Of a DNA stretch of 64,000 bases, positions 1 through 64,000 are shown piece after piece; the first letter of the stretch is position 1; each line of letters opens with the position of its first letter. The notes below the pieces were generated by a model. It worked only from the letters and a program-made list of their open reading frames with translations. It was not told where the DNA came from and did no database searches. Where the stretch lies: positions 12,385,001 through 12,449,000 of the forward strand of contig NC_091094.1 of NCBI RefSeq assembly GCF_024713975.1. Reading direction: 5' to 3'. Position numbers and translations under genes: made by a program. This DNA comes from Paralichthys olivaceus. Lineage: Eukaryota; Chordata; Actinopteri; Pleuronectiformes; Paralichthyidae.

Positions 1-741
1 ACAGGAAGTAACAGTTTATAACTGTCTACAAGACTATGTTTAGTTCATTTACCAGCAAAATAATGAATTGTTCATCAGCCACCTATGTGACGCTGTACTG
101 AGCAATACACTAATGTCAGCTTGCTCGAGGTGATAATGAAACAGTGATGGTGAAACATGCCGATATTAAACAGCTAATATGTTTACCATGCCAGAGAAAA
201 AGTCAGAGGTAGACTGCATAGTCAGGGATATTCACTGTCACATGACCATGAATATTTGTACGAACTTTGCTGCCAGAGTAGACGTTTAGATATTTCACAG
301 ATATATGACAACTTTAATCTGCTGGTAGCATTATGAAGAACAGGTATGAAATGTTTGACAGATTCATCCTCTGTGGACCATGAACGTCTGAACAGAATTT
401 CATGGTAAACCATCTCATAGTTGTTATTGTATTTCAGTTTGAACAAACCTACTTGACCTACTGCGTTGCTCCTAATGTGCACGTAGCCTACATTGGAGTT
501 GTGATGGGCTAAACAACATGGACATGCAGCTCACCAGTGACCCACAAAGTATGTTCTGGAATTGGTGGGACTGACCTTTCTACGTGCTCTCATTAAAAAG
601 TGGCTTCCAGAGACTCTCTTTTCAGAAAGCAGAAAGACAAAGACAGAGACAAACAACAAGAGGCCAGTCCACCTTCAGTGTCAGAGCCTGCAGAAAATCT
701 GAGATCGGCTACAGAAGAGGACAGGTGTGAGTCGCACTTAC

Positions 742-3700
742 TCCCAGAATTCTGTTGCAGGTGTTGTTGCGTTTGCTGTCCAGTTGGAGGAAAAATTTGT
801 TTTATCAAATTCAACACAAGACTCTGAGAAAAAAAAAAGTGATATTTTGTTTAAACAAAGTGTAGATAAAACAAATCCTTGATCACAAAGACAGTTATGA
901 TTCTGTATGTATAATTTAAATGTATAACACTGGAACACTAAAGCTGTATGCTTTAGGATGTTTTAGGTCTCTAACCTTCTGTCAGTGAGATTCAGGGCTT
1001 TGTGAAACTAATCAATAATCTATCCATCAATCAAGAATGCAATTTATTAGAAAGTGTCGTGTTTCCTGGATATGTTTTCCCTTTTCTTTAATATCGTGAA
1101 ATAGAGCATTTCCACATTTTCATTGATTTCTCAGAGAATAATTCATGGTTTTTGATGAAAAACAATCTGGCATGTTTGGAGAACTGATATTCATGAGTGT
1201 GTGAATTTTGATGCAGCTTTATTAAATCTAAGAGCCTCTTGGGCCTTGGTGAAGGTAAACGTTCTACTGATGTGACGTAGAACACATATACACGGATGTC
1301 TTTCATGCACACGGTTCCATTTCTGTGTCTGTTTCCATGGCTACCTGTGTTCCAGGTGTTTCTGCAGCTGGCCCACGGAACCTCGGCACTAAAAGATGAG
1401 AAGAGGTAGAAGAAGGCCCAAGCCTGGATGACGATGTACGACACGGCAGCGTATGCAATCACCACCTGGGTAGCATACCCGATCCCTAAAGAGACAAGAG
1501 AAGAAACATTGATGACTGATGAAGATGGGCACAAATAATGCTGCAGCATTTATAAAAAACTGTTTTATTAGAAAGAGTATTGTCATTTCAGTTGCGTCAT
1601 AGTTTGTTGTTCGTGTCACTGCTCAATTCATAACATCAGGGCCACATGTGTGCAGCGGGCGTTGCTGTGAGCACAATTTAAGTGCGGTAAGGGACAAAGC
1701 GTTGCCAGCTGTTCTGAGGCGTATGAACTGGCTCGGGACAGACACGCCTGCTCACAGTGTGGCACCAAGCTTTAAGCTTTCAACAAAAAACGGAAGGTGT
1801 AGAGTCTCTTCTTCATGTCCGAGGTTGATTGGTAACATGATTTGATCTTATTTATAAGAGAGAGTGTGCAAACCCTGCCAATCAAAAAGCCTCCTTAAAA
1901 CTTACTACAGCAACTATTGCTTGATTAATCATATACCTCTGAGCCACAGACATCTACTGTTGTGCATGAACTATTAAAAACACATGACAGTTTATTATGA
2001 AAAAAGTGGAAACTAGTTTTTTTCGTCTTCCTGTCGTAAATATTCAATAGAAAATGTGTGTAATCATTTTCAGCTGGAAATACTCTTGCAACTACTATTT
2101 TCCAGCTGTTTGAAGTTACACTATTGCTTTATATAATGGCAAACAAGTGTAATTATGTTACCTTACATAATGCTGTACCAGTACTGATACTCATATGTAG
2201 TTAGTGGTGAATGAGATGTGATTTAATGGAATAAAAGGACAACGAATCAGGATCTTACCAGGAACTTGTTCATTTGAATTCTACCATTAAATGGTGTATT
2301 TACTGCTAAGCTCTTTAGGGAGGATGGAGTGATGATGTCTGTGTAACTTAATCAGTTTTACGTGGTTTAATTTGAAAAATGACCAACACCCACAAACAGG
2401 AAAACAACATGTTTTACTACTTTGTAATTCAATTTAAAATAACCACAGGGACTATCTGTTTCTTGACTTTGAAACAAAGTGTGTATTGTCAACAATACCG
2501 TCAACCTCTGAAGATGTATGTCAGCTATTGCTCACTTCACCAGCAAACTGTAAAACCGGACACTTATTTATGGCTTCGGGACTCTGCCAGTTTTCAGCGA
2601 ACTGGGTTTTCCCCCCTCCCCCCCCTTCCTGGAACTGTCTGACTTGTTTTTTCTTGTAAATAACATGTTGACAATTTTGAAGTTGAGAGCTTTACCTTTT
2701 TTACAGCTCTGTGCACGGCTGCCATTCATTCCAGGAAATAAGTACAAATAATACACAAGATAAAACACATGGTATGAATCACTGCACAGATATACAGTTG
2801 ATTAACTGTAACAGTTGATTAACAGCAAAATGCATAATGAATTTAGTTTCCCACGTTTTACAGCAGGTAAAATAAGTTAGACATGTGTGTGGTGAAAGTT
2901 TCCCCTTTGTTACATGGGTTTCCAGGATAAATAGAGGAAATGTTGGCTGTAATCAGAAGCATTGATACTGCTCCCTTTAACTTCTCCATCATTACGATGT
3001 CTGTTCACATAAATGCTTAATAATCCCCTCCGCAGTCTTATCTGTTTAACAAAAACAAACCCCTGACCATCTTAAATGTATTTGTAAGTATTATGTCCTC
3101 AATCTGCTTGCATGTGATTTGTAAACGGCTGTTTTGAAGCAGAGTTTGACATTTCAACCATCACCATCTCTCCATCTTGATTTTTTTATTCAGGGATAGA
3201 GGGTGTGGATTTTCCCACAGGTGAGTGGTAACAGGCACAAGACACGATTGTCAGGGCTGATTCAGCAGTGAAGTACAGCTTCCTCTTTGTTCTCAGGTCA
3301 ACAATAAATTTGTTAAACCTCTGGTACTGAAGATCATTGTTGTCCTATAAATGTACATTGTCAGTTAGATAGGCCTAAACGCAAGAGCATTATCAATCAA
3401 TACAACCAATAGAGACTAATCAGGTAATGTAAAATTACATTAAGCCAGTCTAGACACAACAAGCCATTCACTTCTGTACTGAGTCCATTCTCCCTTGAAA
3501 ATCTTAGAATTGTCTGAAATGATTGTGTGCAGTGCAGTTTGGTGCATTGTTTTTAGAATGTTTGTGAAAAAAAGCAGATATAATAGTGAAGTTGCACAAT
3601 GTGTCTCTGAACAATGCTTCCTCGTGCTTTTCTATTTTTACATCACTGGTAGTGACATTAGGTGTTTCCTATAATTTAAAACAGTATACTGACTTTTGTT

Positions 3701-5136
3701 ATATTGAGTTATATGAGAAACAAGCATATAATGGGCAAATACACTCGAGCCTGATTATAAAAAGTGACTCAGTGACTCACTTTTGTGTCTTAGTTCCGTT
3801 GCATGATACACTTCTGTAGAAAACACTGACCTTCAAACAAGGGGCAGAAGTGCCTCCAGCAGGTGATGCACCCCTGGGACGTGAACTGTCCCATGGCCGT
3901 CTCCAGGAGGAACATAGGGATACCACAAGCGAGCAGAAACAAGACATATGGAACTAGAAATGCACCTGAGAGAAACACAACAGTGAAACCAAGTGTGAAT
4001 AACCAGAACACTGTCTGCGGGTTCATCTCAAACACATCTCATAATTAATCCAGTTCAGAGGATCCTTGTGCAACTTGAAGGATACAAAATTTAAAAAAAA
4101 GTATGAATAAACAAATGTAAAGAAATTTAAAAAATAATGTAGGAAAATGCAAATAAAATAATTAATAAATGTAGAAGAAATCAATACATTAAAAAAATTA
4201 ATGAATAATGAAGAAATACATTAATAAATATAGAAATTAATATATAAAGTAGAAATATATAAAGAAATGAATGAATAAATATATAAAGAAATTAATGAAT
4301 AGATGTAAATTAATGGATTTCAAAATAAGTAAATTTGGTAAAAAACTAAATTAATAAATAATAATACATCAATACATTTTATAAATAAACGTGGAAAAAC
4401 AGAAGCAGCTTTTGTAGTTGCAACTGTATTTATCTATTCTATTATTTATACTTGTGTTATTTAATTGTCACAGTTTAATCAATTATTGTCTTATTTTTTA
4501 AAAAAAAGACTATTTGTGGCTTTAGTTTGTTAAAGAGCTGAACACAGTGTTCTCAGCTACAGGTTCTCATTTGCAGGAGAAATTGATTTTCATTTAAAAA
4601 CCATTAAAAATCCTGGTCTGACACGGTGTTTGTTCACAGACTGTGGCCCTGGAAAACATGACTGTGATGTAATGTTGCAGAGTTCAAGGAGGCACAGTCT
4701 GTATGTCTTTTCTTTTTTCTGTGTAAACATGTTGGCCTCCCCATGTTGCTCAAGGATAGCTAAGATCTCTTATAATAATAATAATTCACAGCCATGCTCT
4801 ATTTATAAGGTTATTTTCCCACATTTGTTGACATCACAATCATTTGGAGTGCACACACACACACACACAATAATAAGCATATGTGGGTGTAATGTTTCTG
4901 CAGTCGACATCCTGCTCACCTCCACCGTTCTTGTAGCACAGATAGGGGAACCTCCAGAGGTTTCCCAGCCCGACCAGGGTCCCTGCCACTGCCAGCATGA
5001 ACTCTAACTTGCTCGCCCATTGGCCCCGGTCCAGCAGCTGGTTCTTCTTCAGAAGCCTGTTATCTGGAGCTGGCACCTCAGGACTGTTTCCTTTGAGAAA
5101 ATCCCTGGACATGTTCAGAGACAGAGGCGCATTCAT
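742..5136 (-). CDS. SLC6-family Na+/Cl--dependent transporter (GABA/betaine/taurine-like), 5' part
   Basis: Plasma-membrane symporter of the SLC6 family; only the N-terminal part is in the window and the gene continues beyond position 1. Exons, read on the minus strand with matching phases: 4920-5136 (start codon, N-terminus and TM1), 3831-3965 (TM2), 1345-1485 (TM3 and start of extracellular loop 2), 742-823 (loop 2). TM1 carries the family signature [18 protein letters not shown], which lines the sodium and substrate sites. TM2 has GQFTSQG followed by a CPLFEG end. Loop 2 has two cysteines (PWASC and WNTESC) that form the conserved disulfide, and three N-glycosylation sequons (NFS, NWT, NAT). 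An in-frame TGA lies directly before the start ATG, so this start is well supported. The branch is GAT2/GAT3/BGT1/TauT-like, but TM1 reads AGTLVGLGN rather than AGEIIGLGN, so I do not assign a specific paralogue or substrate. Confidence 0.85.
4085..4400. repeat. AT-rich degenerate tandem repeat in SLC6 intron 1
   Basis: About 315 bp of A/T-rich sequence built from shifting variants of AATAAAT, ATTAATGAATAAAT and AGAAAT. It lies in the intron between the first and second coding exons of the SLC6 gene. It looks like a decayed low-complexity array, with no coding signal. Confidence 0.7.
4850..4869. repeat. Short (CA)n microsatellite
   Basis: A run of about ten CA dinucleotides in SLC6 intron 1, some 50 bp from the donor of the first coding exon. 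Confidence 0.8.
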
Positions 5137-5178
5137 TCAGATAGGAAAGAGAAAATAACCCAACAGGATGAAAGCAAA

Positions 5179-5560
5179 GCTGAAAAGCCCCTCCACCTCC
5201 TCCACACTCAGATAGAGACTAGTTATTTGGGAAATGCATATTCTAATTGTAATTGTTGTTTTGTAGGTTTTGAGCCTGCAGGGCTGAGGGCAGTGGAAGA
5301 TTCCGCTGTGCTGAGTTCATTTAAGGCGCATTCCGCAATTAAAGTGATGCATTTTGCAGCTCAGTGAAAAACAAACACAGAACAAACACAAAAAAAAGGA
5401 AAAACGGGTACTTACCCCTCCATTGGTTCGATCAGCAGCGGAGTGATCAGTATTCCTCTCAGCTGGGTTCACCACACAAACATGTCATGAGCAGAGCCAG
5501 AGTATAAGAAGAGGGAAAAACGAGACAAGCAGCTTTGTTTTCCTTTGGCTCCTCTGTGGT
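5179..5560 (-). other. Probable 5' leader exons of the SLC6 gene
   Basis: On the minus strand a good donor (GGG|GTAAGT) ends an upstream exon at 5416, and a CAG acceptor at 5180-5181 begins the leader of the coding exon at 5179. The upstream limit is not visible; about 5560 is a guess. The intron between them is about 240 bp. An upstream ATG at 5421-5423 would, after this splice, open a 16-codon frame that stops directly before the main ATG. The exon join is inferred from splice consensus only. Confidence 0.4.
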
Positions 5561-6310
5561 CCTGGCTATTGTCGCGCTGCTCTGCGCACCATGCTGGAAA
5601 AAAACTATTTGGCTCTGTCAAAGGTCCAAGATATAGCCAACCACTTCCCTGCTGTATTTTTCCACTGAGACAGAAATAGCTTGAGTCTTGAGATTAGCAC
5701 AGTTGCTAACAACTAAACCAAATCAGCTGAGCAGCCTCGGCTCTGTCAGTGGGTGGAAACAAGCTTCATGTTATCTGCCAATTGGGAATTTCTTAGCTTT
5801 GGATCATGGATCATGGTGAAACAACAGCAACAACAATAGCAGTGTGCAGACGGTCATCTGCTGTGGATAACATGATGATCTGGACTCATGTTCTATTCTC
5901 TTAGTTTATACAGCATATTGAGATTATTCTAACACAGTTTCATTATAGTGTATCATGAACATGTGCAGCATTTTAATCTTTATTTCTTTTCATTTTCATA
6001 TTCAGTCGGTTTCTTTACCAGCACATGACTCTTTATTCGTAGATTTTAGATTTTACTTCCTTCTTTAGTGTAGTCAAGGTCACCACGTTAACTGAAGCCC
6101 TCCCTTTTTACTGTGACACTTACATGTACCACAGTGCAGGGCTGTGCACAGACATGTATGGGGCGTTGCTCCTCTGCAACAATGACATACTGTTAAATCA
6201 AGTCTGGTGTTGTGTAGCAGATTTAAACATGCATCTCATAAACTATAGAGTGAATCAAACATCACAAAGTAAATGTCCTAATAACTTGTAACCAGTGATG
6301 GTGTTTATTG

Positions 6311-6632
6311 TTAAAGGTTCAGTGTGTAGAATTTAGTGATATCTAGTGGTGAAGTTGCATGTTGCAGCTGGACACCTCTCACCTCACACTCCTCTTCCAA
6401 ACATGCAAGAGTAGAGGGGTACTGTAAAAACATGGCAGCCTCCGTAGAGAGGACCGTCTCCAGATGTAAATATAAAGTATTTAAATATAAAGGGCCAGTT
6501 TTAGGGTAAAGAAAACAACAGTTCGTACAATTTAGTTGAAAATCACTGGTGAGAAAATCACTAGAAAAATTTTATATTCACTTTCTGCCAATAGATCCCT
6601 TTCACCTAAATCTTACAGACTGAACCTTTAAA
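6311..6632. mobile_element. MITE-like element with terminal inverted repeats, copy 1
   Basis: The left end TTAAAGGTTCAGTGTGTAGA is matched in inverted form by the right end, which reads TCTTACAGACTGAACCTTTAA. The interior (leukocyte-style AT-rich, about 320 bp, non-coding) recurs at 34882-35236 and 37043-37389 with shared landmarks such as CACCTCTCACCTCAC, CTTCCAAACATG, GGGTAAAGAAAAC and CAATAGATCCCTTTCACCTAA. Shared terminal inverted repeats and lack of coding capacity indicate a non-autonomous DNA transposon family. The superfamily is not assigned. Confidence 0.7.
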
Positions 6633-9600
6633 GTGTAACGTGAGTGCAGGTCAGAGGGAGGGAAGAGGAACCAGACTCTGACAGAGACTGACATAGGAGC
6701 TTTAATTAGTGTCTACCTGATCCTGGAGCAGCAGTGTTATAATTATTCAGCAACCCAACATCGCTAAAAACAACATGAATCTGACTCTGCATCGAAATGT
6801 CTACAGCTCTAGTGCTCACCACTGTGCAGGAGACGGGAGGGACGGAGGGTAGAGACTAATCTCCCAACGTGATATGTTTGATTAGTTCACAAATGTATGG
6901 ATTATTTATTCAATCCATATATTTGTTTAACAGGGAAGCTGTGCACAAACAGGAGTATCATATTAATGTATATATATATATGTTTAAGTCTATGTCTATG
7001 TGTATTTGTGTATGTGCCAGCCACAGTGGCACCAATGAGGTATCTTATCATCTAGCAGTTTCTGCTACTGAGAGATTAGATTGATTCTACATTTTTTCAA
7101 TTATTTATTCTGGTGAGACAGATATCTAATGTGATTTAACATTTATTTACAACCAAATTATTATTTAAAAAAAACTATTAATTAAACATTCTACTGAAGA
7201 CCTATATTTCATTAACTTGTAAATGAAGTTGCAAAACATTGTCTTTTACTAATATATATGTCCTTCATTTTCTAAACAATTAAAAATATCGTCTAATGTT
7301 GATAGACATCAAACTTGCACATGAAGTGTGTGCATGAAACTGTGGAAAAAAACAATCACTCGGTCCGATGATAAATCTGCTTCTCCACTGAGTGAATTTC
7401 TCTCTTTTTGGTGAAACCAGCAACAAAAACATTTCTGAAAAAAGGCTGCATAAGAGTCCGTCATCCAGAAGCACAACATCACCTTCAGTGATTGTAAGAA
7501 AGAATCCTTTCATGGCGCTGCAGAAGAAATGTCATGAGATGATCAGCTCGGATAATAGCTGTGAGCGTCCAGCCAGAATTTTAGGTTTCTACCACACAAC
7601 CCTCTAGCGGGACGACATGTGCATGGTTGTTAAGTTATTAGATGCATTCCACTACAGAGAGTCTCTCAGGGCTGTTTGATTCAAGCCCTCGAGTGAAGAG
7701 TTGGGAGTTGTAGGAATGTGTGATTTCCTCCAGGGAAACAAATCCAAAGCTTCCGCTCACATTTGCAGCTTGTGCCTTTGAGAAGTTTTGTCACCGACAT
7801 TATGATCATCTTCACGTCATGAACTGGAGGAAGGAAATATCCTCAGTACTCACAAAGCCTTCACCACAGGAAACAGATAGCTACTGTGTGTATGAAAGGA
7901 GTGGCTACAGAAGTCCACGCTGATGTTTGACCAGTTTAACTAAACTAGAAACAGGTCTTTTTCCACACACCACCACGTTATCTCCCCTTGAAGCTCTGTC
8001 CAGACATCGATGGTGCACGCACGGTGAATCTTCAGTAATTTGGCTCAATTGAACTCTTCCACTCTACTGATTTTACCTCACAAATAAAAGGGGACACGAT
8101 TGCCCAACTTGCTGGATGCAGAGGAGGCATCAACACAGTCATATCTGACTGATGAGTCCAGTTTACATTCCCACTGGATTATTTAGAAGTCACCAAAACT
8201 TCTCTTCTTGCCTAACATCTCTCCTCTTTTAAATCTGCAGCCTCTCCACTATACTTCCTGTCACATGCTTGTGCACATAGAAAGCTATAAGCCACTGTTT
8301 GTTACACAGTGAAGCAGCTGAAGTGTTTGTATTGAAAACTCCTCTGGGAAACTGGAAATTTGAGGTGATCATGTTTCAGGTCGTCAGAAAGAAATCCAAC
8401 ACTCAAATGACAAAGTTAAAGAACAGGTTTCATGACGACACGTACTGGCATTGTCCTTGTACCTGTGTTCTGTTTCAACAGGCTATTAGTGACACCAGGT
8501 ACAGTTGAAACAATAAAAGCTCTGCTTTATTTGTGAGGCACCTCTTTTCAAACAATGAGTCAAAAAATCTACACAGACATAAAAACAAGATGAGACAGCT
8601 ACTACTGAAGACTATTTAGTTTGCTGTAAATCTGTCTAGAGCCAACAAGGACCATGCTCTGTACATTTAAATTGTTCACACACAGGCACATATACATGCT
8701 CAAAAGAAGTTAAATATTCAGCTGCAAAATCAAGTGCTGAATAAAATGTAATTGCAATTAATTATGTCCACGTGGATAATAGGTAACAATAACTGATCCT
8801 AGGCAGGACAGACGTACACTTCCTCAACAAGAAGACAACTTAAATTAAAATGGAGTCCTCACAGATAAGATGCTTTCTTTCCTCACAGAGCAGGTTTTCT
8901 CAGCTGTTGTGCCAGAGGATGTGTGAAGGGTGGGAGTATCGCACTACACACATTTTATAACAGGCCAGCTTCAAGCCTGTCTTCAAATTTTCACTTTGGA
9001 ATTAAGCAAAAAGATAAAAAGCATTTCACTTCCAGGAGTGATCAAGTTTTATCATCAATGGACTGAAAAAGCTTTGGGTTCAGTGTCTTCTTTCAGTGTT
9101 TTCTCTCTTTTTAAAAAATGACCTTTTTTCTTATATTTATATTTTATTGTTCGGATTGTTGAGCATCTTGTTCTGCTACATTTTATAAAAATGTTCTATA
9201 GGAACAACCTTGAAAAAGCACCTCGTAAATGCCATAATGTCTACAAGTTGTACTATTATGAACCGAGGAGGCAAAGATGATGAAAAACTTTGTTTTACTT
9301 GAATGCATTTATTGATTCTTTTGAGACAATAAAACGTAAAAGGAAGAAAAATAGACACTGTTTAGTGCGCAGTAAGATATTTTCATAGCTTCATTTTAAT
9401 ATTAGAATTACATTTACTTTTACAGTTTGCACAAATCCACACTCTATAATTGATAAAATTCAGGATAAAATTCACCAAATGTCAGGCTCACTTTGTTTTT
9501 GGGATGAAGAGGAGGTCCGATAACACACCTCTTAATGGCAGCAGGATGAGACCCTCACTCATTTATAAAGATGGACACAGAAACATACAACAAAGTTCTT

Positions 9601-12600
9601 TTTTTCAAAATGAGACAAAAACAAGTCTTCCCTCTTTCAGCAAAAATATTCAGTATGGTTAAACCTTCGGCTGTGCATTCATATCACAAGTAAGAGTCAA
9701 CAACAGGAGTGAGACACGTGAGTCTCACATCATGAGTCAGAGTACCTGCAGTTCCTCATAGGTCCCGGGTTTTGTCATGCTCAAGCATATTTGAAACTCT
9801 TTCGCTTCATAAGTTGATATCAAAGTCACAAAGTTTGTAACCAATATGTAAACACACAAATCTGTCACAAAGATGTACAGCTCAGACCCGTACATATACA
9901 TCACCCCCTGGTGGCGGGTACACTTTCGAACCAGAGGAAAACAAAGCAGATTTCGAAATTATATCGGAAAATAAGTTACACAATAATAATAATAAGAAGA
10001 AGAGATATTACAGTTTTCTGATACTTTCATTATTTTAACAGATCTATCTCGTATAGCGTGGACAGGAAGCTGAGGTTTTACAATATGACATTTAAATTAT
10101 GACTGTCTGGTGGGAGGTGATGGACAAAAATCATCAAAGAAGAGATGATGATGTAAACCACTGGTGGAGATGATGTGAAGCACTATGGTGCAAACAGCAT
10201 TTCTTTCTGCCCTTAGTTTTTAGTCTTGACAATTGACATGTGTATTTTTGTCTCGTCTTATCCACTTAGTCATCAAATGGAAAAGTACACAGAAAAAAAC
10301 AGAAATCTCTGAAAGGAGGTTTATTTCCACATTCTTCAGCACAATGAGGAGAGAAATGGCAGCTGATGAGAGATCATGGCATCAAAATGACAAACACACT
10401 GTCGTCTTTACTCAGAATTAACATCATTATGCTAAACAACATACGAGTCATGAGTCAACAACTTTTTAAATCACATCAAATGTGTCTCCCACCTAAACCA
10501 CTGAGCAGATTATTAATGTTAAAGGCAGTTTCCGTTTATCTTAATTAGGATTTATTTAATTTAAAAGGACTAGTTCCAGAGCTTGGGAAATAAGCTAATT
10601 GTGTTCTTGAGAGAGCGAGAGGGAAAGATAACAACTCATGTCTGTAGGCTAAACGTGAATGTGCAGTCACTCCAAGGTCAGTTTAAATCAGGAAACACAA
10701 AAAGGGAAACCAGCGACTCCCATCATTTGAATATACAAATTCCACCGATCAAAGCTGGAGCAGTGACCGATTGAAGTTTCTGCTGGTTGCCTGGCAACCA
10801 CTGTCACGCAGGTTTTTTTTGTATGTACTAAACAAACAGGTCCAAGGTTTTAACTAGTGAGCCCTCCAGGATCTGGATTTGTTTTAAAAAAGAGGCTGAT
10901 TACTGAAGTGTTTCCACTGTTTCCTGGGTTTAAGCTAACAGGAATCTGGTTTCATCTTCATATAGACATGATTCATATCAATATTCTCATTGAACTCCAA
11001 GTTAGAGAGCAAAAAAGTGTATTTACCCCAAATATCCCTTCAACAGACATTTTCAAAACAGTTCAGTGTAGAATAATTAGGAGTTGGCACATTACTTTTA
11101 AAATCTAACTCGAAATATGAAACCACTTTGACCTAATCCCCTTTCAACAACGGGTGGTGACTTCTTCCTTTCTTTTCTTTCTTTCTTTTTTTTGAACATC
11201 AACCGCCCTCATAAACAGCAGTGAAAATGTTTTCCAGCTTGATTATGAAAGGCACAGAGAGACACTTCCACAAATGGACCTTGAACATACATGCTCAGGT
11301 TTGTAGAATACACACAGCAAGCCCTTTTGTTTAACAACCCATTCAATAAATTCAGTTTTGGGAACTTAGTGACAAGAGCTGTTATCTTGACTGGGCTCCC
11401 TGCCCCCACAACAAGTCCACAGACACCTGTGTGAATGACACCTCGAGCATAAACACGGCAGGTTATGAAATAGAAACGCATTGTTATGGAGCCAGTCACA
11501 GTTATTTATGAGGGTTGGAAATGCACTTGGTTTGAACTCAAAGTGCAGTAAGATCACTGGGTGGTTTTGGTGCTAAATGGCCTGGAAAACAATTATTTAA
11601 GATATCTATTAATTATTAATCAGTCAACACAGGAGGGGTGAGCGGTAATGATGCTGTAATCACTGTTCACTGGTTTGGGTGGTGGTGAGGTTACTGCGTT
11701 ATTAAAAAAAAAAAGTTGACACAGTTAAACATTGATATTTTTTTTAAATGCCATAAAAACACGTCACTATAATCTGATAAATTAGATGAACCACTCCTGA
11801 GTGAAACATCAACACTGGTTTAAAGTTTGATACAATAAAATTGAATTGAAGTACTGGCAAAGGTTTTACTGCTGTATGGCACTGTTAATGTGAGTCCAAG
11901 CAAACACAGAGTCTGACAGTCAAAACAGGCATCTTTTTCTTTTTTTTTTTTAAACTTTCATAGCTAAAACCGCACTATGAAACTTGAACAGAAAACATTG
12001 AACCTGAAATAATAATGATGATAATAATAGTAACAATTAGACTGCGGATTCACAGAAGAACAGGCGATTAAACACATTAAGCCCACAGCTCTATAGACTA
12101 TTTAAAGTTCACACTTTACACATTGGTCTGATTTAAAATCAACAAAACAATAATTCAACTATTATTGCAAAAATGTAAACATCCCTCCAAGTTCATGACA
12201 ACATCTCCACAAATACAGTCAAAATGTCAGTCCTGGGACGAGCTAAGACTTTTGGCCTTTTTCATTATCGAGGAGACATTTTTTAATAATCTCACATCAG
12301 CGTATGATGTTCAAGCAACAATACAAACTGTCAACTTCTGATTCGAGGACATTTAAGGCTTCTGTGTTGGAAATGTATCAAAAACTCGGTCTATCAAATG
12401 ACGGCTATCATCTAAATCCATATCACTGAAAGTTGATTCATTGATTGAGTCAATAATCAAATAATTTTGCCAAATGATTTGCTCATTTGTGCATATTTAC
12501 CTCATTGTAAATTGGGAATTGGAGGGTTTTGGAATTGTTGGATGGAAAAAAAACATTGAAAAAGTCACTAGACATTTTACATATTAATACAATTATCAAA

Positions 12601-12899
12601 TCAACAATAAATATGGCAAATATTTGCTGATCCAACTTTTTGAAAGTGGGAGTATTGCTGGAATTGGTGATTTGTGGAACTGTGAATGAATCAAGTCTAT
12701 TTATAGACGGTGCTCTAGACGATGGGAGATATAAAATGTTCATTACTTTCTTACATTTTTGGACTATATATCATTAATATATTGACAAAAATTTAACTGA
12801 CGGATTCTAACATAATGAATTATGATTGAGTTTCCGCCATGCAAGCAAGTGAATAATTTTTATTTATATTTGTTCTCTACCTATCTTGATAGTTTGGGG

Positions 12900-13150
12900 A
12901 CTATCTCATGCTGAAAGATACATTTATTTGTTGATCAACTAATTATTTATCAAAATATTCATAATGTAATTCAATTAATAAATGCAACATATTTACTGTT
13001 TCTCTCTTCTCAGATGTGAAAATATTATTGGTTTTTTTTCCAAATGATTAATTAAATATCTTCTGTTTCTCTGACAAAAAAAGAGTTGAGAAATTTTTAA
13101 GATTTCACCCTGGGCTATTTGCTGACCGTTATGGGGTAAATGATTGACAA
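12900..13150. mobile_element. Degraded copy of a dispersed teleost repeat
   Basis: The stretch has repeated ATTAAT/GATTAATT boxes, a TCAGATGTGAAAATATT segment, and a later TTAAGATTTCACCCTGGGC segment. These resemble a non-autonomous element widely dispersed in teleost genomes, recalled from memory. Related fragments occur at 21255-21440, 44270-44345 and, inverted, 54700-54975. It is non-coding. Confidence 0.4.
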
Positions 13151-15550
13151 AGAATTACAGGTATGCATTAAAAGTAACAACCTAAGTTATGTAGAGTATG
13201 CAGGTATTTCAATACTGAGATTTCCATTTCTCTCGTCTGCAGGGCGTGGTTAGAAAACGTTAATGTGACCAAGACTCACAACAATGAATTTAAAAGCCAA
13301 TCATCATCTTAGCTTTGCAGCTCAGCTAATCCTAACTCAAGTCACACAAAAGCCAAAATAACCATCCTTATCAGAAGTTAAGAGTTTGTATTCGTACCTC
13401 GTATCCATCTCTTGAACTCGCTGTTAAGAAACAAAAGATCAGCTTCAGCTAAAAGCCACAACACATCTGCATTTGAAGGCCCACACACGTGTATAAATCT
13501 AGAACATTTTGGCCTTCGTCTGTCGGCTGAAGATATCAACCTGATGTGAGCGCTCAACACAAAGATGACAGCGTCAGTGGGCCTGTGCTTCTGTTACCTC
13601 TTCTATAACAGACAGTCAGTGTGTCAGGAAAACAATCTGAAATTAAACATTCTCTGAAATCATGGCACATTACATTTTCTACCGCTCAGAAAAAAAAATT
13701 CTCAGAAGAACACAACAATGCTACTTCTATTAACAACATGGTAAAAGATCTGACATCGCGTCATTTTGACAAGTACCTGTACAAGTACCTACATGGGCTA
13801 CTGTTCGTATTTACATGTAGCAGCATAAAACCACCCGAACTGTGATTATCAGACTACAAGATTACCGTCCTCGTCACTCGCTCTGAAATGGCTGTCGATG
13901 CGGATGAGGTGGAATGTGCAGTTTTATTATTTTAAATTTCTGTCATCCTTAAAAAGTTGGATTTAGGTATGTATCCCGACTGCTTTCACTTTTTGCCCCT
14001 CTGTCCTATAAATCCTAATGGCACGTTAGATTTTATTCATTGTACAGTTTGCAATTAAGTTTTGGCACTTAAAATATAAATACAGTCTCTCTGTTTCTTT
14101 TAAAAAATATAATTACGCACAGTCATAATAGTAACATACCAGTTTCCAGTGATAATTTGAGGTGAAACTTTGGTCTCCGTATTATCAACTGGTTTACAAA
14201 ACGCTAGTCATCACATGGAAAACTAAATTATTACAATTTAAAAAAAGAAAGGAATAAATTAATAATGAAATAAATAAATAAATATCTGACTATGAAGGAT
14301 GATTTATATTCTCACAAAAATCTCCACTGCATGACTTTGCAACATACTTGATTAATCTGTTAAATCGACCACTCACACCTGACAAATTTCAGTTTGAGCA
14401 CGTTTTATGTGAGGTCATAGCTTAATGCCACTATTTGAGGTTACTGATGTCGCCATTAGAAACATTGGAATAAACTCTGCCTACATTGCTGACTGAGAAT
14501 GTCCATGAAGTATTTGGCCTCCTGCTTTTGGTAAAAAAAGGAACTGGTCAGACCTGTGACTCCAAGAGAGCGAATGTATCATGACGAAGCGCGTTTCAGT
14601 GGCTCCCGGGGTCGAAAGTGCAACGTGACAAGCGTAAAACCGCTGTGGACCTTCCGCAGGTCGGGGATGATATGTAGGAGTTGTGATCAAAGATGATATG
14701 CTACTTTTTTCATTTTGCTGCATGTGGATAAGGAGGGAGCAAACGCTTGTTGAATCTGTGTGTGTGCTACGTTTACCATTGTTCAGTTTTAGGTCTAATT
14801 CTCCTGCTGTTCTGTTTATTTTATTCCACTTTTTCAACTGGATTTGGACAAAACTATTCCTAAAATATGATAAAATACAATTCCATAGGATTGTGTGCAA
14901 AATGCTCTACAGGCATATCGTAACAAAGAACTTCTATCAGCCACAACATTAGACTTAGGTGCTTGCGATGAGGTATAAACATTGGCCAGTATCTTGGCAG
15001 AACTTTTAACTTTCCAAAATACAGACTAATCTGAGCCGTCTGTAACGAGTCACGCTTCTGACTCTCAAAAAAATTGAAACATGGGTGTGTGTTGAAACTT
15101 AATGATAGAAACAATATTTGTGAGTGAAGATGGGTTTGAGAAAATGTGTTAATACAGTATGGCAATGAATACTTCAACTGAGAACGGAGGTCACTGCTCC
15201 GAGTCATAGCTAAGCATAAAATCATAAATGTATGATTTTCATCCATATGTATGATTTTATGCTCATGTATACACATCCATATATCCAGCAAACTGCAAAA
15301 CTGCAGATTTCCCAACAGAGCTTCACACCCTATATCTGATAAATAAGGATAAAATGGCAAATTCTCCTCAGAGATTTCTTATTTCCTTTTATATGCACAG
15401 ATAGTTTTCAGTAAGTTTCTAATTAGGTACCTGTATTTGTATTAGTCAGCCCGACAGTTGAATGGATGGATGACAGTGAAGGGTCCAGTGTGCTAAGATG
15501 AGGATAAGCCATCATCTGTCTTCATCGCTCCTCTTCAGTTCGAACACTGT

Positions 15551-18500
15551 TTACAGAGGCAGGTCTGTGCTGTTGTGGCGAGTCTTTCTGGAAGTCCCAT
15601 CATCCCTGGGCAGAGCCTTCTGCAGGTTGGACATGGCAGCGGTCTTCTTTAGGTCAATGACTGCGTAGCATTCGCTGCGCCGGGGTGCCTGTGCGCCACA
15701 TTTTATGGGTGGCAGGCGCTGGTGCTGTGGCTGGGACTGGGCACCCCCGCCACCGAGGGCTTGGCAGGGAGGTTCTCCCTCTAGGTCCACCTGGATGTAA
15801 TTCAGCTGCCGTGATGGAGGCATGTGGCCGTGCTCACAGCCTCCGACCCCTGACCTCGATCGTCTGCCGAAATCAAAGCTAAATATTCCTCCCCCTCTGT
15901 CTGGCTGACATGGCCGGGGATGCGGGGGACAGGCATGTGGGAGCCGGGGCGGCTGGACCTGCTCTGTGTTGACATAGTTCTGCAGGGCGTCTCTGTGGAT
16001 GCGACCATCCTGGTGGTACCCGTTGGGTGTCCCAGGGCCTTCTGAGAACTCGTACTCATCAAAGTCTTCTTCTTCCTCCTCATATTCCTCATCATCCTGC
16101 TCGTCATCATCCTCTTCCTGCTCATCATCACGCTGTAGAGCGCTGTACTCCCACACAGGGGGAAGAGAGGGCAGGTTCTCGTAGTTCAGCAAAGCTGTCC
16201 GACGGTGCCCCCCACCCATGCCCCTCTCACAGGCGTAACCCTGCGGGGGGAGAGATGACGGGCCGTGGGGGTGCGGGTGCAGGAGGGAGTGGGAGTGACT
16301 GTCCCCAGTACTGCTGCTGCTGCTGGAACCAACAGACTGCGACACGCTGCTGGGACTCAGTCGCTGCTTCCGGACGCTCCTCAGGCCGTTGATGTTCTCG
16401 TAGGTGAGCTCACCGCTCTGACAGCTGTCGGGGTGCTTGTGACCCGGGTGACGGTGTGCATGGTGATGGAAATGGTGATAGGAGTGAGAGTTGCACAGGT
16501 GCATAGAGGGCTCATCTCCCTCTGTCTCTGAGCCTGTTGCACCCTCTACTGGCTGAAGGTTGTGAGGATTGTGCCCATGCCTCTCGCGCTCTCTCTCGCG
16601 CTCTCTCTCCCTCTCTCTCTCCAGCAGATGGCGCTGTGCTGGAGTGGGGCCCAGCATGAATTTGACCTCCTGGGAGGACGGCTGTAAAAACACCTGAGGA
16701 TCTTTATGCTCCTCCAGGGGACAGCACCGCAGGTTGGACTGCGGGTTTCCTTGGCCACCGATGGGCATGGCTCCCCGTGTTGATTCGGTGAAAGTGCTGG
16801 GCCGCACCTCAGGTAGGGAGTGCACACAGTGACGCATAGAGAGATCCCCCTCCATGCTAACAGTGTTTACATAGGTGTGGGTCTGTTGGGAGGAAAATAC
16901 AAACAGTGAAAATGTGAACTAGCACAGATGCTGTGAGCCATGAGGAGCATGACAGTTACCTGGTCGTCCAAACCCATGAGACTATGTCCATGATCATCAG
17001 CAAGAGAGGGTTGGGAGGAGTCGCCTCTGATTGGATAACCAGGGTATCCATTGGGAAAAGCCTGAACAGGGAATGCTGGAGCTGCAAACACAGATAAGTG
17101 TGACCATGTTAAACTCCAGATAAAGACTTATGTATGCATGGATAGAATTTGTGATAAGGTGGAGTATTGATTCAGTGAGCTCAACAGATGCAAACGTGCC
17201 AAACCCAAAGAAATGAGCAGCATCAAACCACAGATTTCTGTTTCTATGTTTTAAGAAATTAATAAGGAAGAAACAGTAATAATTTAATTCTTTATTTTTC
17301 AGTTTAGAACTTTTTTCTTTATTGAAATTCAAGGACAATCGAAATAGTTTTGATTTGGCTCAATAGATTCAACCTGTGTCTCTAGCAACATTAAACAAGA
17401 CACCATGTTTTATTCCCTAAACATTTTCAGCCATTTTACCTTTATCAGAGTTGTTCAAATGTCAAGACAGGTATGATTCATTCATTCATTCATTGGCTAG
17501 ACTTTGCATTGATAAATACCTGTATTAATGACAATGAACAACCTCTGAGGAAAAGTGCAAAATCACAAATGTATATATATTCATCTATATATTCTATATT
17601 TATAGAACACGTTTCTGTTTCTTGTCTGTTCATTGATAAAATGAGCAGACTAATGTCAACAAGAATATGACCCGACAACAAGGCAACTCTGTCCTGCAAC
17701 CACAATCATCATACGAGGTAATCATGAGAGAGAGAGAGAGAGACATTTACTAACATTTATTTTCTTTATAATACAGTTTTAATCAGAAAGGTTTTCGAAC
17801 GCTGAAACTGCTTCATTTAAGATTTCCAAATCCCTCAGGGCTGAGATGGGATATCAGTGCCGCATTTTGTTCAGCATTTAAATCTAAGATAGATTTTTGT
17901 CACATTTAAAGTTGATATGAGGAACTTGTGAGCAGATGGTGGTTTATTTACACAGCCGGCAGTTACAGGGAAAACATTTGGAATCGTTTGAAATCATATC
18001 AACAGCCACTTTCTTTTGATTCTGTTTTTTGTTTTTAGCAACTATTTTCATGTTTTGCTGCTAAATACTGTTTCTGCTGTCTGGCACTAAGCAGGGAGGG
18101 TACAGTGAGATTTTGGGGCTTTCTGACCGAAAACAGCCGCCTGCTGTGGCTCAAACCGATGCTGTGAGATTGGTGAGCTTGAAGGAAAAGTGAAAGCTGT
18201 AAGCTGTATAATTAAAAACAGTGAGCTGATAGGATTCACAGATTCAGGTAATAATTCTCTGTAGATTCATCACTATATGACTGATATATTTCACACTGAT
18301 TTTCAATAATCATCATTATCAACAATGTTATTTTAAATTGCTCATTAAATTCTAATGTTTTACTAAGATTCAAACAGAATTTATTTTGACACCAGGACTA
18401 TGACAGACAATATTTTGATATGATAACTTTGTCGCAGTGATGACAACAGCTGTCACCCAACGCTAAACAGCTGTATGAAGCGGGTGTCTGCAGCTGCGGC

Positions 18501-19962
18501 CTGATGTGCTATTTGTCTTTGTGTGGTTGTGTGACTCACTGTTGGGAGTCTGTGGCGTGCGAGACATGTCCATCTCCGGTGTGTGACCACTGCGACTCAT
18601 CATCATCGACTCTTCCACCACGTTGATGCTGTTACATTGCATCAGCTCCTGGAGCAAGTTGAAGATCTCCTCTGCCCGTGAACACTTGAATGCAAAGATT
18701 CCTAAAGTTAAGGAAAAATGAATAAAAACATTGTTATGGTTCAATCCACCACTGACGAAAAATAAAAACACACTCAAGAACCAAATGGTTGCAGGATAAA
18801 TAGGATAGATGGTTAAATAAATGGTTCACACACAGCATAAGAATAAATGGTCGAGTGATTACTTGACTTTAGGTTAACAAAAGGATCCTGGATAAAATAT
18901 CGATCATCTGTACCTGCTTCAGTAAATCACTTCAATTTGAAAGTGGTCGTGGTCCTGTTACAAGTTTACACGAGAATGATCATCAGTGTCGTGGAAAACA
19001 TAGACTAAGATCAGACATTCCTGTTTCGAGGCTATCACTGAGTCAGATTTCTTTCTTAATGCGTCGCTTCTCTTTTTGCTTTACAATGTTAAAAGTTGAA
19101 TGAGAAGGTTTGGTGCTACAAGTCAAAGCCAAAAAACACTAATACTGACATAGTCTTTTTGTTTGAATGCTGAGTTATCAAGATTATACATGAGTTTTCT
19201 TTAACTTAACAAGATAAAACAAACTACGCTCCTGAGAAAATGCCTAGTAAGAAACTCCATACTACAGTGCATTAATCACAATGGCAAGACACAAAACACA
19301 ACTGCAAATAAGAAAACACAAATTGGAACACTTAAGGGAGGTATCTGCAATCGACAAGGCTCGTCGCTGATTGGATGGACGCACTGTCTGGGTGTTTTGT
19401 GATCTGATTTCTTATTTTATTCAAGACACACGTAAAATAATCAAATAAAACACGCAACCATCATGACTGTATGGCTCTGTAACCACCATGACTGTATGGC
19501 TCTGTAACCATCATGACTGTATGGCTCTGTAACCGAACAAGAGAAACAGAGCGTTTGTACTGACCCTGCCCAGTCTGACAGCGGCGACCACTCTCAAAAG
19601 AGAACAGGTTGGAGTCGTAGCCGTAGCGTCGCAGGCAGAGATATGGCCACCGGATGGCGTCTCTCTTGCGTGTGTGAAGAATGAGCTCGGTCTGTGTGAG
19701 CTCCATGATGCCAGAGCCCAGCTCGTTGCCCTCATCATCCACATTAGTGACCTACAAAGCAGAAAAACACGAAGAGAAGGAATTAAGAGTGCCAAGTTAA
19801 ATTAGTTTATTACAGTCCAACGATTTGGAAACAGACGGTACACGTGGTGCCTGTATAATACCAAACAGATCTTAAGAAATGTTTTGAATTACTTACCTTG
19901 AATTTGGTGAGATGGTTGTCTCGGATGGGGTCTCTGTACAGACAGCTCCAACAGCTCCCCAT
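15551..19962 (-). CDS. frs3: Fibroblast growth factor receptor substrate 3 (SNT-2)
   Basis: Membrane-anchored docking adaptor that links FGF and neurotrophin receptors to GRB2 and SHP2. Exons on the minus strand, all in phase: 19897-19962, 19565-19751, 18540-18701, 16960-17081, 15551-16882; 622 codons plus stop. The protein starts MGSCWSC, an N-myristoylation site. An IRS-type PTB domain fills roughly residues 14-115 (GSGIMELTQTELILH, RRYGYDSNLFSFESGRRC, IFAFKCSRAEEIFNLLQ). Downstream are GRB2-type tyrosine motifs (TYVNT, TYENI, NYENLPSLPP, NYVNT) and SHP2-type motifs (LNYIQVDLEG, CYAVIDLKK). The C-terminus is RKTRHNSTDLPL. Choices SRAEEIFNLLQ, RDPQVFLQP-like KDPQVFLQP and VIDLKKT point to FRS3 rather than FRS2. 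It is longer than human FRS3 (492 residues) because the last exon gained His-rich, Arg-Glu and Asp/Glu-rich tracts. Confidence 0.95.
19456..19534. repeat. 25-bp tandem repeat, three copies
   Basis: Three nearly identical 25-bp units starting AACCATCATGACTGTATGGC (the middle copy has ACCACC) stand head to tail in frs3 intron 2, about 30 bp downstream of the exon 2 donor. Confidence 0.9.
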
Positions 19963-20484
19963 AGCTTCAGCAGGCCGGCTGAAACCTGTCACAGAGGAAG
20001 CAAACATCATTACACACTCTCCGACACAATGTCAACAACTTCTATGTATTTATTCAACACAACCAAATCTAGACTAAACATTAGGGGCTCAATTTAAGGT
20101 CAATAAGATTTAGAGCTTGTAAAGTCAAGAGTTTATGGTTTGAAGTAGCCTTAGTGATCAAGCAAAACAGAGGCGAAGTTACACAAATACACTGAAAAAG
20201 AAGCACTTTGTGAACATCTGTGAACAGAAACAAAACAAAAACCGGTGACTAAAACAAAGCGCTTAAATGTCCCACACTGTCTGTGACACTGAAGTCACCA
20301 GCATGAGTTTTTTCTCGTGAATCTCACTGGATGATGACCAATACAAATCTTTTCTGCACATGTACAAACTTTGATATCTTGTGCTGATTTACAATAGAAT
20401 TACTTGTCAGCATCAATTTAAAAGTTCATCATTTTACTGACTCTAATTTGAGCCCATGAAACACTGACGATTAGAACTTCTTAC

Positions 20485-20610
20485 TCAGTCCAGGCCATCA
20501 GTGTGAAGGGATGCACGTCTCAGTCCCAGGATCTTCTACTGGGCATCGGCATCACAAGCCACTTAGTTTGATGGACTGACATCTTCGAGAGAAGCATGAC
20601 GTTCTTCCCC
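20485..20610 (-). other. frs3: Probable non-coding 5' exon of frs3
   Basis: On the minus strand a CTGTCTCAG acceptor and a TGA|GTAAGA donor bound a 126-nt segment upstream of the start-codon exon, whose own acceptor (GACAG|GTTTC) lies at 19985/19986. The segment contains several ATGs not in a long frame. The assignment rests on splice consensus only. Confidence 0.4.
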
Positions 20611-21254
20611 CTGAGACAGGAGACACATGTGGTTTAGACAGAGAACCCATCACATGCAGCCACATGTCAAATATACATTTCGCTTCGATGCGTTGAGTAG
20701 AAATAAAGGTGGTTTCATGGCAATGTGGTGTTTCACAGAGATGTCAAAAGAGAAATAAGAGATATATAGATGGACAGAGCTCTTCATTCATTTTCATTCA
20801 AAAATATTAAATTAAAGTTTCAAAAGTTGGATTATGTTAAAAATATATTCAAGCAATTACTAATAATAAGTACCACAGTAAATACCTTAATTAGCAGACT
20901 GAGATTTGCACCAATTGAATAGACAATATCCGTATCAGCAGAGATACTGACCATATAAGTGGTCCAGATCTTGGCTACAGTGTGATCAGTATATACACTT
21001 AAATCTGCTTTATTTATCAATATTATTATTTAAAAAAAATCACTGATCATTTACATTCTTTCATTCACTGTGGGACTTTGAGTGAACAAGATTGTAATCA
21101 GACATTAAACCCCATGTTATCTTAACGCTGAATAGTCACAATTAGAGCTGTCGATTAATCGATCAGACAGAACATTAATGTGAAATTTGCTTTGCCTTTC
21201 TCTGTGGTAGTAAACTGAATATTTCACTGTGGTAAAGAGTAAACTTGATTTTCA

Positions 21255-21440
21255 ACTGTAGTAAATGTTAAATAGTAAACTGAATATCTCTGATATGGTT
21301 GAATAAAACAAACAACTGATGACATTGACAAATGTAGCATGGGACTGCCCATTTCACTATTTCCCACATTATATAGACACATTATGATCATTGAGGAAAT
21401 AATTAAATGATGAAGAAAATAAACACTATAGTTGCAGCCA
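21255..21440. mobile_element. Fragment of dispersed non-autonomous repeat
   Basis: Landmarks AAACTGAATATCTCTGATAT, ATGGGACTGCCCATTTCACT and the terminal AGTTGCAGCC, which are typical of a very common teleost element as recalled from memory. It is non-coding and lies in the frs3 upstream spacer. Confidence 0.4.
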
Positions 21441-21630
21441 TAAGCCCGATGGTATCCACATTGTTGTTCAGTTAATAAAAGAATAATGTACTCGAGAGGA
21501 AACAGCAGCGAGATACAGGAAAACTAAAGTCAACGTGAAGCAGACACATGAGGACTTTTACATCAAATACACAAAACAATCTGAGAACTCCAACCTGTGA
21601 ACACACAATATCACACCTGGGAGTCCTGCA

Positions 21631-21633
<3 letters not shown>

Positions 21634-21684
<51 letters not shown>

Positions 21685-21698
21685 CTGACAAGGAGCTG

Positions 21699-21733
<35 letters not shown>
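21634..21733. repeat. (GT)n microsatellite followed by (AC)n in inverted order
   Basis: A 49-nt GT run (21634-21682) is followed by an 18-nt unique spacer and a 33-nt AC run (21701-21733). The two runs are reverse complements, so the pair can fold into a long hairpin. Confidence 0.95.
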
Positions 21734-21735
<2 letters not shown>

Positions 21736-21811
21736 GCTGCATTACCATGTGTGCTCAAACCTGGGCCTCCACATCTGACTGGAGATGCCACTCAACACAC
21801 ACTTTGTCAGC

Positions 21812-21814
<3 letters not shown>

Positions 21815-21854
<40 letters not shown>

Positions 21855-21940
21855 AGCTACCTTGAATCAATGCGAGCAGACTAAGGAGCTAAGCTACAGT
21901 ACATACATACACACACACACACATGTTGTCACAGTGGATG
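21815..21940. repeat. CT/AC and CA microsatellites
   Basis: A (CT)n tract runs directly into a (CA)n tract (about 21815-21855), and a further short CA run lies at about 21907-21922. All are upstream of frs3. Confidence 0.85.
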
Positions 21941-22206
21941 TGTGTGTGTTTCTCTGGCTCCATGAAGCTCAGCCGACACACAGCCCCTAAAACAAGCCGA
22001 CGGCGAGGCTTCACCTTCCGCCCGCCGATGTGCACAGAGCCCGGTGCAGCAGCGGTGCTACCTCCACCTCCACCACCACCACGACACTTACATGCACAAG
22101 CACACGGTTCAATGAGCATCTGTCCCCGCTACAATAGCGTGAACACGTAGCATGAACGTGTGAGTGGAGGAGGACAGCGATGGTTTGCTACTCACATGTC
22201 TGGCAC

Positions 22207-22208
<2 letters not shown>

Positions 22209-22242
<34 letters not shown>

Positions 22243-22270
22243 TATATATTTATATATATATATATAAATA
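22209..22270. repeat. (TA)n microsatellite
   Basis: About 60 bp of nearly pure TA dinucleotides with a few extra A or T bases. It lies between a GC-rich segment (about 22280-22640) and the frs3 upstream exon. Confidence 0.95.
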
Positions 22271-22649
22271 TCTATATTAGCCCTAATGCGAGAGAAGCAT
22301 TGAGGCTGCGATCAGTGGCGGCTGCTGCTGGAGCTGGAGGTGCTGGTGGCAGCTGGATGTGGCACTTCCACGACAGAGAGCGCGTAAAATGATGCAGTAA
22401 AAAAGATGTTGTTGTTTTTTGCCCTCTCCCATTACGCCCCCCTACTGCAACACGGGCCTCTGCCTGTGTGACATTTCCCGAGCAGCTGGGGTGAGAGTTC
22501 ACCGGCAGACAACGAGGCTGAGAGGAGCGGCAAGAAGGTACGAGACGCTGGAGGACCACGGAGGAGGAGGAGGAGGAGAGGTGTGCCCTCTGCCCGCCTG
22601 ACAGGAGGGCGACGAGGGGGGAGGCACACCACACAGCATCACTGGATGC

Positions 22650-24590
22650 ACTGGGATGGAGGAGCACATGAAGTGGTTTTTATGTTGCTTTTAGAGAATA
22701 GTACATGAATATATGCGTTTACAACTTTAGTTAATGTTTTCATTCCATCCTCCACATCTAGAATAAGAATGGCTTTATTGTCATTGAACAGGGTGTACAA
22801 TGGAATTATAGTGAAAAATTGTGAAGTACAAAAACACTAAAAAGTACAAAAATACGTTATTTGAAATAGTGGAAATTGACAACATTTACAAATAAACATG
22901 TAACTATGTTCAAGTCGCTGTATTGCACATGAATGAGTATTGCACAGCAGTGATTATGGCACAGTATGAGTAATACATGTATTGCGCAGTGGATGGATGA
23001 GTATGGCACATTATTGCACAGTCATGATTGATTGCAAGGTATGTATAGTATGGTTATTGCACAGTTTATGATTCATAAATATTTATATTTATTGCACAGA
23101 GGGTGGGGATACAGTCTGTGAGGGCAACCTCTGGTGAGTCAGGTTTACCTCATATCATAGTTGTTCATTATTATTATTATAAATGTCAAATTCTTTTAAC
23201 ATTCATCCAAATGTAAAAAGGAATGAATTTATATTTTTTGGGTGAACTATCCCTTTAAGATGTCCTATGAGTGTTGGTTGCCTGGATCACCTATAAACAC
23301 ATTGATGTGTTTGAAAATCTTTTTGAATAACAATTGAAGTCATAGAGATGAAGCTATGTCACACATTTTAAGTTTGTGACATTTGTTGAGAATTGTCATC
23401 CATAATAATCTTTCCACAGTCGTTATGACTTTAAATGTTAGTCGCTTTTGGATTTGGTTCTTTAAAACCCTCACAGAGGAACAGGAGGTTAACCCTAACC
23501 CTTGACGTTTACATCATCTTTGTCGTCTCGTCTCCAGCTGTTTGCGCTTTGTAAAGCATCCAGGAAATAAAAATAAGTCACTGATAACATTCATGTCTGT
23601 ATTAATTGACCTTTGGAACACAGTGGTGATATAATACATGTTTATTTAGGCACTAAATACCAATAACCAACGACTCTGAAGTTGGCTGCTGATTGGGAGG
23701 CAAGGTAACAGAAATTATGATATAAGCCTACAACATGTTCAGCTCAGTGAATTAATCAATGAATCAATCAACCAAACTGTTGCAGCCATGTTTTATTTCC
23801 CTGTTACTACTGCTACTACTATGTCTACAGACAATAATATAGCAGCAGTCAATTTTTTATGTTAAATGAATCTTTTCTATTGTAATATCTAATAAAAAAA
23901 ATTAAAAATAAACTTTAAAAGTAGCAAAACCTGGTTATAAATGTTATAAACTTCTGAAATAGGCCCAGAATAAAGGTGCAACATCTGAGAGGGTATGCAC
24001 AGTTACAGAATTATAGTAGTGTTTAGTGCATTCCTTTTTTTCATTGCTGTCTACTATACTTTTTAAATTGACCTTGCTATGTTACATTTGCACTATTTTC
24101 CGGTAAAAATCAAAAAAACGTAAATCACAAAAAATGTAATGCTCTCTTAAAAGATACTATATCAACATTCTTTCAAATATATCCATACTAAAGCAATCTG
24201 TTAGATTTAAAGGGTTTAACCATGGTCACCATCCAGCTAAGTGTCAATGCAAATCTGGGTTTAAGATCTTGATATGACAGAAATTCCAGATTCATTTCAG
24301 ACCAACTTTGAGGAAAACTGTTGATAAACCATCAAATGAGAATAATTTAGTTATAAACCGTGCAAGAAGAACTAATTCACAATGACAGAGTTTAAGCACT
24401 AACGTTTTCAGGGGTAGTCTACATACACAAGGTTACCATGATAATGTTATTATTTTAAATATAAATTCAAACATTTATATAAATACATTTAAAGTCCGTC
24501 TCTTCTTGTAAATGAGAAATTATCCGATTAATAAAATGAATTGAATAAAAACGGAAATCCATCTTCAACACTGTTTGTCGAATTAGAAAC
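22650..24590. other. Spacer between frs3 upstream region and tspo promoter
   Basis: No gene is recognised. At about 22760-23110 there is a stretch with GGCTTTATTGTCATTGAACA and repeated ATTGCACAG motifs that resembles the tail of a dispersed teleost retroposon. The rest is AT-rich with no coding signal. Confidence 0.45.
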
Positions 24591-24599
24591 CAGCTTCGC

Positions 24600-24725
24600 T
24601 GACGTCACTAGCTACTCATCCCGCGGGCCAATTGCCGGTAGGCGCGCGGTGACGTCACTTTTTGTGTAACTCTGGGAGTGTGCGCAGAGATAACACAGCC
24701 CCGCCCCTCCTCACTCTTATATCAC
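24600..24725 (+). promoter_or_regulatory. tspo: tspo core promoter with paired CRE sites
   Basis: Two perfect palindromic CRE/ATF sites TGACGTCA stand exactly 50 bp apart (24600-24607 and 24650-24657). A CCAAT box sits between them (24628-24632), followed by a GC-box CCCCGCCCC (about 24699-24707) and a TATA-like CTTATATC (24716-24723). The following non-coding exon ends at 24850 with a GACGG|GTGAGT donor. This order of sites is what a CREB/ATF-responsive promoter would show; function is inferred. Confidence 0.65.
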
Positions 24726-24780
24726 AACACAGCAGCGTGTCACAGCAGCAGGGTGTGTGTGTGTGTAGCTGCAGCTCGAG

Positions 24781-24817
24781 GACACTACACTACACTACAC
24801 AACACAACACAACACAA
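24781..24817. repeat. Pentanucleotide repeat in tspo leader exon
   Basis: Runs of ACACT followed by ACACA units lie in the presumed first, non-coding exon of tspo (about 24740-24850). Confidence 0.8.
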
Positions 24818-26327
24818 GACAGCACAGAGGAGGTGACACCAGGGAGACGGGTGAGTGCTCCGATCTCACAACAGACCCACAGTCAGCAGCGAACACGCTG
24901 TCTGTAACTTTACGACGCTGAACCTTGACCCGTGTATTGTCACAGCTTTTTATTTTGACTTCTTCCTGATTGTATTCTTAATGTTCACTCACCGGAGAGA
25001 TAAGATCCTTTAACAGCCTCACAACCAAACCTGACACTGGCTTTGATCACTTGACTCAAGTCTGGGGCTCGATTGCATGTTCTGAACTTCCGCAAACCAG
25101 GAACTGTTGTTGTTACAGACAGCAGCAACTTCAGGATGGAAGTTTCATGGTGTCTTCCGAAGTTACACTTATCTCCCTGTGCAGCAGTGAAACCAGCCGA
25201 CTCACACTGGAGAAACCAACAAAACCAAAAACACCTCAAACTTAATGCTGATATTTGATTTACGGGGTTGATACTGATGTTGGTGTGCTGGACTTTAATA
25301 CTGATGTATTTATTGTGGTTATATTTAACATAAAATAAAAGCTATTTCACGAGTAAAGGTTTGACTGCAGACTCTGCTGTAGCCTCCCTCTCAGCTCCAC
25401 CCTCATATATTTGTATGAGCTGCCCCACAACTGTGAGCTGAGGTCAAGTCAGGTCAGACAATCCTTTATTTGCCATTTGGCTTTACTGTGTTGGTTCACG
25501 GTAAAGATGAGTTCGGCCACATCAGCTATTTGAAGCATAAAGGCTGTAAAAAAAACCACTGGACACAATAAAGCCAACGACAAACAAACAGCTGACTGAT
25601 ATTTTTTTCTCAGGAGTTGGTGGAGACCAAAACAGAGCTCCATCTTTTACATTGTTAACATGTCTGCACTACAATGTATTACTAATAACCAGGTGACTGA
25701 CTGTAGAGTACTGTACACTGACATATCTGCACAATGTATGGTTTGATCTTCTTTTCCATCAAGATACATTCATTATTCTCAGAGAAATCAAATGAAAATA
25801 TTGAAAAAAGCTAAATAAAAATTCCTGAAACCACACTTTACGAGATTAACAGACAAAGGAAGGTAAAAACCTAACCTCACTGGCAGGGGTCCTTCATATA
25901 AAGCAAGGGCTTCATTGAAAACAAAAAAAACACCTTGAAAAGTGGCCAACACTTTGTTAGACACGCTTCTTGTGCTATACTGAGTGGAGCCGACATATCA
26001 ATATCTACATTCATCTTTTCTGATATATGTAGATGTGATACACAACAGCCTCAGACCACGTTTGTCAGGTTTTTATCTCACTGCAAACGCTTTGTTATCA
26101 AGACGCAGTCCGTCCTGGGTCAACAGTCCCAAGACCCGTGCCGCAGAGAAACATCTCACTTTTGAATCTCTTGTCAGGGGCAGAGGGTAGAGCTGGATAT
26201 TGTTGGAAATGTCTTGATACTGCATTTAAATTTCCAATCATCTGACCAAAAGTAATTATTGTTACAAAATAGTAGATGCAAAACAGAGGTTATTTTTTAA
26301 CAACATTTCCTGCTCTTATCTCAGAAA

Positions 26328-27017
26328 ATGTGGCTGCCTATGATTGGGATGACCGCCCTGCCCCACCTGGGGGGGCTGTACGGTGGCTATATCACACGCA
26401 AAGAGGTGAAGGACTGGTACCCAAGCCTGCAGAAACCATCATGGCGCCCGCCGAACGCGGCATTCCCTATAGTCTGGACTTGTCTGTACACGGGCATGGG
26501 GTAAAACTCACAATGACTAATACAGTCTTTCATTTTCTGTGCCACCCTCATTTTATAAAACAATCCATACATGTATTTTTCTTTTCTGTGGTGCAGGTAC
26601 AGCTCCTACCTGGTGTGGAAGGAACTGGGAGGTTTCACTGAGGATGCACTGCTTCCACTGGGACTATATGGGCTACAACTTGCTCTTAACTGGGCCTGGA
26701 CTCCCATTTTCTTTGGTGCACACAAGATAAAACTGGTGAGAATTATTTCTTTATCTGAGACAACACATGGGATCATTATTCACAACTCAATATTGTACAT
26801 TGTGGTCCCTTTTACACCGGCTCTCTTCCTCTGCCCATGTCAGGCCCTCATGGAGATCGTACTTCTCACTGGGACTGTCGGAGCCACCATGGTGTCTTGG
26901 TATCCCATCAGCCGCACCGCCACTCTGCTCATGGCGCCCTACCTTACCTGGCTGTGCCTCGCCACCTCTCTCAACTACTGCATATGGAGAGACAACCGTG
27001 AGGAAAAAAAGGAGTAG
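26328..27017 (+). CDS. tspo: Translocator protein (peripheral-type benzodiazepine receptor)
   Basis: Five-helix outer mitochondrial membrane protein that binds cholesterol and porphyrins. Coding exons 26328-26500, 26597-26735 and 26844-27017 join in phase to 161 codons; a non-coding first exon lies upstream (donor at 24851). Visible signatures: MWLPMIGMTALPHLGGLYGG (TM1), WYPSLQKPSWRPPN, TGMGYSSYLVW (TM2), LNWAWTPIFFG (TM3), VSWYPISRTATLLMAPYLTW (TM4-5). Near the C-terminus LNYCIWR fits the cholesterol-recognition CRAC pattern L-x-Y-x3-R. Length is close to the family norm (about 169 in mammals). The start is the first ATG after the exon 2 acceptor (TCAG at 26321-26324). A poly(A) signal AATAAA is at 27414-27419. 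Confidence 0.95.
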
Positions 27018-27413
27018 GGGACGGCTCAGTGGGCTTTGACCAGAGCACTTCAAGTCAGAATCATGACATTATTCAGTGTTTTCAAATCAATTTTTCTTTC
27101 TATGGAATTCTAGATCACAGATTCACAAACTAGTCAGTCTATGATGGAGGATGGATGGTATAAAATCACCTTGTCAAAGACTGATCAATATCTGTGTGAA
27201 TGATGGCCAATATTCAAAATAACTCATCCACGCAGTCAGAATTTGTCAATATCCTTAAAGAACACAAAAGCAGGACTCACTGTGCTACATGTTTTCAATT
27301 GAAGTTGATAGTGATACAATGTGAATGTATTGTTTTTTTCATGAAGACCATCCTGTGTGTGTTACTGATGAAGAAAGATGCTTTAGTTACTGCTATAAAT
27401 CTGCTCAAATTAA

Positions 27414-27419
27414 AATAAA
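27414..27419 (+). terminator. tspo: Poly(A) signal of tspo
   Basis: AATAAA about 400 bp after the tspo stop codon, on the gene's strand. Confidence 0.55.
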
Positions 27420-28250
27420 TGATCCAAATGACCTTTTAAATGTTTATCATTTCCACAACACAGTCAGGGAAGAATGGTGAGCAACAATATTAAGTTATTT
27501 ATAATGAGCTGGTGTTGGCTAAAGAAATATATGTGGTAAAAAATATCAAGGTTTTACAGCAAGTTTTAGTTCATTGTTTTTCAGGACAAGTAAAAATGTA
27601 GCACGAGTAAAGTAAATCACAGAATCTCCCCCATACACACTCAGCAGCTCAGATTCTGCCCAACCTGTTACTGTAACAGATTTTCATTTCTCTGGATCTG
27701 GATCAAAATGAATAGAGTTATATGGTATATTGTCGGACTTCTTTTCCAGTTGGTTAAATTCTGTTTCATGCTGAAGACTAGTCAAAACATCCAAGACATT
27801 TGATCTCTTAATGCTTAGAGATCTTGTTCCTCAGTTCCCGAACTTAATTTCCACCAAATACATTTTTAGATATCTTAAATAACAAACCTGGGTTCAAGAA
27901 TAATTTGCAATTTTAAAATGTGTCTCCTTAAAGGGGTTTTAGTCCAATCTATGTGCTTGGATGGTATTCCGTAACCCTTTGTCCTTTTGCTGAGTCTTTC
28001 TCAGTCTGCGCTATGATGGACTGGTGACCCCTCCGGGGTGTACCCCAGGGATTGGCTTTGGCATCCTCAGACACTCAATGGATAATTGATATACATAAAT
28101 AATGATAGATGGATGTAGTCTTTCACCTCCAAAGCAACAGCCTATACAACTAACCATTTAAAAAAGTTCCATAATAACAATTCATAAAAATGACAGTCCA
28201 AAAAGATGCCAACAATAAGTTGTATTTCTGTACATACAATAAGAAAAGAG
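27420..28250. other. Convergent spacer tspo / uqcc2
   Basis: About 830 bp between the tspo poly(A) signal and the uqcc2 stop. At about 28000-28090 is a fragment with ATGATGGACTGGTGACC and GGGGTGTACCCCAGGGATT, typical of a dispersed short repeat common in fish. Otherwise I see nothing in it. Confidence 0.5.
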
Positions 28251-29964
28251 TTATTTTTCTGCAGATTTCTCTGGAACTTCTTCTGGTGATTTGGAGGAGA
28301 ATCTCTCCATCAACGTCTTCCAAAGACCCTTTTTTTCATCGTCCATCTGTTGCACGCTCCCTGTAAAATCCAGATTGATGTTCCAGTCATTTTCATCCTA
28401 CAGGTTAAATCCAACCATATTATTTGTATTGAACACAGCGCTTCTGATGATGTGAATCCATACCTGACAACAGAACTTTACACTCCTCCACCGTCACACC
28501 GGTAAAGCTTGTGTCTCTTACACGAGGAAACTGTGCCAAGATACAAAGACAGTTTTGAGTCTTTTTCTACAGGTTACTGGATTTTACACAGGGATGGATG
28601 GTGAACAAAGACCAGTATGATTTTAAAATGCTGCTACATTTACAGACTCTGAGACCTTTGCACCAACTATAAACTGTTTTATTATCTTTATCACAGAATT
28701 AATGCTAAAAAGACACAAGGTTTCCTCTTCACTCTTGAACAAGATGGAGAATTCATTCCTTCGCTGACAGATTTTAGCTGTGGAGGAAAATGTATTGTCC
28801 ACAGATGGATTTGTTGCATTTGAAGGAAAAGGGATTTGACCTAATTTTTTCATTCTTTTTTTTAAGTGAAACATCCATTACAAGAAATAAATGTAGCAGA
28901 TGCAGTCTACTTACTCGTTGTCTGTACACGTTGCCGTTAATTTGAGCCAAACTTTCATACATCTGATCACATTTCTCTGGATCTGAGATCTGGAGGGAAA
29001 ACGTTAAAGGTTAAGTTGTTGAAATGTAAAGAGCAGGATAGAGGTCAGTAAGTTATCTGTGTTTGTAAGTGTAAGATAAATGGCTGTTATCTTCTACTTC
29101 TGCAGCCTCCACCCAGTGACTTCACATTAGGAAAGTAGATTATTGCTGTATGTGCATTGTCCCTGCTAAGTTAACAAATAATCAATCAATTATCAATAGA
29201 TAAATAATTGGTTGCATATTTTTCACAAGTAGTACACTGCTTAAAACATACTTTAATTGAAGGGATTTCCTATTTGAGTTGACTGAATTTATCTATTCAT
29301 TGAATTTTACTCCCTTTATATAATCACTGAATCTAGTTCAATTAGTGCATCTTTCATAATAGGATTTGGGTTCACTAATTGACTAATATCAACAAAATCC
29401 AAAATATCCGTTTGAAAATAATAATTAAGCCTTAAAAGATAAATAGATATTAAAATGATATGTGTGCATATAAAAATGATGTAACTATAATCACTGTGTG
29501 TAGATATACAGATACTGAGAGTGGAAATAAACATTATGTGAGTATAAATACTGTGAGTGGATACAAACAAATTATGTAAATACAAATACTGTGTGTAGAT
29601 ATACAGATAGTGTGTATACAGACATATTATGCATGTAGATATAAACACAGTTAGTGACTCTCGGCCTCCACAGCTGAACCTACGAAGTCTCAATACTAAA
29701 GACACAGTGTTAGTTAACAACACACGGTCAGAGCAGACAAGGTCGCCGGCTGCTGGTGCTCCTGGTCCGGGTAAAGCCCTCAGCTTATCTCGGTGTTCAT
29801 GACGCGGAACTGCGTAGCCTCGGTACCTGTGTGTTTTCACCCTCCCGGAAGGCGGAGGCTACTCTCTGCCGCAGAAACGTCCCCAGGTCGCGGCCTTTCT
29901 TGGTCTCATCCCGCGGCCACTCTTCGCACAGCTTCAGGAACCGACGGTACCTGGTGGCAGACAT
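28251..29964 (-). CDS. uqcc2: Ubiquinol-cytochrome c reductase complex assembly factor 2
   Basis: Small mitochondrial matrix protein (MNF1) that works with UQCC1 in cytochrome b synthesis and complex III assembly. Exons on the minus strand: 29827-29964, 28915-28989, 28464-28530, 28251-28360; 129 codons plus stop, all junctions in phase. The N-terminus [17 protein letters not shown] and [15 protein letters not shown] and AFREGENTQ are nearly identical to the mammalian protein (about 126 residues). [10 protein letters not shown] and [12 protein letters not shown] follow. The C-terminal exon is divergent and Glu/Lys-rich. For the last exon I used the acceptor TTTTACAG at 28361-28368, because the better-looking TAG site upstream would put a stop in frame. 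Its start codon is 158 bp from that of tomm6 on the other strand. Confidence 0.93.
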
Positions 29965-30122
29965 TTTTTTTACGTATAGCGAGCGAGTCTTCAGAGGACG
30001 CCTGAGGTTTGAGCCTTTTCTCTCACCGTACTGGTGTTCAGCTAAAGTCTTCCCCCTCCTGCCCGCTGTTGTTTATCAGTTCCGAGCACACCTCGCTACA
30101 GTTCTTGACGCACGCTGGCACG
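29965..30122. promoter_or_regulatory. Bidirectional promoter uqcc2 / tomm6
   Basis: Only 158 bp separate the ATG of uqcc2 (minus) from the ATG of tomm6 (plus), so one short region must contain both transcription starts and leaders. It holds no TATA box that I can see, and both flanking first exons are GC-rich. Confidence 0.7.
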
Positions 30123-31047
30123 ATGACTGGTCCGGACGCTAAGAAGAGCTCTCCCTCCAGTGTGGCGGACTGGGTCCGCTCAGCCTGTCGGTTCGCTACA
30201 GACAGAACCGACTTCAGGAGGTCAGTCGACGGGGAGAGCATGTGATGTGACCTGTGTGCTAACGTTAGCCACGCGGCTAACGCTTTGCCCTTGAGTCTGT
30301 CGTCTTGATGTAATCGCTGATCATATGCGACTAGTCGATTAATCGATCAGCTCAGTCCATCGACAGAAAGTCAGGGACGCAGACTGACAAACATTTAGGT
30401 GCATGGACGACTCGTGTTGTGATCTTGTGACCGGGTTTTATAAGACTGTGTATTAGTGATCAACTTGATTAAAAGATTATCAAAGCAACTGGAAAAACTT
30501 TCACTAACCCCACTGTTACTATTACATCAATATTATTCTAATTATGATTATTGGGCAAAGTGGACTGCTGGCCTGGGGCCCCCAGAATTCCAGGGGCCCT
30601 TGACAGCTCCAGACTGACTGTAAGCTGTCACACGTGCATGTCAGCTGCTTTGACAAACTGCCTGGTCTGAACTGTTTTTTCAGTGTTGGATTTTGTCTTT
30701 AAAAAATTCATCACTATTCTGTTATCAAAGCAGTCATTCATTGTGAATCAAGCGGATTACACCACAGCAGATCTGCTCACAGTTTACAGGAAGTGAGGAT
30801 GGGGGAAACACTGAAGGTTGTTTTCGCTCCATGAGAAGTTTAATGTAGCCATCGTCTCTGTGTAGTATTTTGAGTTTTGTGCCGTTTGTCAAAAGCTTTA
30901 ATTTTGTCAGAATTCCTCATAATCAAACTTTTCTGTTGATTCTCTTTCAGGAATCTTCTGGTCAACGTGGGTTTGTTTGCAGCAGGTGTCTGGGTTGCAA
31001 GAAATCTCTCCGATTTTGACCTGATGTCTCCGCAGCCTGTGACATAA
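30123..31047 (+). CDS. tomm6: Mitochondrial import receptor subunit TOM6
   Basis: Small tail-anchored subunit that stabilises the TOM translocase of the outer mitochondrial membrane. Two coding exons, 30123-30220 and 30951-31047, join within an Arg codon to give 64 residues. The core matches human TOMM6 (74 residues): ADWVRSACRFATDRTDFRRN, then the membrane segment LLVNVGLFAAGVWVARNLSD, and the end DLMSPQPVT. The fish protein has a shorter N-terminus. A GATG|GTAAGA donor about 40 bp after the stop and a CCTCAG acceptor near 31163 suggest a spliced 3' UTR. It is divergently paired with uqcc2. Confidence 0.93.
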
Positions 31048-31513
31048 CAACAAAAATAATAGCACCGCCAAAACCAGGATGATGGTAAGATCGTCTTCTT
31101 GCACTCTAATGCAGATAAAAACATTTTTGTCATGTAATATTTGCGACGTCTGTGTTCCCTCAGGTGTCTTGGACCAACAGAGAAGATACAAGGGACACCA
31201 ACAAACGATCATTAAACCTATATGAGGAGTTACACTATGAAAACAAATCATCTTGTTTACCTGAATTTGCTTCACTTTTTTAATTATTATTTTTACATTT
31301 ATTTCATTGTTAATGGCTTGACAACTAATTACATCCATTCTCGTGTCTCTGTTCTGTTTGTTTCTGGGTTCTAGATTTTGAAATGGCATTTTGATTAAAT
31401 TATTTCCAAGATCTCACATAGCCAAGTTGACTCTGGGGAAACTGCAGCAGAAACTCGCTTCGTTACTCTAATATTTGACAATTTGAACTGTGTGTCCTGT
31501 GACTGATGCAGCC

Positions 31514-32305
31514 ATGTCCACTCAGGAGTTGTTTGTCGCTGCCGCTCGTAAACATCTGTGTGTCGGCAGAAAGTCTCTCTCTGCTCCTCAGAGTCTGGAC
31601 CTGGCTGCTCAGGTCCTGGCTGTTGATTTGGGTTTGAAACCTGCTCTGCTGTTCGACAGTAACGGTTCCAGCTCAGAGCAGGTGCAGCAGTATTTGAGCT
31701 CTTTGCAGTCTTCCCAGCTTGTGTCTAAATCTCTTCTCACATTGGATTTAAATGGACACGCTCTAATTGTTCACCCAGTTACAATCAGATCAAATCTAGA
31801 AAAGGTGCTGTGTGGCAGCGGAGCGGCTGTGATAGATGTCTGCCACTCACTTGAGAAGCCTGCCATCGCTGACCAGCTTAGAGGAGAGCAGAAGAGCATG
31901 ATACAAGATTTCCTGCCTCTGCTGAGAGAGTGTGAACGACTAGAGGAGGCTCAGAAACCTCTTTGTGTCGGAGAGAAATGTGAAGAGTGGAACCTGTGTA
32001 CAGTCTTTGGTCTTCTGTTGGGTTACCCTGTAACCTACTGGTTCGATCAGACCCACAGCTTTGAAAACTGTCTGTCCATGACACCCCTGATGGTGACTAC
32101 AGCTGCAGCAACATGGGAGGCGGGCTCCACATGTCACACATGTTGTCTCTACTCTTTCAGCGTCCCAGATGTTCTGCTCAAAGAGACGCAGTCGAACCTG
32201 GACGACTGGAGGCGTTGTTTACAAGACAGATTTCAGCAGCAACATGTCCTGAAGGATCTTAGTGTTTGTCAAACCACAGTAACTCTACCCTCAGTCTGTC
32301 TGTGA
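31514..32305 (+). CDS. UPF0739 protein C1orf74 homologue
   Basis: Intronless gene of 263 codons. It belongs to the uncharacterised vertebrate family UPF0739/C1orf74 (DUF4504), whose function is unknown. Conserved landmarks are the N-terminal LAVDLGLKPALLFD, a central CTVFGLLLGYPVTYWFD, and a C-terminal LYSFSVPDVLL, in the order expected for the family. No signal peptide or membrane segment is evident. The ATG at 31514 is the first on the open frame (the frame itself is open further 5' without an ATG). An ATTAAA poly(A) signal lies at 32360-32365, 55 bp past the stop. A tomm6 transcript could run close to this gene; the gap is about 470 bp. Confidence 0.85.
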   Translation: MSTQELFVAAARKHLCVGRKSLSAPQSLDLAAQVLAVDLGLKPALLFDSNGSSSEQVQQYLSSLQSSQLVSKSLLTLDLNGHALIVHPVTIRSNLEKVLCGSGAAVIDVCHSLEKPAIADQLRGEQKSMIQDFLPLLRECERLEEAQKPLCVGEKCEEWNLCTVFGLLLGYPVTYWFDQTHSFENCLSMTPLMVTTAAATWEAGSTCHTCCLYSFSVPDVLLKETQSNLDDWRRCLQDRFQQQHVLKDLSVCQTTVTLPSVCL

Positions 32306-32359
32306 TGAAAACTGTTAAATACCCTGTTATACTGTAGGACATTTGTACATTATCACCTC

Positions 32360-32365
32360 ATTAAA
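32360..32365 (+). terminator. Poly(A) signal of the C1orf74 homologue
   Basis: ATTAAA on the gene strand, 55 bp after the stop codon. Confidence 0.5.
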
Positions 32366-33393
32366 GTTTGTCAAAACAGCCATTTACTTCTTAATGTGCA
32401 GTGCTTTTCACATCCTGGGTTCACAGTGGTACTGCTGGTAAACACATACAATTCTTGACGTCAATGCTCTTTGGGACCCACTTTATGTGTATGTAAAATC
32501 TTCATTTAAAAAAACTAATCAGCACAACTGTGCAATCAATGTAGTGAAGTAAAAAGTATACTATAAATGGAAATACTCAGGCAACATTCAAATCCCAAAG
32601 TTGTACCTGAGTAAATTTCAGGAGAGATTTTTAAGATTTAAAAAAAGATTACAAGAACTTCAAAACTGAATTTGTGACAAATAACAGACATGCTGATGTA
32701 AAGTGTAATGTCTTAAAATAATGTATTTAAAAGAATTAAAACAGACAATAGGTTTCTGTCAGACACTGTTTACAGTCTCAAGCTTCTACCTGGTTTACAA
32801 GCAGAGAAAAGGTACATTCTCTAAGGTATGTTAACATTTAAAATGAATCAGTCTCAGCACCACATTATACAAGATCCCAATCCATTCAATGATAACATAA
32901 AATTAACCCTTTAGAACCATCACACCATTTCTAAAATATTACTTATCTGTTGTATTGTACCGGCCACATGATTTGATGCCTTTATGTAACAGCAACTTAC
33001 ACAACAGTTGGTGTTTAATTTAAAAATAACAGGTCAATTGGTGTTGATTATTTAAATGAAAGCACCATCAGTTTACTTGAAGTGTGCAGAGCCAAGATAT
33101 TGATCCATTGATCAATCCAGAGATGTTGAATTTCCAAAAAATGAAAGACATTCATCCTATAAATATTTAGTTGTTTTGCAAAGAACATGTGAGTGCACAT
33201 CAGTTTTAACCTCCAGCAGAGATGTGAATATGAATCTGGCTCCTTTTGCCTTTTTCACAAAACAAGTTTCAAACAGCTGAGAACATTAACCTCAAGGGGA
33301 TTTTGTTGTCATCTGGTTAAATGAGGTAGTTTGTAGTTCGCAGTCTCCTGATCAGCTAATACAGAATATTTTTAAATAAGATGTCCATGAGGG
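32366..33393. other. Convergent spacer C1orf74 homologue / sirt4
   Basis: About 1 kb of AT-rich sequence; I see no gene. Its right part is presumably the sirt4 3' UTR (minus strand). Confidence 0.5.
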
Positions 33394-34604
33394 TCAGTGG
33401 GGCTGAATGACTGTCAGCACTTCACCACAGCGGCCGCTCACTTTCAGCTGAGCCAGGTGGTCGGCTCTCGTGGGCCCGATGTTCAGGATGGCGACCGGCA
33501 TTTTCCTGTCACTTGCTGCCAGTAAGAACCTGTATCCTGAATACACCTATAGGGAATATCACAGAGGGGCAAAATTCAATTCAAAAGTCCAGAATAACTC
33601 TTTTCAACATGTTATTATGAAAAAATGCACCAAAACCTGCCTGTAAAGAGGACCCCACCACCAGCACTGCGTCCGACTCTGCCAGTCTGTCGTGTACAAA
33701 CTGTACTGTCCCTTTGTTCACAGAGTCTCCAAAAAAAGTCACCTCAGGCTTCAGTATTCCTCCACACACGTCGCAGGAGGGAACCCTGAAATGAAGGACC
33801 TGCTCGTCCTCCAGGAAGACGTCGCCGTCCGGAGCCGAGGCCCCTGCCTGAGCTCCCCAGCCTGGGTTTAATGATATGAATTGTCTCTGGAGCTCCTCCC
33901 TCGCAGAGATGGCACCACAGCCGAGACACACAACCCTGCAGACAACCATGTATCATCACTATTCATTTATCTTCCTCGTGCAGAGTTTTGAATGCAGTAC
34001 TTCCACCTACAGTGTATTGGTGCTGTATTTATTTCACTATCGCTACTGTTGCTCTTTAAAAGGATTTGACCTTCACCCCTGAGGGCCCATGTTTAAGGTG
34101 TCTGGTGACGTTTTCTCACCTGTGGGTGCAGCCATGGAGCTCAGTCAGTCTTTTCTGTCCGGCCTTCGAGTGAAGAGCATCCACGTTTTGTGTGACCAGC
34201 CAGTGCAGCTTCCCCCTCTCCTCCCACTGCTGAAGAACCCTGTGAGCAGAGTTCGGCTGATGGGAAGAGAACTGCGGCCACCCGACAAAGTTCCTGGCCC
34301 AGTAGCGCTGTCGTGACTTTGCGCTGCGGACAAACTCTGCATGCTCCATGGGTCGCCTACTCGTGCGGGCGTACAGTCCAACACCCTCTGAGCGATAATC
34401 AGGGATGCCCGACTCTGTAGAGAGGCCTGCTCCGGTGATGACAAACAGGCGACCGGCTCGAGACACAAACTCCTGCAGGAGGTCCTGGGAGTGGGCGTCA
34501 GTGGTGCTGCAGGCTGGGACAAAGTTCACCAAACCTGCAGGGACTGAGGATGCTCTCCTTACAGGCCCTCTGTGTAACGTGAGGGTCCACCATGGCAGTC
34601 TCAT
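33394..34604 (-). CDS. sirt4: Sirtuin 4, mitochondrial NAD-dependent lipoamidase/ADP-ribosyltransferase
   Basis: Class II sirtuin of the mitochondrial matrix; known SIRT4 enzymes use NAD to remove lipoyl and other acyl groups and restrain pyruvate and glutamate dehydrogenases. Exons on the minus strand: 34120-34604, 33641-33935, 33394-33546; 310 codons plus stop (human 314). The N-terminus [20 protein letters not shown] is a basic mitochondrial presequence. NAD-binding [23 protein letters not shown] and the catalytic His of TELHG (about residue 157) are intact, as are the zinc cysteine pairs C165/C168 and C216/C219. [19 protein letters not shown] and [10 protein letters not shown] complete the fold. 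Intron 2 starts CAG|GCAGGT, apparently a GC-AG intron, because only that donor keeps SLQ|VYSG in frame. A leader exon probably ends at 35629. Confidence 0.95.
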
Positions 34605-34881
34605 CTAAATCAGGACAAATACAGTGCTCATGGTCATTAACTATAAATCACTAACTTCACTGCAACACTTACATCATGTTCCTCCACCAGCAGTGAATGT
34701 AAACTAGTCAGGTTTCTGCAAAGGTGACCAAATTAAAATCAGACCATTTTATTACCACATGGAGAATGTAGAAATCCTACTGAAATATTCCTTATAATAT
34801 AATAACATAATTACCTAGACCTGGATAATCAGCAGAACGTGTATAAAATTAATAAATAAAATGGATGGACTGATTAACCAC

Positions 34882-35236
34882 TTAAAGGTGCAGTGTGTAG
34901 AATTTAGTGATATCTAGTATTGAAACACCCCACACCTCACCCTCTCCTTCCAAACATGATAAAGAACCTGTGGCAGCTTCAGTTGTCATAAAACTCAAAA
35001 GGTGTTTAGTTTGTCCAGTCTGGACTGATGTAAAAAACATGGTGGCCTCCGTAGAGAGGGTCCCCTCGATGTAAATATAAAGTATTTAAATATAAAGAGT
35101 CTTTTCTGGGGTAAAGAAAACTACAATTCATACAATTTAGATGAAACGAACTAGTGAAAACATCATGAGGATTATTCTACATTACATTTCTGCCAATAGA
35201 TCCCTTTCATCTAAATCTTACACACTGGACCTTTGA
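34882..35236. mobile_element. MITE-like element, copy 2
   Basis: Second copy of the family at 6311-6632: starts TTAAAGGTGCAGTGTGTAGA, ends with the inverted form TCTTACACACTGGACCTTTG. It lies between the sirt4 coding exons and its presumed first exon. Confidence 0.7.
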
Positions 35237-35628
35237 TAACTAACTTAATAATGAAAGGTCAGAGGTCTACAAATGATTTTAGTGCCAACATGCTTTCATA
35301 ATTTGACTTTATTTTACATTGTAGACCAAGAAACATGTTAAATATGTATTTTCCTGTTAAACTTAAATCAATGCTTCCCTGTAGGAAGCTATAATCACAA
35401 ATGACCTATAACGTCACAACACCTGCTTAACATGACCTTTGCAATTCACTTTCTCCACGAGCTTTAACGTGAGTAACGTTGGAACCTCTTTATATACAGT
35501 CTATGGTTGGAACACGAGAAAACAACAAGACACTGAAACAATCGCTATTTATTTAAGTTCCTGTCGAAGCTAGCTAACCAGGTGTCAGCGTGCTAACTTT
35601 GTTCCCAAACGTTGTTAAGCCGCTGTAC

Positions 35629-35760
35629 CTTCTCTGTCTCCTCCAGCAGACCCACGGTCACGTTACTGTAGTTTCTGGTTCAACAGCGAGTCTCCAGCGG
35701 AGAAATGTCTCTTCAGTAACATCTCAAACCCACTGGCTGATATAAGACAGGAACCTTTGT
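35629..35760 (-). other. sirt4: Probable non-coding first exon of sirt4
   Basis: On the minus strand a GAGAAG|GTACAG donor sits at 35629/35628, about 1 kb upstream of the sirt4 start codon, next to a GC-richer stretch. The 5' limit is not visible. Confidence 0.35.
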
Positions 35761-35764
35761 AGCA

Positions 35765-36580
35765 CAGAGACGGAGAGGAACCGGAAATACCCGATTTCAC
35801 GTAACACCAAACATATTCGCGCTGCAAACTGGGAGTTGTAGTAAAACGACTTCGGCCCAGGAGCTCAGTGTGGATCAACTTTATTTGCCAAATTTGACTC
35901 TGTGTATCACTAAGGGTCTAACTATGAGTCTGTCAACAACACGTGATGTACCTGAACATAAAGAGTAAAGATAAGTACAAAGACACACAATGAAAACAAA
36001 CAGACGGATACAAACTACAGCCTCAGTTTAAAGACAATAAAATGGACATTACCATCTTTATGAGGGTTCTGTTGTAGCAGAGAGAAGGAGAACCCTCAAC
36101 GACTGAGGGGACAAAATAACAACACATCTGACTCTTAAGTAGAAAGATTAAACAAAGGAAGTGATCTGATAAACTAAATAATGTATTTGTCATAAAACAT
36201 AATTAATGAAAGTGGGAGACTAAATCTTGGACATTTAGACCAAAAACACGGTTGGACGCCGTTTCGAGTCAGATGTGAATGTCGAACACTTGCATAACAC
36301 CACAAGAGCAGCATGGAGGTATTTTCTGTTAAACTGTATAAACTGTCCTGTATATAAGTTGGTCACTAGTTACTTCATTTGTATTTGGCTGCAATGCTGT
36401 GTTCATCTCTGACTTGATACGATGTATTAATTCATGACATCTTGTTGTGAATGACCACACATCCGGCAGTTGTTGTATGATCCTGATTAAAAGTTTGCAT
36501 CAGAGATGGATGAAAAGAATGCATGTGAAGGTTTTAACCATCAAGAAGAACATAAAGAGTTGTTTCCTTCTCTATGTCTT
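35765..36580. other. Spacer sirt4 5' end / transferrin-like 3' end
   Basis: Contains CAACTTTATTTGCCAAATTT at about 35877, resembling a retroposon tail, and otherwise nothing I can name. The right part is probably the 3' UTR of the transferrin-like gene. Confidence 0.45.
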
Positions 36581-39500
36581 TTAGAATATGCTGCACACGT
36601 CCTGATGGCAAAACTCCAGGATATCTGTTGCAAGGAGAAATGAGGAATACATTAGCAAAGGAGATGGTTATATATATTTGACATACATGAAAATCAGTGT
36701 ATTTGGTTGCAGTTGTACCAGAGTGCGTGCAGTTGAAGACAGATTCTGCATGAGAGTAAAACTCCTCTCCGAGGATGGAGCGGTAATCCATGTGACTCGT
36801 GTGGACGAAACACTGCGTTGAATCTTTGAACAGCAGGTCACTTTCTCCGTACGGATGAGACTCAAAGAGCTGGAAGTCTGCGTCGGGTTTGGCTGCCAAA
36901 GTTTCCTTCATGGTAAAAAAATGTGTTTAAAAGATTAAAGAATAAATATCCACCTGCACTGGCAAAGACTGTAATTTAAGTGCATGTCCCGAACATTCAT
37001 CAGAAGAAACAAATGTAGATCTTTGACTGATTAAGGTCAGACTTAAAGGTTCAGTCTGTAGAATTTAGTGACATCTGAAGTGAAGGTTGCATGTTGCAGC
37101 TGAACACCTCTCACCTCACCCTCCCCTTCCAAACATGAAAGAGAACCTTTGGAAACCTTCATCTTTCATAAAACCTCAAAAGGTTTTTAGTTTTTCCAGT
37201 TTGGACAACCAAAAAACATGGTATAAATACATAAAGTATTTCAACATAAAGGTCCCATTCAAGGGTAAAGAAAACAACAGTTCCTACAATTTAGATGAAA
37301 CACACTAGTGCAAACATCACTAGAATTATTTTACATTCAATTTCTTCCTATAGATCCCTTTTACCTAATCTTACACACTGAGCCTTTCAACAATTCTTTA
37401 AAATCTAAATGTTTGCTTTTATTTTAGCTTTAGATCTTAGATTTAAAACTTGTATGGTTGCTAAAAGTGTTTAAAGTGTCTTAAAGTAAAACTGTGAAAC
37501 CTGAAATAATCCTCTCCTAAATACAATGACAATGGCCTGCGGAGTTCTGAGTGAGTCTAGCCAGTGAACAACACTGTTCTGATTCACTGTTGAGAAATGT
37601 TGAGACACTATTCTGAGGTGATGTAAAGGGACAGCAGAGCCTGTGAAACCACAGAGTGCACAAGAAAAGCCACATTTGAAAACCTCCCACAAATAAAAAT
37701 CAAATCAGATAAGCTGACCTGCGACTTCATGAGGAAGTCGTACACTCGCCCCGTGAGCACCGGCCGTGTCATAACAGTGTTCGGTGGGATGACCCCGAGG
37801 TTACAGCTCTCCCACTCTGACAACGGGGCCCGACGGCCGTCATCACACAGCAGCTCGATGTCTGATGACGTCCAACCCTCCGCCCAACCACTGGAGATCA
37901 AACCTGAAGCACAACATGACAGAAACATATGCGGTGACATGATAACGATAAACGAGCATCGGTGTGTGTTCATGTCAGGAGTTTATCTTGAACATCTCAC
38001 TGAGGATGTTAGCCTGAAGGTTGTGCTGCTCTAAAAAGGCCACATCGCCGTAGCTCTTTCCACTAGGATCTCCAACCAGGCACCTATGAAGAACAGATCG
38101 GATAAAAGGGTCAGTTCAACCAAACTATTGTGATGGAAATCTGAAAATACAGAGGCTGGGTTATCAAATCTGTCTTTGTGTATTTTATTGAGAGCTTTTT
38201 GCAGAAAGGATCAACACAGGGAGTCACAGGGATCTCAGAGTGTTGATGGAGAACAGTCAAATGCAAACATCTTATAAAGGAGAACTCAGGCTGTTGTCTG
38301 AGCCAGTTCAGACTGGTTCTGTAGCCGCAGTTTGAGACAGGGATTAAGACACAGGAAACTACTCTGTATAAGTTTGTTTTGAAGATAGAGCAGACAGAAA
38401 ATAAGTGATTGGAAGGTCATAAAGTAACAGAAAGGTCAGACAGGCTTCAGGTCACAGACAGTTCAAGTCATAAAAGGCTCAGACAGGTACAACAAAATAG
38501 TTTCCACCACACTATATATAAATCTATATATAGTTTCTCACTTCAGCCACAGTGAGATATTTGATTCTAGGGAGGAATGTTTTTTAAATTGGCAATAATA
38601 AATAAATTACAATTGATCTAATCACTTGTAAATGAGAGAGGTTGTTTGGTTTCTTAGTGATTAACCCAGATGAGCCGTACCTCTGTTTAATTCTGATTAA
38701 CTCACTTTTTTCAGTGTAAAAGCTGCTACACTCAATGTTCACTTCCTGTGCAGCACTGATGACAGACACACAAAGTTAGCAACTTGCTGGTGAACATATA
38801 TGGTGAACAGTAAGTCACTTATGAGACAGATGTTCTTCTTCTTTGTTTGGTTTATTGGTAGGTTTGTCTCTGTGTATGTCAGAGACATGTTTACCTCTTC
38901 TCTGTTTCCTCTTCCATGTTTACCTCTTCTATGTATTCCTCTTCTATGTTTTCCTCTACCATGTATTCCTCTTCCATGTTAACCTCTTCTATGTTTTCCT
39001 CTTCTATGATTTCCTCTTCTATGTTAACCTCTTCTATGTTTTCCTCTACCATGTATTCCTCTTCTATGTTTTCCTCTTCTATGTTTTCCTCTTCCATGTT
39101 TACCTCTTCTATGTTTACCTCTTCTATGTTAACCTCTTCTATGTTTACCTCTTCTATGTATTCCTCTTCTATGTTTTCCTCTTCTATGTTTACCTCTTCT
39201 ATGTATTCCTCTTCCATGTTTACCTCTTCTATGTTTACCTCTTCTGTTTCCTCTTCCATGTTTTCCTCTTCTATGTTAACCTCTTCTATGTTTACCTCTT
39301 CTATGTATTCCTCTTCTATGTTTTCCTCTTCTATGTTTACCTCTTCAATGTATTCCTCTTCTATGTTTTCCTCTTCTATGTTTACCTCTTCAATGTATTC
39401 CTCTTCTATGTATTCCTCTTCTATGTTTTCCTCTTCTATGTTTTCCTCTTCTATGTTAACCTCTTCTATGTTTTCCTCTTCTATGTTTTCCTCTTCTATG

Positions 39501-42500
39501 TTTACCTCTTCAATGTATTCCTCTTCTATGTATTCCTCTTCTATGTTTTCCTCTTCTATGTTTTCCTCTTCTATGTTAACCTCTTCTATGTTTTCCCTCT
39601 TCTATGTTTTCCTCTACCATGTATTCCTCTTCTATGTTTTCGTCTTCTATGTTTTCCTCTTCTATGTTTTCCTCTTCCATGTTTACCTCTTCTATGTTTC
39701 CTCTTCCATGTTTTCCTCTTCTATGTTTACCTCTTCTATGTATTCCTCTTCTATGTTTTCCTCTTCTATGTTTACATCTTCTATGTATTCCTCTTCTATG
39801 TATTCCTCTTCTATGTATTCCTCTTTTATGTTTTCCTCTTCTATGTTTTCCTCTTCTATGTTAACCTCTTCTATATTTACCTCTTCTATGTATTCCTCTT
39901 CTATGTATTCCTCTTCTATGTTTTCCTCTTCCATGTTTTCCTCTTCTATGTTAACCTCTTCTATGTTTACCTCTTCTATGTATTCCTCTTCTATGTTTTC
40001 CTCTTCTATGTTTACCTCTTCTATGTATTCCTCTTCTATGTTTTCCTCTTCTATGTTTTCCTCTTCTATGTTTTCCTCTACCATGTTTTCCTCTTCTATG
40101 TTTACCTCTTCAATGTTTTCCTCTTCTATGTTAACCTCTTCTATGTTTACCTCTTCTATGTTTACCTCTTCTATGTATTCCTCTTCTATGTATTCCTCTT
40201 CTATGTTATCCTCTTCTATGTTTTCCTCTTCTATGTTTTCCTCTACCATGTTTTCCTCTTCTATGTATTCCTCTTCTATGTTTACCTCTTCTATGTTTTC
40301 CTCTTCTATGTTTACCTCTTCTATGTTTTCCTCTTCTATGTATTCCTCTTCTATGTTTTCCTCTTCTATGTTAACCTCTTCTATGTATTCCTCTTCTATG
40401 TTTACCTCTTCTATGTATTCCTCTTCTATGTTTTCCTCTTCTATGTTAACCTCTTCTATGTTTTCCGCTTCCATGTTTTCCTCTTCTATGTTTTCCTCTT
40501 CTATGTTTACCTCTTCTATGTTTTCCTCTTCTATGTATTCCTCTTCTATGTTTTCCTCTTCTATGTTTACCTCTTCTATGTTTTCCTCTTCTATGTTTAC
40601 CTCTTCTATGTATTCCTCTTCTATGTTTACCTCTTCTATGTATTCCTCTTCTATGTTTTCCTCTTCTATGTTAACCTCTTCTATGTTTTCCTCTTCCATG
40701 TTTACCTCTTCTATGTTTTCCTCTTCTATGTTTACCTCTTCTATGTTTTCCTCTTCTATGTTTTCCTCTTCTATGTATTCCTCTTCTATGTTAACCTCTT
40801 CTATGTTTTCCTCTTCCATGTTTACCTCTTCTATGTTTTCCTCTTCTATGTTTTCCTCTTCTATGTTTTCCTCTTCTATGTATTCCTCTTCTATGTTTTC
40901 CTCTTCTATGTTTTCCTCTTCTATGTTTACCTCTTCTATGTTTTCCTCTTCTATGTTTACCTCTTCTATGTATTCCTCTTCTATGTTTTCCTCTTCTATG
41001 TTTTCCTCTTCTATGTATTCCTCTTCTATGTTTTCCTCTTCTATGTTTACCTCTTCTATGTATTCCTCTTCTATGTTTACCTCTTCTATGTATTCCTCTT
41101 CTATGTTTTCCTCTTCTATGTTTACCTCTTCTATGTTTTCCTCTTCCATGTTTTCCTCTTCTATGTTTTCCTCTTCTATGTTTTCCTCTTCTATGTTTAC
41201 CTCTTCTATGTTTTCCTCTTCTATGTTTTCCTCTTCTATGTATTCCTCTTCTATGTTTTCCTCTTCTATGTTTTCCTCTTCTATGTTTACCTCTTCTATG
41301 TATTCCTCTTCTATGTTTACCTCTTCTATGTATTCCTCTTCTATGTTTTCCTCTTCTATGTTTTCCTCTTCTATGTTTTCCTCTTCCATGTTTTCCTCTT
41401 CTATGTTTACCTCTTCTATGTTTACCTCTTCTATGTATTCCTCTTCTATGTTTACCTCTTCTATGTATTCCTCTTCTATGTTTTCCTCTTCTATGTTAAC
41501 CTCTTCTATGTTTTCCGCTTCCATGTTTTCCTCTTCTATGTTTTCCTCTTCTATGTTTACCTCTTCTATGTTTTCCTCTTCTATGTATTCCTCTTCTATG
41601 TTTTCCTCTTCTATGTTTACCTCTTCTATGTTTTCCTCTTCTATGTTTACCTCTTCTATGTATTCCTCTTCTATGTTTACCTCTTCTATGTATTCCTCTT
41701 CTATGTTTTCCTCTTCTATGTTTTCCTCTTCTATGTTTACCTCTTCTATGTTTTCCTCTTCTATGTTTTCCTCTTCTATGTATTCCTCTTCTATGTTTTC
41801 CTCTTCTATGTTTTCCTCTTCTATGTTTTCCTCTTCTATGTTTACCTCTTCTATGTATTCCTCTTCTATGTTTTCCTCTTCTATGTTTACCTCTTCTATG
41901 TTTTCCTCTTCTATGTTTACCTCTTCTATGTTTTCCTCTTCTATGTTTTCCTCTTCTATGTTTACCTCTTCTATGTATTCCTCTTCTATGTTTTCCTCTT
42001 CTATGTTTTCCTCTTCTATGTATTCCTCTTCTGTTTTCCTCTTCTATGTTTACCTCTTCTATGTATTCCTCTTCTATGTTTACCTCTTCTATGTATTCCT
42101 CTTCTATGTTTTCCTCTTCTATGTTTACCTCTTCTATGTTTTCCTCTTCCATGTTTTCCTCTTCTATGTTTTCCTCTTCTATGTTTTCCTCTTCTATGTT
42201 TTCCTCTTCTATGTTTACCTCTTCTATGTTTTCCTCTTCTATGTTTTCCTCTTCTATGTATTCCTCTTCTATGTTTTCCTCTTCTATGTTTTCCTCTTCT
42301 ATGTTTACCTCTTCTATGTATTCCTCTTCTATGTTTACCTCTTCTATGTTTTCCTCTTCCATGTTTTCCTCTTCTATGTTTTCCTCTTCTATGTTTACCT
42401 CTTCTATGTATTCCTCTTCTATGTTTACCTCTTCTATGTATTCCTCTTCTATGTTTACCTCTTCTATGTATTCCTCTTCTATGTTTTCCTCTTCTATGTA

Positions 42501-45500
42501 TTCCTCTTCTATGTTTACCTCTTCTGTATTCCTCTTCTATGTTTTCCTCTTCTATGTTTACCTCTTCTATGTATTCCTCTTCTATGTTTTCCTCTTCTAT
42601 GTTTTCCTCTTCTATGTTTTCCTCTTCTATGTTTTCCTCTACCATGTATTCCTCTTCTATGTTAACCTCTTCTATGTTTTCCTCTTCTATGTTTTCCTCG
42701 CTGTTTGTTTGTCTCTCTCTGATTTCCGTGACATTTTGAAAGGGGGTGGGACGTGACACACGGAAGAACCCATTTCCTTTTGGAGAGGATTTGCATAAAT
42801 GGGCAGATCCAGGATTTCTTTTTCACTTTCTTTAACAGGTGAAGACATCAACCTTGGAGGAGATCTGAACTCCCTGAGCCAACCTTTCAGTTCCTTTAAG
42901 GGTTGTAAGAAAATAAATAGACACAAATCTAATGAACTGTGATCTTCCAATTTCCCAATAATGTGGTGATAGGTGATATTGTATCAGTGTTGTGTTAAAA
43001 CTTGCTTCCAAGTGGCCTAAAAATGTGTGAATGTAGTTTTAAATATAAATTTTCACTGCTGTGAGCAACATAAACCTAATTCTATTCACACCGACATCAC
43101 AAAAATCTTCAAACCAAAAATATCTTAATAAAAGTGGATTGTTTTGTCATACTTTGTGGAGAAACCTCTCTGAGGTAAGCCTCTGCTCCTACCTTAAAGC
43201 TCCCATGTTGCCATAGTAACGCTCATTGTGATTGTCAGCGCAGCGTCTGGTCGCAGCCTCCCCGCTGCCTCCCATACACACTTTACACAGATTCCCCTGG
43301 GAGCCAGGAAGACAGCCTTTCCAGAACACGTCGTTGTAAACTAAGTCAACACAAAGTGACAGACAGCAGTTTCATGTCAGGGGTGAAAACAGAGGATACC
43401 ATTTAATAAAAATACAAGCAGTTACATAAAAGCTGAATATTGGTGAATATGTTGAATGAAGCAGCACCTTGGTTCGGATCACAGGAGCTGCTGTTGTGCT
43501 CCAGACTCAGTGTGTGTCTGTACGGCAGCATCCAGCCTGCGGGGCTGTACATGTGGCTCTGACAGGAGCGACGCCCTCCAAGGTTCCCGATGAATAAGTT
43601 CTTGCTGGAGCGCTTCGCAACTGCTACACCCACCACCGAGGGCAGCACTGAGGACGTTTCCATTTAAAGACAATAATAAACGTTAACTTTTAAGATCACA
43701 GTGAGTTTTGTGTTGAGCTGTTTTTCCTTTTTCATCTTACCATCTGTCTCTAGGTGAGTTAATCCCTCAGCCAGCTCACACTTTCTTCCTAGAGGACAAG
43801 TGAACACGGCAGAAGCAGATCGATGTTGTTTTAAGTTAATGTAGATGAGAACGGCAACTAAACTCATGGATTGTCTGGTGATAACTTTTTTAACAACTCA
43901 ACATTTAGTTTGTGAAATGTCAGAAAACCATGTGAGTGCCTTGTCCTGATGTTGATTGTAGAGTTGGATGATTTGGCTAAAGGCAGAAATACAATGAAAA
44001 TACCTTTAGGATTCTCCATGAGAAGTGTGTAAAATATAAGCTTTACAACCATTAATTGATCCATGTGAAATTAGTTGTTGTTGTGAACTGAATGTCATCA
44101 TACAACTGAACAGATTCTGGTTCTAAGAAGTTTTGTTTTTTAACAATAAACTTGTTTTTTAAGATTATCTGAGTAATTTTTTAAATAAATAAAAACATTG
44201 CTGGTTTTGTATTAGAGTAAAGTAAATACCTTTAGGCTTTAGTTAGTTGGTTGGATGTAATGTGCAAGTAGGGAACTGACACGGACATTTTCACTATTTT
44301 CTGACATTGTATACTCGAAATTATAAACCAATCAAGTAACTTAAACATTTGAGAAGTAGCAGATATTAACATTTTGGATCAAATATCAAACTTTAGGACT
44401 AATGAAGACCAACAGTCAATAATGAACATAACTTTAAGCAATTCAATTATATGAAGTGTGCTGAATCACGTTAGAAAAATAAAATATGTGGAGTCCTACC
44501 ATAATATTCTGTTACTACAGGGATGAGACCACATTTCCCAGCGATGAACGAGTGTGTTGCATCCAGCGAGGCAGCGTCCACCTCGTCCCTCTGCAGTAAA
44601 GGAACTGTAGCTTTTATACAGAGTGTGAAAATATACTGATATCATGCAATTTATAAAACTCACCTTGATTTTCTCGATACAGTCCCGCATTGAAACGGCC
44701 CTGACACACACCAGAGGGTCTGATTTAATACTGAGAGCCCACTGTTCACACTTCTTCTGCTCTGCGTGGCTGATGCAGCACCATCGCACCACGCTGTCCT
44801 GCAGTGAGCTCCCTGCACACATGCAAGTTCAATGATGTCACAGAATCAGTGTCTTTAAAATGAAAAGTAACAACAACACATCAGTGAAGCACCTTCATGT
44901 CCGAGGCCTTTGAGCAGAGCCACATAATCCAGCCCCAGCACCTGACTGACGTCCATGTCGTCCGGAAGGACGGATAATTTATACGTCAGATCTTTGAAGA
45001 GGAGATCGTTCTCCCCGAAAGCGGAGGAGTTGAAGAGTTGGAAGCGCTTTCTCTCTCTTCCTCGTTGACCAAACAGCATCTGAAGAAGAACAAAGAGTCC
45101 TTACAAGTTTTTTTTGATTGGGATAAAACAATTTGGAAATGGAGCACACAGAACTGATGTGTGATATCTGTGAAAAACAACAAGGACTGAATAAGATCTT
45201 TTTTTTTACCTGCACTGTCACAAGAAATTTGCGAGCAACCTTGCGAAAGTTGAATCGGGTGACGATGCCTCCGCCCGGACCTCGTCCCAGGTTACAGCTT
45301 CTGTAGTGGCTGAGAGGAGCCTGAGTTCCGTCAGGACACAGTAACTTGAACTCATCACTCTCGCTCTCTGAGAGAAGAGACAGAATATGAAGGGAGGAGG
45401 GAGAAAGGGCAGTTTGTTTAAAAAAAAAAGTATAATGATGATCTGGTATTCATTTATTTTGCAAATTTAAATTTTCCTTAGTCAAGCTACTTTCTAGCCT

Positions 45501-48424
45501 TTTACCCTCAAGTTCCTCCTGATATCATGTTTTGCCATCAGTAAACACAGAGGTTAGACAGCTGATAGGAAATGAGATGACAGGGAGGCCCTGCTCTGGC
45601 TTGACTCAAACTTGGGACGTTGCACAGACATTGCCGTTGTCTTAAACCTCTCCTTCACTTTATTTGGATTGTAACAGGGTTAATAAGAAAGAGGGAGAGA
45701 GCACAGACCTCCACCAACGACAAACAAGCTCTAAAAACAGAACTACTGCGTCACAGGCTGTGTCTCCATCAACCAGTCAAGTTGTGGGAAATATGTGACC
45801 TCAAACATTGACGACCAAACTTTAATCAGTTCACCCTGAAGTCAAGTGAACTTTTGTTCCAAATTTTAGGAAATGTGCGTGTGAATCTGTGTGAAACTTA
45901 TAGACTCAACATTTTCTTGCACCAATATTGTCTGGACCTGCACCAAACTGTAACAACATGTAGATCTCAACACAATAGAAAATAAGGAACAGAGACAAAT
46001 ATTGCAACGTTAAGAGAAGTGATTTGAAATTTCTGCCTCTGACCGGATCTGTCCCAAAACTTTATGGCTTCCCTCCACAGAGTGTGATACAAATCACTTC
46101 AGTCAATTTTGCATATTACCGCAAAACAAATACACAAACAGGTGAGAACATAAGCTCCCTGGTGGAGGTGATGATTTGTAAGACATAAAACTCAATATTA
46201 CCTTCAATGCTTTCGAGGGCTAAATTGTCCACAAATGCAACATCCCCTGCACCTCTCCTCAGACATCTGTGACAGAGCAGGAGAGGTAAGAGGAGCGACT
46301 CATTCATGTTTTTACAGTTATTTCACATGTTGATTTAGACCTGAGGGCCCCCTGGCTGTTGTAGAAGGGTTCACTATGGGATGTTTCACAGTGGTAATTC
46401 TTCTGGCGAATGTAAGATTTCTGGCCTTGGCACAGCGCACACAGACGTGGAGCCACGGCAGCAGCTCCAGGAACACAGCTGGCACTGAAGAACTTACTGA
46501 CGTCTGAACGAGAGGAGAAAAACAAGTGAGGGGACTGAAAACCCAGAGGACCAAAAATGTGAAAGAGAAATAAAAAAATACATCATCACTTTCCTACATT
46601 CACTTCTTCATTACCTTGACTGAGCGGCTGCTCCTTTGACCAGCTCAGGTAGTTTCTGGACAGCAGGAAGCCGAGAGGAAGACTCCAGCCGGCTGTCCAT
46701 CGTATGCCACTGTGACAACTCCTGAGTCCCTGCAGGGATCGGATGTCCAAGCTGCTGTTTCTCACCACAGCCACAGACAGAAGGCAGCCTCCTGCAGAGC
46801 AGACAAACACAGGCACGTATACTGGCTCAGATCACAGGGATGCTGAAGTTTTTAAAAGATGTGAAGCAAACCCACCGTCACTGTATATTTCCTTGGCGAT
46901 GGCGACGAGGCCGAACTGCTTCACAGCAGAATAAACCTCCCCTGCGTCTAATGTCACGATATCAGCACGGTTTGCCTGAAACAAAGAATTTAAACAATCT
47001 AAGTTGAACTTCACAAATCCACCGGATGTTGATATGACGCTTCACACACCTTCAGAGTCCATTCATTCCAAAAACCCTCCGAAGAGTCGAAGGAATCAAA
47101 CCTTTCCAGATTTCGCCAGGTCGCAGCATCAGTTTAAAACATTTTGCATTTAAATTTACTGCGATGTTGACACTGAAAATCTTTTAAACCTGGAATGTTT
47201 GCTGGGACGCTCCTCTGAGGGAACTTCTCAGCAGTACAGTAAGAAATTTAACAAAAGACACATTTCCTGAGCAAATGGAAGTTTCACCTACTGTGCAAAG
47301 ATTTTCACTGAACACTAAACAAATCTTTGCTGCACCTCACAAAGCTAAAGCAAATTAAAAGCATTGAAGTTAACAAATATACTGTACTACTACGCTATTG
47401 ACTTTCTTCTTTTTCAAATTGTAATTTAACATGAAGCTGTATGTAGCACAGTTTTCATATTATACTGTCATGTGTCTGTTTATATTAGGGAAAATATAGC
47501 CTCAGCTAATATAGCAAATATTAAAAATACAAAGATACCTTGGACTCTATGCAGGATGCCTTGATGCAAACAGGAAACCTCAACACTTACCCAGGTCTCC
47601 TCATTTTAACATTCCTTTGTATATTATTCTAAACCTCTGGAGGCCTGAACAAGATTTCAAGAAAATTGTTACTGGTGCAATGTATTCATTTGTTATATTG
47701 CCTCCTTTATTGTTGCCATAAGCTTTAGTTTTCTCCTGCGTCCTCAGCTGTCCTACTGGAAACATCTGAATCACATCTAAATCATTTCTTCCTTTCAACC
47801 AGGTGTAAAATACAGATTGTACAGGTGACCTGATGTCTCACCCTGATCCTTTCGATGCAGTCAGATGTGCTGGACGCTCGTATGCATGAGAGTCTTGCAA
47901 AAGCTGCCAAAATAGCTGAAGGCAGCACCGCCACCAGAGCTTTGGCCAGTTCTGCACACTTCCTCTGTTCAGGGTCTGACACAGTGCACCACCGCATCTT
48001 CTTTGCTGCCATTAAAGGAACAGTTCAAACGATCCACATACATCAGTTGCAGAAGTAAAAACACTGCACACGGTACATCATTTAGTCGATAATATTTGAG
48101 TTATTTTAAGGTATTTAATGAATTTCTTTGTGCATCCACTCAATGTAAAGATCTGAATACAACGTAAACTGTGAAATTATTTTATTTCTAAGATACACTC
48201 AGTTTGAATAAATGTCATGAAAAGCAAAAAGCTCCACAAAGAGGAAGACATCATTCCCAGCGACAATCAAAAGCTCAAATTACTAAAAGAAGAAGAACAA
48301 TAATAAAAACAGTTGTTCTTATAGACAAAACAACTTGTCAATATAAACATATAAATAAGAAAAACGTACCCATGATGCAGCAGACAAACATGTAAAAGAA
48401 CAAAATTGCATAAAGTCCACGCAT
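36581..48424 (-). CDS. Secreted transferrin-family protein lacking iron ligands in both lobes
   Basis: Two-lobed transferrin homologue. Seventeen exons on the minus strand, every junction in phase: 48370-48424, 47842-48005, 46876-46975, 46615-46791, 46341-46503, 46202-46266, 45210-45367, 44893-45079, 44664-44812, 44500-44590, 43741-43788, 43468-43647, 43193-43340, 38001-38083, 37719-37903, 36719-36905, 36581-36624; 727 codons. A hydrophobic signal peptide ([16 protein letters not shown]) begins the protein. N-lobe landmarks: [53 protein letters not shown]-lobe landmarks: [53 protein letters not shown]. The end ([12 protein letters not shown]) has no GPI-anchor tail, so it is not melanotransferrin. 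Seventeen exons is the serotransferrin layout. The iron-site Asp persists in each lobe, but both Tyr, the His and the anion-binding Arg are replaced, so iron binding is unlikely. Confidence 0.9.
37043..37389. mobile_element. MITE-like element, copy 3
   Basis: Third copy of the family at 6311-6632 and 34882-35236: starts TTAAAGGTTCAGTCTGTAGA and ends TCTTACACACTGAGCCTTT. It sits in intron 15 of the transferrin-like gene. Confidence 0.7.
38886..42699. repeat. 3.8-kb minisatellite of a 15-bp unit in transferrin-like intron 13
   Basis: About 254 head-to-tail copies of TTTTCCTCTTCTATG (sense strand of the host gene: CATAGAAGAGGAAAA). Variation is confined to a few positions: after ATG the bases are TTTT, TTTA, TATT or TTAA, and before ATG they are TCT, TCC, TCA or ACC. 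Rare units are shorter or longer by one or more bases (near 39241, 39591, 39693, 42033, 42525), which shifts the reading phase. Because the unit is a multiple of three, five of the six frames lack stops, producing spurious open frames up to 1,298 codons. The array lies between exon 13 (ends 43193) and exon 14 (starts 38083) and accounts for most of that 5.1-kb intron. Confidence 0.97.
44270..44345. mobile_element. Fragment of dispersed repeat
   Basis: ACATTTTCACTATTTTCTGA followed by CATTGTATACTCGAAATTAT, matching the 3' half of the element seen at 21255-21440. It lies in intron 10 of the transferrin-like gene. Confidence 0.35.
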
Positions 48425-48913
48425 TGCTGCAGCTCAAAGATTTGGACAAATCTGTCTAACGCAGAGCACAACACACAGTTGCCCTTTCTGTTCGTTTTCC
48501 TGCCAAGATCCTCTAAAAGTGAAAGAGACGCTGGTGCTAATGGGGAAATAGAAAACCTATTGCGTAAGGCCACTCCTCTGAGAAAGTCACTTTTTTCACA
48601 CATATGGAAAATATTTAACACCAGCTGTTGCAAGGACAACCCCTATCCAACGTTTTCATAGAAGTGTCGAGGTGAAGACGCCTTTTAAGTACTTGGATTT
48701 ATATGCAGAGACAGTTTTAAGACCATTTACATGATATTTAATAATAGTAAAAAACATCACCTGGACAACACTCACACAGCTGAGTGCTACAAAGTAAAGT
48801 TATAACAAAATATGCGTCAGAATGTTTCTGATTCAAATCTTTGTCATAGTCTCACATCATTTTAATAAATGTGATCGTAGCAGACGAACAGTCCGAATGT
48901 GTAGCAGGTGTAA

Positions 48914-51900
48914 TCACTCTGGGAGTGTGTGAGGACCGGTTCTGTTTCCAGTCACGCTGTAAACAGTTTCTATCTCTCTTGTTTTCCGACTGAGAGCATA
49001 AACTCCCGACGTGTGGAGGGCAGTCTGTAAACGCTCGATCCTCTCTGCGTGCAGCAGCATCGTTGGTTTCTGATTCGTCAGTTCGGAGGAGAGTCTGTCG
49101 ATGCGCTCGTCCAGCTGTCAACAACAACAACATCCATTGTGACACAGGCAAGATGACATCCAGTGTCAGTGATTTGATACAGTTTCCATTGACCGCTGAC
49201 CGACATACAGTATACTGCTCAAACGAGGCCTTAGACAAATACATTCCAAGCTATCAGTGTATCTTTCCAAATTCAATGACCTCAGACAGTTTAAAGTATG
49301 TCCACCTGTGGGAGAGAATACCTTCATAAATGATTTTATGTGAAACATGTAACATGCAGATGTGAAACAGCGGGGCAAGTTAAATTTAAGGTTAATGTGT
49401 TACACATGTTCTCCCTGTGTTTGGGTTCTCAGGCTTTCTCCCACATCCAAAAACATGCAGCTTAGCTTAACTGGAGACTCTAAACTGCCTGTGGGTGAAA
49501 ACCTGAGTGTGAGTGGTTATTTGTCTGTATGTGTCAGCCGTGTGATACGCTGGTGACTTGTCCAGGGTGTACCCCACCTCTCATCCAATGTCGCGAGGAT
49601 CAGTGGTACAGATAATGGAAGGATGGACTGACTAACTATTATGTGGCAGATAAAGTATTGACTTTAGGCTATTGAAAATTTCTCTGACCATTGTTAATGA
49701 CCAAGATCATCATCAAACACATTGTGGATACAGCATATCTTTCTCATTGGCAATACATGGTTTTCTTTGTAATTTATGGTTCGTTATTGGTCAAATTAAT
49801 GTGGGGACATTCAGCAAAAACATTTTTTTAACTTAAGTATTGTTTGGTTTTAAATTATTCTACAAATTAATAATAGACTTGACCTAAGCTTGTTGTTGAT
49901 GTTTGAAACTAGGAGAAAATGTAGAGACTTGGAGCAAAAAACAAAAACTAAATCAAGGAGTAAAATAACTAATTGTTAATCACAAACCAACACTGACAAT
50001 TGTGTCCTCTTGCAGCCACTGGATTTCGTGTTTTTACCTGTTGAACATGTAACATGATCTGATCTTCTTACCTCCTTCAACTCCTGACAAACAGAATCTT
50101 TTTCCATTGGCTCATCCTCTCCACTGGTCTGCAGCCAACTCTGCAATACCTCTCTCAGTTTCTGCCATGACCTGAAGACACACACAGACGGACACACACA
50201 CAGTTACTATAGTGACGACATAAACAGCAACACAAGAAGAAAGGAAAAAACATCTCTGTTCTTTACCTGAGCTGTTTCCTGTCCTGTTGGAAACTCTTCA
50301 TGTTGAGCTGAATGCTGAGCAGTTCTCTCGTCAGAAATGACGCTGGATCACTTCTTGCATCTTCTACATCAAGACCCTCAGTTTGTTCATGAGACGCTTT
50401 CATATCTTACAAAAGCAAAACAAAATCAAAACATAATATTAACTACAAAATCTTGTTTTTTCATAATCACTGAAAAAAAGCAGCTGACATACCTGGATAC
50501 CTGGAGTCATGTTTGAAGGGAGAAACAAACTGATGAAAAGAAACACGGGGGATGTCTCCAGTCCCTCGGCTGCTGGCTTTTCCCAACTTAAAAAAAAAAT
50601 CATAACGAAAAGTGAGTCTCACTTAAGCACTGAATTTGAATTGATATCTGTCCAAATCAACCAGGTGATTATTACCATAGTTTGAGAGCCAGTGTTCATG
50701 AAAGCAGAAGGAGGCAGAAGAAGGTCTTTGCTTCCTTGAGAGGAGTCCACAACCGACGCATGAGTTTCAGTGGATGTGATGGTGCTCTGATGTGTGGAGC
50801 TAACCAGGATGTTCGCAGAATGGAGGTCGGTCAACAATGTAGTCTGGTTGTTCTGCCAACTGAAGAGTTCTGCAGCTGATTCAGGGTCGGTGATGCCCGG
50901 CTGGTTTTGGGTGCTGAACAAACAAGAAAAATGAAAAACATGTTTATCAAGGTTTTAACATGATGTTTCAATTTAGGATTTGTGATATGAAATACATGTG
51001 CAATATCAAAAAATGATGTAGTGGTTGTTGATGATTTAGAAAAAATGTGTCACTTAATTCACGAGAGATTTACCCTGTATGTAGCAAGACTGAGCCTGGA
51101 GATTCAAACTGTTCTCTGCAGTGACGGGGCTGTCGTCGAGTTATCTTTGTGGGAAGCCTGAAAAGAAAAAAAGATAAAGTGTGAGACTGAGTCCATGTGT
51201 TGAGAGATTCAGATTAACGGTGTAAGACTCACAGCTTGCTGAGCCCAACGTCTTCAGTTTCCTGCTCCACTGAGTCAGACGATGAAACTTTCTCTGGTCC
51301 ACGTGTCGTCAAACAGAAGGTCACGCTCTTCTTCCGAGGTTGCTCTTTGACTGTTTTTTCTCTTTGAGGTTTACAAAGCGCCCGCTGCTTCCACCGCATA
51401 GCACAACGTTTGACCACTCTCTGGAGATGCCGGGATGTCTGCAGGACACAGGCAGACTTAAAGAATACTACTACTAGTACTCATGGTGAAGTGATGTAAA
51501 ATTTGCACACTCAGATACCGACTTGTTCCTGGCTGTGCTGCGTGAGGCTCGTCGTGAGATCGTTCATGTGAGCAGCATATGTGAGGATGCACGTGACGCC
51601 CTCCCTCAGCAGCTCGTCTCTGTAGACCCGTGCAGCTATGGCCACCTGCTCCTGCTTCTGGCGCTGCTCAGTGACCCACAGCCTCCATCCATACAGCACC
51701 TGCAGCACATGCACCGAGACACATCAAACGCTTTAGAGTGAGAAGCAACTTGAATTCATCATGAGGCTCTGAGGAAAAAAATGTGTTACCTTGGACTGAA
51801 GAGTGAGAGACCAGTGCCAGAGCGCTTTCTCCGTCTGCTTAGCTTCTCTTCGTCTGTGATGCAGCTGTTAACAGGAAATAAAGTGATTTAAATGTAATTA

Positions 51901-54900
51901 TTTGGCAGGTGCTTTTATCCAAACTGAGGGACAACACCAAAGCTAAGGTACAGTACAGAGGTATTAAGTGCTAAGTCTGTGGAGATGAGGTAAAGAGCTG
52001 CACAGCAGGTGATAGTTAGACATGTTAGGGTTTTACAGGTGACAGGAGAGAAAGTGTTCTCAGAAGATAAACTCACAGCCACCTGTCATAAATCAAACCA
52101 CATTTATTCCATAGCTACTCACATTCATTCTCCATGTTGCAAGTTGAACTATTAGCACCACAAGAAAAGAAAACCATACAAATAAGAGTGGCAATTTCTT
52201 CCTTATAACTGTGACTATCGGTTTTAATGGGCATGTCCAGTGTATTTCTATTAAGTTGGGAACTGATCTTGATGTGTAAAATCAGTGGGGTGCCTCTTCA
52301 CATCAACAAACCTTTGTTTTCCATTGTTCAAAGTAGGTCTGGCACATCTTCAATCTCAGCAACAAGATTCCTTGTCGTTTCATCACCTATGAAGATGAAA
52401 TATTTTTAAGAATTCACATCACAGGGTGGGGATTTACAAAACAATTAAGGGAAAATACATTATATACCTTATTTTTCCGGTTTTGGTCTTGATACTTATT
52501 CCAATGTTTCAGGGCTTTAGAGAGGAGTTTGGAGTCATGGTGCTGTCTGGCTTTTTCCATACACATCCTCTCTTTGCGAGCCTCTCTGGTTCGTTTCCTC
52601 CACTGTGTGAATGACCGCAGCAGAAACACTAAAGTGACAAAAAGGTTTCAAGAGAATTTTTCTAGAGGAATCTTGTGTTTTTTTACGCAAGACATCACTG
52701 TTGAAATGCAGGGATATTTACTTTTGTATATTCTTTTTGTGTATTCTTAGGTTTGTATCTTTGTGTTTCTCTGTGTGGGGTGTGTCTCCCTCTATCACAT
52801 TCTGTCTTTTTTTATGTATCTTTGAAATTTCATGAATGAGCTGTACACCGTGTGAGAGCCAATCAAAATGCATTAAACAAACTCTTCTTAGGTACGAAGC
52901 TGAAGGTCTAAGAAATGTACATTATTTTTTAGAAAATAACTATAATGTAGATTTTTATAAAACAATGCTGTTTGTGGATTTGTGTTCTTGATACCTTGGT
53001 TTATGGATCTCTGGGCCCTGCTCACTGCCTCCTCCTGCTGGTGGCGCTTTATCATTGCAAGTGTAGTTGCTTCTCTCCACACAAGAAACACCTTTGGAGG
53101 TTTACAGCAAGAAAGCAATAAACACAGGCTCGGATAAAACAATACGTTTTGAAGATTAAGGACCAAGACTGATTTCAACCTTGGACAGAAGAAAGTGCTG
53201 AGAGTGATTCAGTGCTCGTTGCTCCAGGTGTCGACTCTCTGCCTGCAGCACTGCATTCTCCCTCCACACTGACAGAACCATTCTGGAGAGACATGACTGA
53301 AACTAATGATACTGATACAAACCTGTGGTTTTTGACTAGAGGAAGACAGCCTCACAGCACTAAATCACTACATTTGTGTTTATTACCTGAGAAAGTTCCC
53401 AGTTTTCTGCCTGTGAAGTTCCTCTGCCTGCTCATAGACTTGAGACATTTGTAGATTGTGCGTCTGTTGATGCAGCAGGCCACAGTGTCAACAGCTTTCC
53501 CATTAGCTTTATCAAATCCACTGCATGATATCATGTGATTACCTGTTACTAAGATATATAATAATCGTATCTACTACCTTCCAGGCCACAAAGGTGCATT
53601 TGAGAAGTTTAGTTTCATGGAAACGCTGCATCTCCTCTAGTTTTCTTTTTTTCACTCTTTGGATCTGGACAAACTGATCAAACACACAAGGATCAAAAAC
53701 AGGAGGTCAATCAGCAACTATTTGGAAAAAAAGATATTAAGATATACGGACAGACAGAGATGAAAAAAAGCACCTTTTTCCATTTCTCCAGAGCCCATTT
53801 CAAGCAGCACAGGTCACCCTGATGATAGGCCTGCTGTTCTCTGCTTCTCCTGTCACAGAAATAAACAAACCTGTAAGCTCACAGCACTGAGAGCTCACAG
53901 CTCTGATATACTTACTAGTACTGGTACATACTGTATATACTGGTACCTGGAACAGTTAAATCACTTGAGCAGTGCAGAGTTTTCCTCACCTGTCTCGTAT
54001 CTCAGAGCTGTTTTCCTTCCACTGCGTCACTGTCTTGTGGAGAAGTCGTTGCAGGTACAGACGTTCTGAAGCTTCCTGTTTCTCCTGCTCACTGATCTTC
54101 TGCTCTGTCCTTTGCCTCCAGAAAGCAAAGGCTCTCTGCATGTGGTATTGCTCCTCATGAAGAATTGCCTGATAACGAGTTAACTGTCAGCATCTGATAC
54201 ACACATGTAATCAACATTATAGTTTTTCGATCTACTGCTGACGAACCATTCGCTCAGAGAGCATCTGCTCCCTGTGCTTCTCTGATCGTCCCCACCAGGT
54301 GTAGAACACCCAAGTGAAGTGACGCCGCCTGAAAACACAGGAAATGATCTGATCATCTCTGCCTGGTTAGAAAATAAATCTACAAGTCTGGAAGAAAAAC
54401 GTCTTTAACTCACTGGTTAAAAACTTCAGCATTGTGTTTCCTGTGTTTGTGGAGTCTCCTCTGAAGAGTGAACTCCACCCATGAGTTGAAACACTGAGGC
54501 ATCACACGTCCTGCAAACCAAACGTCTGCTCGATGCTCCAGTTCCTGCAGAAATATATTTTTTATTTACTATTGAACCAAAAGCATAAAGGGATTATTAC
54601 CTCACAGACATAAAACATATTTTTTAAAGAGTAGTTGAAAAAATGTTGGCATTTAGAGTTAAAACGTATTAACTGTGAAATCAAGTTGGAAAATTTCACA
54701 GGTCTGCAAGTTCTGATTATTTTCATAATCAATCAATCCGCAGATTATTTAGTCAATTGATCGATTAATTGTTTTGTCAATAAAATGAGCAACACATTTT
54801 ACAGAACACAAGGTAACACATTCAAAGAGTCTAAAACCCAAAGATATTAAACGTATTTTGACAGAAAACGAAGAAAATTTTTGGTATTTTTATTTGGTTA

Positions 54901-57900
54901 TCAAAATTGTTGTCAATTAATTTTCTGTTGATTGACTGATCATTTAACTGACAAACTGTTTCAGCTCTAAAATCAAGAATAAAAAAAAGAGAATCAGTAT
55001 TTAGATTAACCCCTAAGAGTCTTGATCTATTATTTGCTTTTTTGGGAAAGTTTTAGTCATTTTACTTTATATACAGAATTAAATTGTTTGTTGTTTGTTA
55101 AAAACACCTGCATGTGTCTCTGTTCAGCAAGTTTCTCCCTCCAGTTGTGAAAACAGCTGCTCAGCAGGGACAAGCTGTCAAAATGCAAGAAAGATAGATG
55201 GATAAAGATTCAAACCAAATGAATCACACAGGAATGACTTAAAGTGAAGTGTTAAATGTACTGATGTAACTTTTTATATCAATAAATATATTATTTCACT
55301 TCAGGACTAGTGTAGTTGAAGCTAAAGAATGAAAGATGTGAATAAAAGCACCTGTAGATGGTCGCTGCCTGTTCTGTTAGAGGTTGAAAACTCTTGTCTT
55401 CCGCCTCCTCCAGTCGATCCTGCCACAGCCTCCAAAACTTCCTCATCATCTACAAGAGACACAAAACTCCAACCATTCAATCAATGCAGACTTTAATTGA
55501 AGTTCCTCACTGATCATGTATTTCTTGGTTGAGTGCTGAATTGTTGTCAATCACAGTTTGATCATAATGCTGGAGAGCAATGTTGTTGTTCAAGCGACGT
55601 GTTTTGTTCCAGGTGACGTTGAGAAAAAGTCCCTGCAGTCCAGCGCACTGCAACAAGAACACACAGTCTTCAATACATGAACTGATCACAAGCTGTATCA
55701 TTATATGTTGTAGCTTAATGTTTGGTTCTTACCAACAGATGATGCTGGTGGTGTTGAACCGCCATCTGGTTCACTTCAGCTTCGTCTCTGCTGAGCGTCA
55801 CATCTACTGATGAGCTCAAGAGTCAAACACCTGAATTGATAATTACAGGAACTCACAATTCTACAGTGCACGACTTTTGATGCTGCAGTAGAAAATGAAA
55901 GTTTGGGTATTGATTAGGATACAAGTTCTCCATCGCTCCAGTGCTCTGCGTTGGGTGCTCCGAATGGCTAACTGCCCTGCAGCTTGTAATCGCTCCTCCT
56001 CACTCCACCTGCGATGCAACGCCTTCCTCCAATTACTCCAACACATCTTCACCAGGCGGAGGTAACAGGCACGATGAGCTGCGGCTGCAAAAATCAAAAC
56101 TGATAACTGAAAAATACATCTTAAAAGGTAAACACAAAAAGTATGTATAACAGGCGGGTAATTAAATTAACCTTGTGACGATCTTTTGGTTTGGCAGAAG
56201 GACACATAACTCGTCCACTGACGCAGTGTGTTTCTTTTCAGTTTGAGGATGAAGTGAAGTGAAGCTCTGGATTCTTTCTCCGTCTGACAACGAAAAGCTA
56301 CGTGCATTTCTGTCCACTGAAGCCAAGCCTTTGCCAAAAGAGAGCAAGAGGACAGTGTGTATGCTGAGGCAAATGATAATGAGAAGACAAGAGTTACGAA
56401 TGAGTCAGATGATGTGTTTACCCTTCTCTTTAAAATCAGCGCCTGCTGTTTGACAGTTTGCTCCTCCAAGGTGTAAAGGTCTTGTTGCTGCTGCAGCCTG
56501 GTCCGCCATAAGCTCCATGCAGAACTGCACAGTAAAACATCATGAGTGTAGAACTAAACTACCAAAGATAAGGGCGTGTCGGTCACTTCTGTTTGTATCC
56601 ATCTCACAGCTCCTTCAGGGAGGCATCTCTACAGCACTGGGCTTTGTGACTACAGTTCACTTACTGCAGAGCTGCGAGTCTGTTATGCTCAACAGCTAAC
56701 TCAATCATCGTCTTCTTCATACGTCTCATCTCTACGAAAACCTCCCACCTCTCCCAGACCTGACGGATCCGTTGCCTGTCAGCTGGTTCATGAAACAAAG
56801 TGATTAGTGTCACAGCAGCTTCTGAATGAATGACATGAGGTTATATTAGGTTGTATATACTCTCGTTTGAAAATTCATACCATATGATTGAGCGTTTTTT
56901 AGTTTACTCTTCTTTTCCCTCTGCAGTGAGACATATGTTCGCCAGCGATGAAACGCCCAGTTACACAGATAATACCTGAAACACAAAGTAATTCATTTCA
57001 TGTACACACATTCATACACATCAATTAAACGCTAGCAGGACAGTTGTCTGTGGCAATTTCTGGTTCTGTGTGTTTCCTAAGTTGTAGATCCACATTCTGA
57101 GCCACAGCCACAAATGGAACAACAATCTACCAAACTATAGTATATACATATAAAGCAAAGCCTTATTTACTAACGGTGGAAACTCCTCCTGTAAGATAAA
57201 TGTAATGGAGTAAAAACTACAGATGAAGTATAACACCTAAATAAGTGTAAAGTACCTGAGATTTGTACTTAAGTACAATCTTAAAATGTTTGAGCTGACC
57301 TGTAGTGACACTGTGCCCTTGTTGTTAGACTCCACTCTCTCCTGGACGTCCACCACTCGTCTCTCCATCCTTCTATGGCTCGTCTCAGCACCACACTGTC
57401 ATAGTGAGACCTACACCACACAATGATCCCTTCAGTGAGTGACCTCCGGCTCAGTTGGGACCCATGACACACAATGAGACTGAAGCACGGCTGATTTCCA
57501 AAATAAACGTGACACGTCACCTGGCTTTATGAGGTGGAACTCGACCAAAGGTTTTCTCCATCCACATGTGCAGGAACTTTCTGGCCAGGTGCCTGCAGAG
57601 GGTGGAAAGGTTGGAATAAAAAAATGATACATGATCACCACCATTATGGACTGCACTGTAACTCTCTGAACTAAGCCACATTCATTCTGTCTGTGCAATA
57701 TCAACGGTTCATGTGCAATTCTAACACTACACATATTTTCCTGCTTAACACGGTTAATATTAGTTTAATTACGTTCATATTTTTCAATTAATCGTTGCAT
57801 GTTACTGACTGATGCATATTTTGACTCTTGCTGCTGCTGTTATACTGCAAATTTCCCCTTTATGGGACTAATAGAGGAATATAATATCTTATCAAGATCA

Positions 57901-58093
57901 GCAAATGAAAACACAGACTCCATTAGGGGATTCAGCACCTGATTCTCAGCTCCTTGAGTCTTCCACCTTTGTTCCAGTTGTATCCCAGTCTGTAAGGGAT
58001 CTTTCTGCTGTGAGCTCTGCGGGCTGGTTTGGTTTCCCCTCCAGATCTGACACAGCTGGGACCTGTGTCTGTCCTCCTGCTGTGCCTCTGCAT
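48914..58093 (-). CDS. sfi1: SFI1 homologue, centrin-binding spindle/centrosome protein
   Basis: Long alpha-helical protein whose repeats each bind one centrin; it acts at centrosomes and basal bodies. About 30 exons on the minus strand. Firm ones: 57939-58093, 57521-57592, 57300-57410, 56881-56975, 56665-56782, 56422-56524, 56172-56328, 50267-50405, 50072-50171, 48914-49114. Others are approximate at 51.07-56.09 kb. The N-terminus LKELRIRHLARKFLHMWMEK and GWRDEWWTSRREW match human SFI1. Then come roughly twenty repeats built around A-L-x2-W-x20-AxxHH-x3-LL (ALKHWNKY, VFLVWREA, ALERWRT, TLRQWTSY). The C-terminal block is also conserved: LLREGVTCILTYAAHM, VVKRCAMRWKQR, RKKSVTF, LLLPPSAFM, then a coiled-coil end LDERIDRLSSELTNQ. 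The start ATG (58091-58093) is the first after an in-frame TGA. Junctions around 55.8-55.95 kb are unresolved. Confidence 0.9.
49400..49640. mobile_element. Dispersed short repeat (SINE-like) in sfi1 last intron
   Basis: Contains landmarks of one of the commonest short interspersed repeats in teleosts (recalled): TGTTCTCCCTGTGTTTGGGT, CCCACATCCAAAAACATGCA, TTAACTGGAGACTCTAAACT, CCAGGGTGTACCCCACCTCT. It lies between the last two coding exons of sfi1. A shorter relative occurs at about 28000-28090. Confidence 0.6.
51890..51990. mobile_element. SINE-like fragment
   Basis: TATTTGGCAGGTGCTTTTAT followed by CCAAACTGAGGGACAAC and a region of decayed similarity. It resembles the conserved block GCAGACGCTTTTATCCAAAG of widespread fish SINEs (recalled). 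It lies inside an sfi1 intron. Confidence 0.45.
54700..54975. mobile_element. Dispersed non-autonomous repeat, inverted copy
   Basis: AT-rich stretch with TAATCAATCAATCCGCAGAT, GATCGATTAATTGTTTTGTC and a terminal TTTCAGCTCTAAA. It is in reverse orientation to the related copies at 12900-13150 and 21255-21440. It lies in an sfi1 intron and is non-coding. Confidence 0.45.
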
Positions 58094-59139
58094 CACATTC
58101 AATCATCGGCGTCTGTTGTGGAGGTGGACCGACAGAGACACTGACACGCTTCATCGACCAGAGGAGACAGAAACTGTAACTCAGTGCCGCGCGTTTGTTT
58201 TTCCGTGTCACGTTCAAGTCTCAGAGATCCAGTTGCCAACGGCAACAGGCTGCGCCGCCGTCCTGCGCACTCTGCGTCAAACTGAGGCTCCGAGCGTCAG
58301 AATGCTCATTGCGGTGTTTTTACATTATTGAATGACGTTTTCAGACTGTATCTGACGCAGGTCTGACGAGAAGCGTCCCCCGTGTCCCCCGGCAGCGACA
58401 TGTTTACCGCTCTGTGCACAGAAAAGTCAGGCACGCACCCGGGGTCCTGTCAGAGTAACGGCTCCACGCAGTACCACACCTCGACAGCCCGAGAGGGCGG
58501 AGCGGGACATTTTTAGCGTAGCGCGAGCCGATGGCTGTGACGTAACACAAAATCAAGCAAACCCCGAAACAAAGAATAGCTGTCCCCAATAATGCCTGAT
58601 GTTTGTTTTTGGATTGTATTAATTTATACCTCTATAAAGCAAGTGGGGGGGGTTTACACCGTGTTTAACGCTGCACACATGTTATATGCTACTAACATGT
58701 GCTATATATATGATGGTTCAAATTATAAAATGCGATACGACTGACGTATACCAGACTGTTGAACATTCTACAAAGGCGCAGCGGGCACAGTGTGATCTTT
58801 CCTAGGACCTTCTTAAAGCGGCGATCAGAGGAAAATTGGTGCTTCGACTTAGAAAACAGAGAAAGATCCGACTATTATTTGAGATTACACAGTCTCTGTG
58901 TGAATTAATTCGTTATTTGGACCCGTGTTATTGTTTTACGTTACCCTAGTACATATTGTGTTTACTATAATCTCTAAAACTACTCAGCCGGCGTTAGATT
59001 TGGTGCTTGCTGGGTGGGCATTATCCCCATTCCCCAGCTAGTTAGCTAGCTAGCTAAAGGTGCTAGGTTAGCTAGCTAGCTAGCTAACTATCGTGAGCTG
59101 ACGCCGCTCGACCAGCCCCGCACACAACGTTCGAACCCA
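58094..59139. promoter_or_regulatory. Divergent promoter region sfi1 / eif4enif1
   Basis: The two genes are head to head, with 1.66 kb between start codons. The segment next to sfi1 (58200-58520) is CpG-rich. The segment at about 58960-59139 is the presumed leader exon of eif4enif1, ending in a CCCA|GTAAGT donor at 59139/59140. It holds a self-complementary run of TAGC/GCTA units at 59037-59091. Confidence 0.5.
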
Positions 59140-59754
59140 GTAAGTTGTCTCAAACCAACAGCTAGATGGTGTTTATTTTCAATCTTTTACCACTCATGAG
59201 GTGTCGAATTGACTGTGTCGCGAGCTAGAAAACCCTCCATCAGGCTAATTGTTGTCGCTTATTCTCCCAAAACTCAGTGGAGAGTTCATTCTTTTGGACA
59301 AAGATTGGTGAAGTGCTGTAGGTGTTATTGTCCTGGCTGAGGATGTATTTATTTCAAACGTATTCGTTCACAGACCAGGAACCAGAGGGAATCTGTTAAT
59401 TAAAACCCAACGCCAGGTAATTTGTTGTAATTGACATTTCACGTCCCACGTTGGCGTCACTGGCTGTTGTCAATTAACTTGCTAATTGGCTAGCAGCGTT
59501 AGCTAAACCTTTCCCCATCAAAGTTAGCTCGTCCTCCGGTAAAGTGCATTGATGAGCTGATGACATTTTTGGCTCATGTTTGTATAGTTTTGTTTTTCCA
59601 TCCAGTTTAGATCATTTGCTCCTTTCATCGATCATTTGATTAACATCTGCTGAAACAGGTATCAGGTCTAAAGACGAGCTTGATTAACTTTACTTTGTTT
59701 CCAACACAGACATTATTGGTATAGAAGCCGTTTGTTCTCTATCTGAAGTCAATC

Positions 59755-62700
59755 ATGGAGAACGATGCTTGTGTTGAGCCGAAGACTGGCGATGCTGCTG
59801 TGGATGAAGTTGAGCAGCAACCGGCAGCCACGGCTCCACACAGATACACCAAGGTAACGAGATGAATGGAAAAAGACACAAGTTATGTGATAATATTCTG
59901 GCTGAATATAGATCTTCCCTATCACTACTTAATTTTTAAATTTTTTGCTGTTTAGGAGGAGCTTCTTGAAATAAAGGAACTGCCAATCTCCAATGAGAGG
60001 CCAGAATGTCTGTCTGAGAATTACGACAGGTAAGTATTTAGTCTTTCTAGTATTATAATATTTAAATATTCTGTGGTTAAAAACAGATAAAAGAAAATCT
60101 TTTTTTACTGTTTTGGTGCCACTTTGTTTTTTTTGTCTCAACCATAATTTGCTGGATCAAGCATTTGATTTGGTCCTAGCTAAGTTGGGGCTCAGCAGTG
60201 TGAGCATTTCAAAATACACGTGTCAACTGTAAAGCACTTTCAGGAGCACTTGCACAAATAACGCATGTTATAAAATTCAGCCCAAGCAGTGTTTAAACTG
60301 ATAAAGGTTTTCAGGTGGACTGTGGCTGAACTCAACGCCAGCTGACCTGAGTACAAAAGCTGGTGGACCTGTGACATCCTGTGTCGACACAGACTGAATC
60401 GAGTTTTTGAAAATGTGTTGTCGTTGCGATATGAACATATCTCAAAAGACAGCATAGACATGGTGCTTTTTTGAATAATTTCCGGGATTCCATTGATATT
60501 TGTCTTGACAGTAAAGAGGTGAGAGTGTCTTTTTTTTAACTGAGGTTATTCAAATGGTCTTTTGATAGTGATGGTGTCTGGGACCCTGAGAAGTGGCATG
60601 CCTCACTGTATCCCACTTCAGAGCGCAGCTCTCCAGTGGAAGGATTTAAGAAGGACTATGTGGATGACAGAGTCACTCTGAAACGAAGAATCCCAGGTAG
60701 AGTACGGATGTAGATTTTAACCAACAAATGTTCTTCAGGTATTTGCATGGTTCACTGGAGATTTTGTTTTTAATCAATATGAGTCATGACGGTGAAAAAC
60801 TAGGTGAACAGAGATTTCTAATGTAATGCTCATCACAGCCAAGTATACAGTGTCCTTGGATTAAGCAAATATTAAACAATTTTAATTTCGCAAGGGGATA
60901 AGAAAGTTATTTACGCTAAGATCTTTGATCTGTGATACTTGATGTGCCTGTTTTAGATCTGTGATACTTGATGTGCCTGTTTTAGAGTGTGTCAACACAA
61001 ATTGTTGTCTTCATTGTATTCAGATCCTCGTGAGCGGCTAAAGGAGGATGATTTGGATGTGATACTGAGCCCACAGCGACGCAGCTTTGGAGGTGGATGT
61101 CAAGGCAATGCTGCGCCTGCACCCCACACTCGTCGCCCAATTAGCCCCCTGGAAAATAAGGAGAATGAAAGTCTACGTTTAGGAGGGGCACGCAGAATTG
61201 GTAGTGGACGCATAATTGCTGCCCGAGCATTTGAGAGAGAAGCCCGTGCGGAGAAAGAGAGGGAACGGGAGAGAGAATATAAGGATAAAAGATTCAGGGT
61301 TGGTGTTGATTGCCTTCTGTCCATCCATAATGAATTTCCCTCAGTGTTTAGATTGTGAGACATTCAGTGTAGTGATGTCACCATTTCTTTGTCACAAGTA
61401 TTAGGTGTGCAAAATAGCCCCTCTTTTACCTTATAGTCAGTTTATCAAAATGTATTATAAAATTGGGTCATTTTACAGGATCACATTTTCTATGAATTTG
61501 CAAAAAACAGTTTAGAATTTTTCTGGTGAATAAGTAAAAATTTTATTTTTGTCTTATGCCATTTTTTGCAGAGAGATTTTGGTGACAAACGGGTCTTTAG
61601 TGAAAGGAGAAGGAATGACTCTTACGCAGAGGAGGAGCCTGAGTGGTTCTCTGGGGGTCCAACAAGCCAATCTGAGACAATTGAGCTCATTGGATTTGAC
61701 GACAAAATCCTGGAAGATGATAAACGCAGGTCCAAGCGGTCAAGGAAGAGAACAGAGTCTCTGAAAGAAGGCATGTCAAGCATCCTCTAAAATTTTCCAT
61801 ATGAATTAAAGCAACATTATCAATTTTAGTCATTTGTATTTGTTCAGTTTTAATCAGTAAATTGCTGATATTACTTAAATAACCAGCTTATTAATGTGTG
61901 CAGTAGTGGAATGTAACGGTGGACAAGCGGAAGAGCAAGATGTGGGTTTGCAGTCAGCCGACCAGGAGGTTCCCCACCCGGATGTTCTGCCGGAGCAGTC
62001 AACCGGAGACTTTGACTTCAATGAATTCTTCAACCTTGAAAAGACCATGCCAGGACTGGCTTCTGTAAGTCCTGGTGCACTGTGTGGTTGTGGTTATTTT
62101 TCTTTTATTTTTCTCTCTCCTTTATGCTGTTTACTAAATGGTACAGGTTTTAAAGTGTAACTGTGCTCCACTTGTTAAGAACCTCTTGGAGGCCAGATTG
62201 TAATTGTACCACAGCCGTCAGTCCTTTTGAGACTTTTTTAACCAAACAGTAATTCTACATGATACTTTTTATATTTAATATTACCTCTGCTGCACTGGCT
62301 TGATCTCACTGAACTTGATCTGTGGTGGTGGGTGTTGTAACAGACTGGTGCACTCTAAATAAGTTTCATTGGACTTTTGCATGGGTATCAACATTCAGAA
62401 GTTATAGCTTATAGCTACATTAGACTTGTTACTAATTAGAGAACTTTCATAACCAGTTTGCAAATAAAATGGGGTTGTGCTGTTAAATCAACTCAATGCC
62501 AAGCAGCAGTGCATTCATTGACACTGCCCTCAATCGTCCAGCACATTTTGTGCTAAATCGATGCACTCTATACGTAAGTGTTATCTTTGTTCTTGCACCC
62601 TTCTGTTGCCTGTCTGCAGATTTTGTGTTTTGCACTCTCACAGATGCCTGTTTCTGTCTTCCAGATGATTGAGGACGTTTTGGGGGAGGGCCCTGTGTCA

Positions 62701-63947
62701 GCCAGCCGCTTCAGTCAGTGGTTCTCTAGTAACCTGAGCCCCTCAGGCAGCCAGTCAAGTAGTCTGAGGTCCACTCCTCACGAGGAGCTGGAAAAACTAG
62801 CAGGTAAATGATTTGGTTTCCTTGGCTTGCCCAACGTTTGGCTGAAAATTTTTAATGCAACGATTACTTAAAAGTAGACCAGAGTAAAATAAGCGGACTG
62901 TTCTTAAATTCAGGATTAATACATGAACAAAATAAATTCAACAGTAACAACAATAAATTAACAAATTGTCTAGAGAACAGTGTTTTAGGATTTCTCAGAT
63001 TAAGTTATCCCGATGTTCCATGACCAGATTGACCGAAGTGCCTTGATTGTTTTGACATTGTCTTGTAAAGCAGAAATAAAGTACCCCATCGAATGAAACC
63101 GGTTTTGACTGAAAACTTGTTGTGATCACCTTAAATGCTATGTGACTGCTGATCTATTTAGTACTTCCCTTTGTTGTGTTCAAAATCCTAAAACAGACTC
63201 TTTAATTTTATTTTTTTTGTTGAAACCTTGATTTGTTTTACTTGAAGGGCTCGAACCACGCTGCACGTCCCAGAGCCAGGGCCCTGTCTCATACTTCACA
63301 CCTATTCAATCATCAGAGTGCAGAGAGAAGGTGGACATCCTGGAGCTGCTGCACAAAGCCAAAATAGACCTGAAGCCTCTTCTGTCCACCCTGTCGGTCA
63401 ACAAAGCTCGGCTACGGGAAAGCAGTGAGTTTCAGTTCACGAAAAGTTTGTTGAGTCATAGCAAAACACTTAAATAGGAATATACTGTGCACAAGATAAT
63501 CTGCTTATGTATGCTTATGAAATACAGATACAAATTTGAGCATGGTATATTTTAATTGGAACATGTTATAACACAAACACGAAATAAGGAGGGACAGCTT
63601 TTGCCATGCATCTGTTTTGTTTGTTTTGTCCACTTTCGAACAGCTACATAATGCTCGATATTGGTCTGTCCCTAGCTAACTGTGGAGCGGTGCTCTCGCT
63701 GGAGGAGGTGGAGGGGGGGATGAAGGGAATGAAGCTGGGCTCAGAACCACAGGTGCGAAAGGTGCCGCCTCCGCAGAGAGGAAACGGCACGCCCTTCATG
63801 GCTGAGCATTTAGAGGAGGCTTTAACAGGAGGCCCCAGTGCCCGTCCACGCTCGCGTGACACAGACATGTCTGCCTTTAATAAACTAGTGAGCAGTATGA
63901 AGGCAAGTGGAACGTTGCCTACTCACCCCAAAACCAACTCAAACAAT
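59755..63947 (+). CDS. eif4enif1: eIF4E transporter 4E-T (eIF4E nuclear import factor 1), 5' part
   Basis: Nucleocytoplasmic shuttling protein that binds eIF4E, represses translation and organises P-bodies. Exons: 59755-59853, 59956-60029, 60569-60696, 61024-61298, 61572-61770, 61904-62064, 62665-62803, 63248-63424, 63676-63947; 508 codons in phase, and the gene runs off the right edge (human about 985 residues). The eIF4E-binding motif YTKEELLEIKEL (Y-x4-L-phi) is near residue 31. Then SDGVWDPEKWHASLYP, KEDDLDVILSPQRRSFGGG, RRIGSGRIIAAR, RRRNDSYAEEEPEWFS, SETIELIGFDDKILE and PEQSTGDFDFNEFFNLEK follow the human protein closely. FMAEHLEEAL and FNKLVSSMKASGTLP close the visible part. Exon 6 ends GAAG|GCATGT, apparently a GC-AG intron. 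A 5' non-coding exon ends at 59139. Confidence 0.95.
60927..60984. repeat. 29-bp direct duplication upstream of eif4enif1 exon 5
   Basis: Two perfect head-to-tail copies of a 29-bp unit (starts GATCTGTGATACTTGATGTG, ends CCTGTTTTA) in intron 4, ending about 40 bp before the exon 5 acceptor. Confidence 0.95.
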
Positions 63948-64000
63948 GTAAGTATTTCTATAAACATGTTTTTATTTCCACCTCAACTGTTTTTTTAGTT

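Follow-up and report, generated by a model that had tools for sequence, protein, structure and literature searches.

Gene structure and surroundings

The window, that is, the whole 64,000-nt stretch of Paralichthys olivaceus DNA that was analyzed, contains a transferrin gene on the minus strand at 48424..36581, with the ATG at 48424 and a TAA ending at 36581. Its 17 exons form a single continuous frame free of frameshifts and broken splice sites, and all 16 introns are GT-AG. The coding sequence of 2184 nt encodes 727 amino acids, 35 of them cysteines, with no internal stop. The earlier note had described a complete, in-phase 17-exon gene with the landmarks of the transferrin fold, and its coordinates proved exact.

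A profile search with the window protein matched Pfam Transferrin (PF00405) across both lobes in two stretches (E 8.5e-139). The sole other Pfam match was to a periplasmic phosphonate-binding profile (E 1e-8, above its cut-off), in accord with the kinship of the two folds. Exon 1 (48370..48424) holds the start codon and an N terminus that is signal-like, as judged by eye from its hydrophobic stretch. Four N-x-S/T sites are present, at residues 118, 311, 504 and 709. The C terminus, encoded together with the stop codon by exon 17 (36581..36624), resembles that of soluble transferrins, and inspection by eye found no hydrophobic anchor tail.

Intron 13 (38084..43192, 5109 bp) contains a 15-bp minisatellite at 38887-42699, with about 255 copies of the consensus ATGTTTTCCTCTTCT at 90% match. 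This repeat is the source of a strong skew in GC and AT and of spurious open frames of great length. Adjoining the transferrin gene downstream are pieces of a Sir2 family gene (33581-34604, minus strand; Pfam SIR2), which we take to be SIRT4-like. A single plus-strand frame at 31487-32305 matches DUF4504 (E 8.3e-82) and is presumably C1orf74-like, and a TspO/MBR family match lies at 26559-27017 on the plus strand (E 1.4e-26). The 455-codon minus-strand frame at 15551-16918 has no Pfam match; to our eye it resembles the C-terminal part of an FRS2/FRS3 docking protein. On the other side of the gene, repeats at 55861-56553 without a Pfam match are presumably SFI1-like, and an EIF4E-T (4E-T-like) match at 63588-63998 (E 7.7e-6) falls below the family cut-off. 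We assume that these last two genes may be neighbors in mammals too. An Rfam scan of the 64,000-nt window gave no match at gathering score.

Iron and anion sites

The metal and anion positions were placed in a MAFFT alignment of the window protein with human lactoferrin, chicken ovotransferrin, human melanotransferrin, frog saxiphilin and two fish paralogs, PDB-derived sequences included. The N-lobe, which starts in exon 2 (47842..48005), keeps its Asp ligand as D83 in exon 3 (46876..46975; codon 46948-46946). In exon 4 (46615..46791) the first Tyr ligand is replaced by L110, the anion-site Thr by S134 and the anion-site Arg by W138. Exon 5 (46341..46503) has S215 for the second Tyr and, beyond exon 6 (46202..46266), also N-lobe, exon 7 (45210..45367) has G274 for the His ligand (PGGGIV). 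The lobe ends in exon 8 (44893..45079).

The C-lobe starts in exon 9 (44664..44812). D416 is kept in exon 10 (44500..44590). After exon 11 (43741..43788), exon 12 (43468..43647) carries V457 for the first Tyr, S483 for the anion Thr and S487 for the anion Arg, and exon 13 (43193..43340) has N557 for the second Tyr (YYGNMGAL). Exon 14 (38001..38083) is followed by exon 15 (37719..37903), where N631 stands for the His ligand (PPNTVM), and by exon 16 (36719..36905), the last before the terminal exon.

Six of the eight metal ligands are thus lost, namely all four Tyr and both His, leaving one of four per lobe. Both anion-site Arg are gone, and the anion Thr is Ser in both lobes. Neither lobe has the Asp, two Tyr and His of an iron-binding transferrin, and neither has the Thr and Arg of the carbonate anchor. 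The ten motifs on which the earlier note had based its reading by eye are all present and in register with the PDB-derived transferrins, and its count of lost ligands and Arg residues was reproduced.

Other exons that might restore the ligands had been raised in the earlier note as a way in which its reading could fail. The region 35001..50000 was searched by tblastn with nine queries: the window protein, the three fish paralogs (the otolith one as two models) and four PDB-derived proteins. There were 176 matches, 18 of them outside the called exons and only six of these on the strand of the gene. The best outside match lies on the plus strand (E 0.009) and corresponds to a probably intronic stretch of the serotransferrin model described below. 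Own-strand matches outside exons reach E 0.47 at best, and hidden ligand-restoring exons in 35001..50000 were rejected; the search gave no such exon on the strand of the gene.

Site loss and the rest of the fold

Loss at the sites was compared with loss elsewhere in a lobe alignment. Eight iron-competent lobes agree throughout at 66 of its columns, of which five are site columns and 61 are not. The window N-lobe keeps 51/61 of these other invariants and the C-lobe 53/61, together 104/122, against 2/8 iron ligands (Fisher p 0.0005). A cysteine column was counted as conserved when four or more of the seven proteins, the window protein among them, have Cys there; 28 of 28 such columns are kept. 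The site loss is hence targeted and does not reflect general decay, as 104/122 other invariants and every cysteine column are retained. The survival of frame, cysteines and signal peptide claimed earlier is borne out, the last as a signal-like N terminus seen by eye.

Relatives with altered sites were counted in the same way. Frog saxiphilin keeps 53/61 invariants in the N-lobe and 51/61 in the C-lobe, with 1/4 and 0/4 ligands; its sequence was taken without the thyroglobulin part and the last residues, and two of its ten lost C-lobe invariants are gaps. The otolith matrix protein of this genome keeps 53/61 invariants and 1/4 ligands. For the damaged melanotransferrin lobes the values are 57/61 and 3/4 (human C-lobe) and 48/61 and 2/4 (fish N-lobe).

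As a gauge of decay, neutral substitutions were simulated in a simple scheme that ignores indels, with 2000 runs at each step. At 0.01 substitutions per site, 44% of runs left the coding sequence without a stop; the share fell to 18% at 0.02, to 1.9% at 0.05 and to 0.05% at 0.1, and at 0.2 every run had gained a stop. The simulation argues against long decay and is compatible with a recent loss of constraint.

Other transferrins of the genome

Transferrin matches in the genome (588 Mb, 25 contigs) comprise at least 28 at exon level and fall in four places, on contigs C2 (the window), C16, C3 and C12. The three loci outside the window were modeled with a spliced aligner, and the ends and inner stretches of these models are unsure. 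The C16 locus reads as a serotransferrin with all eight ligands intact and Lys in place of the anion Arg of the N-lobe, a change also reported for cod Tf1 in the available part of PMC3125230. The C3 locus reads as a melanotransferrin with an intact C-lobe and an N-lobe in which the Asp and His ligands are missing, the reverse of the human protein; the same source, in that part, gives this pattern for cod melanotransferrin (PMC3125230). The C12 locus reads as a one-lobed otolith matrix protein, whose nearest rows in the lobe tree are melanotransferrin lobes.

When the genome was searched with the window protein, 14 of the 17 matches fell at the window locus and the remaining three, all weak, at C3 and C16; no further close copy of the gene was found by this search. 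The earlier note had suggested an undescribed fish paralog. The gene is indeed distinct from the three other loci, but "undescribed" was not upheld, as a salmon "saxiphilin-like" gene is named in the accessible portion of PMC8202022. The Atlantic cod set, according to the sections at hand of PMC3125230, comprises Tf1, Tf2, MTf and Omp. Relative to that set the window gene is extra, unless cod has lost its copy or the gene was overlooked there.

Relationships of the window protein

Identity to the window protein is 38.3% for saxiphilin, 37.7% for human melanotransferrin, 37.0% for lactoferrin, 35.4% for ovotransferrin, 34.4% for fish serotransferrin and 33.4% for fish melanotransferrin. Trees were calculated from seven whole proteins or 15 lobes with a support mark of 95. 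The second otolith model (fOMPc) was left out, and the human melanotransferrin row, which lacks the tail, was assembled from three alignment segments that overlap.

The lobe tree puts each window lobe with its serum-type and saxiphilin counterparts, at 98/99 for the N-lobe and 93/99, under the mark, for the C-lobe. Membership in melanotransferrin was rejected on these groupings, and membership in the otolith matrix protein was rejected because the window protein is two-lobed. In the whole-protein tree, the window protein falls outside the group of saxiphilin, fish serotransferrin, lactoferrin and ovotransferrin with support under the mark (81/91), as it does with site columns masked and a simpler model (90/94, again under the mark). 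Both trees have it on the same side of the split as melanotransferrin. Its branch is long (1.85; 1.19 under the simpler model), and the placement of saxiphilin among the serum-type proteins is itself weakly supported (42/28).

Alternative pairings were compared by AU test, in the standard and in the masked, simpler-model analysis. Pairing with saxiphilin was not rejected (p 0.362 and, masked, 0.104), pairing with lactoferrin was rejected (p 0.006, masked) and pairing with fish serotransferrin was borderline (p 0.066 and, masked, 0.026). A tandem duplicate of serotransferrin was rejected on the last two values and on the lack of a second close copy.

Loop lengths are mixed. Two states are melanotransferrin-like, an N-lobe lacking one residue and a C-lobe with four extra residues relative to the serum-type proteins and saxiphilin. 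Two others, a one-residue C-lobe gap and a shorter N-lobe loop, are serum-type states common to saxiphilin and the window protein. This mixture fits a branch between the melanotransferrin and serum-type groups, a placement that is unsure given the long branch.

Rankings of PDB entries depended on the query. With the full-length protein, ovotransferrin, human lactoferrin and melanotransferrin stand above saxiphilin, and the inhibitor of carbonic anhydrase (3mc2) is the lowest of the full-length relatives. A frame across exons 7-8 with the intron read through ranked saxiphilin first; the spliced exon 7-8 query ranked melanotransferrin first and 3mc2 above serotransferrin. The saxiphilin-first rank of the read-through frame is a weaker argument than first apparent, since the other queries disagree.

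Saxiphilin and the saxitoxin site

In the frog saxiphilin chain (PDB 6o0d), residues 107 and 253 flank an insertion at the position of intron 3, a stretch that we take to be the seat of its two N-lobe thyroglobulin type-1 domains. Intron 3 of the window gene (46792..46875, 84 bp) is too short for two such domains, and Pfam found none in the window protein. That frog saxiphilin carries thyroglobulin domains is stated in the accessible text of PMC12022044.

Frog numbering was obtained as chain index minus 19, which reproduces the residue letters. Presumably F561, T563, P727, F784, Q787 and K789 are among the frog contacts to saxitoxin. In the window protein, Leu stands at F561, Ser at T563 and Thr at F784; P727 is kept and Y558 falls in a gap. 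Of the key contacts, E540 is replaced by Thr and D785 by Ser or a gap, depending on the alignment; the alignment position of the D794 equivalent is unreliable. The same portion of PMC12022044 gives E540 and Tyr558 as bullfrog contacts, and Glu541, Asp786 and Asp795 in a second frog protein whose numbers are one higher; it also reports that E540A lowers saxitoxin affinity about 2000-fold. Frog-type saxitoxin binding is unlikely, because two key contacts are replaced and E540A alone costs that much.

Of nine site positions altered in both proteins, three carry the residue found in saxiphilin (N-lobe His to Gly and Thr to Ser, C-lobe Tyr to Asn). Direct membership in saxiphilin was rejected on the missing thyroglobulin domains and the two absent key contacts. 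The saxiphilin-like character proposed in the earlier note holds in part: saxiphilin is barely the closest protein by identity, and a third of the substitutions agree, whereas the domains, the two contacts and the best trees speak against it.

Interpretation

Read from the sequence, the locus quite probably holds one intact gene, present as a single copy, whose secreted product has the two-lobed transferrin fold, is iron-blind in both lobes and is kept for another ligand or partner. As most iron-holding residues are replaced in both lobes and the fold is otherwise kept, the protein probably binds something other than iron. It would be exported and folded into two hinged lobes whose clefts stand open or have been repurposed, and the gene would be retained because its product binds a non-iron ligand or partner. 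Most likely this would be a small organic ligand in the cleft, as in saxiphilin, or a surface protein partner. The latter is the mode of the mammalian carbonic anhydrase inhibitor. Maintenance of the gene, as seen in one genome, is probable.

The long branch agrees with fast evolution or relaxed constraint no less than with a new role, and a gene on its way to becoming a pseudogene would also agree with the large minisatellite in intron 13 and, if the relaxation were recent, with the simulated survival of open frames. Against this, all 17 exons are free of stops, frameshifts and broken splice sites, and the cysteine columns and most fold invariants are intact, which makes such a gene rather improbable. 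Residual or weak metal binding through other cleft residues is possible with both Asp kept. A carrier whose altered ligands still hold a metal or an anion, perhaps more weakly or with a different metal, might use these Asp together with the Ser hydroxyls at both anion-Thr positions; however, both anchoring Arg, four Tyr and two His are lost, and the Leu, Val, Gly and Trp side chains do not usually coordinate metals. We regard such a carrier as very unlikely.

Descent is harder to judge. The gene might be the fish ortholog of frog saxiphilin, from an iron-dead ancestor to which thyroglobulin domains and saxitoxin binding were added later in frogs. Top identity, the three common substitutions, a pairing that survives the AU test and the unsettled place of saxiphilin itself are in its favor, while the best trees put saxiphilin with serotransferrin, lactoferrin and ovotransferrin and leave the window protein outside, two of the four loop states are melanotransferrin-like and three other proteins outrank saxiphilin in the full-length PDB search. 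On balance we hold this orthology to be doubtful. A toxin sponge for saxitoxin or tetrodotoxin would suit a marine fish, which encounters toxins of this type, but with E540 and D785 replaced and Y558, F561, T563 and F784 changed, P727 being kept, this role is highly improbable, even though one protein of transferrin fold whose iron sites are altered is documented to bind toxin in the available parts of PMC12022044 and PMC13376186.

The preferred reading, a retained iron-blind protein with another ligand or partner, would place its descent from the two-lobed ancestor of the serum-type transferrins, with a split probably before serotransferrin, lactoferrin, ovotransferrin and saxiphilin diverged. 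It is a tentative further step, and one we would not favor, that an old vertebrate two-lobed lineage, iron-dead in both lobes and older than the serotransferrin, lactoferrin and saxiphilin split, was retained by fish to bind a ligand or act as an inhibitor, in a role that has nothing to do with iron. If true, iron-dead transferrins that bind a ligand would predate frog saxiphilin and be more widespread than it.

Comparison with known systems

To our knowledge, few transferrins have abandoned iron for a different task: saxiphilin, the carbonic anhydrase inhibitor and the otolith matrix protein. In searches of an open-access library we recognized no description of an iron-dead two-lobed fish transferrin; the available sections of a stickleback transferrin paper (PMC9774405) name no such gene. 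Relatives may already be annotated in other fish under the name used in salmon. There, a "saxiphilin-like" gene is among those downregulated in gill disease, according to the accessible part of PMC8202022; it may be a counterpart of the window gene. A lungfish liver transcript is named saxiphilin in the portion at hand of PMC4378924, and these two were the sole fish mentions that the searches gave.

Serotransferrin, lactoferrin and ovotransferrin resemble the window protein in having two lobes, the cysteine columns, the serum-type lobe identity and two loop lengths. The three compared proteins keep 8/8 iron ligands, in contrast to 2/8 here. Melanotransferrin is also two-lobed, has two loop-length states in common with the window protein and, in human and fish, one damaged lobe each. 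It differs in that each has one competent lobe, in that its lobes stand apart from the window lobes and in that the window C terminus is of the ordinary soluble kind. The otolith matrix protein has likewise lost most iron ligands, keeping 1/4 in this genome's copy, but has one lobe and lies at another locus.

The mammalian inhibitor of carbonic anhydrase (PDB 3mc2) is a transferrin relative acting as a protein inhibitor; its comparison with the window protein is by rank in the PDB lists only. Frog saxiphilin (6o0d) has the same two-lobed fold with iron ligands lost in both lobes. The window protein departs from it in lacking the thyroglobulin domains and two key contacts and in standing outside the saxiphilin and serum-type group in the best trees. 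The window gene, intact and separate from the set given for Atlantic cod, offers a natural case for what the transferrin fold can bind after giving up iron, and a comparison point for the origin of saxiphilin.
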